Shown: positions 1 through 64,000 of the stretch, one piece after another | Position numbering within the stretch: position 1 is the stretch's first letter | Layout: every line of letters starts with the position of its first letter | Origin: Eretmocerus hayati | Lineage: Eukaryota; Arthropoda; Insecta; Hymenoptera; Aphelinidae | Direction of reading: 5' to 3' | Assembly (NCBI GenBank): GCA_029851415.1 | Contig: CM056744.1 | Coordinates: 114,825,838-114,889,837 of the forward strand | Length of the DNA: 64,000 nucleotides | Notes under the pieces: generated by a model | The model's database searches: none | Told to the model about the DNA's origin: nothing | What the model saw: the letters and a program-made list of their open reading frames with translations, nothing else | Program-made: the position numbers and the translations under genes

Positions 1-609
1 AATTTGCCGCTAAAATTAAGGAGCATCGCAGATCATTCAATCATATCAAAAGTTTCTTAGCATATTCGAGTCATTTTGTTCCATCCTTCGCCAGCTTGTT
101 TTCTATTCGTCCCGAATATTTATTCTATTGATGGGTTCTATTCTCACGGAGTGGATTGTATAATATGTATCATCTGTCACGTGTAAATGTGACGACTCAC
201 TTGGCCACTAATTGAAACATGACGCTGATGAATGATGATCTCTATTTCTCTGAACATGATATAAAAATGATGAATTTGTTTTTTTCTCCGATGTCACTCC
301 CTCAATCGATTTGTTCCGTCCATATGTACTAATTTTCTTTCAAATCGTGTAAATGTCGAGGAAATCTTCACGTGATTGTGAATGTCCTCAAGATATAATC
401 CTTAGCTGTAGGTACTGAGTATTTCGATGTTATAAATAAATGTATACATAGGATTCGCGAGTTCTCCGAATGTCGGATTAATCCCAGACCCCCCGAGCTC
501 ACTTCATCCATGGGACGAGTTCCCAAAAATCACCTGATTGATAGCGTGTTACTCAAATCAATAACTCAAGACGCGTCTCAACAGACAGTCTATCTCAAAT
601 TTGAATATG
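1..609. other. No gene recognised
   Basis: AT-rich DNA with short chance ORFs only. I see no splice-flanked coding block, repeat family or RNA gene here. Confidence 0.5.
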
Positions 610-972
610 GCGGTGCGATCACTGTGCAAGCTGAAAGTCATTCCCATTTTCTTCCGATTCTCTTGCGACTTGGGCTAAATAATGAGTGGACGAATACTTG
701 TTATCGTTTAACTTTAATTCGCCCACTCGTCGTTGTCTAAATCGCAAAAGAATCGGAGAAAAATGGGAATGAAGATGTGGAGGGATACCTGCGACCAAGT
801 TGTTCACATTTTTTTTCCGATTCTTTTATGATTTCGGCTAAAAGACGAATTGTGGAATACGAGTTGGACAGTAACAAGGATTCAATAACTCGTCTCATAA
901 ATTTCGAATCATCAAATTTTTCATGTGAAATGGGTTCTCAAGTTCCATGGTTGTGGTACACGGTGACCGCAT
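610..972. repeat. Fold-back MITE-like element, copy 1
   Basis: Positions 638-772 form an imperfect long hairpin: an arm beginning TCATTCCCATTTTCTTCCG is mirrored by an arm ending CGGAGAAAAATGGGAATGA. The outer ends (GGTGCGATCACTG near 612, CGGTGACCGCATCG near 961) resemble the ends of the clearer copy at 57916-58280, which shares CTGAAAGT(C/T)ATTC and the stretch around GGGCTAAAT. It has no coding capacity. Outer boundaries are approximate. Confidence 0.55.
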
Positions 973-1014
973 CGTTGGAGTATTTAAAATCCGTGTCTCT
1001 AGCCTCTAATAGTC

Positions 1015-3404
1015 GAGGAGACTGGGGCGAATTTGGACATGGCGTGACAGCTTGATTAGAGAAGAATCTATTGGATCCTCCGTGTGAATTCATTTTCAGC
1101 AGCATCACATGAACAATGGTTTCAATGGCAGTAAGAATGGCTCTGACGATACTTGGTGCCCACCCTGACATACATATAGAGGTGCTTTTTGCGGGCCTCG
1201 CGCGGATTATTTCACGAGTGCAAAAAATCATGTCACTTTGGTGGCGGAACTTGAAGAGCTTGATTGCCGTTTGAGGGTCAAAAAGTACATTATCAAATCA
1301 ACATATTGAGCCATCGGTGGTCGAAATCTTGCGAGATAAATGAGCCCTTATTCCTATAGTAATCATTGCAATTTTACCAACAAAAAAAAACGATCGGGGA
1401 CATTCTTTGACAGATTGGACGGGGCAAATTCGGACAGTGAAAAGTTGATCGGGCCCACACGCGTATTTTTTGAGGATACATCCGTATTAATGCATTTTAC
1501 GATTCTCTCGCTGCACGGGAGTGTAGTAGTTAGTTCAGCAAGATTAAATGGTCGAGAAACTGAAATAACCATGTCGAAAATCCGACGTAAAACTCATACT
1601 AAAGGTGAGAAATCGCTGTTTACGTATTTGGAGCTAATTCTCGTTGTATGAATTTTGACTATCGCAATCGTTGATATTTGACTGATTGGCACACTCCATC
1701 ATGCGGTTTGTTGACGTATTGGGGTGAATATAGGCTCATCTAGAATAGAAATAAGCGTTTCTTTACATCTACAAGTCGATTGTCGGTTTTTGAACACGAT
1801 GTCGCATGAGCAAAGTGCCAATTTCAATAATGTTGAAAAATGACATTGAAATTATTTGGTTCTCTGCTGCTGTGGGAGAATGTAGAAATTGCGGGTGGAT
1901 ATCCTTCTCGATTCTGGGTTATTGCGGCGTGTATGGGTGAGCAAATGCGATTCGAATAGGCGAAGAATTCTGCCGCATAACTTGAGTTGAACAGGCTGTC
2001 GTTTGCCCCGATTCTGTCCAAAAGTGCCCGAAATAGCGGGCTGAATTTGGACAGATTTTCATTGCCAAATTGAGGAAAAAGTATGAAAACCAGGACATAC
2101 CAATTTTTTCACAATCCATTCAATCATTAAATTTCAAAGTTTCGTAGCGTGCCTAGCCCCAAGTTTAGGGGCTGTCCATAAACCATATGGTCCGCCGAGG
2201 GTGGGTGGTTGGTTGTGAAAAGTACCATATCTAGCCATATAAGGTGGGTGAGTGGTGAAGCCTCAAGCCATATGACCCGAGCACATCGCGAGAACTGAGA
2301 AGTTCGAGACGATATCTTATCAAATCTTTATTCGAAATTCTACCCGTATACATAATCGGTGCGCTGCTAGAGTTAACTATAGGCAACATTTTTCCTGTCG
2401 AAATCTGACCATAGTCAGATGCATGTACAACAACAGCAGCTATGTATCGCAGACGAGGATGTAATTACGCTCCGTCTTGCTGATGCCATAATTATTACTC
2501 TCGTTTTCATTCTGCGTCTCTGGCCATATTTTGTCACCATATATAAGAGGCTCATGATCAAAGCATCCATTGTGTTCGCCGGTCATCGGATATGCAAACT
2601 CTTAATTTGATAGAACACTGATCGAGATTACATCGGGTCGAGAATAAGCTCATTATATCTTGTAGAGGACAACCTAGTGAACAGATCCCCCGATGGCAAC
2701 ATCGATTTTCCACTTCGTTGTTGCTTTTATTTAATGTCAAAGATTGCAAATTTTTCGTTTTTCCATTTTCAAAGTGCTTCCATTACTCGAAAACTATCAA
2801 ATTTAGCGGAAAATGACAAGAGACCTTTTTTCTATTATCTAATAAAAATAGTTCGAATTGATATTCAGCAATTTTATTCAATTGTTTAAGCAAACTCGAT
2901 TTAAACGAATTGTGACCATTTTTCGATCTGGCAACATGGATTTCCATGATGAGGAGGGTCTTCTGAAGAGGATCCTGCAGAGATACCTCGTCGGAATAAA
3001 TTTACCCAACGATGGTGCCCACTCGGCCTGGACTATTATGTCTCTAAAAAAAATTCAAGCCGTGACAAAATTTTCGATGCATTCGGAAGTGGACCTTATT
3101 AACTCTATACCATCTATTCCTCTTGTTCTTGTTCCCTATCATTGATGACTTGCATGGATGGCTCACTTCACCTTTTACTACGTCTGATGATATTGCTGAG
3201 AGAAAATTTGTCAAAAAATTATGACTTCAATGAATTCGGTTCGAATATTACTCAATGTTACGAGTGAAAATTTTTTCGAACCATATGACTTCTAAGGGGG
3301 TGGGTGGCCAAAAATGACCAAGAATGAGGCCATATGGTTTATGGACAATCCCTTAGTCAGATAGCCCCCACTATAAAACCTGTCCAAATTGACCCCGATC
3401 TCCC
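1015..3404. mobile_element. GGGGAGAGTGGGGC-end element, degenerate copy A (interrupted)
   Basis: The left end (GAGGAGACTGGGGCGAATTT) and right end (AAATTGACCCCGATCTCCC) are diverged inverted copies of the ends of copy C at 29798-31014. Internal text such as the 'acaatggtttcaatggc' segment also matches copies B and C. The copy is older than C and has been split by the Harbinger-like element at 2168-3352. There is no transposase ORF, so it is non-autonomous or decayed. Confidence 0.6.
2168..3352. mobile_element. Harbinger-like non-autonomous element
   Basis: Terminal inverted repeats of 23 bp with two mismatches start GGGGCTGTCCATAAACC at 2168 and end GGTTTATGGACAATCCC at 3352. Both ends are flanked by TTA (2165-2167 and 3353-3355). 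A 3-bp TWA target duplication with a GGG-starting end is the PIF/Harbinger signature. No transposase is encoded; ORFs inside are short and unconvincing. Confidence 0.7.
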
Positions 3405-4990
3405 ATAGATATTTAGTAAAGACATCGTCTATATTACAAATCATTCCAATATACCAATGAAACGTGATTGAATGAGAACAACGCCAGATATTTGCATGCA
3501 CAAAATCTGTTTTTGCTTTTCTACAGATCGTCGATTGGATAAAATTGAAATGGATCCGATCAATCGTTTACGCGAGAGCGAGTCATTTGGAGTATTCAAT
3601 TTCCAGAAATAGAGGAAATGAAAGTGTGCATGTGCACATTCAATTCGAAAACGTTGGAACTTACCATGCATCAGTTTACAATTGCATCCGCCAGCCACCA
3701 ATGAAGAGCTTGAATTCAGGTCGCGAATGGTGCCACAGTGCACGCTTTCTCTCTAAAGCAGATCAAAAGCTACCCCCTGCGTATAGAACGAATGGAATTC
3801 TCGGAATCTCCGATCCATCAAGTAGATTGGGGGGTAAATGGAATTTTTTGTCAAAGTTCGAGTATTGTTCGAAATCAAGCCTTCCTGCTCCTCGTCGCTC
3901 TTGCAACCCTATCAATCTCCCATCCACTCTTGATTTAATTTTCATAGTTTCCTCTAGTGTGTATATGTACGTCAGCAGCCTACATCTTGAAATATTCAAT
4001 CATAAGTGCTTCCACTCGTGAAAGGAGATTCATCGTTTCACTCATATCTATCTAACTTGCTCGATCTTCTACGTTTTCAAGAGTAAATACGTTGAAAGAT
4101 TCATCATCGCTCGGGCAAGCCGCAAAACATGACGGATGGCCAAACCGTGCCGCACGATTTTCTTCCCCACCTTCAAACTTTATATCACTATATATATATA
4201 TATATATATACCTATATAAGTCTATATATGGGTGTTTCCACTAAGCAAACCGCACGTACATAACCACCTATCAGAAACGACGACTGAAAAATTAATCACC
4301 GAACAGACCAGTGCAATACTGCCTCCGAGTGAATTTCACGCAAACTCGACTTTGCCATAGAGATAGAGAATTTATATCTACCTAAAAGAGACAGAAAGAG
4401 AATACCTGTAGTAGTGGATGCGGGATATCTCGCAGATCCAGCGGCTCGATAACCTCGAAATCCGCGTTAGGCAAAGTGAGATTTATATACAGAGCGAGCG
4501 GAGGGAAAACGAAAAGTGAGAAAGCAGCGCGGGGGTCGAATAAAGAGGTTCTCTGTGTACGAGTGAACTTTCGCCAGACGGCTAATTCAATTAGAGAACC
4601 GAATTTTCCGTGGGCAATAAGCTTGATCTGAACTATGCTCTCGCGGCTAATTTCCCGCCAATTTGATCGGTATGGAATAGTGGAAGGGGAATAAAAATGG
4701 CGGATCTTTTTTTTTTGTCAAAAACAATCGCAAGATAGGCCTATTTGTGCGCGAAATGCATCGTGTCGAGTGGTCTCATATTATAGAATCTAGGATAAAA
4801 AATGACCAAGAGGTAGGTGAGTGTGTGTAATAGATGGGAGTAAGATGAAAGTAATCGGGATATGGGGAGGATATGGATGTGGAAAACCGCGATATCGAGA
4901 GAGTGAGTGTGGGACACTTTTTCTTACTTTTGTGCTCTTTGGCATCGTATATGTGAGGATTTGAACGTTTGTCGAGTAGAACATCGACCG
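3405..4990. other. No gene recognised; contains (TA)n microsatellite
   Basis: No coding block I can support. A (TA)n tract lies at about 4190-4211. The 158-codon open frame at 3545-4021 has no recognisable domain and no splice context, so I do not call it. Confidence 0.45.
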
Positions 4991-5107
4991 TATATAATGC
5001 TATAGATTCTTGTGGCTTTTACCGATAGCTTTGTAATGTGAACGATTTCTTGTGTGGACGTATGAGATTGAGTAGTCGCAGACTCGAGATCATTGAGATT
5101 TGATGAG
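4991..5107 (+). promoter_or_regulatory. Possible TATA promoter and non-coding first exon
   Basis: TATATAA at 4991-4997 is followed about 110 bp later by a strong 5' splice site, GATGAG then GTGAGTTTTTTTTTC with the GT at 5108. This is what a short 5'-UTR exon with a downstream intron looks like. No matching coding exon was found downstream, so the call is weak and could be coincidence. Confidence 0.22.
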
Positions 5108-8100
5108 GTGAGTTTTTTTTTTCATAGCTCAGAATGACTACATTTTCTTTGATCTAATTCTACCATGAATCAAAATTTTCCTTAATTATTTCGAATCAAT
5201 ACAGAGCCATGATAATTTATCAAGACACAGAGCTTTTGAAGCTTTAATTGAACGGTCTAGATTGACATGTGTCTAGTCTCAGCTCAATGTGAATTAATAA
5301 TGATGAGCAGTTCAGTGAAAATTATAATCTGTTCTGTTTCCTAGAATTAGTATATTTGGCTGTCTGTCATGTTGAGAGACATGTACCAGCAGCGTATATC
5401 TACCTTGACTACATCGAAATCGAGACGGGACCGTAATTGCCGCGGATTGGCGAATGTTTAGTTTAGGGTCCCTCAAGTACATTTCGCGTAACGATACATA
5501 TACGTAATTGCAATCAATGTCAATCCTCTGCGCTTGATGTTAATTGCGTATTTGATTGGAATACAAGATCTTTGGTGATAATTATTATATATGTTTTCGT
5601 TAAGATTGGAGACATATTTCTCATGTGCATATATTCATGAAGAGTGAATGATTGGGTTTAATCGTAATTGACCATGACTCGCTTTTTAAACCAGAGAAAA
5701 CCGCTCGTCGAAATAATTGGATACTTTGAAGAGGTTTGGGAGGCGAGATAATCCCGATTATACGAAAAACCCGTATAATCTCATGAAAATAGGCCTCTTT
5801 TCCCTGTGGGGGCAAATCAGGAGCACATGGTCAAAAACTCGCAAAAAATCTTTTTTTGCGGAAATCGAGATAGCTCGGCTCCAATTCGTTGAAATCAAAC
5901 GTACTCTAACTCATTCTAAAGGTCTTGAAACAAGCTTTGAAATGAGTTAAAGTACGTTTGAAAATATAGAGTTGAGCCAAAAGTATGAGCAAAACAAAAG
6001 TAGTGGAGGCATATTAGGTACATTTACCTTATTTCAATCAACTTTTCACTTGAAATTTTGAGCTTTTAGGACGGGTGGAAGGATATCTTGATTCAGTCAA
6101 TGCCGTGTTCAGCAATGAAAATCTGACGGTGGATTATCATACAACACACACATTTTCAAAGTTATTATAAAATTCGTAAATTTTGTACGTGTTGGAAAGT
6201 TCCAATGATTTAGTCATTGTTTCTTATCTCATGCATGTACTTAATAACGTTAGTTTTCAACGATTTTAGCGAATTAGACTCTTTTATCACTGTAAAAGTC
6301 GTGTTCTTACCCAAAAGTTTAGATAATCAGAAACGCTAATTCGCTCTTTTCTTTGGGTAAAAACTCATTCATTCTCGATATCATACACTACTGGTATTGA
6401 AAACAGCCCACTTAATTCTCTACTGACACATTTTTCCATTTGCCTCCCATCGAACAGCTTAGTCTCTCTAAATAAATGTGTACTACACCCTTTTACCCAT
6501 TCACAACTAACATCTCTCATTCTATTTTGCGTCTCTAGTATCATACAACGATAACTACTGCACCTGCTCTCCAGCATCAAAAATATATACATCTCAACAT
6601 TTTGCCACACAAGTCGATTCGATATACCCCATCGCTCGTTGTATCCCACATAATCCTCAGCTTTGTGCCAAAATCCATCTACATATACACGTGCTCGACG
6701 TATGGGCCACATGAAGGATATTCTCATATTTGTGGGTAAAGATTCGAGTGTAACTCATACTTCATATGGGAACCCCAATATATTCTATATTAGGTCTATA
6801 ATACTTACATGTTGCAAAATCTTACTTCTACATACATATATATGATATAGGGTCTCATCACAAGACGAAAGCTTCGATATATTATATGTGGTACACAGGC
6901 TATATATAGGACATTGATGATGCCATAGGGAAAAGAAATGGCTTGTGGTATAGTATTATAGTAGAAAGGAGAAAGGGAAGGGGGGCACTTTGGACTTATA
7001 GAACCCTCGATGTGGGGTATTATATGACGCGTCCGTTTATCAATAAGCCTGCCGCTGTGAAACATATTGCGAATCCGGATTGTGCGATAGATGGTGTATA
7101 TGGTGAGATGCGCTAGGCTTTTTGCCCCCCTTGTATTGTAGAGTAGACACTTTCATCACAGCAGGATACAAATTATACTTGCGACGCTACTCTTGAATTT
7201 TGAAGACTCGTTGGTGTGAAAAGGATATTTTTGAATTTCGCGCCAAAATGGGAAAAGCTCCCAGCTGCGACGACGTAAAGGATATATGTCTGGATAAATT
7301 GTGCCAGTTTGTGTGACAGTTGCGGCGTTAGATATCTCTACGTGCTAGTGGTAAAGATGCTCTGATTGATTGGATTTGACTGGATGGATGCTTCACTTCT
7401 GCGTACATACGTGTACCTGTATATCTATTGGATTCTCTGAGCTATATTGGGATTTTGTTTCGATAGGTGGATGGTTTGCAGGTGACTGATGGATCGTGAT
7501 TATTTTAACTCTGTTTCGCGATGTATTTTGTTTGATAGAAATAAAATAGTTGGATTGAGGGGATATTCTATTTTTGATGTTGTGAGCTTTGAGCTTGCGA
7601 GTTATTTTTTAATTGCTCGGGTTCTCAACGAGCATGAATTTTATTGCAATTGATGCTGATTGTGAGTCTGTCATATCAGTGATTGGAACTGATATAAATG
7701 AATTGATGCTCGTGGTTGAAAATATTTTATTCGTTTGCAATATTTGACCAGTATTTCTGAATTTGGATAGCAGGAGATTCGTTCGAAGTTCTTTCAGTTT
7801 TCAATGTGAATAATATCACAGCTTTGTTTTTGGGATTAAAATTATTCTATTCTCAGCCAATACAGAACAAAATCAAACAGTTTCTCTCTCGCTCATCCAT
7901 GTTTTATTCATTCTTCAAGTATTCTTAGAAATACTGGTGAAATTGTAAAACAGGTACGATTGGCTTCAATTCGCTTTTTGTAAAACTCAGTGGTCTTTTT
8001 TAATTCACAAATGAGTCTTATGGGATTGTTTCCATTGTTCTGGTATCTAAACAACAAACTCCAGGTTTGCGGGCAAAAGACTTCCAAACACGTGCACTTT

Positions 8101-8423
8101 TCCGTTAGAATTGATTTATCTTTTGAAATGCAAACAGTCTTATCGATCAAATCATGATTGATAAATTCCGAATGACTCGAATTCTCCAAGCCAAGAAGCA
8201 AGATCAATATAATATTGTCAATCAGAAAATGACACAGATGAAAGCCTTAGAAAATTCAAAAATATGTAAAAAATTTTGTTCTTACAGGAATTCTTCATGA
8301 TTTTAGACAAACCATCTGTCCATTCAATGTTTTCTCGCGACAGGAAGGAATTCCATGTAAGCTCGTGGAGATAAATAGTTATGTAGAACTGTTTCAATCA
8401 CTCATGTTAATTGAACAAATTTT
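5108..8423. other. No gene recognised; one relic repeat
   Basis: Positions about 5806-6035 carry a decayed relative of the TA-flanked element at 27815-28770 (a GTGGGGGCAAAT-like start, a 'ggtcttgaaac' segment and an ATTAGGTACATTTACCTTAT end). A minus-strand open frame at 7908-8207 (99 codons, leucine-rich start, several Cys) has a weak secreted-protein look but no homology I recognise. The rest shows only AT-rich simple sequence. Confidence 0.4.
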
Positions 8424-8980
8424 GGAAAGGTTACTCGACTGCTTTAATGACCCGAAAGAGAATTCAAATCTAATGATTCGATACTCCTTTAACAAGTCTC
8501 ACGTGAGGTGCTAACATTTTTTGGGTCTCTGAACATCACATGAAACCAAAGGTATACCTCTTATCTTTCATTTATGAATGAAAGATTCGAATAACTGCTC
8601 AACTATCATGAAGAAGTGAAATAATAACGTATTTGAAGACTGAAGTGTTCCGTCCCAGGATCTGTGAAATAAAAAGTTATTCGGAGATTGAAATGAAGCG
8701 TTTCGGTCCAGAGTCTGTGAATTAAAAGTTATTCGGAGATTGAAATAAAGTGTTCCGGTCCAGGGTCTGGGGCTGAAACACTTGAACTTCCACTTCAACT
8801 TATTGTTGAGGGGTTCACTTTTTCATGATAGTTCAATATCAATTATTCGAATCTTGCATTTATATCTCTGGCGCCGTGTGGTGTTCAGAAACACAATAAT
8901 GAGAATTGATATAAAGGAGTATCGAATCATTAGATTTGAATTCTCTCTTGGCTCATAAAAAATGGACGAGTAACCATTCC
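8424..8980. repeat. Fold-back element with tandem repeats in its loop
   Basis: Two arms of roughly 190 bp are inverted copies. The best block is GAATTCAAATCTAATGATTC, near-identical on both sides, and the outermost motif is GGAA(A/T)GGTTACTCG. The loop at about 8632-8780 holds two and a half copies of a unit of about 60 bp containing GTTATTCGGAGATTGAAAT. No protein is encoded. Confidence 0.7.
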
Positions 8981-10021
8981 AAAAAATGAATCATAGTAAT
9001 TTTATCTTGTACGTCCCTCGGTGAGATCACTGGAACGGATTCTACCGACACAGTCACTCTTGAATTCGTCACGCGTTTCCACGTTCAAATTTCATTTTCC
9101 AACATCGTTCTAGAATTCATTATGACTCCCCAATTATTCTGAACACCATATCGCATAGATTTCCTCTTAGAAAATTCAGCGTGATCCTTCAAATACTTTA
9201 ACGATCTCCTTCATAAATATTTTCCCAACTGGAGAAGTCTAGCGTATGGGACACATTCCCTCATTATAATTATCACCTCGAATCAATTGCAACCTAAATG
9301 CACCAGCGCCCACATTTGAATTCTCTCAATCCTCATCACCTTTACCTTTTATACTGAGTCTACTACCTCCTCATACCCATCAAAAGCGTCGTCATGATTT
9401 CCACTTTAATCAAAGAACCACTCACTCTCCCATCACCCTTGCCTCTCTCAATTCTCACACCAAACCTCGCATTCGCATTGCAAGCTCGACTTGCAAGAAG
9501 GATCGTTTCAGAATTTCGCCAAACCGTTTGGCATCTCTCTTCTGTAACCTCAATCTCATACTGCAAGCTGCAAAACCCCAGGAATCTATCCATCTACGAT
9601 CTCCTCTACCTATACAGCCGTTGCACTTCGAAGCTATAAAATCACCGTTGCACCTGCATCCCACATATATAGAAGGTATAGAAACCAACGGGTGCTACTG
9701 GATAGAAAAATTGCGTCGATTAGTCTACTTGCCTGCACTAATCTATCACCATTTACACGATCAATTTTCACGCTTAGAAATACCCCAGTGCAGTATTGCA
9801 ATTTTGCAATGGTGTATATGTATATACGGTTAGGATAGACATAGATGGATTTGTGAAGGAGTCCAAGAGGAAGCTTTCGATTCTTAATGTTATAGCTATG
9901 GGAGAAAGGTAATAGCAGATCGACGCCAGGCTATTTCCGGTCGTATAGTGAGACCATCGTGATGTTGGCAAAGCTTGTGGATTTGACACAGTTATAGCTG
10001 TGCCCGAAAGTATTAGCCTTC
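8981..10021. other. No gene recognised
   Basis: Short overlapping ORFs on both strands around 9394-9833 reflect a locally stop-poor stretch. None has a domain, conserved motif or splice context I recognise. Confidence 0.4.
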
Positions 10022-11364
10022 GAGTCCTTTTTTAAAAAGGACGGTGGCACCCCTAGTGGTCAAATTGGTTTATCGTAAATATAAAATTAATAAAACAACG
10101 GAGAATGGAGTGCTGTGTTGACCTATTCGCGGATAACTTTTCTGCAAATTTAAAAAAAAGTTTCATTGAGATCGGTGCAAAATTGAGCCCAAAAAGTTGA
10201 GGGAAAAATTCAACAACATTAAAAAATATTCCCGCAACTTTTTGAGCTTAACTTTGCATCGATCTCAATGAAACTTTTTTTTAAATTTGCAGAAAAATTA
10301 TCCGCACGTGTCTCAACACCGCACCGCGTTCTCCGTTGTTTGGTTGATTTGATATTCGGGTGATTCTGAGATAACTTATGCATTTGATGTCCTGACCTCG
10401 CATTCATATTAAATGACCGAATATGATGAATCTAACGATGATATCTAGTGTATTTTATTGAAATAAAGATGTCCCAATAGTTCCAGGAGCGGATATAAGT
10501 TTAATGTGGACCTGAGCTTACCAAAGGTGGTCAAAATGTTCTTACCGTGGCATGTCCTTTATTGGAGTTGCACATTTCAATCACGTACCGAGATACTCAT
10601 TCAATCTCGGTTCCGTATCACTCAAACATCAAATTCGGGCCATGCAAAGGTAATATTATGTACAAACCGAGAATCAAGTTTTTCTTTAAAATAGTTCAAA
10701 CACACCCGACATTCTGTCCTGGAATTTTGCAAATTTTTCGAATACTTCTCGATAATTCGACTCCGGGTCAGCGAATCGCTTCAAACGGCTCTATAATAGC
10801 GGTAATTGATTCGTAATACCCCAAAAAACAAAATACTACCACCAGCGGAATAATGAATTACGTGAACAGCTTCTCACGCGATGATTCATGGACAATTTTT
10901 CCGTTGCGAAATAAGAATTGTCCTTACCGTGGTCACTGGCTCTCGAACACTATGCAACGTCAAGGTCCAGAAATTTTTTACAGTCTAGTCTCACCGTAAA
11001 AATGGGCCATCTATTCGGAAAAAACGATCCGTTTCGATTTACGCCTTTGAGATCACTTTCCATCCCAAAATGTCCTTACCGTGGCTGTCCTTACCGTGGC
11101 AAAAATACATCGAAAATTGCTCATATCTTTTATATAGATTGACTAACGTTTATGCCCGTCTGGGAATTGTTTTGGGATGTCAGATAGATTGGAAAACACC
11201 TATTGAGCAGTCAGATTGCAGCTATATTTCAACTAGTCAATTTTTGGTCAAAATCCCGACTCCCGCCGTTTTTGCCCTCGAAATACCTAAGTTATCTCAT
11301 AATCACCCATTTACAATAAACCAATTTGACCGCAAGATGGCGCTGAAAACAGGGAGAGAACATT
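10022..11364. mobile_element. MITE-type element, long copy
   Basis: The right end (CCAATTTGACCGCAAGATGG, CGCTGAAAACAGG) is the inverse of the left end of the clear element at 34745-35143. The left end (ACGGTGGCACCCCTAGTGG) corresponds to that copy's right end. The interior holds a near-palindrome around 10133-10310 (AAAGTTTCATTGAGATCG mirrored). GTGATTCTGAGATAACTTA at 10361 is mirrored near 11288, suggesting a later insertion of about 0.9 kb between them. That insert contains four copies of T(C/T)CTTACCGTGG. It is non-coding. Confidence 0.55.
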
Positions 11365-11788
11365 AACTAGAGATTCCTAACCTCCTTGTAATTTTTGAAC
11401 ATACATTAGACATTCAACCTCAAGGACACAGCATCCTCATTCCTCATATTCCTCAAATCGAAGTCGTTCAGAACTAGAGGCCTTCTAGCATCTATCCTTC
11501 TATCATTATCTTTGGATTTTTTTATGAAGAATGTGACTTACAATTAGTCCTGTGCACTGTGAGAATTTACGGAAGACGCAATAGATACGAGATCATATCG
11601 GAAAAGTACATTTTGATACAAGATGGGAAAAAACTTTTTTTCGCGTGCGAGTGATGGGGTTTCTGGCCTAAACCGTAGGCGAAGATCGGAATCAACACCA
11701 GGATGCGAAAAAGATACTTTTGCGCACAGCGTGTCGAAATAGTACTTTATATATAAAATACGTCCTTCATATATAAATATATTTTATA

Positions 11789-12014
11789 CCGTAAACAGGG
11801 GTGACTTTCGACACCGGGGTGACTTTCTAATACTATTGTTTTTGCGTTCACTCTTGACTGGCTCTCACTACAGTAGACACTCACTTTGTTGGGTCACCCA
11901 AGAGCTTTCAATTGAAAGCTTGCACGATGCTCTAAAATGATCTGATCGAGAGTAATCGCAGAAATAACAGTGTTACAAAGTCACTCCGGTCTCCACCTTC
12001 AACCCGGTTTACGG
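11789..12014. mobile_element. Small MITE with CCGTAAAC ends
   Basis: Ends CCGTAAAC and GTTTACGG are each flanked by TA, suggesting a TA target duplication. The interior holds repeated GGGGTGACTTTC motifs and inverse GTCACTCCGG near the right end. It is about 226 bp and non-coding. Confidence 0.5.
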
Positions 12015-12396
12015 TACTTTCTTTAATGATCTGGGATATTGTCACGAGATTCAAGATTGAAAAAGTGTAAAACTGTTTTTTTCGATTGGATGAATTTTGC
12101 CATTTCTACTACTGATGCAGATTATGAAAAAAATTGGTAATAAATTTTTATAAAAAATTGTAAACGAGATTTTCCTAAGTTGGGCAAAGATGGCATTGGG
12201 AAGAGCACATCTACAGAATGGAGCCTTGGGAAAAACTGTTTTCGAGAGAACGGGGTCAGAATTGAAGGTTTTTGACGCAATGCGATTGGGGAATAATGCA
12301 TTTAGAAATATGGTTTGAGGAAAATGTCCTTTTGTCCCACTATAATGGCGCCGTTTTTTGTAAAACTTTTCATCACAAAATTTAGACCACCAACTA

Positions 12397-12957
12397 CACT
12401 GTAAAAAATTTTTATGTAAAATTACAAGTCTCAGAGAGGGTAATAGTTGGATACCGCGCTGGGACGTGTAAATTTACAAGCGGCTTGTAAATTTCATTTA
12501 CCGGCTGACGGTAAATTTCAGACCTGAAGAAATCTTGTTCAACTGAAGCGTACGGGCTACTCAGGGGCTTTTTCTAATGAAATGGAGTCTTGGAATGAAG
12601 CATCTTAATCCACGATAATTTTGAAAAGGGTAAAAAACCCGTCCGAGTCGAAAATTCATCGCTCGAGACATAAATACTCGACCGCGGAGGAGCTTTTTAG
12701 GTTAGTTGTGCGTGGGCCCAGCAGACCAAACTTGAGATCCGCGCATGCTCGGTTGAGCTGAATTTTACAAGCCTGAGCGAGGGAATTTTACAGAAAATTT
12801 TACCAGTCTGAGACTGGTATCCAACTATTACCCCCTCTGAGACTAGTAAATTTACAAGCGTTTGTAAAGTTACAAGAAATGGGATGAAACTCACAACCCC
12901 CAGAGTTGTATTTTTACCAAGCTAGATGGTAAATTTCATTCAACATTTTTTACAGTG
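12397..12957. mobile_element. CACTGTAAAAAA-end non-autonomous element
   Basis: The left end CACTGTAAAAAATTTTT and right end CATTTTTTACAGTG are inverted and flanked by TA on both sides. The interior repeats TGTAAATTTACAAG-like palindromes and a 'gagactggtatccaactatta' segment mirrored near the left end. It shares its terminal sequence with the larger element at 52696-54774. Superfamily is not assigned; the TA flank alone does not decide it. Confidence 0.6.
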
Positions 12958-15097
12958 TACGGTACGATTGCATCATCATTCTTGCAAACCGACCAGCTCA
13001 AGTAGATCTGAAACACCATTAAAAATAAAGTTTCAATTGGCCAGAAATTCGTCGGATCTTGATTTTCATGTTCTTACAAAAGAGCTTGATGATTAACTTA
13101 CCTCATTATTTTGGTCCAACGAAATTGATGAATGACTATCACGTAATGCTAAGCTAACACTCTGCGTCATCTGTACGCATACGTATTTGAATATTCTTCA
13201 AAGTATGCTCAAAAGTCGGATCTAATATGCATGGAGCCATAGCCTCAGTCGTTGTGCAATTTTTTCCCAATGTGCTTCAAATCCATCCTATTGACAGACT
13301 TCTGAGTCTAGATCCGAATTTTAAAGTGTTTTTGTATTGAAGATATAATCATGGAGATCTTCCACGTAATACAGTTGACGCTGCTGGTTCATCATTCATG
13401 TGAAGTGAAAACTCTGGCACCCCCCTCGGATATCTTCAAATCCTCGCGAGCGTGCGTGAATGTATTCTTCTGGCTATGAGAGAAATTCCGAAGTGTGCGT
13501 GAATAATAATTTTTCAGGGGCAACTTCATGACCTTAAGTATAATAAGAATTGATTTTTACACTTTGTGGAGTGCTTTTTCGCAAAAATGTAGTTTTGCTA
13601 AATTTTTGTGTCAGGCCCGTGTGATATACTATTAGTGCGACCCTTGAACGCGAAACTACAGAGGTCCTAGTCAGTTTTTTCAAAGTATCTAATGGCCAAA
13701 TCAAAATCCCAATACCCCTGCAAAACTGTAGCACAAGCCGTTTCGCCGTGAGATCAATTTTAATTGCAAAATGTCAGGTCCCGCGTGTGATACTTCAAAA
13801 TATCAGGTCTGTGTGACGCCACCGCGTTCTTGGTATTATCCTGATGATACCGATATGTGAAAATATTGATACAAGAACGCGAGTGAATTAGTGTTTCACA
13901 TGTTTCAAAAGTCGAAAAATACATCTTGGACCCTTCGAAACTGAGATTTATCAGGGTTGGCACATTTTCGACCCCCCAAATGTCGAAATTTCCGCGGAAC
14001 TGCTCATATATCATTTTCAATATTGTACAACGTCAAGGATAATTTTCAAACACATTTGGGATTTAGGATATCAAAGTAGTATGGGTACCTACCTACACAT
14101 TCAAGGGCTATATAGATTCAAGCAATAGGCAGTCGAGCGATGCTCCAACGAGACCAATCGTCGTTTGCGGATGGATGCTGATTGCATTTGAGCTTTTGGC
14201 GCAGACTGTAGCATTTGGATACATCCAATCTTATCGCTTTGATTTGAGGAAATTGCAAGGAGACGCTTCGCGTGATCTCTTGGCTCTCGATGCTACTGGA
14301 CCCTTCATAAATCATCCGTTGGTCTTGAGTGAAATCTATTACTGCTTCATGGTGCATCTTGCTCTCCTTGAATTTATGCCAGACGAGTTTAATTTGGGGA
14401 TCATGACTTGCGAATGTAATTACTTTAGAAATCACCCATTCACTCGTGTGACAGATTGATAGAAGAAACATTTTTTTTAAATGTGTCAATTTGGATGGTT
14501 ATGATTTTGTATCGATTTTGGAAAGGAATAGAGGCGGACCTTTGAAATTTGCACCGAAACAGGACGGAGAATCTGCTCAGATTATATCCAGAAGTTGGTG
14601 TTGAGCTTTTGAATGATTCAGTCTCGGCAAAAATCTCATCTGACGATAGAGAAGTGAACACAAATGTTATTTTCCTTGAGTAATAATACTCATCAGAGTT
14701 TCGACGTAATTGACAGTATTTTCAAATATATTCTCTTTTAATCTAACAAATTGCCTATTCGAACAACAGTCATAAACGTTTCAAAAACTATTCAGGATTC
14801 AATTTTTGGTTGGATTTTCCACAAATGATTGAATATCTTTGAGCTTGTGCGTGTTGACCAAGCTTCATCAATTTTTTACCGTACTGATTCGTAATTTGGG
14901 AATCGAGTTCATTTCTCGTGGAATTATGTGGAAAAATGTTTCAAAGTGAGAAAAAAATTGAATCGTGATAAAGGTTCTTTTTCGCATCTACTGAGCAAAA
15001 TGCATGCATTATCTTCTTCATTAAGTCCTTAACTATTAATTGAAACTCAATTACAGTCTCGTGAGCTGTAATTAAATTCAAACCGGGTTGATTTCAG
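12958..15097. other. No gene recognised
   Basis: Opposed open frames at 14118-14489 (minus) and 14175-14459 (plus) overlap one another, so at most one could be real. Neither shows a domain or splice context. Confidence 0.4.
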
Positions 15098-15226
15098 CCA
15101 ATTTTGTTTTTAAGAAAAGATACTGTGGGAACGAGGTAGAATATCACATGTTCTCCGACATCCACTTTTGTGAAGTTTATCATTGCGATTGGATAGTCGG
15201 TTTCCAATTTCAAACTTGCCTGGCGG
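15098..15226 (+). CDS. Candidate Cys-rich internal exon, phase 1-1
   Basis: This is an open block bounded by a good 3' splice site (GGTTGATTTCAG, AG at 15096-15097) and a near-consensus 5' splice site (GGCGG then GTAAGT, GT at 15227). It is 129 nt, begins with two bases of a codon and ends with one, so it is a symmetric phase-1 exon. The roughly 43 encoded residues contain four cysteines, including RYCGNEVEY and CEVYHCDW. Symmetric Cys-rich exons are usual in secreted or extracellular proteins. No partner exon was found nearby, and the family is unknown to me. Confidence 0.33.
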
Positions 15227-15804
15227 GTAAGTCTCAAACTCCGAATTCTAGTAAAATAATTCGGAAAAACTTGTGAGAAGAGCATTGGAGAGACGAGCGA
15301 GCTTTAACTCGGGACTAAGAACTAAGAACTCTATTATATTAGTCCTATATATAATCGCATTCCTTTCAAAGACCAATAAGGAATAATTTGGGACACAATA
15401 AAAAACCAATGAACATCGAATCATGGTATGAAAAGAGTCAAAAACCAGAATAAGTTTCAATTATGAGCTTTCCCTTCTTCACCATTGTTTTCGCCTCAAA
15501 ATTTGATGATACGAGGAAAAGCGTCGGTTATCAGAAAAAGTAACAATCGGAATTGGAAATAGACCAGCCAATGGGTGGCTTTTGCTTGAGCAGATCAGGC
15601 AGTGCAAATTAAGATATCCTGTAATCCTGTTGCAAACGTTTGATAACCAGCGTATATTGGAATAGACCGCGGTCATCATCAGATGCACAAGATTACTAGA
15701 GGGTCACTAGATTACCCCAGCCAGCCGTGTATTTTGGGCCGGTGTGGGTGTGGGCAGGTATGGGTGTTTCCACGTGGTCTCAGTACATACCGTTAGTACA
15801 CGTA

Positions 15805-16033
15805 CGTCAACCTGTACCGCGATCAAAATGTGACAATTGTTTTGGGTAGGACTCTAACTGTTCTAATTGTATAGAAAATTTCAGAATCTGCCTATTTTGC
15901 CTTTTCGAGAAAATCGACTTTGAAGTCGCTAAAATATGTCCGTCTTCCAGAGGCCTTAGCTCTTCGAATATTGAGCCTAGATCAACGTACCTGGGCTCAA
16001 ATTGAAGATCTGAATTTGCCAAAATTGTTTTAG
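15805..16033 (-). repeat. Interspersed repeat, inverted pair member 1
   Basis: About 230 bp is the reverse complement of 42341-42575, with only scattered differences. Shared stretches include GAAAATTTCAGAATCTGCC-like and GTACAGGTTGACGTACG-like text. It is non-coding. The partner copy is the sequence into which the LINE inserted. Confidence 0.7.
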
Positions 16034-16423
16034 GTATTAAATTGCCAGAAAGATTATCGCGAAGGATGATACCGTCGATTATTAGTTACACGTAGTGACA
16101 GTATACCTATATATATGGTGAGATGGCGGACGGGTGGCGCCAGCGCGGGAAGACAAGTCTCGCGATAATCTCGATGCATGCATAGGTTTCTAGCACCCGC
16201 TTTACGTCTACAAGGGGTTAGATCTGCTCTGCTGGCCTCGTAGAAGGTCCCAATGCAGATATTCCCCAAGTCATCCCGTCTAACGTCGATCCGGGCGATC
16301 CCAGCCCGCAAAAGCAGTGTTGTCGTCTGCTCGAGATCAGTTGCCCCCTCCGCGCGCCGTCTTGCCGTATATATAGGTATACCCAGTACACGCGAAAACC
16401 TTTGACCATGTAATCTATCTCTA

Positions 16424-17585
16424 CCCGAGTAGAAAAAGTTTACGGAGCGCCGTGTACTATGATACGCCCCGTGTACGGAAAGTGCCCGGCGAGTCTCAGG
16501 AAGACTTGACGGAAAGTGAACGGATGCAAACGGCTAGCGTATACGCGCCGTTCACGCGATCTATACGGCCGTATACGGCCGTATACTTTCCGTATACTTT
16601 CCTGAAGCTTCAGAGGATTCAGAGGGATTGACATAAGATTCATCACCATAACCTATCTCTTGCTGTCAATAAGTTTTGCGTACTCGCGCAGTAGTTTCGT
16701 TCCGACCACAAGATACTTACTAATATGTTCTTTTGTATGATTGGAACAGGCAAAAATCGTAATGTTTGCAACTCATTAACGAATTTATAAATAAAACATA
16801 CAATTGATGTGTGAATGAGACGCAATCAGAGCCAGTATAAAATCGGCAATGGATTGGTTTGTTCGTGTTGTTGAATGGAATGGGTATGAGTATGATCGTG
16901 GATGGACAACCCTGCTGAAAATAATTCCGTGGGACCCATGAGTCCCACGGGGTCAGGTCCTATGAGGCTTTTTGGGTCCTGGCCCTGGAAAAATTTTTAA
17001 TCGTAATATTTGCGAAATTTGGCGTTGGAGACGTGCAGCATGCGAATTTCGAACAAATTCGACACTTATCGGAGGAATAATGGCCAAAATTTGTATGCTG
17101 CACGTCTTTGATGCCAAAATTTGTAAATATCAAGATTAAAATTTCCCAGGGCTAGGTCCCACGAAGCCCCATGGGGTCCCACGGAATGATTCTCAGCTGG
17201 GAATGAGCGGTCGGTTCTTTTGAGAAATTGCAAATGCACCTGCTTTTCATCATAGATAATTAAAAGAAAGCGCGGTTTAACCTAACAAGATTTATGGTTT
17301 CACCATCCTGTGAAACAATATAAGTGTTCGTACAATATTTTCAGACGTTGAAATCCGTCTACGAATCAAATCGCTTCCAAATAATGTGACGAGCCATCGT
17401 CCATGGACCACCGTGTACTTTCCGTGCAGTTGCCGGGAAGCTTCCGGGGACGAGTATACGGGAAGTTCACGCCAGCCGTTTGCTGCCGTGCACGCGGCGT
17501 ATACGGATCCGTATACGCAGCGTATACGCAGTATACGGACGCGTGTACGGGGCGTATGTTCTCCGTAAACTTTTTTCTACTCGGG
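16424..17585. mobile_element. CCCGAGTAG-end element with GTATAC-rich subterminal repeats
   Basis: The inverted ends CCCGAGTAGAAAAA and TTTTCTACTCGGG are flanked by TA on both sides, and the match continues into GTTTACGGAG. Inside each end are clusters of CGTATAC and GTATACGG in otherwise AT-rich DNA, making the ends unusually CpG-rich. The centre is interrupted by the MITE at 16911-17200. No transposase is encoded. Confidence 0.65.
16911..17200. mobile_element. Nested MITE with ATTCCGTGGGACCC ends
   Basis: The left end CCTGCTGAAAATAATTCCG and right end CGGAATGATTCTCAGCTGG are inverted, with GTGGGACCC immediately inside both. Internally, GACGTGCAGCATGCGAATTT is mirrored by a matching inverse near 17080-17110, so the whole element can fold back. 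It sits inside the CCCGAGTAG-end element. Confidence 0.65.
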
Positions 17586-17610
17586 TATCGCTCATTGTGT
17601 GGTCTGTTTG

Positions 17611-17622
17611 AAGCCGAAAACA
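17611..17622. repeat. LINE target-site duplication, left copy
   Basis: AAGCCGAAAACA lies directly before the inferred LINE 5' end. The same 12 bases occur after the A-tail at 42335-42346. Confidence 0.65.
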
Positions 17623-18276
17623 GGAGTTCGGTTTGAGACGTTGAGCGAGACGGATGTGTCAGCGACGCAGAGAGCGCGTAGAATCAAGTTCAGCAAAACG
17701 AATCAAGAAAACACCTTTGATCAGATCATCTTGATATCAGCAAAAGCCAGTGATTACCAGGATCCTGGACCTAACCACCAGATCCAACAGGCGCCCTGGT
17801 TTTCGACAAACCCGGCACCAACGTTAATAACGACAACGGCCAGTGTACTTCAGCAGTTTACCGGTAAAAGGCATCCTTTCGCGGAGAGTAAATGTAAGTG
17901 TTGTGCTAATAAGAAAATATCACGACTCCTATGCACTAGTACGCATGCAGAATTTATGTTTTATGTTTTTATGTAAAAATTTGTTGTAAGTTTATTCTGA
18001 TTTGCTTTATATAAGCACACGCGAAAAGCATTAAAATTAGCTCACACGTTCTTGACCACAGCGTCCCCAAACGCATACTTGCTTTAATATATATTAGTGT
18101 TTATATACAACTTGACTGTGGGCTGTTTAAATACACCCGGTGACATTGTCCAGCACAACTGACTATTGTATGTACTGAGACGAACTTCCTTCAGCGACAA
18201 GCTGAAATTAGAGACCCCTAGTTATATACCCGTTCGAGCGAATTTGAAATCGTCCAACGACTTTTGATTTTTATTT

Positions 18277-19833
18277 TTGATGCGAACCATGGCAAGCAAT
18301 AGCGTTTCCGAAAATGGCGCGAAGGAGAAACTGACTAGAGATAGAGAATACCTACTCAATACTTACCAAAACCAGAAAGCAAATCGTTACGATGCGGAGG
18401 CCCCGGGGCCCTTCATGGTCCACTTATTCGATTCCAGAGAGGGAAGACATTTGGGAAAATTCCATCAAACTAGGCTCGGGCTAAAACTTTTTGAAAAGGG
18501 CGTACCTGCGATTGACCTGCACCCGGCTGGTCCCGTGAAATACGCTTTAAAATTTGAAAATTATGCAGACGCGAATAAATTCGTCGAAAGTGGAGCGGCA
18601 CAAGTCGAAGAAGGCTGGACCGCGTTCATTCCGGATTCCTGCTTATACAAAATTGGGATAATTTTTAGAATAAGCCAAGAGCTTTCAGAAGATACAATTT
18701 TGAACGGTCTAGACGCAGAATCCCGTAAAGTGATCTGCAAGGTGGAAAGAATTCTCTCCACAGTAAAATCAAATTTTGGACCCGCGGGAAGTAAGACGGA
18801 CAAAATCAAGATTTACGCGAAAACCATGCTCCCAAAGAGTGTGAGACTCTTTCGTACGATTTACCGTGACGTGAACTTTTTCGTTCCGGCAGTTCTACGA
18901 TGCTACCGTTGCCAGCGCTTTGGACACGGGGCGTCGTCGTGCGAAAATGAGGCCAGATGCTCAAATTGCGGATCCCAACACTCTAAAGAAAAGGACTCGA
19001 AAAACGAATCCGAACCAGAAAGAATATGTTCGCGTCCTAAGAGTTGCGCAAACTGCAAGGAAGACCACGCGGCAAATGACCAAGCGTGCCTACATTTCAA
19101 ATTTAATACGGAAGTTAATTTGCTAATGACCCAAAAGCAACTGTGCAGATCTGAAGCCATGAACCTTGTGCGTAGCAATTTCAAAACCCAAATCGAAGTA
19201 GCTATGGGGAAACCCTTTTGTGAACTCCCTATTGACATCATGAACCCGTACATTGACAGACGAGATTTATACTATCACAAGGACAATAATTTGATTTTAG
19301 CTGCAAAAAATATAGAAAATCCAGAGGAGATGTCCTTTGACGAAGACGAAAACGAAAGCGCCACGACAACAGAAGACGCGAGCAAAACACCGAAACCGCA
19401 TTTCACGAAACCTTTAGGCAACGGATATTCGAAAACATACAATAATGACTCATCATCGGACGAGGACGGGAGAGGGATTAGCGAAGAGGCAACGACTCGT
19501 AAATCACAACATGAAAAACCTCACTACCCACCTCTGACACGAAGCGCGCGCGCTCACGCAGACCAAGTTCAAATCCAAGCAGAGCTGATCCGAAAACTCA
19601 GCAGCAATTATTCTTTCAACCACATGACCCGAACACAACAAAAAATTTGCCTCCGTAATGAACAAAAGAAAATTAGAAGAAATTCCGCTGACACACATTA
19701 CACAAATGAAACCCGAAGGAAAAGGAGCAGACTCAATGATCGATATGAGAAAATTTCGACAGAATATGAAAACATCAACTCACTTATTGCTACTCAAACC
19801 AACGAATTCAGTGAAAAGCCCGTCAAGGACTAA
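18277..19833 (+). CDS. LINE ORF1, gag-like nucleic-acid-binding protein
   Basis: 518 residues. The central part has three Cys/His zinc-knuckle-like motifs. The first is canonical CCHC (C209, C212, H217, C222 in CYRCQRFGHGASSC). The second begins C228-x2-C231. The third is C257-x2-C260-x3-H264-x6-C271. The upstream region, about residues 40-200, resembles the RRM-like domain usual in I/Jockey ORF1 proteins, and the C-terminal third is charged and probably disordered. In this family ORF1 coats the element RNA and helps strand transfer. The start used is the first ATG of the open frame; a second ATG follows three bases downstream. ORF2 begins 83 bases after the stop, so it is probably translated by re-initiation or from the same dicistronic RNA. 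Confidence 0.85.
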   Translation: MMRTMASNSVSENGAKEKLTRDREYLLNTYQNQKANRYDAEAPGPFMVHLFDSREGRHLGKFHQTRLGLKLFEKGVPAIDLHPAGPVKYALKFENYADANKFVESGAAQVEEGWTAFIPDSCLYKIGIIFRISQELSEDTILNGLDAESRKVICKVERILSTVKSNFGPAGSKTDKIKIYAKTMLPKSVRLFRTIYRDVNFFVPAVLRCYRCQRFGHGASSCENEARCSNCGSQHSKEKDSKNESEPERICSRPKSCANCKEDHAANDQACLHFKFNTEVNLLMTQKQLCRSEAMNLVRSNFKTQIEVAMGKPFCELPIDIMNPYIDRRDLYYHKDNNLILAAKNIENPEEMSFDEDENESATTTEDASKTPKPHFTKPLGNGYSKTYNNDSSSDEDGRGISEEATTRKSQHEKPHYPPLTRSARAHADQVQIQAELIRKLSSNYSFNHMTRTQQKICLRNEQKKIRRNSADTHYTNETRRKRSRLNDRYEKISTEYENINSLIATQTNEFSEKPVKD

Positions 19834-19916
19834 CAATCAAACTCAATCAACGCCGGCATCTTTAGCTCTATCTTTTTCACTACTTGTAAAATCAACCTTT
19901 CCTACTCTGTGTTCAT

Positions 19917-22435
19917 ATGACAAAGCAAACAACCGTTTGCTACTGGAACTTAAGGGGCATCAAAGAGAAATGGCCTGAAATCCAAAAATTTCTATTAGAG
20001 CTGGATATTCTATGTGTCTCGGAAACCCTTTCTAATGAAAACGACATTATAGAAAATACCCCATTCCACAACTATATACATGCGCCGAGAACAAATCAAA
20101 TCAAAGAGAATGGCGGTGGTCTCATTGTATTTATAAACAAGAAAATTCAATATGAAAGAATATTTTTCAACAATTTCCCGAAAGGTGTAGAATACATTTG
20201 CCTATCAGTCCCACATGATAATGCCGAATACCACCTATTATTCATGTATAATCCACCCTACAATGTACTTAGCCAAAACCAATTTTCAAAAATTCTGAGC
20301 TTCAGTAAAGATAACGGAAAATTTTTGCTCATGGGCGACCTCAATGCTCAGAGCCCATTATGGGGCAGCGACTTCTCAAACAGCCTGGGAGACAGACTCT
20401 CGAGAGCAATTTTAGAATTAGATTCCGTAAACGTGTTGAATACCGGGGAAGCCACGCGTATTTTTACTAGAAACAGTTGCCCTGACCTAGCCATTGCATC
20501 CTCCGATATATCAGCTAAAATTAGATTTGAAGTCGGTCATGATCCCATGGGCAGCGACCACTTTCCCATAAAATGTATTCTCATGGATACCTGTTTCCAC
20601 ACGATAACGTCCAGAAACAAAGTCTCATTGTCTAGAATGAATTGGTCTGAATTCCAGAAACAGTCAAAAGAATTATTCGACTCATTCGATCCCCATAATT
20701 ACTCAAACTCTGATGCTTTGGCAACGGATTTCGAAAATATTATTTACGAAGCCATAGTCAAGGCAGGAGGCAAGGTTGAACATCAACCTGAGGTCCCCCA
20801 CAACAACCAATATTCCCAGCGAAAAACACCCCCTTCGTGTATATGGTGGGATGAAGAATGCACGGATGCGAGGGATGAACGCGCTGAAAAATTAGAGGAC
20901 TTCAAAGCACTTCCTTGCTTAAACACCGCAGTTGAATACAGAAAAGCCAGAAAAAAGGCTGAAAAAATTTTCAGGAAAGTAAAAAGAAAGAAATTCAGGC
21001 AATTTTTAGCCTCACTGAACCCTCATGCACCCTTATCTGATAATTTCAACTTCATTAAAAGATACAAAAAAAGATTTTATCAACCCAAGGCATCTTCTAT
21101 AGACTCAAATCTCATTCAAAACAATACAGCTTTATCTGCAGCTTTTGCCAAAATAAATAAAAGTAACAAGTACAATGACGATATTGACTGGAACTTCGAC
21201 TACACTGATGATCCAGTCCTCAACTCCCCAATTTCTTTACCAGAAGTCAGAGCAGCTATTTTAAGGGCGAAAAAAAGTTCAGCGCCTGGCCTGGACGGAA
21301 TCTCTAATGCTATCCTTAAAAGTTTACCCAAGTCGGGCATCCGGATCCTCACACACTTGATCAATTTAATTCTTGATACAGGGACATTCCCAAAAAACTG
21401 GAAAATCTTTAAAGTATGCTTCATTCCTAAGCCCATGAATAAAGGTTTTAGGCCCATAGCGTTAGCCCAAAATTTACTTAAAATTCTAGAGCGAGTAGTG
21501 AATGAGAGACTATTATGGTGGATTGAGTCGAAAAAGATCCTCCCAAGATTTTTTTACGGCTTTAGGCGCAATAAGAGTTGCAACGACTGCCTCGCGATCC
21601 TTCAAACGGACATCAATATCGCAAAAGCCAAAGATATGCAGATTGGTATCGTAGGTATAGATTTAGAAGGGGCATATGATAACGTAAATATGGAAGAACT
21701 ATTGAAGATCATGATTAAGCTGAAAATACCTCCCAAAATAATCAAACTAGTAAAGAATCTAATTGAGAACCGCGAACTTCACGCATACTGCGAAGGATGT
21801 AAAATAGGCATCGGGAGAACTAACAAGGGACTTCCACAGGGCTGTATTTTGAGCCCCTTGCTTTTTAATATTTACATTCATCTCATAACAAATTACCTCT
21901 CTATGAATGTGAGATGTCTAGCTTTTGCGGACGACATATTAATATACTTTAGAGACACTGACATACTAAAGATCCTGGAAACACTTTCAACAAACCTAGG
22001 ACTTCTTAAGAACTTCTTTGATCCTTTGGACCTAAAAATATCGGTTCCAAAAAGTAGCTTGATGATTTGCGGAGATAACACACTCCAAAACGGACAGGTT
22101 CATGTTAAGCTCGGTGATCTATTTATACCGAACACAAATAGTTTCAAGTACCTTGGAGTTATCTGGGACTCAAAAAACTCTTGGGACCTCCAAATATCGA
22201 AAATGATCCAAAGCGCGAATTTGGGCCTCAACATGCTCTCGTCGATAGGGAATTTCTCATGGGGGGTACACCCGTATACAATGCTATCGTTCTACAAATC
22301 TATTGTTAGACCGCGCCTAGACTGGGGTGGGTTTCTCATCGCAACGGCAAACGGCGCCCTTCTCAAGAAACTAGATATTGTCCAAAACGCTGCTCTAAGA
22401 AAATGCATTGGTTGCATGCGAACCACGCCAATTAA
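19917..22435 (+). CDS. LINE ORF2, N-terminal part: endonuclease and reverse transcriptase
   Basis: Residues 1 to about 220 form an APE-type endonuclease: CYWNLRGI, SETLSNEND, LLMGDLNAQSPLWGS and GSDHFPI correspond to its conserved blocks. The reverse transcriptase follows: PGLDGISNAI, RPIALAQNLLKILE, GIDLEGAYD (Asp582), GLPQGCILSPLLFN and the catalytic AFADD (Asp672, Asp673). This makes the target nick and copies element RNA at it. The true coding sequence is interrupted after TTPIN at 22435. The open frame that runs on to 22628 is read-through into the inserted transposon, not LINE protein. Coding resumes at 40598-40600 in the same phase, and the whole ORF2 would be 1252 residues. Confidence 0.9.
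22434..22435. repeat. Target duplication of the 18-kb transposon, left
   Basis: AA here and AA at 40598-40599 flank the terminal inverted repeats. Collapsing one copy gives an intact asparagine codon and an open ORF2. This makes the 2-bp duplication convincing despite its length. Confidence 0.7.
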
Positions 22436-22448
22436 CCCACACAGCATG

Positions 22449-24900
22449 GGAATATTTCAAAGAAAGATTCAGAGAAATATTTCATTGCAATCTCCCGGGA
22501 ATCTTGCAGGGATATTGCAGGAAATATTTCAAAATGTTCCGTGGCAATATTTCAGAGAAAGCTTCCCGGAAGCTCCCGGGAATATTTCAAAGAATCTTAC
22601 ACTCAATCTTTCAGTAACCTTGCACTGAAATATTTCTGAAAGATTCACGAAAGCTTTCTGAAAGATTTCATGAAATAATTCACTGAAATATTTCTGGAAG
22701 ATTTTCGAAAGCTTTCTGAAAGATGTAAGTGCAATATTTTGTGGAGAAGTTTTGGAAGGGTTACGAAAGCCTCTTGTAAGGTTTCACTGCTATAGGGAGA
22801 ATCTCCTGGGAATGATTCACCGATATTGAGTATAATATTTCATCAGGACGAGGCACCAAAATTTTCTGGAGGATTATTTGCTAGCTTCTACGGAGGGCTA
22901 AATTTTGAAACCAGTTTCAAATAACATCGTGCTTGCAGTTCTTTTAGGCTGGGACATCCTCAAAAATTCTATGATGGATTTTCAAAACTCACCGCGTTTT
23001 GATACTCTATATGGAGCACTTTGTGGCTGAGAGTTATCCTTCTAACTCACGATATCAAACGTGCCACTTTGGATTGAGCTTGGAAAATCAATTTGATTCT
23101 GGTTTTCATTGAATCAATAGATTTCGGGAACATTTCGAGGAATTCCTCTATGAGTAACCTCTCTGCTACTCAATTGCACCTAATGAAATTGGAAAAATTC
23201 TGAATACCTTTTAAAAGATTCCAAAAATATTTCTAGGGATTATTTCACCGGTAATCTTTCAGAAACATTGCACTGAAATATTGTTGAAAGCTTTACGAAA
23301 GCTTTCTGAAAGATTTCAATGCAATATTCTTAGGAAGAATTTCCGCGAAATTTTTGTACGATATTGAGATCAATGAAATATTTCATGCAATCTCCCAGGA
23401 ATCTTGCAGGGATATTGCAGGAGATATTTCAAAATGTTCCGTGGCAATATTTCAGAGAAAGCTTCCCGGAAGCTCCCGTAAATATTTCAAAGAATCTTAC
23501 ACGCAATCTTTCGGAAACCTTGCACTGAAATATTTCTGAAAGATTCACGAAAGCTTTGTGAAAGATTTCTTGGAACAATTCACTGAAATATTTCTGAAAG
23601 ATTTTCGAAAGATTCACGAAAGCTTTGTGAAAGATTTCTTGGAACAATTCACTGAAATATTTCTGAAAGATTTTCGAAAGCTTTCTGAAAGATATAAGTG
23701 CAATATTTTGGGGAGAAGTTTTGGAAGAGTTACGAAAGCCTCTTTTAAGGTTTCACTGCTATAGAGAGAATCTCCTGGAAATGTTTCACTGATATGGGAA
23801 TATTTCAGAATAATATTTAGAATCATTCAGGAATCTCCCAGAAATATTTCAGGGAATATTTCATGATATTTTATAGGAATATTCCACAGTAATCTTCCAG
23901 AGAGCTTCCGGAAATATTCCATCAAATATATCAAACAATCTTTCAGAAAGCTTACACTGAAAGATTCCTGAAAGGTTTCTGAAAGGTTCCTGAAAGATTT
24001 CAATGGAACATTCCAAGAGTATGACTTTGGAATATTTCTGCAATATTGCAGAATATTTTCCCAGTACTTTCGCTTTGGAAGATTTCTGCGTATTATCTGA
24101 AAGCTCTCTGGAAGATTTTGGAGAGATTTTAGAGAGCTCCGGTGAACTTGAAGGTTTCGGTGCGATATTCCAAAGATATCGCTTTCAAATATTCTTACAA
24201 CATTCCACTGACAATCTGTCAGCAATCTCGATTCAGAGAAATTTTCCGAAGGTTTCTGGGAGATTCCCAGAAAATTCTAATCCAACCTCGCGCAAAAAAT
24301 CACTCAAGTATTTTACGGATACTGCATTGACATTTTTCAGCAATCTTGCTGAGATTGATTCCTGGAATTTTTATCATCCCGGATAAGTTTTCTGGAAGAC
24401 TTTGTGGTATTCTAGCAATATGTCAGTGGAATTCTCCTGCAATATTCTACCCAGACGAACTCATATCAATCCTGCTCTGAAAGACTGTGGAAAAACCCCC
24501 AAAAGATTCTAGTAATGATTCTGAAAGGTTTCTGGAAGATTTCTGAAAGATACCAGTGGAATATTCCAGGAATATAACTTGGGAATATTCCTGGAATATT
24601 GCACGGCAATTTTCCAGCAATCTTGCTGAAAGAGATTATTAAGAGGTATCTGTAAGCTTCCTGGAATATTCCAGACAATCTTTCAGAAAGCTTACACTGA
24701 AAGATCCCTGAAAGGATTCTGAAAGGTTTCTGAAAGATTCCAGTGGTATATTCCAAAAATATAATTCCGAAATATTCCTGAAATATTGCACGGCAATTTT
24801 CCAGCAATCTTGTAGAAAAAGATTATTCAGAGGTATTTGTAAGTTTCCTGGGATATTCCAGTGGAATACTTCCACAATCCTGTCAGTGAAATATTCTAAT
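22449..24900. repeat. Left subterminal repeat array
   Basis: Dozens of short near-palindromes of the type GAAATATTTC, GAAAGATTTC, GAAAGCTTTC and GGAATATTCC are separated by CTGAAAG or CACTGAAA links. A block of about 350 bp at 22478 recurs at 23383. Within it, a unit of about 65 bp containing AAAGATTTCTTGGAACAATT is doubled at about 23540-23660. All open frames here are by-products of the repeats. Such arrays in CACTA elements bind a transposon-encoded protein. Confidence 0.85.
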
Positions 24901-27537
24901 ATACTTTTATTATTTTAATGATATTTTTCCGTCATAAGTCGGAAAAAATCGATTTTTCGAGAAAATATGTAGAGGAATAATTTGTAGATCTTTGAACGAT
25001 CTAAAAGAATGATCTCGACATTTTTCCTCGGAAAATGCATTCCTTTCGAGTTATTCTTCATCAAAGATATATTCAAATTTTTTCAAATAAACTCGCTCAA
25101 ACTGTTTATAGCGGGTTCAAACTATTTTTCTAAGTTAGCAAGGGTTTGGTCACTTAGTGATCGAATTCAGAGGTTTAGTCGCAGTACTATCTGCTTTGCA
25201 CCGATTTGTTTTCTCATGAATCGCATGAATGTATTGATTGTTCGCAGCGCTGACACTCCAGGTCACACATGCATTCTCATGACAGATTTAAGTGAAGAGG
25301 TGATCTGGACTATCGTGGTGATTGACAATGAGCTCATACTTACAAGAACTTTTATGGGAAAAAGAGTAGAGTCGGAACGCGAACAATATTCTCTTGACTG
25401 AACAAAGTGTTTCGGTATCAAAAAGATATTACTGCGGACAGTGCGGACGGGTTTCAGAGCACATGATTGATCACCGAAATAAGATGATAAAGGGAGGTGG
25501 ATCTGACCCTGAGCTCGAGTCTCGTCAGAAGCGGTTTTGATGCGATAAATTCCCTCTTCACAAATCATTTTCAATTATTCCCTTCGTAGTGACATTCCTG
25601 AGCCCTTTTCATCATCATGATCTATGATCGAATTATATATATATAAATATATATACTGCGAGTCGGCCATCTTAACTATCGTCCTTATCGCTCCAGTTTG
25701 CTGGTTAGCTCCAGTTCCCTCCAATTCGTGAGCACGTGTTCCTTCGTTCGTTGTGCTGAAGACTAGCTGCACGAGACCCTTTGTGCCCTTATGGTATCGC
25801 CCTTCTTGCCCTTTCCGCCCGGTACCATTATACCGTGTGAAGTGTATAGTTTACAGCAGCTTTTTCGGATGTAAGGCAGCGGAATACCTACCTGAATTCT
25901 TCAGCACAAAATTTGGAACCACAGGCACGACACCCTCGTGTGAGAAATTTGCAGAGAATCACAGGTTTGATATCTCATATTCATTATTTTGAATCACGGT
26001 GTTTTGTAGTTGAGAATATTGGAAATGACAAGGATCGATATGTGTTGATTTCATAGGTTGATTTACAATCCAGCTCAAAATTTATACATCGTTGATCATT
26101 AAACATTCCATAAATTATTGCATAGCTGTATGAATAGGTATTATGTAGTCTAATTTCATTCCCTGGGATAGCTATGGAGTACTTGAAATGGTAGATCTTT
26201 CGCACTCAACTTTTGTGAAATGTATCGTAATGCCAATATAGTCTCATCGCTCTACATCCTTCATTCAAATCAAATGTAGGTTATGAGGTGGAGAGTTTTT
26301 AACAATGGATCCAACCTTGACTTTGTGAGTAAGTCATTATGTCATAACATGCAGATTTATACTCTTTATCTTTGACAGAGACTCGACGAAAACAATATCC
26401 ACTGATCAAAATTTTCTTGAGCAAAACAAATTCTTTCCAGAATCTGAGTTGGCACATGATACTATATATTCTCAATCAGTCTTGATCTTGGGCTTGCATT
26501 TCCATCCTTAGATCCATAGAAGAAGTCAGATCCATCTCACAATCACAACATGAAACAAAAATCTCTTCGAACTTATATCGGAATACCTTTCTTGAGTGAA
26601 AATATGAACTGGCATCACAAAGGATTATGTTCCTTGTTGAAGTTTTATTCAAGAGTACTGCTACTTTTCTCTCTCAAGTATAAGGGCTTGCGCTGCTCTT
26701 GATCTGTTCTTAACAAACTCAGATTTGATTTCATGGTTATGAAGAGATTCAATGGCATTCAGACTATCCGAATATCTTAACCGATATTAATTTGAGAGTT
26801 GTGTTGACATGAGAAGGCTTCATCATTATTCTTTGTTATTAAAAAAACAGGCATCACCTCCTAACTTGTAATTTCAAATGGATCATTCCGTATCAATACT
26901 TTTGCAGTGCTTTTCATCACTCACATCACCTCCTTGAAAATTGTTAGTCTCATTTATTGAAATATTCCATATTCGCTCCCTTGGTCACTTATCGCATATG
27001 TCATAAGATATTCACACAATGAATTTCTGGTGTTGTTGAATTAGATACCCAGAATGGTGAAAACTTAAAGGTGTATCATCTCTTTGAAGAGGAGACAAGT
27101 TTTGTCCCACTCATCATTATTTTCAGTCCAATTTTTCCCAAACGAGTTCAGGTTTCATCTTCTTCAAGTATGTGCGATGTTGGTATTTTGATTCTTAGAG
27201 TTCCCAAACACCTCTCTCGTTAACTAGATATCATTAAAAATTATTATCAATCTAAATCAATTAGATGAAACTGAGAACAATAGGAAGATAACTCTAGCAT
27301 TGAATATTCCAAGTTTGAATTCCCTATTGAAGATCATTTGAAGAAAAAATTTTAGAAACGAGTTGGCTTTTGTGGGTAAAATGTCAAACGTAAAAGCAAA
27401 CCAAAACTTGAAAATGATCTGCAATATGTCATCTTCCCAATAGTTGACATCAATATTTTGATTTTTAGTTATTCATCTTTACTTGCAAAATTACTCATTT
27501 ATTGGAAGGAGTGTGATGAGAGAGGAAAAGCAATTAT
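24901..27537. other. Transposon interior without recognised gene
   Basis: Non-repetitive AT-rich DNA between the left array and the nested elements. A 130-codon frame at 25009-25401 has no recognisable domain. A TATA-rich stretch at 25633-25656 could serve as a promoter. Otherwise I see nothing. Confidence 0.4.
25633..25656 (+). promoter_or_regulatory. Possible TATA promoter of the transposase gene
   Basis: A TATATATAAATATATATA stretch is followed by unusually GC-richer sequence (CTGCGAGTCGGCC onward to about 25850), as expected at a transcription start with a 5' UTR. The transposase ATG is 5.7 kb away across nested elements, so a long 5'-UTR intron would be required. Simple AT-repeat is the alternative. 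Confidence 0.2.
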
Positions 27538-28985
27538 GGGAGAGTGGGGTGATTTGGACAGGGGCAAATTTGGAGAAGCTTAATAGGTCAGCCCAGGGTG
27601 AACCTAGGCTTTCGCCTCGTGAATACATTTTCAAAGGCATCACACACAATGGTCTCCATTGCGCTTAGACCTCCTAAAACGATACTGTGAGTCCACGCTG
27701 GCATAGGGGTGCTTCTAAATGAGGGTCTCACGCGGTTTCTTTTCCAAATGCAAGAATTCACGCCACTTTTGCAGAACTGTACAAGCTTAGTCGCCATAAA
27801 AGAGCCGAAAACTAAGGTAAGTGTACCCAACTTGCCCCCATTAAGCGATTTTCTTAATAACTTTGGCCCATCTCCATATTTTCCAACGTATTTCAGCTCA
27901 TTTTGAAGCTTGTTTTAAGACCTTCAAAATAAGTTAAGGTACATCCAATTTGAACCAACTGGAGCCAAACTGTTTCAATTCTCCCAAAAGGTGATTTTTG
28001 AAAGTTTACTAAAATGTGTACCCAACTTGCCCCCATTAAGCCTTTTTCTTAATAATTTTGGTTTGCTTCAACGATTTTCAAAGTGCTTCAGCTCATTTTG
28101 AAGCTTGTTTAAAGACCTTTGAAATGCACTAAACTACGTCCAATTTGGATCAATTGGAGCCGAACTGTCGCAATTCTTCCGAAATAAATGATGGAAATCG
28201 TCGATAAGAAGTCTTCATCACCGTGCACGCACATTTGGAGCTTTTCGGTGGTTCGAAACACTATTTCTGACCCATTTTGACGTGATAAACGCGTTCTGAA
28301 GGGTAAAAAAAGTCGTTCTGCGCGCCCTTTCGAGATAAACATATGGGGGCATGTTAGGTACACTCCGATGTTGGCATCCTTGTTTACAAATCGTCTCCGT
28401 GTTTTGCACATAAAACAACTCCATATTCAAATTTTGCAATTCTGAAAAATGGATTCTGAAGGTCTTGAAACAAGGAATCGAATGCGCTAAGGTACGTCAA
28501 GATTGGTTGAACTAAAAAAAATTCGCATATGTTTTACTGAATGCAATTCCTCGGTGCTTTCTTAGCTAAGCAATCACGAAAAATAGAAAAATCATTTTAG
28601 ATTTTCTGGAGAATGCAGGAATGATTCGGGGTCGACGCAAACTACTTACTTTCTCATATTTCAACATAACAAACGTGAAAAAAATTTGCCGAGAGGCCAA
28701 GGAGTGTCCATCCCCGAGATCGCCATATGGGGGCAAGTTGGGTACAGAGGCAAGTTGGGTACACTTACCTTATTTCGCAAAACCAAGATTTTGAGCCTTT
28801 GTGGGCGTGAATAGGCCAAGATGGAAGCCAGTGATTGCAATTTTGTGGAAATGAAAAATCGGGGGCATTTTGAGTCGGATTGGACGGAGCGAATTAGGAC
28901 AATGGTAGTAAATCCCATGTCAGATCGGTCGTAGATCGGGTACGTGCTCGTGATTTCGAGAGGATGATGGTACGTATCGAAGCGT
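27538..28985. mobile_element. GGGGAGAGTGGGGC-end element, copy B (right part missing)
   Basis: The left end GGGAGAGTGGGGTGATTTGG and the following 270 bp match copy C at 29798 segment by segment (GGTCTCCATTGCG, ACGATACTGTGAGTCCACGC, TAGGGGTGCTT). After the nested element at 27815-28770, the match resumes with AAGATTTTGAGC and GATCGG blocks and fades near 28985. No right terminal repeat is found, so this copy is truncated or rearranged. Confidence 0.65.
27815..28770. mobile_element. TA-flanked MITE/mariner-like element nested in copy B
   Basis: The terminal inverted repeats AGGTAAGTGTACCCAACTT (27815) and AAGTTGGGTACACTTACCT (ending 28770) are exact and flanked by TA at 27813-27814 and 28771-28772. 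Internal copies of GTACCCAACTTGCCCCCATT recur at 28017. Copy C of the host element lacks this segment at the matching place (AAAACTAGGTCACG), which proves the insertion. It is 956 bp with no transposase. Confidence 0.8.
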
Positions 28986-29797
28986 ATATATATACATACA
29001 TGTGTATATGCATACGCGAGGGCATACGCGCCTCGATATGTGTACATGGGTATTATCGCGAAAACTTACACATTTTTGACCCAAAAATTTAGAAATTAAA
29101 AATTCATACGCCTTGTATGCCCATCTCGGCTTCTTCTACTCCTTTTCGGATGCTGAGAGATAATGTGTTATAAAACGGATACAACCATTTTTTAGGGACT
29201 AGTTAGACCGGTACATGTGATTTTCACATGTATAAGACATAGAGAAAGTAGTACACGAAACTGACATTTGCCGGTTTTTGACGCCCCATTGTCTAGCGCG
29301 AAATCTTGATGCGATGGGACCAAATGACCTTAAAATTCGTGTTGAGTTGGTTAACTTAAGTCGAAAATACATGCTCTGAAGCAGATGACCCCATTTCTCC
29401 CTCTTTTTCGTTCTCTTGAGTATCCCAAGAACGACTTTGGAATGCACGAAACTGACATGCATGGAACTGATATTTTACCCTTAAAACCGCTCGCAAGAAT
29501 AGTGAAGTTGAGGTAGAATCTTCTACGCGCGGATTTCGTCTATTTCCGTCATATTCTAATGAAAGGAGTGTTTGCACTTAGATAAAATTGACTTCTATTG
29601 GGGTAACATGTTATGCACGAAACTGAAAGAGTTTTTCACGTGGCTCATTTTCGGCTATAAATTTTAATCCAGTGCTCGAAAATTCGATTCTGGGCCTTTT
29701 CTCCTATCAAGGTCTCACCTCTTCCTTTCGTCGAGTTTGCACAAGCTCAAGCGTTTTGAGTTGTCAGCTAAAACGCAGGCATTACATTATACCTATA
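28986..29797. other. Spacer with repeated CACGAAACTGACAT motif
   Basis: GCACGAAACTGA(C/A)A-like motifs recur near 29256, 29444 and 29613. Similar text (GAAACTGACATTTGG and 'cttaaa') occurs near 57886, so this is probably fragments of another dispersed repeat. No gene is seen. Confidence 0.35.
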
Positions 29798-31014
29798 GGG
29801 GAGAGTGGGGCAAAATTGGATAAGTGAGATAGCTCGGTCGGAGGCGAGTCTAGGCTTTCGCCGCGTAAACTCTCTTTCAATACCATTACAGACAATGGTT
29901 TTTATCGCGGTTAGACCTCCCAAAACGACACTGGGAGTCCACGCTGACATAGGGGTGCTTTTCGAGGGCCTGACGCGGTTTATTTTCCAAATGCAAAAAT
30001 TCACGCTACTTGTGCAAAATTAGACGAGCTTAATCGCCGTTTTGGGGTCGAAAACTAGGTCACGAAACGAAGATTTTGAGCTATCGTGGGCCAACATCGG
30101 TTCACTTGGGCCCAAATGATCACAATTCTGCGAAAAAAACGCCTGGGGGCATTTTTGGACAAATTGGTGGGGGCGAATTTGGACAATGCTAAATCCCATC
30201 TAAAATCGGTCGACCGATCGCCTGTCCGTGTTTTTCGAGAATAATCGTGCGTATCGAGGCGCGTATGCGTTTGGGCGAGTTTTTGGAAGCGCGGGAGGTT
30301 GAGGGTGAGTAAGATGATTAAAAATGGGTGAGAAAGTGAAGTTACGATGTCCAATGGCCGTCTTAGGAGTCAGTTCAGAGGTCAGAAGTCGCTTTCAACG
30401 TGTTCCAAGATAGTGCTCGATTTAAGCATTTTCACTCTCGCATTCGATGACATTGCCTTGAATGTTACACACTATCAGCGGGATCGTTGACGTAGGCGCG
30501 AGTATGAATACCTCCAATGTGAAGAAAAAAGGAAAAGAGTCGACTCTTAGAAGCCACGAGTCGATTGCTGATTTGCTGAAGACAGCAGTGCAACAATGAA
30601 GCGCCTATTTCAATAATGTTGAAGAATGACACAAAAATGGCTCGCTTGCCTGGGCTATGGGAGGATGTGAAAGTCTCGGGCGGCTTTCCATCTTTTCTAT
30701 GGGTTACTACCACGTGTCTTGATGAGAAAATGCGACTCTAATATGTAGGGAATAATGCCGTATACCTCAATTTTGAAAGGCTGTCCAAATTTGCCCCCAA
30801 AACTTGTCAGAAGTGCCCCCAAGCTAGACGCTAATTTGGACAGATTTTTGTTTTTCAACTTTAAGAAAAACTATGAACGCTGAGACCTAGGAGTCTGAAC
30901 ATTTTTCTACAATGTATTCAATAGTTGAACTTCAAAGTCCCATAGCGCGCCTAGCCCCAAGTATCGCCAAATAGCCTCACTGCAAAATCCGTCCAATTTT
31001 GCCCCACTCTCCCC
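29798..31014. mobile_element. GGGGAGAGTGGGGC-end element, intact copy C
   Basis: Terminal inverted repeats of 23 bp are perfect: GGGGAGAGTGGGGCAAAATT at 29798 and AATTTTGCCCCACTCTCCCC ending at 31014. It is 1217 bp without a transposase, so non-autonomous. It matches copy B at 27538 and copy A at 1015. The target duplication is not obvious. Confidence 0.75.
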
Positions 31015-31352
31015 TGTGTGTCATTCTCTCACATGAGTCTGTGTATGGGCATTGCTAGTGTCTTAACTCGCGGCTTGGAAACTCTTGAATATTGGCGAGT
31101 GTGGCTTTGAACATCTTCTTTTCGAACCAAAACGATATTTATTTCCAGAGTTTTTGTCAATTACACGACCTGGACTTCAAACTTCCCAACTTGTCTGTTA
31201 CCTCAAGATTCTATTCGGTATCAGATGTTATGTTAAAATGATGAGTCATTGAATGTTTTCTATTAGGATTCCCACCAACCACTCAATCGAAAGGGTCGTT
31301 TAAATTTGAGGTGCAGATTTGGAAGCCGTACCATTTTTGACCTACATTTGCA

Positions 31353-33635
31353 ATGCCCAGATTGCCGAAGGGCTCACAGCCGCAAAGCTCTAGACATATC
31401 AATCGGCTCAGCCGATCCCAAACTCATGATGACATTCAGAATATAATGTCAGAATTGTCAAAATTGCAAGCAGAATCAAGTCCATTGAACGCTGATGATG
31501 ATGATAAAACTACACACGATGATGACATCATCATCCCTTATCAGGAAAGTGTTCAGAATCATTCTCAAGATGAACAGAATTATCCTGAAGCGATAGCAAC
31601 GTCCATCCAAATACATTCACATGACACACACTCACTAGACGGTTCACAGGCCCCAACACTTCGAGTCGATGTAGGTGACGAATTTTCACCCGCAAATTCC
31701 ATGCAGTCGCAAGACAATGAAATATATCAATCGGGAGAAGATAGCAGTGATAGCGACAATGCTAGCAACACAGATGAATCAGACTCTGAAGTTGACCCAA
31801 GAATATTTTTGCTTCCAAAGGATATGTTGCAACAAGCCCAAAGTAGAGAAGATCTTGAATTCACAAATGATATCCACGAATGGGCCATTCTTCATTTCAT
31901 CAAACACAGTGCGTTGAGAGCTCTCTTAGCTATCTTGAACAAACGCACCAATACTAAATTTGTCAAGGATCCCAGAACATTGTTAAAAACCCCTAAATCC
32001 TCAAAAATTATTGATCTTGGAGGAAGTAAGTACTGTTACACAGGACTATTGAATGCCTTGAAAAAGATAGTCAGGATAAAAACTTTACGAGGTCAAATAT
32101 TCAACACAATCAAGCTCTCTATCAATATAGACGGTGCTCCACTTTGTGGAGATTCTTCAGAACAAGGGTGTTGGACAATTTTGTGTAAAGACGTGCACTG
32201 TGACGCTGTTTTCGTGGTTGGTATATCTCATGGTCCTGGTAAACCTGATCGAGATGGGTTTTTGAAACCATTCATAGAAGAATGCAATGAGTTGACAAGA
32301 AATGGGTTCGAATGTGACAACCTGAAGCTGAAACTTGAAATAGATAAGATTTGTTGTGACGGTCCTGCTAAGTCATTTATTCTGAATACTAAACACCCTA
32401 CTGGTTACTTTAGTTGTAGTAAGTGTCTTATTGAGGGAGGGCATTCCGATTGTGTCTGTTTTCCTGTCCCAGATCTGGAAACTCTGGAACGATATTGTCA
32501 TGTGCTTTTGCGTACTGATGTTGATTTCAAAAATATTGCTTACCTCGGTACTTATCAGCATGGTCCGACCATAATGCTGGATTTAGAGGATCTAGAGCCG
32601 ATCACTGACGTTGTGATGGACCCTTTACATCATGTTTATTTTGGAAATATGAAACCTTTGCTAAAAGTATGGATTGAAGGCTCAAAAACCAAGAAAGGTA
32701 AACTTCCAGCCCATCAAATCGCCCTCATTAATCAGCGATTGCACAATTTGAAGAATGCTCTGCCTTTTGAGTTTAATAGACGATGTAGTACTTTGAAAAA
32801 TTGGAAAAAATGGAAGGCTACTCAGTACAGGCGTTTTCTTTTGTATGACGGTCCTCCGATATTGAAGGATATCTTGGCACCCGAAGCGTTCAAAAACTTC
32901 CTGATGTTGCATCTTGGTATTTACATTCTGTCAAGTAAAAAACTCGTCCAGGACGAAGAAAATGTTTTGTATGCTGAATCTTTATTGATAAAATATGTTT
33001 ACGGTTTCCAAAAACTATACGGGAAAGGCGATGTAACTCACGGTATTCATTGTACAATCCATATTGCTAAGGACGTTCTTAGACATGGGCCCTTGGAAAC
33101 TTTCAGCGCCTTTCCTTTCGAGAGCTACTTATATTTCTTGAAAAGACTAATTAGAAAAGGAGAAAAACCATTGGAGCAAATAGATCGAAGACTAGCTGAA
33201 TATGATAGACTGATAGAATTGAAGAATGAGATCATAATCAATGAAAATGAGTTCGAGGTTACTAAATCACATCATAAGGGCCCACTCATTGATTCCATCC
33301 TTTCCCATGAGCAATATAAAGTCTTAAAAAGTAGCTGTTGGCGACTAGATGTTGATGATGACCGCAATAATTGCGTCATGCTTGACGATGGGTGCATAAC
33401 TAATGTTGTCAACATTGTTCGCAGTGAAGGTATCTTGCACGTTGTAGGCAGAAAATGCAATAAACAAGCTGGTCTATTCACCTTAGATGATTTTCAGAGT
33501 AGCTTGTTTGGTATTAACATTGTTTTGGATTCTCATGAGATCGGTGCATGGCCGTGTAGCAAAATAATTGCTAAGATCTTTAAAATCCCATATGGTGGAG
33601 GATTTGTATCATATCCTTTGATTCATACTCTATAA
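31353..33635 (+). CDS. TNP2-like transposase (CACTA/CMC type)
   Basis: 760 residues in one exon. The first 170 residues are acidic and low-complexity. The catalytic region then shows INIDGAPLCGD (Asp260), HGPGKPDRDGFLKPFIEECN and ICCDGPAKSFI (Asp336), which fit the first two acids of a DDE/D transposase. A Cys cluster, GYFSCSKCLIEGGHSDCVC, is typical of the family. Next come MDPLHHVYFGNMKPLLKVW and, near the C-terminus, HGPLETFSAFPFESYLYFLK, which resembles the DUF4218-like tail of TNP2 proteins. It would cut and join the ends of the 18-kb element. The frame is intact and ends in the usual FPL/YPLIH-like tail. It is the only recognisable transposase in the window, and the gene is probably recently active. 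Confidence 0.82.
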   Translation: MPRLPKGSQPQSSRHINRLSRSQTHDDIQNIMSELSKLQAESSPLNADDDDKTTHDDDIIIPYQESVQNHSQDEQNYPEAIATSIQIHSHDTHSLDGSQAPTLRVDVGDEFSPANSMQSQDNEIYQSGEDSSDSDNASNTDESDSEVDPRIFLLPKDMLQQAQSREDLEFTNDIHEWAILHFIKHSALRALLAILNKRTNTKFVKDPRTLLKTPKSSKIIDLGGSKYCYTGLLNALKKIVRIKTLRGQIFNTIKLSINIDGAPLCGDSSEQGCWTILCKDVHCDAVFVVGISHGPGKPDRDGFLKPFIEECNELTRNGFECDNLKLKLEIDKICCDGPAKSFILNTKHPTGYFSCSKCLIEGGHSDCVCFPVPDLETLERYCHVLLRTDVDFKNIAYLGTYQHGPTIMLDLEDLEPITDVVMDPLHHVYFGNMKPLLKVWIEGSKTKKGKLPAHQIALINQRLHNLKNALPFEFNRRCSTLKNWKKWKATQYRRFLLYDGPPILKDILAPEAFKNFLMLHLGIYILSSKKLVQDEENVLYAESLLIKYVYGFQKLYGKGDVTHGIHCTIHIAKDVLRHGPLETFSAFPFESYLYFLKRLIRKGEKPLEQIDRRLAEYDRLIELKNEIIINENEFEVTKSHHKGPLIDSILSHEQYKVLKSSCWRLDVDDDRNNCVMLDDGCITNVVNIVRSEGILHVVGRKCNKQAGLFTLDDFQSSLFGINIVLDSHEIGAWPCSKIIAKIFKIPYGGGFVSYPLIHTL

Positions 33636-34509
33636 TCTCCATATCAATGAAAATTGAATGTGGATCTAACTTTCGTACATTTCTAATTGTAATCATTGTC
33701 AAATACTTTCAGAATTTTTTATCAGGAAATATAGATCATGTCATTGATAGAATTGATAGTATCGATTTAGTATCGCAATCATATGAAGGGTTCGGTGCAC
33801 GTAGAGATCATCTAGTATTAAGAGGTGTCCGCTATTAGAGTGCCCGTTGTTGGGAGATTGTACTGTGCCTCGTCAGCTTTGCAGCTCGAATGCAAAGACT
33901 CTTTTCTATCGCTAGTAGCCCACCGTTATTACCACGCGTCTTTTTTCTTGTGTCATTATCAAGAAATCTTTGATCCAGAGTTCCTGCGGTCTGTCAACTA
34001 TACTTCCGTGCGCGAAGAATTATACGGCTTCATTCCTATGTCATCTCAAAAATGATGAATGCTCCAGGCTTAAAGAACTTCAGTCACATGAACTCACTTG
34101 AGAGCTCCGATTTCTTGGCTTTGGACTGTTACTTTTACGCCATGCCTTGTGCCGCACGGTGAAACGAATGATATCAGCGGTATTAGGCTTCAAACCATAT
34201 ATGCTTATTTGCTTATTTCTCCTCTTGTATCAAGCTGTATCAAGGTAGATCATCTATAATCAGGATGAGACATTCCTGTACTATTCCTGTCGAGTTATCA
34301 ATCGTTGCAAATCGTTAAGGAATCTGTTTTCTCAACCTAGGGAATACAATAGGCTTCGTTCCCTCTCATCTCGCGTAGATTATCAATAATGATGTATGTT
34401 CTGATTCAATCGTACCAGAAACCAAGAAGTATCACTCTCAATTTGTATATTTCAAGCTGAATTTGACAGTAACTGGACGCTTGGACAAAAGGGAGTATAA
34501 TACATCACA
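33636..34509. other. Spacer between the two transposon genes
   Basis: It should hold the transposase 3' UTR and the promoter of the DUF4806-type gene. A TATAAT-like motif at 34496-34501 is only about 10 bases before the ATG, too close for a TATA box. No coding block is recognised. Confidence 0.35.
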
Positions 34510-37500
34510 ATGCCCAAGCCTTTCGCCATCATCAAAGATGAGAATGGAGTCAAACGAGTTGTAGCAACAACATGGTTATCGGACGATCTAGATACCTTCA
34601 AATGGCCGCCATTTGACGATGTAGCAAAAGTCGTGAAAGCTGTCACTGATTTGGTTGAACCAGATGATGATTGGGACGACTTCGAAGTGACGAAGTTCAT
34701 AAGATATAAAGGTGGGATTTTAAGTAATGCTTAGTTATCGTTCTGAGTGCTCTCTAGCTGTTTTCAGCGCCATCTTGCGGTAAGATTGGTTTTATTGTGA
34801 ATTTTAAATAAACCAAACAACGTATAACAGCTTGCGATGTACCGCCACCTGCGGGGAATTTTCCTGCAGTTTTGGAAACAAAAATTCATCGAGATTGATG
34901 CAAAATTCAGCCAACAAAGTTGCGAGAATATCTGTATAGTTTTGTTTAATTTTTTCCGCAAATTTGTGAGCTTAATTTTGCACCGATCTCGATGAAACTT
35001 TTTTTTAAATTCGCAGAAAAATATTCTACAGGTGGCGGTATAATTGGTCTCCTGCATCTTTCTTTTTGAGAATTATCATTGACAATATACCAATTTGGTC
35101 GCTAGAGGCGCCACCGTCGCATTTCAAAAGGTAGAGAGCACTCTTGAGGGGGTTCGAAAGGAACTCGCGAGTCAAGGTAAAAACCGATAGTGGCAATGGA
35201 ACCAAAAATCCATATTCACGTTCCTGACTGCTTGAATTTCTATCTGTGAATTCAAAATATGAATTGAGATGAGGCCAGAAATCATTTCCACAATGTTCGG
35301 ATCTGTGGAGTTATGAATTTTAATTTTTGGTGCATTGATTGACTACCGTAACATCGCCGTAACGAGCACGAGAATTGCAAATATAACCTCCCCGTCATCA
35401 GCTTGTATTGAAAAAATCTCTTCAAAATGTCCGTCAACCCTGGATTTTCATTCATTTATCATAAATTATGGAATCACAGCTTTCTAGGTAATTCCTCATT
35501 ATTGTGGCTGATAAATACGAAAAAATATCCCGTCACTTAATTCGCTAGAATCTTCGATATGCCCGTCAGACGTGGGTCGAACATCCAATTTTCAAATGAG
35601 TCAATCTCGAAAATTCCATAGTCAACACATATTTTTTCCACCGGCAATCGATCCGGAGGCTTTCAATCTATAGATTCCATCAGACCCAACTTGCTGTCCG
35701 GAAAAGTCAGGAACTATCGAACCCCCTCAGTTTTTCGTATTCAGTTGAAAATTTGGTATTTAAGGAGTTACATCAGACTTTTTAGGCTCGAAGAATCATG
35801 CCTCTCTTTTTCAGTTCAAAACATTTTTTTTCGTCTTCTAAGAGTATGAATTGTGAAATTAACTATTGTTATCGGGATTTCGATGAATCGCGTGTTTTTC
35901 GTTATACAGATACTTATAGTGGGGCCGTTGCTGATATAAATTTGAAACTAGACGAAGTCACTGACGCAAGTGACGACGAGAAACTAAAACATAGTAGAGC
36001 TTCACGAAGAGCGAAGAAATTATCTATGAGTCCTCCATCGCCTAAAAAATCATCTGGAAAGAGGGTTCGCACTTCAAGCGACATCGAAGAAACCCCATCT
36101 CCAAAAAAGTCAAAACGCAATGGGAGTATTTCAGAAGAAAGTTCTAGCGACGAGAGTACTCCCAATACAGCTACCGCAACTACTGCGGCGGAACCAACCA
36201 GGACCTCTTTAAAAGTTCCGAGTAAACTCGCTCTCTTCAGTTATGAAAGTAATGGTAAAGGAAATGCCAAAACAAGTGGTTCTCGCAACGATGGTAGGTT
36301 ACCATTGTACGGCTCTTGAATTGCTAGCTCATCTCTCTCTTCTCATCCATCAGGGTTGTCGCAGATTAGTGTACTTTCGTTCATTCGTCGCAAACCCTTA
36401 CCCAGTTCCCCATAATTCTCATTCACATCATGATGTTGAGTCTTACATTGGTCTTTCAGGTCGAGTATCCTCCCATGTAGTTTCTAGTGAAGAATCACCA
36501 CGTATCACGGAAGATTTTGTGTGGAATCCGAAGTCAACGGAGGAGGGTCAATTCATACTCTTCAGTAAGACTCTTCCATAACTCTATTGAATAGTTGGCA
36601 GTGGTATTTGCAGAATAGTTATCTCTCTTCGTAGGTATGATGAAACAGGTACTTTTGAAAACCAATAAGTTGACTCGCAACGTCGATTTGTTATTGAAGA
36701 GAAATCAAGCAAAGGATAATGAAGTGAAATGCTTAGCAATTCCTTCGACATCCTCGATGATACCCATCGACAATGATGTTTGTCAACATTTCCCTATTGA
36801 TGATAAAAAAGTTTCAAAACCTCACAAAAAAGATAAGAAAGATGGAGAGAAAGAATCCAGAAATGAAGAAGAAGATGGACCCAAGAGTATTAGTGTTGTG
36901 GAGGAAAAACTGACGAAAAAGAAGGGATTTTTTAAAAAAGTAGTGAGTATTCCTTCAAAAACCTCGATATCCATGTGTTTACCCTCCACATTTACATTCA
37001 TCGATAGATGGTCGAAAACTGTTGCAAAATCCTCCAAGAAATATCGTCGAAATCACAAAAATCACTTTTGAGCAATCGAAATGCAACCGTGACGTTCTTG
37101 TTTAGAAATTTCGACGCCGGAATTTATTCTCTTTCTCTCAGTGGTTCCAGGATCCCACCACGACTATTTTGATGATTTTGTTCGAATCCTACTGCAATGT
37201 GCATGTGGTGGATCGAATAACAGTCACTGCCCTTCTATGAATACGTTAAATCCCTCTCATGATCATTAGTGACTATTTATGTTTTTCCACCTTTTTTGGT
37301 GGCATAGTTGTTGACCAATGATATTACTCGATGTGATGAACTACTCTCATATTGAACTTGCAGGTGAATTGGATGCTCAATTTAGGTGGAGAAACCGCAC
37401 ATGAACTTGTTTACAATATAATGATGGCATCTTTTACTAATGAAGTTGCTAATAAATACAGCTATGTGGGTTTGAAATCGAAAGCCCCATTCATGGATCT

Positions 37501-38734
37501 AAAATTGAATTCTTGCATATTCTGTAAGTGTACAAATGATATACGTAACTTTGAATTTGAATGTATGATTATGAAAGTCCTATAAATTGGTTCGATGACG
37601 ATTGTTGAAATTTCATGGGCTATTGGCATATTGCAACAATTTATTAATCCTCAATTTGTAACTTTTATCATTCTGCTGTATTTATCTTCTATGTTACTCG
37701 TAATCGGTTATAGCATTTGGGTACAATCGAATAATCGTAGGAAGATAGAGTGAAATATGAGTTCTTCTGGATCGAAAATTGATTTTTGTGGATGCGGTTT
37801 ATTCTTTCTTACTGGATAACTTCTGGAGTAACGTGTTCGGTCTTTGCCAACCTGATCCACCCTCAAAAAACATTACTTTCTTACCACTATCGTAACATCT
37901 CACCCTCACTCTAGCTAGCTATTTCGGATTGTTGGAATGATAATCATCAGGAATAATGTTTACAGGAAACTTGTTTTGATACAGCACATTTGTAACATCT
38001 TATTGCCTAATACCTTTGGTATCCATATCTTGTCCGGATATTGGAAGACTTTTCAATTTGACGTCTAGATCCCGTCGTTTTTTGTATTTCCCACTAAAAT
38101 ACTATGATCTTCGTCTTTCCAGATGCTGCGTTACAGCATAAAACTAAACCCTCTCAATTCGACATCAAGAAGAGTATCACAATGTGGCTCGACCAGTCTG
38201 GTACCAGACTAAAACGCGAAGGCGATGAAAAGTGAGTTCTGATCTTTCCCTTCATTTTGAAATCCGGAAAATATCGTATAGAAGGATCTTTTCGAGAACA
38301 GATGAATATTGATGACAAAAGTGAGAGAAACAGATAGGTTACAGTAGCTTGTGTATGCTATGATTACGACGAATTTTTCAACGTAAGCGTCGACAATTCC
38401 TTGGTAGATGCGTGCTTCAACTTTAGAGATTGGGGAGCTTCAATTCGTCATTGTTAATCCTGTGTTGCATGGATTTCCCTGTTCATTCCATATTTTGATT
38501 TTCGTTGACTCTGCCTGGAATTTTATTCACCGAGAGGCATATCGTCGCAGCATAACAAGATTCAATAGTTCATAGTGATGGAAAATTTCCCGATAAACCG
38601 CAGTTCGTGGTTCACTCACTCTGATATCAATAACCTGTTCCAGGAAGGGATCATCGAAGAAAATCTTCATCCCTATCACTCCAGTTGAGGACAGTGATGA
38701 TGATGACGATACCGACGTAGAGAGCGAAAAATGA
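34510..38734 (+). CDS. Seven-exon DUF4806-type protein gene inside the transposon
   Basis: Manual splicing gives exons 34510-34711, 35910-36293, 36460-36564, 36635-36942, 37364-37523, 38123-38231 and 38644-38734. Every junction has GT/AG and compatible phase, and the total of 1359 nt encodes 452 residues. The N-terminus (VVATTWLSDDL, FKWPPF) matches the short W/WPP motif that starts insect DUF4806 proteins. Exons 2-4 are Ser/Lys-rich and nuclear-looking. The C-terminal DUF4806 domain includes VNWMLNLGGETAHELV, NKYSYVGLKSKAPFMDL and, in exon 6, ITMWLDQSGTRLKRE. The tail is acidic (VEDSDDDDDTDVESE). The biochemical role is unknown. From its position I infer a DNA-binding or regulatory partner of the transposase. 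Intron 1 contains a MITE. Confidence 0.78.
34745..35143. mobile_element. MITE in intron 1 of the DUF4806-type gene
   Basis: The terminal inverted repeats GAGTGCTCTCTA and TAGAGAGCACTC are exact. The interior carries a long palindrome (GAAACTTTTTTTTAAATT-type text mirrored) and GCGCCATCTTGCGG near the left end. It is related to the longer element at 10022-11364. It is non-coding and lies wholly in the intron, so it need not harm the gene. Confidence 0.7.
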
Positions 38735-39737
38735 GGTGCTCTAGTTACGATGTGAAATATGCTACTGTATATATATTTGTTATCGCGCGATATTCTATTA
38801 ACACGATATGTACCTTTGAAGTAATATAGCAGTAGTATACTCGATTCTCTCATGAATAGTTTCATCACCCTCGCCTCTCCACAAGTAGGAGTATTAAAGG
38901 TAAGCGTGTCTTGAATATCTTGAGAACCCATAATCGGGTATCGAGAGTATTTCACTCTATCAGGGATGAGCAAGAGCTGTGATATAATTCGAGTAAAAAC
39001 TGAACGCTGGCTCACTATCGAACCAACAGGGACAGTACATATGGCTCAAGACAGTCGTACCTTAAATTACTTGCATATTCATGATAGATTTTTCATGGAC
39101 ATCTACATCAATGAGGTCCTACAGGTTGTCAGAGATTTCTTCAATCTGCCCTTGATATCGTTTCAAGCTCTGTGATAGTATTTAGCACATTATCTGTGTA
39201 GTTCTGATATGCTAAAGAACTTTTCATCTTCTTTGAAGTAGCTACACTATCTTTCATGGTTGAATTTTCCTCGCTTGTAGCGCACAGCAATTATGTGCAA
39301 GATCGATTCAATCTCTTTCGAGTATTGACGGAAGCGTCTTGCGCACGCTTCCATGAAATCAACCGAATGTATTCCGATGATAAAGAACGCAAATTCCACT
39401 TATATATAGTATTGAATCGGTTCCATTGAACAGTGTCCTATTCGCAATTATGTATGCATTTCACCTCGCTGCGAGACTTCGAGCCTGAACCATCTTTTAT
39501 GACCACTTATTGATGTGTGGGGTGAGGCCACTCCTTGAATCTATTGGGAATTCCATCAATCAATAGAACTTCCTCATTTGCTGTCTGAGTCAGTCCTTCA
39601 TTTAACTATAAGAGTACATCTTCAATCCATTGGGTATATTTGGGATGTGAAATGTCATAGAGATTTTTCACTCATCTCATGAATCCTCGGGGGGGGGGGG
39701 GGACTCAACATTCGAGAGCTTCAGTCAACTGGGAATC
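38735..39737. other. Transposon 3' region, no gene
   Basis: Follows the DUF4806-type stop codon. Long minus-strand open frames here are antisense shadows. A run of 13 G occurs at about 39690-39702. Confidence 0.4.
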
Positions 39738-40584
39738 TTTCACTGAAATAATCTAATAATATCCCCCGAAATCTTGCACGAATATTTCAGTTGAATAACC
39801 CATTGCAATTTCTGCGATTTTTTCTCGAAACTTCCTCAAAGTATCACTGGGAACATTTCAGTAATCTTTCAGGAACATTTCAGTGAAATATTCCAATGGA
39901 ACCTTCCTGAAATCTTCCATTCAAGACTCCATTGATAGAGGTTTTTAAGGAATCTTCCGGGAATCTTTCACTGAAATCTTGCAGAAACCTTTCAGAAACC
40001 TTTCAGAAATCTTGCAGAAACGTTTCAGTGAAATATTTCAATGAAATCTTCCTGAAATCTTGGAGGTATTCAAGGAATCTTCCGGAAATCTTTCACTGAA
40101 ATCTTTCAGAAACCTTTCAGTAATCTTTCAGGAACATTCCAGTGAAATATTCCAATGAAATCATCCTGAAATCTTCCATTCAAGACTCCATTGATAGAGG
40201 TTTTCAAGGAATCTTCCGGGAATCTTTCACTGAAATCTTGCAGAAACCTTTCAGAAACCTTTCAGAAATCTTGCAGGAACGTTTCAGTGAAATATTTCAA
40301 TGAAATCTTCCTGAAATCTTGGAGGTTTTCAAGGAATCTTCCGGCAATCTTTCACTCAAATCTTTCAGAAACCTTTCAGAAATCTTGCAGAAACATTTCA
40401 GTGAAATATTTCAATGAAATCTTTCTGAAATCTTCCCGAGGGATTCCCGGCAATCTTTCATGAAACCTTTCAGAAAGCTCTCTGAAGTGGGACATATCTT
40501 TATTGAGGGAAGCTTTCAATGAAAGGTCCCTGAAAGATTCCCGGGGTTTGATGAAAGCTTCCAGAAAGCTTTCTGAAATATCCT
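39738..40584. repeat. Right subterminal repeat array
   Basis: Same motif family as the left array but in opposite orientation: AATCTTTCACTGAAATCTT and AACCTTTCAGAAATCTTGC, against CTGAAAGATTTC at the left. A unit of about 254 bp containing CTTCCATTCAAGACTCCATT at 39918 recurs at 40172. It ends 1 bp before the right terminal inverted repeat. Confidence 0.85.
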
Positions 40585-40597
40585 CATGCTGTGTGGG

Positions 40598-41839
40598 AAT
40601 GTACTACACCACATCGCGGGGGTACCAACACTTGAATGGAGAAGGACTCAACTAGCTATGAAATTCTTATCCAAAGCTCACTCATTATACGATGACGCAC
40701 TCATACCAAGGTTGAGGTATTTAGAAAACTTCATAGATACGAGACACGACAAGACTCTACTTAGCCCCAACTTTGGATTCCTTTACTCCACATTGATGAA
40801 TTTCAACATCGGCGACAAACAAATAAGAATCCGCTCGTTACCCTCGTATATTATACCCTTTTTTGCACATTTTCTTAGCGAACACGTCGATAACTCGTTG
40901 GTCCGGAAATACCAAATTCACAAAAACCAACTTGGAAACATGGTCCAAAACTTTATACGAAGCGAATATTCCAACTCATACGTAGTATTTACCGACGGTT
41001 CCAAAGACGGCGAAAACTGTGGCGCAGGAATCTACACACTCCACGACGAAGGCCGAATGAAAATTAGAATGAATGCGCAAAATTCAATCTTTAGCTGTGA
41101 GGCCTTTGCCATTTTGAGGGCCCTACAAGCATTGCATAAATTAGAACCCAAGAGGGTTGCAATCTTCTCCGATTCTCTGAGCGTTCTGAGTAATTTAGCG
41201 AAAGACGGTTTAAGCTCCTCGATGCACCTATTCATAGCAAACATACGTGCTTGTATTCATGACATGGAGAAAAAAGGCTTCTCTGTAAAACTTTTTTGGA
41301 TACCCAGTCACGAAAAGATCGAAGGAAACGAAAGGGCAGATGAAGTGGCCAAGGAAGCCTCCAAATTAAATCATATTCACTTGAATACCTTCTGGCATCT
41401 AGATTTCAATTCCACTATTCGCAAAACCATAAATCAAAACATGCTAGAATTTTGCAAAGATTATGGATACGGAACAAAATATATTGAGTTACAAACAGCC
41501 TTTTGCTCTAGGCCATGGTTCGCAAATTCAAAAAAGAACAGAAAAGACATTTGTTTGCTAAATCGCTTAAAAAGCAATCACAACTTATCTAAATTTCACC
41601 TCTGCAGAAAAAATATTTTAAGAGATGACATGTGTGATTGTCTCGAATCACCGCAAACTTTAGAACACCTCTTCTGGAGGTGCCCTAAGCTAGCTGAGCG
41701 GAGACAAACCTTCTTAAACTCAATAAGAGATCTTCAAATCTCAGTTGATACAGATATCTGCCTTTTAATGAATTCAGCCAGCATAGAAACCTGCTGGAAG
41801 TTCGTCAAATTTGCCATCGACGCTGACATGAAAGTATAA
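40598..41839 (+). CDS. LINE ORF2, C-terminal part: RNase H and zinc region
   Basis: This continues the ORF2 frame right after the transposon. The first 12 bases of the apparent open frame (from 40586) are transposon end, not LINE. RNase H signature: VVFTDGSKDG with the first Asp, a downstream CEAFAILRAL Glu, IFSDSLSVL Asp, and IPSHEKIEGNERADEVA with the last His/Asp. Downstream, CDCLESPQTLEHLFWRCP is the Cys/His motif common at the C-terminus of I, Jockey and R1 ORF2 proteins. RNase H removes element RNA during second-strand synthesis. The frame is open to its TAA. Confidence 0.88.
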   Translation, partial: NVLHHIAGVPTLEWRRTQLAMKFLSKAHSLYDDALIPRLRYLENFIDTRHDKTLLSPNFGFLYSTLMNFNIGDKQIRIRSLPSYIIPFFAHFLSEHVDNSLVRKYQIHKNQLGNMVQNFIRSEYSNSYVVFTDGSKDGENCGAGIYTLHDEGRMKIRMNAQNSIFSCEAFAILRALQALHKLEPKRVAIFSDSLSVLSNLAKDGLSSSMHLFIANIRACIHDMEKKGFSVKLFWIPSHEKIEGNERADEVAKEASKLNHIHLNTFWHLDFNSTIRKTINQNMLEFCKDYGYGTKYIELQTAFCSRPWFANSKKNRKDICLLNRLKSNHNLSKFHLCRKNILRDDMCDCLESPQTLEHLFWRCPKLAERRQTFLNSIRDLQISVDTDICLLMNSASIETCWKFVKFAIDADMKV

Positions 41840-42334
41840 TAAAATTTAGGGTAGTAGTGCAGTATATAGCTATAAGTATTTGACACAGTGCTTTCTTGCA
41901 AAACCACTATGTATCGGATTTGTTTTTTGTTTGTTTGTTTCTTGTAATCGTATTCACCCGCTGAATGTAAAAGGATGCCTATATAGGAAAGAGGAGAGAA
42001 AGGAAAAAAAAAAAAATATATATATATATACGACGATACACGCAGATGTATATATGCTTCACCTAGCTGTACACTTTTCGACACATGCCATGCATGCGCA
42101 GCAACATTATTCAACACGGCATTCATAACCTCTCCGCTCTGCAGAATAGATCTCATTGCTCACCATTAACCACTACATAGAGTTACAGGATAGATCTCGT
42201 CTCAACGTCTCATCAACGTCATAGTCATCAACATCATTCTAAGATTCAGCCGCCAAAATCAAGAAGGCTGAAACTGGTAGTGGGCACATCCCGGGCGCAA
42301 GCTGGGGTAGCCAACAGGAGAAAAAAAAAAAAAA
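41840..42334 (+). other. LINE 3' UTR with A-tail
   Basis: Non-coding. It contains an A-run and (TA)n at about 42003-42030, then CATCCCGGGCGCAAGCTGGG close to the end and a terminal A-run at about 42320-42334. The internal A/TA run could be an older polyadenylation point. Confidence 0.65.
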
Positions 42335-42346
42335 AAGCCGAAAACA
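42335..42346. repeat. LINE target-site duplication, right copy
   Basis: AAGCCGAAAACA directly after the A-tail, identical to 17611-17622. The exact left edge is blurred by the A-run. Confidence 0.65.
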
Positions 42347-42575
42347 ATTTTGGCAAATTCAGAGCTTCGATTTGAGCCCAGATACGTTGATCTAGGCTCA
42401 ATATTCGAAGAGCTGTGGCCTCTGGAAGACGGGCATATTTTGACGACTTAAAAGTCGATTTTCTCGAAAAGGCAAAATAGGCAAATTCTGAAATTTTCTA
42501 TACAATTAGAACAGTTAGAGTCCTGCCCAAAACAATTGTCACATTTTGGTCGCGGTACAGGTTGACGTACGTCGT
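42341..42575 (+). repeat. Interspersed repeat, inverted pair member 2
   Basis: Reverse-complement partner of 15805-16033, starting AAAACAATTTTGGCAAATTC in both after orientation. The LINE inserted exactly at its edge. It is non-coding. Confidence 0.7.
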
Positions 42576-42936
42576 TAGTACATACATTTGCCGGCACGCT
42601 CTTTGGATCGTTCCAGCTTGTTACGTTATTAGAAATATATCTCAGGTAAATCAGGTATTTTCTCAAGATTCGAATACAAATCTTATGTAACTTTGGATGA
42701 AGCATTGTGCGGCTCCCGCGAAGGAGCTATAATTTCGGAGCTATAACCTTCACATTTGAATCTCACTTGTAGGTTCCTCCTCGCCGAGTCCTCGGGTTTC
42801 TCTCTTTTCGTGCAAAATTATTGTTTATCTGCAGCTAAAATGATGGGATGAAGAATGAGATTATCTGGACCCAAGTTTTGTGCTCCTGCTCAACGTTAGA
42901 TAGATCTTGCTAAAGTGGAAGTGTGAATTTTTATAG
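42576..42936 (+). promoter_or_regulatory. Upstream region of the ankyrin gene
   Basis: GTGTGAATTTTTATAG directly before the ATG at 42937 reads as a 3' splice site, so the coding exon may begin right after a 5'-UTR intron. A second possible acceptor is CTCACTTGTAG at about 42762-42772. No TATA box is convincing. Confidence 0.3.
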
Positions 42937-45168
42937 ATGATGGATAAAGCCTGCTGTATCTTTCCTGAACAGAATCTTCCTGGTTCTGCCTGGAAAGATT
43001 ATGACAAATTGAGAAAAGCAGTACGCAGCAGGGATGCAGGTTTGGTTAAACGCCTAATCGATGGTGGTGCTTTGGTGAATAGACGTTATGATGATTACTC
43101 TGAAAATACACCACTGCACTTGGCAGTTACATCCCGATGCTTAGAAATAGTAAAAATTCTTCTGGATAATGGAGCCAACATCAATGCAACAAATGCAATT
43201 TTGGATACTCCTCTCACCATGGCAGCTAAGATGGAAGATACGGCTATTGTTGATCTACTTTTATCTTACAATGTGCACCAGTATTTCAACATGCGTGATA
43301 ATCTGGGACATTTACATGTGGCCTGTATGAGAAATAAGCTTGAAGTCGTGAGAAAGTTGGTTCTAGTCGACCATGGTAAAACCGTTAGTGAAGCAGTGAT
43401 GAGTAGTTCCTTGACTTGGCCAGGTTTTACAGCGTTGCATTTTGCTGTTTACTATGGCTGCACCAAAACAGTGAAGTTTCTACTAGAATGTGGAGTTGAT
43501 ATCATGGTACAAGATGCTAAGAAACTGACTCCTCTGCAATGGGCAGACTTACGTCGAAATGAAGAGATTATTGATCTTCTGTTGACAGCTCACAAGCATG
43601 AGTTTAAGAATCCTGTTAGTACGAATAGCCTAAGCCACTTCCACATTGCTTGCACAAGGAATGACCCATTGATTGTGGAGCATTTCCTAAAATTAGGTGC
43701 AGACATCAATCTTGAAGTTAAAGTATCAGAGTCTAAATTTTGGCAAGGTTGGAAACCCATACATCTTGCCATGTATTATGACTGTCCAAACGTGGTGAAC
43801 ATGTTGCTGAATTATAAAGCTCAGTATGAATTCAGTCCAATGAACCGGTGCCAGTCGCGTTTGTTAGAGTACACTTTTGTGACAGGGAATATGTCTATCT
43901 ACAATCTGTTTGCTAATAGAGAGAAAGAGTCTGAGGCTATTAAAGAGATTGAGCCCATTTCGGATTTTCTTTTGGCTTGCATGAATAATGACTATGACTA
44001 TGTTGAAGAATGGTTAAGAAGAAATTCTCGTAATTCAAAGTACAATGATCCGTTCCCTTGTGGTTGTACACCTCTTCATCTCACAATTAAATATGATTCA
44101 TACGATGCATTCAAACTTCTCTTGGCTTGGGATGCAGACATTACAACTCAAGATCCTTGGGGTAAAACTCCTCTTCATGCAGCTTTTGAACGGAAGTCCC
44201 CAGACTTCATCTGTAAGATCTTATCTGATGTTAACGATGATACTGAAAATGTAACAGATAATTTTGGTCTCTCAATTCTACACATATTATGCATAACAGA
44301 TTATACAGAGCTGATTGAAGAATTTTTATTAAAAGGTTGTGATGTGAATGCTCGAGTTGGAGTCAAATCGCCTCAATGGGCTGGTTCCACTCCGATGCAT
44401 TTTGCATTCGAATTTGAACACGTAAACCAAGATGAAGAATTTGTAGAAGATGTCGTTAGATTGCTTCTCAAGTATAAAGCAAATATTTACATTAAGAATG
44501 ATTCCATATTTGATCACTTCGATTTGATTTTTCACGGTATGGACAAAGGAGGTCAACTCTCAGAATATGAAGAATTGCTCTATAAAAATTTAATCAAGGT
44601 TTTGTCATCGCCAACAAAGCAAAGAAAATATTCAAATTGCGGAGTTTCTCCCCTACATGCTTTATGTATGAATCCATTTGCTGATATCAAAACTTTGAAA
44701 AAATTCTTGATATCGCATGGCCATGTAATTAATCAAACCATTGAAAAGCCTGAATCTCGCAGATTCCATAAATGTACACCATTGCACCTTGCTTTGCAAT
44801 GTCACGACTTTGTAAAAGCAGAAGTTTTGCTGAATGCAGGGGCTGATCCTTTGCTTATCAATGGTAATGGGAATACTCCTCTTGAATGTGCTTTTCCACT
44901 TCCAAGACCACTCAAAATGTCAGAGAAAGTGGTCAAATGCTTATTTCAATGTGGAATAACTATTGAAAGGCTGAAACCAAGTCATTTTTTCATAGCATGT
45001 TGCGCGTATATTTTTGAGTTTGTGAAACATGTTTTGGAGAATTTACGTGATCCTACTATAAGGAAGTATTATCTCAATTATCACAATAGTGTAAATCAAA
45101 CAGCTCTTCATACAATAGCTCTACACAAAAATTTAGGGGAGTATGATTCTGCAATAGGAAACGAATGA
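42937..45168 (+). CDS. Ankyrin-repeat protein, N-terminal and middle part
   Basis: 743 residues without introns. At least ten ankyrin repeats are visible, for example NTPLHLAVTSRCLEIVKILL, FTALHFAVYYGCTKTVKFLL, KPIHLAMYYDCPNVVNMLL, CTPLHLTIKYDSYDAFKLLL, KTPLHAAFERK and CTPLHLALQCHDFVKAEVLL. These stack into a solenoid for protein binding. There is no signal peptide, so it is cytoplasmic or nuclear. The frame stops at 45166-45168 in mid-repeat, while the repeats continue in another frame from 45165, so this and the next CDS are one gene. The start has two adjacent ATGs. Intronless ankyrin genes of this kind in wasps have been attributed to transfer from viruses or Wolbachia; here that is inference from architecture. 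Confidence 0.8.
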   Translation: MMDKACCIFPEQNLPGSAWKDYDKLRKAVRSRDAGLVKRLIDGGALVNRRYDDYSENTPLHLAVTSRCLEIVKILLDNGANINATNAILDTPLTMAAKMEDTAIVDLLLSYNVHQYFNMRDNLGHLHVACMRNKLEVVRKLVLVDHGKTVSEAVMSSSLTWPGFTALHFAVYYGCTKTVKFLLECGVDIMVQDAKKLTPLQWADLRRNEEIIDLLLTAHKHEFKNPVSTNSLSHFHIACTRNDPLIVEHFLKLGADINLEVKVSESKFWQGWKPIHLAMYYDCPNVVNMLLNYKAQYEFSPMNRCQSRLLEYTFVTGNMSIYNLFANREKESEAIKEIEPISDFLLACMNNDYDYVEEWLRRNSRNSKYNDPFPCGCTPLHLTIKYDSYDAFKLLLAWDADITTQDPWGKTPLHAAFERKSPDFICKILSDVNDDTENVTDNFGLSILHILCITDYTELIEEFLLKGCDVNARVGVKSPQWAGSTPMHFAFEFEHVNQDEEFVEDVVRLLLKYKANIYIKNDSIFDHFDLIFHGMDKGGQLSEYEELLYKNLIKVLSSPTKQRKYSNCGVSPLHALCMNPFADIKTLKKFLISHGHVINQTIEKPESRRFHKCTPLHLALQCHDFVKAEVLLNAGADPLLINGNGNTPLECAFPLPRPLKMSEKVVKCLFQCGITIERLKPSHFFIACCAYIFEFVKHVLENLRDPTIRKYYLNYHNSVNQTALHTIALHKNLGEYDSAIGNE
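45141..45157 (+). other. 17-nt frame-breaking segment bounded by GT and AG
   Basis: This segment begins GTATG and ends ATAG. Because 17 is not a multiple of three, it alone accounts for the switch from the first ankyrin frame to the second, and the flanking codons fit the repeat consensus when it is ignored. It is far too short for a normal spliceosomal intron. It may be the remnant of an internally deleted intron, a small insertion, or a sequence error. Confidence 0.45.
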
Positions 45169-45962
45169 TCGAACTATTGTTGAAAAATGGTGCTAACGTG
45201 GATGCGAGAAATCACATGTTAGAAACCCCCTTATACTTGGCAAAAGATGATGAAGTAATATGTCTCCTCCTAAATCATGGTGCTAATGTCAATATCCAAA
45301 ATATCCACGGGAGTACACTCCTACATAAGATCTGCAGAGACTATAAAACTTTCAGAAACAATAATACACTAGTTGCTCTATTGAAGAATGGTGCTGACAT
45401 TAATATTGAAGATTACCAAGGACTCACCTGTTTGATGATGATCAACAGTTTTGATCAAAGTAATGAAAAATTTGCTGTTCTTCTCTTAGAGCACATCAAA
45501 AAATCATCATTGATAGGTTTTGATATCAGCCAAAAAAATAAAGATGTCTACCTCGAAATATTGAACAGGTGCAGAAACGTTTTCGATGTAAGCTATTTCG
45601 AGAATGCATGTAAGAAAGAAATCAAATTGATGATGTCGAAAAAGATTGATCGCTGTACATCAGTGTATGATATTCTATTTAAGAGTTTAAACAGCATGAC
45701 TCAGTATTGTAGAAATGATATTTTGTTGAGTTTACTTCAATCTATCAGCAATGATTTTCCTGTTTACGGTGATTTTGTACTGTTACAAATCAAGAGAGGT
45801 AAAATTAGACTATCTTTGCTACAAAACTCTATGAAATGTTTCGCCCTCTTGATGAAGACACCATTACCGCGAGCATGTTCGGAAATGATACTTCATCATC
45901 TTAGTGACACGGAACTCGTCAATATTATTAAAAGTGTAGAGAGATCTAATACCGATCAATAA
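45165..45962 (+). CDS. Ankyrin/PRANC-like protein, C-terminal part
   Basis: 265 residues from the first ATG in frame, continuing the ankyrin array (MIELLLKNGANVDARN, VICLLLNHGANVNIQN, LVALLKNGADINIED). After a helical linker, the C-terminus has FPVYGDFVLLQIKRGK followed by LPRACSEMILHHLSDTEL and NIIKSVE. This resembles the PRANC/F-box-like domain at the end of poxvirus, Wolbachia and parasitoid-wasp ankyrin proteins, where it recruits SCF ubiquitin ligase. The ATG overlaps the upstream stop (AATGA), which could allow re-initiation, but a frame break within one gene is simpler. PRANC assignment is from motif memory and should be tested by profile. Confidence 0.6.
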   Translation: MIELLLKNGANVDARNHMLETPLYLAKDDEVICLLLNHGANVNIQNIHGSTLLHKICRDYKTFRNNNTLVALLKNGADINIEDYQGLTCLMMINSFDQSNEKFAVLLLEHIKKSSLIGFDISQKNKDVYLEILNRCRNVFDVSYFENACKKEIKLMMSKKIDRCTSVYDILFKSLNSMTQYCRNDILLSLLQSISNDFPVYGDFVLLQIKRGKIRLSLLQNSMKCFALLMKTPLPRACSEMILHHLSDTELVNIIKSVERSNTDQ

Positions 45963-46378
45963 TTTATTGATGAACAATTTCTGCATGCAGTCATTCTTTA
46001 GGTGACTGTTTGAGTTTATAACTTTTTTCAGTTGGATCGTCTTGAAGACCCAGTGTTAATGACGAGTATGAAAGTTCGATTTCATTTGCCTTTTTTTAGT
46101 CTCTACAGTCTACATCTAAAAGGAGAATTTGAATAGTCGTGAAAGTTGTACTTGTGTCGTACTTGTGTCGTGGTACTTCTGTTGTAGGAGACATCGAAAC
46201 TTTGAGATTCTTGGATGCGACCGTTTTTAATTATTTTTACAAGATTGAACTCGCAATAACTGCGTCTTCAGTTCAAAAATAGGTATCTTTCAGCCCGATA
46301 ATTATTTTTGAAGTGCATGTACTGATGCGATAATCGAATATGTTTTTCATCATCTCAGTGGTCGAGATAACTCTATGC
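45963..46378. other. 3' flank of the ankyrin gene
   Basis: No coding. GTACTTGTGTCGT is tandemly doubled at about 46150-46170. Confidence 0.35.
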
Positions 46379-46437
46379 TTTTGCGTAATAATAGCAGCTG
46401 ATTTGACTCGCAAATCAGCTGCTATTATTACGCAAAA
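46379..46437. repeat. Perfect 27-bp hairpin 1
   Basis: Arms 46379-46405 and 46411-46437 are perfect inverse copies (TTTTGCGTAATAATAGCAGC onward) around a 5-nt ACTCG loop. Confidence 0.85.
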
Positions 46438-46548
46438 TGTCAATTGAAGCGAGTGACTCTACCATGGAAACTATATGCTTTTGTTGCTCTTAGCATGAGA
46501 GCTTCACAGTTGCAAATGACAATTAATTTTGCTAATCTTTATCAAAGA

Positions 46549-46626
46549 AAATATTGTTTATGTTACCAGTGCCCAAAAATCGCAACTTAAAGTTGATTTT
46601 TGAGCACTCGTAACATAAAATATTGT
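46549..46626. repeat. Imperfect long hairpin 2
   Basis: Arms of about 38 bp meet at AACTTAAAGTT. TATGTTACCAGTGC at the left pairs with GCACTCGTAACATA at the right, with a few mismatches. Confidence 0.7.
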
Positions 46627-46634
46627 ATGACAAT

Positions 46635-46729
46635 GCGTGCGGATGGGTAGTTTTGTTACGAAGGACTTATAACACTCGCTTCGCTTGTGTCATAACCAGT
46701 CCTCCGTACAAAACTACCCGTCCACGTGC
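46635..46729. repeat. Imperfect long hairpin 3
   Basis: GCGTGCGGATGGGTAGTTTTG pairs with CAAAACTACCCGTCCACGTGC. The inner part ACACTCGCTTCGCTTGTGT is itself self-complementary. The stem is about 45 bp with internal mismatches. Confidence 0.7.
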
Positions 46730-46812
46730 AGAGTCATAAAGTACTAATTGACCATGCACCGAAAAGTCCGGTTGCAATGTACTTATGATTTTATAAATGT
46801 TCAATTTATAAA

Positions 46813-46857
46813 TACTGCGAATATTCATTGCTGTTCAAGCAATGAATATTCGCAGTA
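46813..46857. repeat. Perfect 19-bp hairpin 4
   Basis: TACTGCGAATATTCATTGC at 46813-46831 and its exact inverse at 46839-46857, with a 7-nt loop. Confidence 0.85.
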
Positions 46858-49800
46858 ATAATATTCGTATCTCATACAATTTCTCGAATATTATTTTCCA
46901 GCACAATATTAAGAATTAACTTTGGATTCAAACCATGCTATTCGCCTTTTAATATTCCAAGATTAATGTTATTGAGAAACTTTTTCGAATAAATCATATT
47001 TTTTAATATAAAATTGGACTTGGTTTCTTTCTGTCAGACTGCGGAAGATTGTGCTATATACTGTTTTCTTTTGCCTAGAACAATTACAGTAAGACAATGC
47101 GATTCCAAAACACAGGACAAATCGACTATAATAATTTTATCATTGATGATTACTACAATTTTGATCAAAAACTAGAATAAAATCTATCTGACCGCAAACT
47201 ATCATAGTATTAGATCGTCTTCGATTCATTCGACTGACAAATATTGCAAATTTTCGATCATTCAAAATACCATTTCCCTTCTGCAGCTTGGCTAACAGGA
47301 CTGATAATATTCATTTGTCCAGTTAGTGACGTCTGGGGCAATGATCCTTCTTGATATAGCTTTTGGGGTAAGTGTTAGCGCCCTAAGGCCATTAGCACGG
47401 GGTAACGATGATAGTTAGAGCTGAGAATTCTATTCCCTTCTCTCTCTTAGTCTCCCATTTGTCACGTTGACTGCGATATACATGATCGCACAAATGTTTT
47501 GGCCTCAAATATATTGCTAGATGAAGTGCTTGGGCAATCGGAAAAGTAGAATCACCTATCTCGTTTGCTCGCCGCAGATCTACATATATCATGTAATTGT
47601 AATTGTCGATACACTTTCCACGCCCAGCGTCTCTTTGATGTTATTTCAGATTACCCATATTTTTTATTGAGAGCAATATAATGAGTTGAATCTCATGTAA
47701 TACGTGGAGTATAGTATTTTCATCCTCAAGGTTTATTTCTAGATCCAAATATGTGATGGCGAGATGAATAGCTTTTGAGTCCTAATAAGCGTTCGAAGCT
47801 TTGGTATTTTGAACGGAATCACGATCTACGTCGTAGGGCTCATTGATTTTGAGCCTTACCCGATTGGCATTCTCCGCGTCCTTATTTAACGTCTCTGTCA
47901 AGTAATCGCTATGATGCAAGCTCGTGCTTGCGGTAATAGAATTTAAGTGACACATTCGTGCAGCTGCGTTTTGGTCCTCTGAAGAAGCTGTCAATCATCG
48001 AGACCGACGGTACCAAAGCGACTGTCGTTGGAGGTAGCTGACGCCGAAATATTGTGGTTTTCGAGTAATAACTACTGCAACAAGTTTCACACGGTAGGTT
48101 CGACAAATTAATCGATTTGTGGATTGAATTTTGAGGATGCAGTATGCAAAACAGCAGTGCGCTGTCAGTTCATGCATTCTTGATGTGAATTTGAAATTTT
48201 TTCATGATTTATGTTTTATCAGATTAGCTGGTCATCATATAATTTATTTTCCATGGTTTTCAATCTTTCATTCGCAAAACTTATTACTAGAGGTCTTGCA
48301 CGCGCGTTTTATCAATCATCAATTGCAATGCACGCTGTATTTTGGAGAGTATAAGTTTAGATACCCGCTATAGTGATGGTCTAGGGAATAAGAAGGTTAT
48401 TGAATGTTTCTTCAATCTGTGATAAACGTGAGACAACTGAGCCGAAATTTTAGGAATTATTCTTTGAGAATCGATCTTCATTGAGTCTTTCTTCGCCATC
48501 TTATTCCACCATCATTTTCAAAATTCATGCGTCAGGAGTAAAAAATACAGTGTGAAACCGTTTCGATAGTGACGATGTATTGAACACAATATTCTTGTCA
48601 AACAGAAATATCAGTATCATCAGAAATATTGTCACGCTGCACTTCAAATCACGAGAAAAATTCTAGATGCTGCAAAATCAGAAACCTGAGAAACATATTC
48701 TACGAACCTATAAAAACCCTTCGACCCACTTTCTTTGCTTCGATCATTTTGATACAAAAAAAGCTCACATTTCCAATCGCTATTGAAACTCCAGAAAAAC
48801 TCGCATCCCCATTTGCAAGCTCTCACCGTATACCTTCAGTTTACACCATCTAAAGTAAAACTGCACGTAAACGTACATGTAAAATAAAACAACCGATCTC
48901 TAAACATAAAAGCTCTCTTTCTACCACAGAGCTTTATATTAATGAGGCCTCGTTCATATCCCTTACTCGCACAACGGATAAAAGAAGAAAAAAAGTGTGC
49001 GATTCCGATCGCAACGAGAAGAAACAACAAACACACGAGCTTGCGATTTCTCAAGGAAGCGCTTTGCCATACTTACTCTTATTCTCGAAGCTTTAGCTTT
49101 GAGTGCAAATCTCGTGGGCATTTGAAAAAAGGAAAAAATGGGCTACGGATGCTGATAACCATTACGAAAGGGTGGAAAGTAGCATATACTGAGGGGCAGA
49201 TAGCAAAAGTTAAAAAAGCCTGTTGAGACAATGACGAAACTGCTGCATCAGAACAAGACCCTTTTCTAACCATCAACGTTAGGGAGCGATGCTTTTTTTC
49301 AGAGCGCATTTTGTGAATAGTTATATATGCTCTTTGCACAGTTGCATGTGCTTGCGGTGAGCTTTTTTGTTTGAGTCATGTAGGGAGATGCAGATGGAGA
49401 TTTACGTGTGACAGTGAGGGTAAGGACCTTGGAACAATGAAGAATTTTTCAGAATTCTTCTGTTGGTGATTAGAAAAAAATGTAGGGAACTCAGTTCGAG
49501 AGTATAGTTTCCATGAAGAACAAAGTTGCGGAGAAAAGAGTTGCGGAGCTGCATTGTGAAGTTGCTATTTCTCATTAGGAGTCACGTTCGAGTATTGGAA
49601 AATTTTACGGTTTGTGTAATTAGAAATTACGTGACAATTTTGCAGTCTCTATTGTAGCTGATTAATTCATTTTTTACGCGTCTGTATACCGAAACATAGG
49701 AATTCAACACAACTTGCCACTCGCAAACTACCTCGTTTTCATTACTGTCGAATATAATCATCCTCAAGCCTTGGCACATATGACCATCCCTAAAACATAC

Positions 49801-52693
49801 TACTCTTCCAGTACACGACCCAGTGGTCAGTAGCATGAATTCCTAGTGCGATATCCACGCAATGATACTCATCCACATCCAAATGCAACATCCCCATACT
49901 AACATCTTCGCCTCTATCTTTCACTACTTATTATACCTACATGACCCGCGTTTTAATGGCTTTAGAGCTGCTCTGCAACGGCTCGAAGCTCAAAGCCTCC
50001 ATTTAGCCTTCTGCCACTCGTAACGAGCCCATATGCGAGTACAGAAGCTTCCACATTGCGAACTGGATAATAAAATCCTCGTACTTGCTCTTCATACATC
50101 CTTCCTCCATACACTGTGTAAGATTCACGTTGAAAAAATGTCGATTCACGACCGTGTAGAGGTTATGTGTGCGCAGTGACCATGTCGGTATTATAGCAGA
50201 TAGCTAACGAATTCGGCTCAAAAACTTTGTATATGGCTCTTTTATCCATGGATGTAGCTCTGCGAACATCATTATAATTAACAAAGAAGGTGGTGTCCAC
50301 AATATATGATAGGTGATCATCTTCTATATAATTGGGAGTGAACCTCTGTATTCTTATTTTAGATGGCAAAGAAAGCAGTATAGACAGATAGCCTTTATTT
50401 ACCGTCTTTACCTCACGGCAGACAGTTTGGTTGAACTAACAAATTTTTCTGCTCGACTAGCGATTTTCTGCTGCTGTTTCCAGACAGCGAAAATAATTTG
50501 CTGTCGTAACTAGACCTCAACCCACTGGGACCCAGCAAAACATGTCATTGTTATTGAATTTGATTTGGAGAATATGAGGCGAGGAATCTCTTATGAATGG
50601 CCACATGCAATTGTATTTCAACGGTGACACACCACCGTTGGAAAAAAATGAGTAAACTCACCTTCTAAATCCTCAATTAATTGTGGAGGGTGGATGACAT
50701 GGATGTAAACAATGACAAGAGGTTATATTTACTTTGGTAGCAAATTAGCCGCACCAACTAAACATGAAGCTCGCCCAGCACGCAACTTGTGCTGTTTTAC
50801 CCATTTCGAGTCGCTGCGATACCAAAATTTTTTGCAGCGCAGATGGCGTAGCTATTTTTGCAAAATAATTTGCTAGCTGAACTCAAAAATGTTTCTAGAT
50901 TTGCAGAACGTCTTCTAGCAAAATCTGTTTGCTGATTTATCGAGGCAAACTGTGCCTGATTTAGCAGCAGAAATAGCAAGACCAGATAAAAGTATTGTTG
51001 GGTAAGCGAGGATCCTTACAGCAAATTCTGTTTTGCTGTCGGAGCTCGATCTTTTTTTAACGTGAACAATAAAATCTAGGTACATCATTGAGATCTCGAA
51101 TCTTTCCCGTAAGAATAGAGCGGTGGGAAGATAATAAGGGCGCTTATCGGGTGTCCAATCCTAATGTAATGATCTGTCTGTGATTTTCGATAGCTGATTT
51201 GCAATAAACAGGATGCGAATTCATAAAACAAAATCTATACCATTTCTGAGTGGTCCAAGTGAGCTCGCTGTGCTATTTTTAAAAGATACTCATACGTGTT
51301 CCGAGTATAGCGTGGAAGAAAACTATATAGTCAAGGTCTAAATGCAGCATAACTGCGTAATTGATTTTGTGTAGAATCGCGATCGGAGACTTCCGTGTCA
51401 CTAAAAATTTATCTAGAAGAATTATATTCATACACTCATGTGACTACATTTTTAAGCACGCGTAAATATTACTAATTGAGGGGGTGGTGCGTGGAAAAAT
51501 AAGATCGACAATTAGTTACGCCCTTCTGTCGGAATAGTTACGCCCTTCTGGATTTTTTAAATGCAGTTACGCTCTTTTTGGGGATTTGTGGTAGAGTACA
51601 TCGAAGTAAACTCTCAAAAGTTCCCAAGTGACTTTTTTTATTTTTGTGTATCGAAAGAATAAGTTTTCCACAGTTATTTCGCTCATAATTTCTTTGTCGG
51701 AGAGAGAGCTATCCTATAAATTTTTACCAATGAACTGAGAAATTCGGACCGTACTACTGTATTTTGCTCATAACTTCCAACTGCTTTGACAGTCTTTGAT
51801 TTTGAAAACAGAATTTGAGAAGTGGCTGAAAAACCTATCGGCTAATTTTCGGAGGAAACCCTTCACGTCTATTCGAAACACCTCCGGGCTAGAATACTCC
51901 CAGAACCAAAATTCGATTTCTCTACCCTTCTTTTTCCAAACTGTCTGATGATGAACCGCATACATATGAGTTCTCACCTTCTGCTTATACTTCTCAAGCA
52001 CCCTCAAGATTTGTTTATTCCCAAAAAAATCTCAAGGAACTTGAAGAAAGCATTTTTTCTCTACAAAATTTCCTCATACATATAGAACTATGCGCAACCT
52101 CATTGTACTTATGTAAGATTGAAGCAATTGAGAATGGATGTTTCCAATATCATTTTGAATAATGAATGCTCAAATATAATGTAGTTTAGAGAGCAAATTT
52201 TGTATCAGTAATCAGCATCTATTCGCAGTAGATGCTCATATTACGTAGATACTCATGAAATAACACATGCAACTTTTTAAATGAACCGGAGTGGCAGCTG
52301 TAGGGCGAAAAATGAAATTCCTAGTCATAGGATCCGTAAGTCTTAGGCTAGCTCAAAAATCCCTTCAAGATTTGGATGCGTAAGTTTCTGGTCCAACTGT
52401 ATTGAATTGAGCCCAGCGAATGGTGGTTTTGGAGGAATTGAGTGAATCGGTCGGTCTAATCGGTGAATCGGCCACCGATTAGAAACTGCTAAAAGTCCAC
52501 ATGTAACGAATTAAGGCTCAATTCTTAGTAGTTTCGTTAACTTTCTGGGCATCAATGAGGATTTCAGGCATTGAAATTAGTTTGAATAGATATAGACTCA
52601 TCTTTCCTCTTCTTTCTATGATCCAACTGTTCCAGATCAATTTTGGCAAGAGACATGCTGAGAATATTTTAATATTCTTGTACATTGCTTGTC
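46858..52693. other. No gene recognised
   Basis: Almost 6 kb with only short frames. Minus-strand frames at 49627-49836 and 50163-50369 have protein-like composition but no recognised domain and no clear splice context, so I leave them uncalled. AGCAAA/TTTGCT motifs are dense at 50430-51040, and AGTTACGCCCTTCTG is doubled at about 51515-51550. These may mark degenerate repeats. Confidence 0.4.
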
Positions 52694-52766
52694 TACACTG
52701 TAAAAAATTTGTTGAATTTTCAACCAGACTGGTTGAATTTTTCATTCAACCAAGCAATCGTATTCC

Positions 52767-53006
52767 GTGATGGATGTATGGATGGTCGATGGAATATCCA
52801 TTGACCATCTATCCGTCACGCATCCGTCCATTATTCACCCATCATCCGTCCATCCATCCATCCATACATACATCCATCCGTCCACCCACCATCCATGTCT
52901 CGATCCATTTATCGACCCCATCAATTATCCATCCATCGACCATCGACTCATCATCCATAAGTCCACCCTTCTATCCATCCTTATCCACCCGTATGACCAT
53001 CCATCA
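52767..53006. repeat. CATC-type minisatellite
   Basis: A degenerate (CATC)n array, CATCCATCCATCC being the purest part. It makes long meaningless open frames rich in His, Pro, Ser and Ile. Confidence 0.85.
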
Positions 53007-53127
53007 TATTCTGCCCCTCTATGTCTATGTAAGCAACCTGATATGCAGGAACCGCACGGACAGATTGTGATAATCCACATTGGTTAAATATTCAACCAAA
53101 CTGGTTGAATTTTTCATTCAACCAGTT

Positions 53128-53672
53128 TAGTCCGGGGGCTGGGTAGGCTCCCGTATGCACTTTGAGGTGCGACCATGAAACAAACGTATTTTAACGTATT
53201 TTTTTGTGTAGAATCCGAATCCGTCATTATTTTTCACATAAGTGGTGCAGAACACCTTCAAAAATGCATTTTTCTAACCTAAAACTGGTCTTTTCGTGAG
53301 CTTATTAACAGCAATTGCGATTCATGCTTTAAAACCTCTCCAATAGTCGAAATATATCGTTTGAGGTACCCGAGCACCAGATTCAAGCTCCTGCAAAGCA
53401 ATATACAGGGTACTTTCCGCTGTAACCAGCGTTGAGCATATAAAAAGTGGCCTGCTCCGCGAGATACGAGGTTCAAAATGTCTCTCTCGCATCGATATCT
53501 TTATGCCACGAAAGAGCATCAGTTCTGACCACCCCCCCCCCTCCTGCCCCACCCACTACCCAATGTACGGGGTGCATATTCGAAAAATGCGGCCATTATG
53601 GATGAAACTGATTTGAAATGATCCTAGATTTATTGATAATTTCGTTTGTCATCTCTGAATCAAATAATTGGC
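53128..53672. repeat. Left arm of 545-bp inverted repeat
   Basis: A near-identical inverse of 54194-54738, from TAGTCCGGGGGCTGGG at the outside to TCTGAATC at the inside. It contains a C-run near 53529. Each arm keeps the same 76-codon open frame (minus in this arm, plus in the other), which follows from the duplication and is not evidence for a protein. Confidence 0.85.
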
Positions 53673-53772
53673 ACTAATTTACACACAGGAAATTCAAAGG
53701 AGGTAGTTCTCTACATTATGATTCCCTTGAAGAAGATGGATCAATCATTCCTAATCATTCGATAATCATATA

Positions 53773-53945
53773 CAGTACTCCCTCGTTATCACGAACTCGG
53801 TTAATACAAATTCCTCGTTAATACGAAGCCATCTCTCGGTCCCTCCATCGTTGAGCTCATGTATTTCCCTCGTTATCACGAAATCCCTCGTTATAACGAA
53901 CCAAAAACTTGGTCCCTTCAACTTCGTATTAACGAGGGAGTACTG
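53773..53945. mobile_element. pogo/Tigger-like MITE
   Basis: The ends CAGTACTCCCTCGTTA and TAACGAGGGAGTACTG are exact inverses, flanked by TA at 53771-53772 and 53946-53947. The CAGT...CCTCGTTA end and TA duplication are typical of Tigger-type elements. It is 173 bp with repeated ATTAACGAGG/CCTCGTTAT motifs. It sits in the spacer between the 545-bp arms. Confidence 0.75.
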
Positions 53946-54193
53946 TATTCCATGGATTTTGAGTAGAAATGTTGCATCGGGATTCGTTTCTACTCTCTCA
54001 TTATCAATCGGTAATAAAGAATGCCATTTAAGCAAGCTGATATTTATTCTTACGAGTACCCTCTTTCTGACAATGGCAGTATGAACAACATGTAATTCCA
54101 GCACTGACACAAATACACGAACTTCGAGAACATTTAACACAAACGCAATTGGGCACAAATTCGTCCAGTTCCCCAATAACTGCTCTGACGATT

Positions 54194-54738
54194 GCCAATT
54201 ATCCGATTCAGAGATGACAAACGAAATCATCAATAAATCTAGGATCATTTCAAATCAGTTTTATCCATGTTGGCCGCAATTTTCAGCAATTCACCCCGTA
54301 CATTGGGTCGTGGGTGGGGCAGGAGGGGGGGGGGTGGTCAGAGCTGATGCTCTTTCGTGGCATAATGATGTCGATGCGAGAGAGACATTTTGAACCTCGT
54401 ATCTCACGGAGCAGGCCACTTTTTATATGCTCAACGCTGGTTACAGCGGAAAGTACCCTGTATATTGCTTTGCAGGAGCTTGAATCTGGTGCTCGGGTAC
54501 CTCAAACGATATATTTCGACTATTGGAGAGGTTTTAAAACATGAATCGCAATTGCTGTTAATAAGCTCACGAGAACACCGGTTTTAGGTTAGAAAAATGC
54601 ATTTTTGAAGGTCTTCTGCACCACTTATGTATAAAATAATGACGGATTCGGATTCTACACAAAAAAATACGTTAAAATACGTTTGTTTCATGGTCGCACC
54701 TCAAAGTGCATACGGGAGCCTACCCAGCCCCCGGACTA
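54194..54738. repeat. Right arm of 545-bp inverted repeat
   Basis: Inverse partner of 53128-53672. The two arms differ at scattered positions (for example, AAGACCAG in one and GAACACCG-like text in the other near the centre), so they are not an exact assembly duplication. Confidence 0.85.
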
Positions 54739-55272
54739 GTTGGTTGAAGTTTTTCGGAAAAATTCTTTACAGTGTAGATTAGCCAGCAAATAAATACAGT
54801 TCCAGGGACGCAGATAGTTGAGCGTATGTTGAAATCATGAATAGATGAAATTTGCCTTCAAAGTATCTTCTTGGTCGAATAATCGTGAAACTTCTGCTAT
54901 CGTTCTTTGTTGATTTTCCATGACGAACCACGGCGTTCAATTGTGGTGTGAATACTTTCCTGGATAATTTTATGAACAAAATGCTTAATAAAGTATGAGC
55001 ACGCCGAATACTGTCGGGATGAAATATGGTTTTGCATTGGTGGAATATGACGAGTGAAACTGAGTGAATGAAACGCGATGTTACTCAACGTGCTCTGGTA
55101 AATAAGTTTCAAGTAATCTCCGGCTTCACGATATCCATTAAAAATTCAATTCTAATTCAGTATTGAAGTAATTTAATACGATAATTTAGTTTTGACGAAT
55201 TGAATATAATGCTTATTTGCCTTATTTGTCTTTGGATCGAGTTACATTACAGTCTGCCCTGCCGAAAAAAAT

Positions 55273-55411
55273 CAGCTGATATATCAGCTGAGATCACACG
55301 TGATTTCACATATGATTTCACATATGATTTCACACATGTGAAATCAGCTGATATATCATGCCAAATTCACATGTGTGATATCAGCTGAGAAATCAGCTGA
55401 CTTCTCAGCTG
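55273..55411. repeat. 12-bp-periodic E-box array
   Basis: CANNTG hexamers occur at 55273, 55285, 55297, 55309 and 55321, then CACATGTG at 55333 and CAGCTG at 55345, spaced exactly 12 bp. The phase resumes with CAGCTG at 55382, 55394 and 55406. The forms are CAGCTG, CACGTG, CATATG and CACATGTG with TGAT(T/A)TCA-like links. It could be a bHLH-bound element or simply a 12-bp palindromic minisatellite. Confidence 0.65.
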
Positions 55412-55764
55412 AATATCCACTTGTCACATATAGCAAAAAAGATAGTTGTAAGAAAAAATTTCAATGTCAAATTGTCTTTGTCATCCTAAGTTCAAGACAA
55501 CGGATAGTGACGAATTTTCCTCGGAGAGGAGCAAAAACGATCGCAATGAAAAGGGAGGTCGAGACAATGAAAAGGAAAATACAATGAAAGTATTATTTAT
55601 TATCGAATTCACAAGGATGTAGGAAAATTCACACATTTTTAGGTGTCAAACTTTGCAACTTTTCGTTGTTTCACAAGAATATGAATCTTCTCTCTATTCG
55701 GACACCTTGAATATTTTTCATGCGTGAACCAATCTCGTCTGGCAGAATCCATGCCAACGAGACT

Positions 55765-56573
55765 TCAACTGCTGTTGTTGAGTTTTTTCTTTATATCCCT
55801 CCTGTATGGCGCAAAGTACCCTGTAGTTCTTCGCACCCATGCAGCTCTGCGATCTGAGCCCGCTTTTGGGAACTTCTTCTTAATGACGTGTTCCATTGAC
55901 CCTGCAAAAGGAATTAACGTAGATCAAACGGGTGCATTAAGGATACATAAAAACTGCGGAATGAGAATGAGGCAATTGTTGACCGGTCTTGATGAACATT
56001 GCCCAAACACGCATGATTCACAAAAAGTGTAACTCACCAAGAATTGCGTTGACCTTCTCCGGTGAGAACATTTTTATATCAGTGCCCTCTTCGACCCGAG
56101 CTCTTTCGAGATCGAGGTAGCGGATGTTGATTTCGGATTTAGAATAAAAAAGATCCATCACTCTGCGCGTGCCTTTAGAAGGGTTATCCTTGACTATCAA
56201 TTGCTCAGTGTGATCCCCAACATAGCGTCCAAGACCATAATGCGTCTTGTGGATCATGAAAAAGACGAAGTAGATCGAGGCTGATTAGTTTCATTCATTG
56301 GATTGCGTGAATCCGGAATCCTATTCACACAATCGGATTGACACAATGAACATTTTCACGAGCTTTACGACCTCATTTATCTCTCACAAGCTTGTGAAGC
56401 ATGCATGCGTACGTGATAAATGATTGTGTATCACTGATCTTAAGGATAAATTACAAAGAAAACCGAAAGATTCACGACTAAGTATACCTGCTTTTCTATT
56501 GTTCCATCTTCCATTGTTACATCCACAATTTCACCGATACGAGGAAAGCCAAGTGCACCATCCGATGGATTGT
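55765..56573 (-). CDS. C-terminal exons with BEN-like domain
   Basis: Three minus-strand exons: 56488-56573, 56038-56245 and 55765-55901, all with GT/AG borders and matching phase. They read DNPSDGALGFPRIGEIVDV, then GRYVGDHTEQLIVKDNPSKG, RRVMDLFYSKSEINIRYL and FSPEKVNAIL, then MEHVIKKKFPKAGSDRRAAW, RDIKKKLNNSS and stop. The pattern (start near a short charged strand, 'NPSK..RRVMDLF', 'PEKVNAIL', 'V..KFP') resembles a BEN domain, a DNA- and chromatin-binding module. The first exon here needs one base from an upstream exon, exactly what the exons at 58489-63711 can supply, so the two features may be one gene. The BEN call is by motif only. Confidence 0.55.
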
Positions 56574-57184
56574 CTGTGAAAATATTGGTTTTCTCCAATG
56601 AGTCAACTTTTTTCAATGAGTATCCGTTTAAAATCATTCAGAGCTCAAAACGTAAGAGATCATCGTTTGATATATCAAGTATCTTGAACAACAAAAAAGT
56701 TTGAACACAAAAAATTGATACCATTCAATCACTTTCAAAGCTACTGAAATCGCTGAGAATTCGTGAATCCATGAATGCTAGAACCGTAATACGTTCAAAA
56801 CCGTCTAGTGAGATTTTCTCAGGCCTTTTTGAATTTCCGCTCTAGAGGGTGCAGATAAAAATCTTTCCCACCGATACGAGCTCGAAATTGCTATTTCGAA
56901 AAGGTGTAACGCAATCGACTGCAGCTCATTTGGCATCTCGTCAAAGCTCAGATACATGAAGAGTAGGGAATGCCTCTTATTCAAGATAGACCGTTTCAAT
57001 TTTGTGTGCAAGGGCATTATCGCGCAAATTTAAACATTTTGTGTAAAGAAATCCAGAACTTGCATCATAATAACTTGTCATCAAACGGATGGAGAGGTAT
57101 ATTTGCACTTCCGTGTGTGTTTGTCCAACTAGACATCCCGGGAAACAGCTTCTGAATCCACGGGAGTCACATACACGGAACTGA
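56574..57184. other. Probable intron or spacer
   Basis: A minus-strand open frame at 56805-57017 (ending EIQKGLRKSH) looks mildly protein-like but has no partner exon I can justify. Otherwise nothing is seen. Confidence 0.35.
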
Positions 57185-57281
57185 TATTCTTGCTTCCAAC
57201 GGAGAAAACGCCGTTTTCGAGCCGTCCTCGCTTCGCGAGAACGGCTCGAAAAGGCATTCCCTCCGTTTCCAGCAAGAAAAT
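57185..57281. repeat. GC-rich fold-back palindrome
   Basis: Arms of about 45 bp surround CTCGCTTCGCGAG. TTTTCGAGCCGT pairs with ACGGCTCGAAAA, and ATTCTTGCTTCCAACGGAG with CTCCGTTTCCAGCAAGAAAA. It is a small inverted-repeat element or hairpin in the presumed intron. Confidence 0.65.
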
Positions 57282-57915
57282 ACTGTATGCACCTCGTTCG
57301 GAATAGCGTCTTTTCCGCAACTCGGTACATAATATACTACCTCGCTTATAATGGAGATGGACGTAAGATCTTCTCCGCACAGTTTTCATCTGTTTCCCTT
57401 ATATACTAATTGAAAAAATTCTTTGCGCCTAGATCACGGTCTTATATACGGTATAAGACCGTAGACCAGATAAATTGATTTCTAGTGGGGTGACATCATG
57501 TCTACGGATCCAACAAAGTTATGAATATGGCTAATTCTGACTACCAATGTTTATGCAACACTAAAAACTTTGATTCTAGTCCTTCTCTCGCGCTGGCATT
57601 TGATCATTTGAAATGTTTCCTTGGGAATTCGTTCAGGACGAACCTACGTACAGTAGATTTGGGATGCGCTGTTGTTATATTGAGGAAATCCCTCGTTTTT
57701 AGGGAGAATCCCGTTACAAGAACGAGATGCATGTCTTAGGGTCTTATTTAATCTTTTGGTCATTAGAGCTGCGAAAAGTTGTTGAAACAACATTGTTCTT
57801 CGAGAGATAAAATTTGGGAAAGCCCACTTTATCAGTTACTTCGACTCTAGCAAGAAGAGTATGCGTGGAACATCAATTATTGATGAAACTGACATTTGGA
57901 CCCTTAAAGCGAGGC

Positions 57916-58280
57916 GGTCACCGTACACGCTGAAAGTTATTCGCACTTTTATCAAATTCTTTTGCGATTTGGGCTAAATGACGAGAAGACGAATACTTAT
58001 TATCATCTAACTTGAGTTCGTCTTCTCGTCGTTTAGCTCAAATTTCAAAAGAATCGAATAAAAGTGAGAATTACAAAGTACCTATATTGTAGGTTAGGAG
58101 GTGCCTGAGCTCAAGTTATTAGCACTTTTATCAAATTCTCTTGTGATTTGAGCTAAACGACGAGAAGACGAACTCAAGTTAGATGATGATAAGTATTCGT
58201 CTTCTCCTCATTTAGTCCAAATCGCAAGAATATCGGAGAAAAGTGCGAATAACTTTCAGCCTGCACGGTGCACGGTGACC
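57916..58280. repeat. Fold-back MITE-like element, copy 2
   Basis: The outer ends GGTCACCGTACACGCTGAAAG and CTTTCAGCCTGCACGGTG...GGTGACC are inverse. Inside are two head-to-head hairpins of about 150 bp, each carrying GACGAGAAGACGAA and its mirror. Related to 610-972. It lies in the presumed intron before the BEN-like exons. Confidence 0.65.
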
Positions 58281-58488
58281 TTAATCGCACGATCGCCTTA
58301 ATCTTAAAAAATGAAAAAAATGACTTGACAGGTCTGTGGTGAAATAGTACCAAGTGTATACTTCAATACCAAGTGTATTGTAATAAAACACGTGTACGAA
58401 TAATTTGAATGGAGTGTTGATTCAGAGCTTATAGTGTACTAGTCGAAATGGAAGCACACGTTCCGGGTAAATTCGCGGGATAATGCCC

Positions 58489-61400
58489 TTATAGCACATT
58501 ATACTCATTCACCAAAATAACATTCTGACCTTTACTGATATCTCCCCGTTTGACGTACAGCGCGTACAACTGGCGATTGTATTTTTTCATATGCAAATAT
58601 TGCCCTCCACCTGGAGCCGCTTGCTCCTCCGCTGCAATGTAAAAAATCGCGATTATTAAGATATTACCGGCAGAATAATCTCCATTTTAGCTTCAGGCGA
58701 CTTTTTGGTGATTCTGATCTCTGGTATTTCATGTTAGTTTAATAAGATCAAACTTGAAATTAGCCAGACAATAACAACAAAGCCACTTCTGCAATGCTAT
58801 AAGCGGCGATGGATCTGCTTGTGCAGGTTCTGACTCGATGGTTAGCGAAAAAATGAAATCCCACAAATATTTGTACTGAATCCTCATTGAATTTGATCAG
58901 CTTAGAACAGTAGTATGCATCTTTTTAAGTGCGTCAAGCTGATCCGCACAATTACAGTAATAAGAGCATATCGTGTCTGTTTCACTCATAGGATAATAAA
59001 ATGCGAAGAATAATTAATATACAGTGGCTCAAATTTTGATCCATCATAGTTCCATCAATTCCTTTCCTTTCAGAGATCTTCTTTATAATCATAAAACAAA
59101 ACTAACGAATGCTCAATATGAGCCAATCAGTAACATAGAAATATGAATTTTACCTGCGCCAAGATTTACTCTATTGTTGACACGTTGCGCGGGGGGAGCC
59201 GGGGGAGCAGGTCCGTTTCGATTATTAGCTTGCAAATTCACAACACCTGCAAGCACTCAAATATAAAGTGAAAATTTGCATCGCTTCCACGTTCGATGTG
59301 ATTTTCTCACTAAAAAAATGTGAATAAGCACCAATATCGAATGAGTGTCGAATTGGAACCCACAGTAGTTATTTGCAAGCATTTTCTAACTACGTGAAAG
59401 GAATGATTAGTGTTCAGAATATGCTGTTGAGTGCCATAGAAAAATCAATTCTACCTGGAAGCGAATGTTCCCCATTGTTTTCACGTTGCACACGATTAAC
59501 TATTCTGCTCCGATTGTGTAGTTCTTCATGTGCAGCACCTGGAGACACGGGAATACAGTAAGAGAATTCGTAATCTTTTCACCTTCTATGTGACCTTACT
59601 AGGTATGATGAATTTTCAAACGTATAAAAAAAATCCAATCATCAGGTGAATCGAAGACCCAAATTTGTTGGTAATCCACCTCAAAATTGGGAGAGGCGAG
59701 GCGAGAGGAATGATAAATGATCTGAAGGAGGTTGAGCTGAATAAAATGATGAATTTCACCTGGAAGTACGTCAACTTCATCGTCGCCATTTTGCTCACGG
59801 AGATCAATTCTGTTACCATCAACCTCTAAGTCCTCTCCGCCATCTAGAAATTCATTTAAGTACGGTTATCATATTTGAGTCTCGTCAAGCCCCCAATCTG
59901 ACTCTCTAGAATCTAGCTCCTCAATCGGCCAAAGGGATCAAAATAGGCGGCCAGACAGGATGAACAAAACAAACTTTCAAGAAACTCCAAACATAACGTA
60001 GCAGGAGTTATGAATCGATTCAGGTAGTGTGGTTGGGCCAGAATGGATGGAGAAATTCACCTCGAGGTATATCTTGGAAATCGCCGAAATGGTCAGGATT
60101 GGCTTGCTCGATCTCATTAGTAATGGTTCCGTTTCCAGCTCCTGAAAATACTTGTAATATAGCTACAGCATTCATACCCTTATGCCTCCCATCTAACTTA
60201 ATCAGCGATGAAATACTCAACCAGCATGGCATGTGATAGTGGTTGCTAATTCGAGTTGAGAAAATGAATACTAAGAAAATTCTCAAGCGTGTCCCATGTA
60301 TGATAAATAGCTCTGAAGTAAAAACAGTTGATCTGACTAAATTATAAAAATCACGCTAAAATGGGCTTTCTACAAATTTGACGTAATGCGAATAGTAAAC
60401 GGTTCTATTTCGAGAATTTTTATGTACACCATGGGCATTCCAAACAAGTCAATTTCAAATCGAGATGACTCGCAGCCATTCTGACTCTCTTAATTTATCC
60501 ATCCTGGTATCGAGACTTCATCAGTATGAGAAAGCTACACGTGTGTGTTGTAAAACATTGGAAAAATCAAACCCAATAGAATTTCTACATCGCTTTGGAT
60601 GGTAAATAGCATAGGAGACCTGTTCAAGATAGTGAATCATATGATATTATATCGAAAAATCATTACTCAGTGCTGCTGTAGAAGAATTTCGTGTATTTTG
60701 GTGATTCGTGGTTCCTCCAGGCCGAGAAATCGGCCCATTTTGCCAACCTACACCTCTTCTGTACTGATTCTGCTGAGCTGCGATTTGTTGACCAAGCCGA
60801 GCATCTAATTGTCTTGGCCAAGAATTCCGTCCATCTCGCCAGTTTTGGTTGAGCGTTTGCTGCTGGATACGATTTCCTTTGGACTGAAGATCCTTTACAC
60901 GATTGTCTGCAATTGAGAAATTCTTCGTGAGATGACTCAGCCGTTGATTTTATTGCACCCTTAACACAATACACATGCGACGGAAGTGAGTTAAATCTCA
61001 TACAGGCAGGGAAAGTGACTTCTTTGACTGATGGATACGGGCCATTTAAATCCTGTACCCACAAACTGGAATGAAAGCACCTTTTTATATCCAAGGTGGA
61101 TGCGTAGCTGATAAACTTTCTCATAACAGAGATTTCAATACAAAAGCTCAAATCCGAGGTTGAAATAGACCGCCAATCGAATTTTTCCTTATAATTGCAT
61201 CATACATCTTACTACGCATGTACAATGAAAGCCTTCATGTACGTCATTTTTGGGAGTTCTTAGATTCGTTTGAAGAACGTCTTTGGTATCACTATTCAAA
61301 AACATCACACATTTTCACAAAAGGATTGTTGAATCGTTCTTTTTTATAATTCGGAGGTGAATTGTACGAGTTCTGCAGACCACGTGCACTTGGCTTTGAC

Positions 61401-63711
61401 GGAAATGTGAGATCTATTCGGCCAGCTTTGGGAACATTTGCGGAAACCCACAAGTGCCATACAATTATTTTTCAACCGCTATAACTGACAGGTAGGAGAA
61501 CCCTCGATCTCATCTCCAAAACGTGATGAGACAATGTATAGATAAACTCCATCACTCTAGCCCCACAATATTCCAATAATTTCTCAAAGATTCCTTTCAA
61601 AGTTCCGTTTTGCTACGTCAACTTTTATGACTGGTTCTCAATCTGCGCCGGGTGAAGCAAGGATAAAGAGGACATTGTTGCTGATGTCAATTCATATTGT
61701 TCTTCATAAATGTCTTGGACAGTATTGTCCAAGTCTTGGAGTATAGACAATGGATATGCACAGAGTAGTGCATATCCATTGTCTATACTCCGAATGTTCG
61801 GATGCATAGACGAATGGACGAATGCTTTTTTTCTTTATAACGAGGATCACTTCGAAAAGGGGGAAATCATGAGAAATTCGTTTCGAATAGCTATGAAGTT
61901 TTTCTTATATAAAAGATGAGAAGTCTGCATGAATGTAAATAAATCGTACCTGTTAATGATTCAGTTTCATCTTCCGAGGAGGTCTCAATAGCGTCACTGG
62001 GATCTTTGTCCTCGTCTGTGTCGTCTTCAGATATACATGACTTGCTGTCAGAATCTTCTGCGCTCTCGTCTGCGCTACTACCGGAATCACCAAACTTTTT
62101 CTCAGACTCGTTCAGCTTTTCGTTCCTCTCTCCTAACTGCGGGGAGTCTTCATACTGGTTTTCCATGTCTTCATCAAATACAGTCGTTTTTTGCGAATTA
62201 TGATTCGGTGACTCATCCGGAACTTTCTCAAAAGATTCTTCGGGTTGTTGATCACGATGTTGATGTTTATCACGGAGGGCTTCAACATCTTTTGTTGCTT
62301 GCGGATTTCTTGTCGTTGATTCATTTCGCACTGAAACAGAATTTCGACAAATACGCTGTCTCTAAGCAAACCCATATTTGACTCAATAAATCCGTACACG
62401 ATTGTTCCATACACATGCCGCAGTGAATTAAGGGCTGTTCTTTCAAGAGACATATTCCGTTACAAGGATGCTTTGAGACTCTAAATACGGTTCATGCTGC
62501 ATTCGCCCAAAAATTTACTTCTATGTAGTTCAAAGATTAATTTCTATAGATATCTTAGCTTGCCGTGGATACTTGGTTATAGTCGCACTCCGAAGCCGCG
62601 CGGGGGATAAGTTAGTTAGTTCTATGAGACAGTTATGACTATTTCTGTAAGAACTCTCAGAAATGAATTTTTTCAGTGAGTTTACTGAAAAAAATTGGCA
62701 AATTTAAAAATGCGATGTACGCGATTATAACAGGAAAGTTTGTGAGACGATGAAGATTGGGAGGTGTGAGCATTTCTATGGAACGATGTATTAGTGAAAA
62801 CCGGAGTTGCAAGACCACGTGCTTATGTCCGCCTTGTAATCTGAGACGGTATGAAATCTGACAGGGATCAGTATGCTGAACTTAGATCAACCTACCCTTG
62901 TAATTCTCCAAGACTCTTCTTATATGTGTCGTGCTTGCTTCCTGACCCTTGCTGTTACTCGGCATGGTAGCATTTGGTGGGGTGTGCACACTAGCAAACG
63001 TCAACTTCCCATTTTTCAACAATGAAATAGTTCTGCCATAGGTCTTTTTAGCGACAGCTTTCCTGATTTCGTTTTTCTTGGCCTATTTGAAGGATCGATT
63101 CAATCCGATTAATTTTCTTGATGAACCAACAGTCGAAGATGACAAGAATGGATGACTGTTTCAGGCGAAGTTTAGTGATGACTTTGATAATAAATATAGA
63201 ACTAATATTTCAGAAACGTTTATCATCAAAATCCCGGATTTAGGTTGAAAAGTGAAGATCGACTTTTTGAAGAGTATTTAAAAAATGTTCGCATCATACA
63301 GAATGGCTAGTATTTTGATGTAGCCATGCCTTCGATTTTGTCATGGAGATATGTATATATGACTTGTATTTGCATAAGAAACCTTCATCACAAAGTTGAG
63401 AGATTTTGAGAAGAGTTTGGTGCTCTGGTAATTCATCGCAAGGTTTCAGGCAAATATTTGAATGCGAGCGAGGCGCTCTGAATTTTTCGTGGTTAATGGT
63501 TATTGTACAAATAAAAATTTATCCAACTATTTCGGTCGCTCACATATACAAAGCACAGGAAATCACAATAATGGTAGCGTTAATGAACGGGCACTTACTT
63601 TCTTCAATTTATCCTTGCGCACATTATCTTCTTTGTCTGAGTCTTCTTTTGGTTTAGTTGGGAAGGCAGCTCTCGTTTTCGCTTTCTTCTGCTCCCAGTC
63701 AGTGCCTGGAC
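58489..63711 (-). CDS. Multi-exon gene with duplicated phase-1 mini-exons (N-terminus outside window)
   Basis: Nine minus-strand exons: 63599-63711, 62896-63082, 61950-62330, 60667-60906, 60061-60141, 59760-59843, 59455-59538, 59154-59246 and 58489-58631. All have GT/AG borders and stay in frame (467 residues, partial). Order: Lys/Glu-rich, KKTYGRTISLLKNGKLTFAS, an acidic Ser/Asp stretch, a Q/N-rich exon, then four mini-exons of 81, 84, 84 and 93 nt with phase-1 borders. Exons ending VDVLP and EHSLP align (E-L...NRI...NG...LPG) and their donors share GT(G/A)(A/G)AATT, indicating tandem exon duplication. The last exon stops after LYVKRGDISKGQNVILVNEY. A donor inside it (GT at 58528-58529, exon end 58530) would instead join, in phase, to the BEN-like exons at 56573. 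I know no family for the N-terminal part. Confidence 0.55.
61738..61791. repeat. Perfect 24-bp hairpin
   Basis: Arms 61738-61761 and 61768-61791 are exact inverses (GGAGTATAGACAATGGATAT onward) with a 6-nt loop AGAGTA. It lies in an intron of the mini-exon gene. Confidence 0.85.
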
Positions 63712-64000
63712 CTGTATTGAATGGGTCAAAATAAGATGAGATAATAGAAGATTATTCTTATATATATAATATTCTTCGAATCGTTTTCTTGTTGTTTGCA
63801 TGCGTTATTCTCAACAGATGAGTGATAAAAAAATCAGAAAAATCGAGTAAAGCCAACACTTAGTGAGCAAGATTGGCGGGTAACTCAGTGGATAAGATTG
63901 ATTGTTATAGATCGTCATTCGGAAGAGTCAGTCAGTATTCTAGTCAGCAAAGACTCAAGAAATAACAAGGTAACTTTTTGTTAATGCTCCAACAATTCAT
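63712..64000. other. Presumed intron upstream of the minus-strand gene
   Basis: The first visible exon needs one base of a preceding codon, so more exons lie beyond the window end. No start exon is visible here. Confidence 0.4.

Follow-up and report, generated by a model that had tools for sequence, protein, structure and literature searches.

The closest animal systems described so far are the CACTA transposons termed ‘TRC’, namely SmTRC1 of Schistosoma, elements of Tribolium and Aedes, and Spongebob_HMa of Hydra (PMC1636069; PMC4298943). In the sections describing them, these elements have CCC termini, a 2-bp target duplication, a transposase of broadly CACTA type and insertions into repeats (PMC1636069; PMC4298943), all of which recur in the Eretmocerus hayati element analyzed here. 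SmTRC1 differs in being about 4.5 kb long with one ORF, and the sections that describe it mention no second gene (PMC1636069; PMC4298943), whereas the E. hayati element measures 18.2 kb, its subterminal arrays are long, and it has a spliced gene of DUF4806-like type.

Large size, 13-bp termini and dense subterminal repeats are shared with the plant elements En/Spm, Tam1 and soybean Tgmt* (20.5 kb), and plant CACTA elements likewise encode a second protein beside the transposase, which is DNA-binding in plants (PMC2613891). For Spm/En, both proteins are described as required for transposition, and TNPA, which binds the subterminal repeats, as absolutely required (PMC2613891). As TNPA and TNP1 share little similarity, unrelated proteins may fill the TNPA role (PMC2613891). 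Unlike the E. hayati element, the plant elements have termini that begin with CACTA, Tgmt* duplicates 3 bp, and tnpA and tnpD are produced from one element by alternative splicing (PMC2613891). PIF/Harbinger transposons also have two genes, and the second product is DNA-binding in Harbinger: the Myb-like protein of Harbinger3_DR recognizes a subterminal motif of 9 bp, and the joint nuclear entry of both proteins depends on this second product (PMC9710019). They differ from the E. hayati element in their unrelated transposase, their Myb/SANT/MADF second protein and their typically 3-bp duplications.

The analyzed stretch of E. hayati DNA (the window) comprises 64 kb. Its central part is an insertion whose borders and target are as follows:

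19890..22435, + strand: target, the part of a non-LTR retrotransposon ORF that encodes endonuclease and reverse transcriptase (RVT_1 E 1.6e-36, Exo_endo_phos_2 E 1.7e-15)
22434..22435, unstranded: left copy of the target-site duplication AA, flanking the left terminus
22436..40597, + strand: whole transposon, 18,162 bp, with 13-bp inverted termini and a 2-bp duplication, splitting the retrotransposon ORF
22436..22448, + strand: left terminal inverted repeat CCCACACAGCATG, matched at 13/13 positions, beginning with CCC
40585..40597, - strand: right terminal inverted repeat CATGCTGTGTGGG, pairing with CCCACACAGCATG at 13/13 positions
40598..40599, unstranded: right copy of the target-site duplication AA, flanking the right terminus
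40600..41839, + strand: target, RNase H part of the same retrotransposon ORF (RNase_H E 1.3e-13)

Because parts of the retrotransposon ORF flank the 18 kb on both sides, 22436-40597 is inserted DNA with both genes inside. CCCACACAGCATG occurs once in the 64-kb window, as does its reverse complement, and none of 1000 base shuffles of the 201-bp ends produced a 13-bp match between them, the shuffle maximum being 12, one base less. Excision of the element together with one AA in silico produced a single ORF that spans the junction and has 1,261 codons. When duplication lengths of 0-4 were tried, only 2 yielded a long joined ORF and 0, 1, 3 and 4 did not; 208 of 625 nearby joins were likewise open, and thus the joined ORF alone does little to prove the exact junction.

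Inward from each terminus the element carries a dense repeat array, the inner border of which was set by eye:

22436..24910, unstranded: left subterminal repeat array, with GAAAGMTT 24 times on + and 9 times on -
39725..40597, unstranded: right subterminal repeat array, with GAAAGMTT 13 times on - and 3 times on +

In total, GAAAG[AC]TT was found 49 times in the 3,348 bp of arrays and 11 times in the remainder of the 64 kb, with no occurrence in the 14.8-kb core between the arrays. The favoured strand of the motif reverses between the two ends (24:9 vs 3:13; Fisher p 0.0006, a descriptive value because the motif, one of 13 counted, was derived from these same arrays).

The core contains the transposase:

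31353..33635, + strand: transposase, 760 aa, single exon, full length

Its residues D260, D336, C355-x2-C358, H566-x3-H570 and E590 constitute the CMC signature, defined as a DDE triad with C(2)C and H(3-4)H between the second D and E (PMC12730594). Identity to relatives from Nasonia and one further source was 42-43%. The profile Transposase_21 (tnp2) did not match the window protein at E <= 1 and matched 6 of the 48 members of the alignment at E <= 0.1. The fold predicted for the protein is like that of RAG1 and Transib, which accounted for 23/23 Foldseek matches at E <= 0.001, although sequence identity in these matches was only about 10-13%. Transib elements have one gene. Among the 47 transposase matches (scoring covered only the 7,994 candidates with the most shared words) none was an E. 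hayati protein, perhaps because repeats had been masked before gene prediction. None of the 48 transposase-family proteins (the 47 found and that of the window) matched DUF4806 at E <= 0.1, and hence evidence for a fusion of the two proteins is absent.

Behind the transposase lies a spliced gene on the same strand:

34510..34711, + strand: DUF4806-like gene, exon 1, with start codon and WPP motif
35910..36293, + strand: exon 2, with basic, nuclear-signal-like runs
36460..36564, + strand: exon 3, placed by splice joins and the deposited protein
36635..36942, + strand: exon 4, placed by splice joins and the deposited protein
37364..37523, + strand: exon 5, with the core of the DUF4806-like domain
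38123..38231, + strand: exon 6, with the conserved WLDQSGTRLKRE
38644..38734, + strand: exon 7, with acidic tail and stop codon

The original prediction had put a seven-exon gene with GT/AG joins at 34510-38734 and had called it the second gene of the transposon, located behind the transposase ORF (31353-33635) and ahead of the right array (39725-40597). Structure and position are borne out: the exons sum up to 1,359 bases, i.e. 452 codons plus stop, the position between the intact transposase and the right array is as proposed, and the gene resides inside one insertion that has exact termini and a target duplication and interrupts a foreign ORF. That the transposon has the DUF4806-like gene as its second gene is thus well supported at this one locus. 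Most likely, the element represents a new form of animal CACTA transposon with two genes; among the titles and abstract openings listed from the open-licence literature none tied DUF4806 or BEN to a CACTA element, and neither did the passages there that mention DUF4806.

The spliced product is identical in 452/452 residues to the deposited E. hayati protein QAD02_016192, which was returned as a hypothetical protein in the search with the 452-aa query. The E. hayati gene set drew on ab initio prediction, homology and RNA-seq, with transcript evidence weighted highest (PMC10482854). With the splice sites tried, the frame is open in four combinations, which encode 451, 452, 455 or 456 aa. Retention of any one of the six introns would introduce an in-frame stop, and the length of none of them (0/6) is a multiple of three. 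The cluster of QAD02_016192 holds 3 member sequences on 2 contigs (UniRef n=3), which might point to multiple copies but is given no weight here. Intron 1 contains inverted-repeat pairs at 34838-35042 (14/17) and 35145-35729 (17/21) that resemble small insertions; the exons are nevertheless open.

The WPP motif expected near the N-terminus was located at residues 32-34 and is kept in a relative from the eulophid chalcid wasp Phymastichus coffea, and the acidic tail was confirmed as well, with a net charge of -7 over residues 420-452. The proposed C-terminal DUF4806-like domain was found as well: the profile PF16064 matched residues 316-386 with 24.0 bits (E 5e-5), which is just below the curated Pfam cut-off of 25, and the protein is therefore termed ‘DUF4806-like’ here. 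The P. coffea relative, with 22.2 bits, likewise scores below 25. No other family, including Myb/SANT/MADF, was found in the Pfam scan of the second protein at E <= 1. The middle of the protein is basic and serine-rich; KRVR and KKSK are examples of its runs.

The P. coffea relative (414 aa) is 50% identical within residues 328-430 (E 2.3e-18) and 37% identical in a global alignment, in which blocks at the N- and C-terminal ends are kept and WLDQSGTRLKRE is unchanged. It was the only relative obtained: the whole-length protein search matched one of 5,116 candidates, the query itself, and the domain-level search 2 of 20, itself and P. coffea. Sequence searches of the PDB with the second protein and with the transposase gave nothing meaningful, and no locus emerged when viral contigs, with the terminus pattern included, and prokaryote genomes were scanned for stray insect DNA. 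The AlphaFold model of the second protein, built on an alignment of only 2 sequences, had a mean pLDDT of 33.4, too low for a usable fold.

The motif of the BEN protein Insensitive (CCAATTGG) did not occur in the arrays (0), and neither did that of BANP (AAATCTCG, 0). The latter is a described BEN motif (PMC10206803). A single passage, which cites Pan et al. 2023, relates DUF4806 to the BEN DNA-binding domain, and the possible bearing of BEN proteins on this locus comes from there. As to the distribution of DUF4806, it had been regarded as a widespread insect domain; its presence in insects stands, but an insect-only reading does not, since it has also been described from zebrafish and Hydra. 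In a table on Hydra viridissima, two Hydra species have 69 and 54 DUF4806 copies vs 0-6 in other columns, and the transposase domains DDE_3, hAT and Tc3 are also swollen (PMC7642931).

By analogy with TNPA, we propose, with a probability of roughly 0.6, that the DUF4806-like protein of the 18,162-bp CACTA element binds the end arrays and pairs the ends for cutting by the transposase. The protein would enter the nucleus by means of its basic central runs, and its C-terminal domain, possibly of BEN-type fold, would bind the GAAAGMTT-type repeats. Self-association of the bound protein could then pair the two element ends, and the 13-bp termini would be handed to the RAG1-like transposase, which would cut and insert the element with a 2-bp duplication. 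Like TNPA in maize, the protein may in addition control how the element is expressed, by occupying the arrays.

Pack-type CACTA elements capture host genes, and the DUF4806-like gene might accordingly be a host gene picked up by the element, with no role in transposition. A single element copy is in view, the nearest relative (P0049, P. coffea) has no known transposon context, and genes bearing DUF4806 are reported as ordinary annotated genes of other animals, all of which fits a captured gene. Yet we consider capture unlikely, given that the gene is complete and undamaged despite the repeat-like insertions in its intron 1 and lies directly behind the transposase, on its strand. The identity to the P. 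coffea relative (37%) is moreover near that of the transposase to its own relatives (42-43%), a comparison that says little because the species pairs differ.

A true transposon gene could also have a different task, such as countering host silencing or acting on chromatin, without any pairing of ends. BEN proteins are described as chromatin and boundary factors, and fungal CMC-type elements carry TET/JBP genes that are thought to be anti-silencing (PMC12730594). The dense mirror-image arrays at both ends correspond to the needs of an end-binding protein, and an exclusively different task is in our view quite improbable; the two ideas overlap, because TNPA does both jobs. That the gene was brought in by another mobile element, through a later insertion into the transposon, is very improbable: the transposon does hold repeat-like insertions (27807-28778, 29791-31021), but for elements with inverted ends, to which this comparison applies, the best inverted pair flanking the gene (33636-34509 vs 38735-39720) is 13/15 and the best around the two-gene unit (24911-31352 vs 38735-39720) an AT-rich 14/16, neither of them convincing, and the two small ORFs 3' of the gene have no Pfam match.

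If the DUF4806-like protein does bind and pair the ends of the element, a domain whose function has so far been unassigned would gain a testable job, and animal CACTA elements would use a separate end-binding protein, like plant CACTA elements and Harbinger. A tentative generalization, which we regard as possible without favouring it, is that plant TNPA has its counterpart in animals in the DUF4806-type proteins, as BEN-like end-binders encoded by CACTA transposons, and that the insect, Hydra and fish copies are loose or domesticated derivatives. An end-binding role would also explain why DUF4806 counts rise with those of transposase domains, for example in Hydra (PMC7642931). Genes annotated as DUF4806 may be transposon genes and call for caution. 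With its exact ends, intact transposase and intact second gene, the element would lend itself directly to an excision assay with two components, and it is possibly usable as a new gene-transfer tool for insects.

Another protein, P0046 of Trachymyrmex cornetzi (ALC57_03199), was considered as a transposase-DUF4806 fusion and rejected. Pfam found no domain in it at E <= 0.1, its best BLAST hit against the P. coffea relative (E 1.6) was not meaningful, and the fusion reading was dropped. P0046 is a transposase fragment that UniRef labels ‘DUF4806 domain-containing’; its last ~90 residues look unlike transposase by eye, and the gene model possibly runs into a neighbour gene.

Elsewhere in the transposon, 27807-28778 and 29791-31021 are two MITE-like insertions with 35-bp imperfect inverted ends (29/35 and 28/35), the end types being GTGTACCCAACTTGCCCCC and GGGGAGAGTGGGG, and 27561-27714 is 77% alike to the start of the insertion at 29791-31021. 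Outside the element, 42937-45962 contains ankyrin-repeat-type ORFs of 743 and 271 aa, with an Ank_2 match of E 7.6e-66 in the 743-aa ORF.
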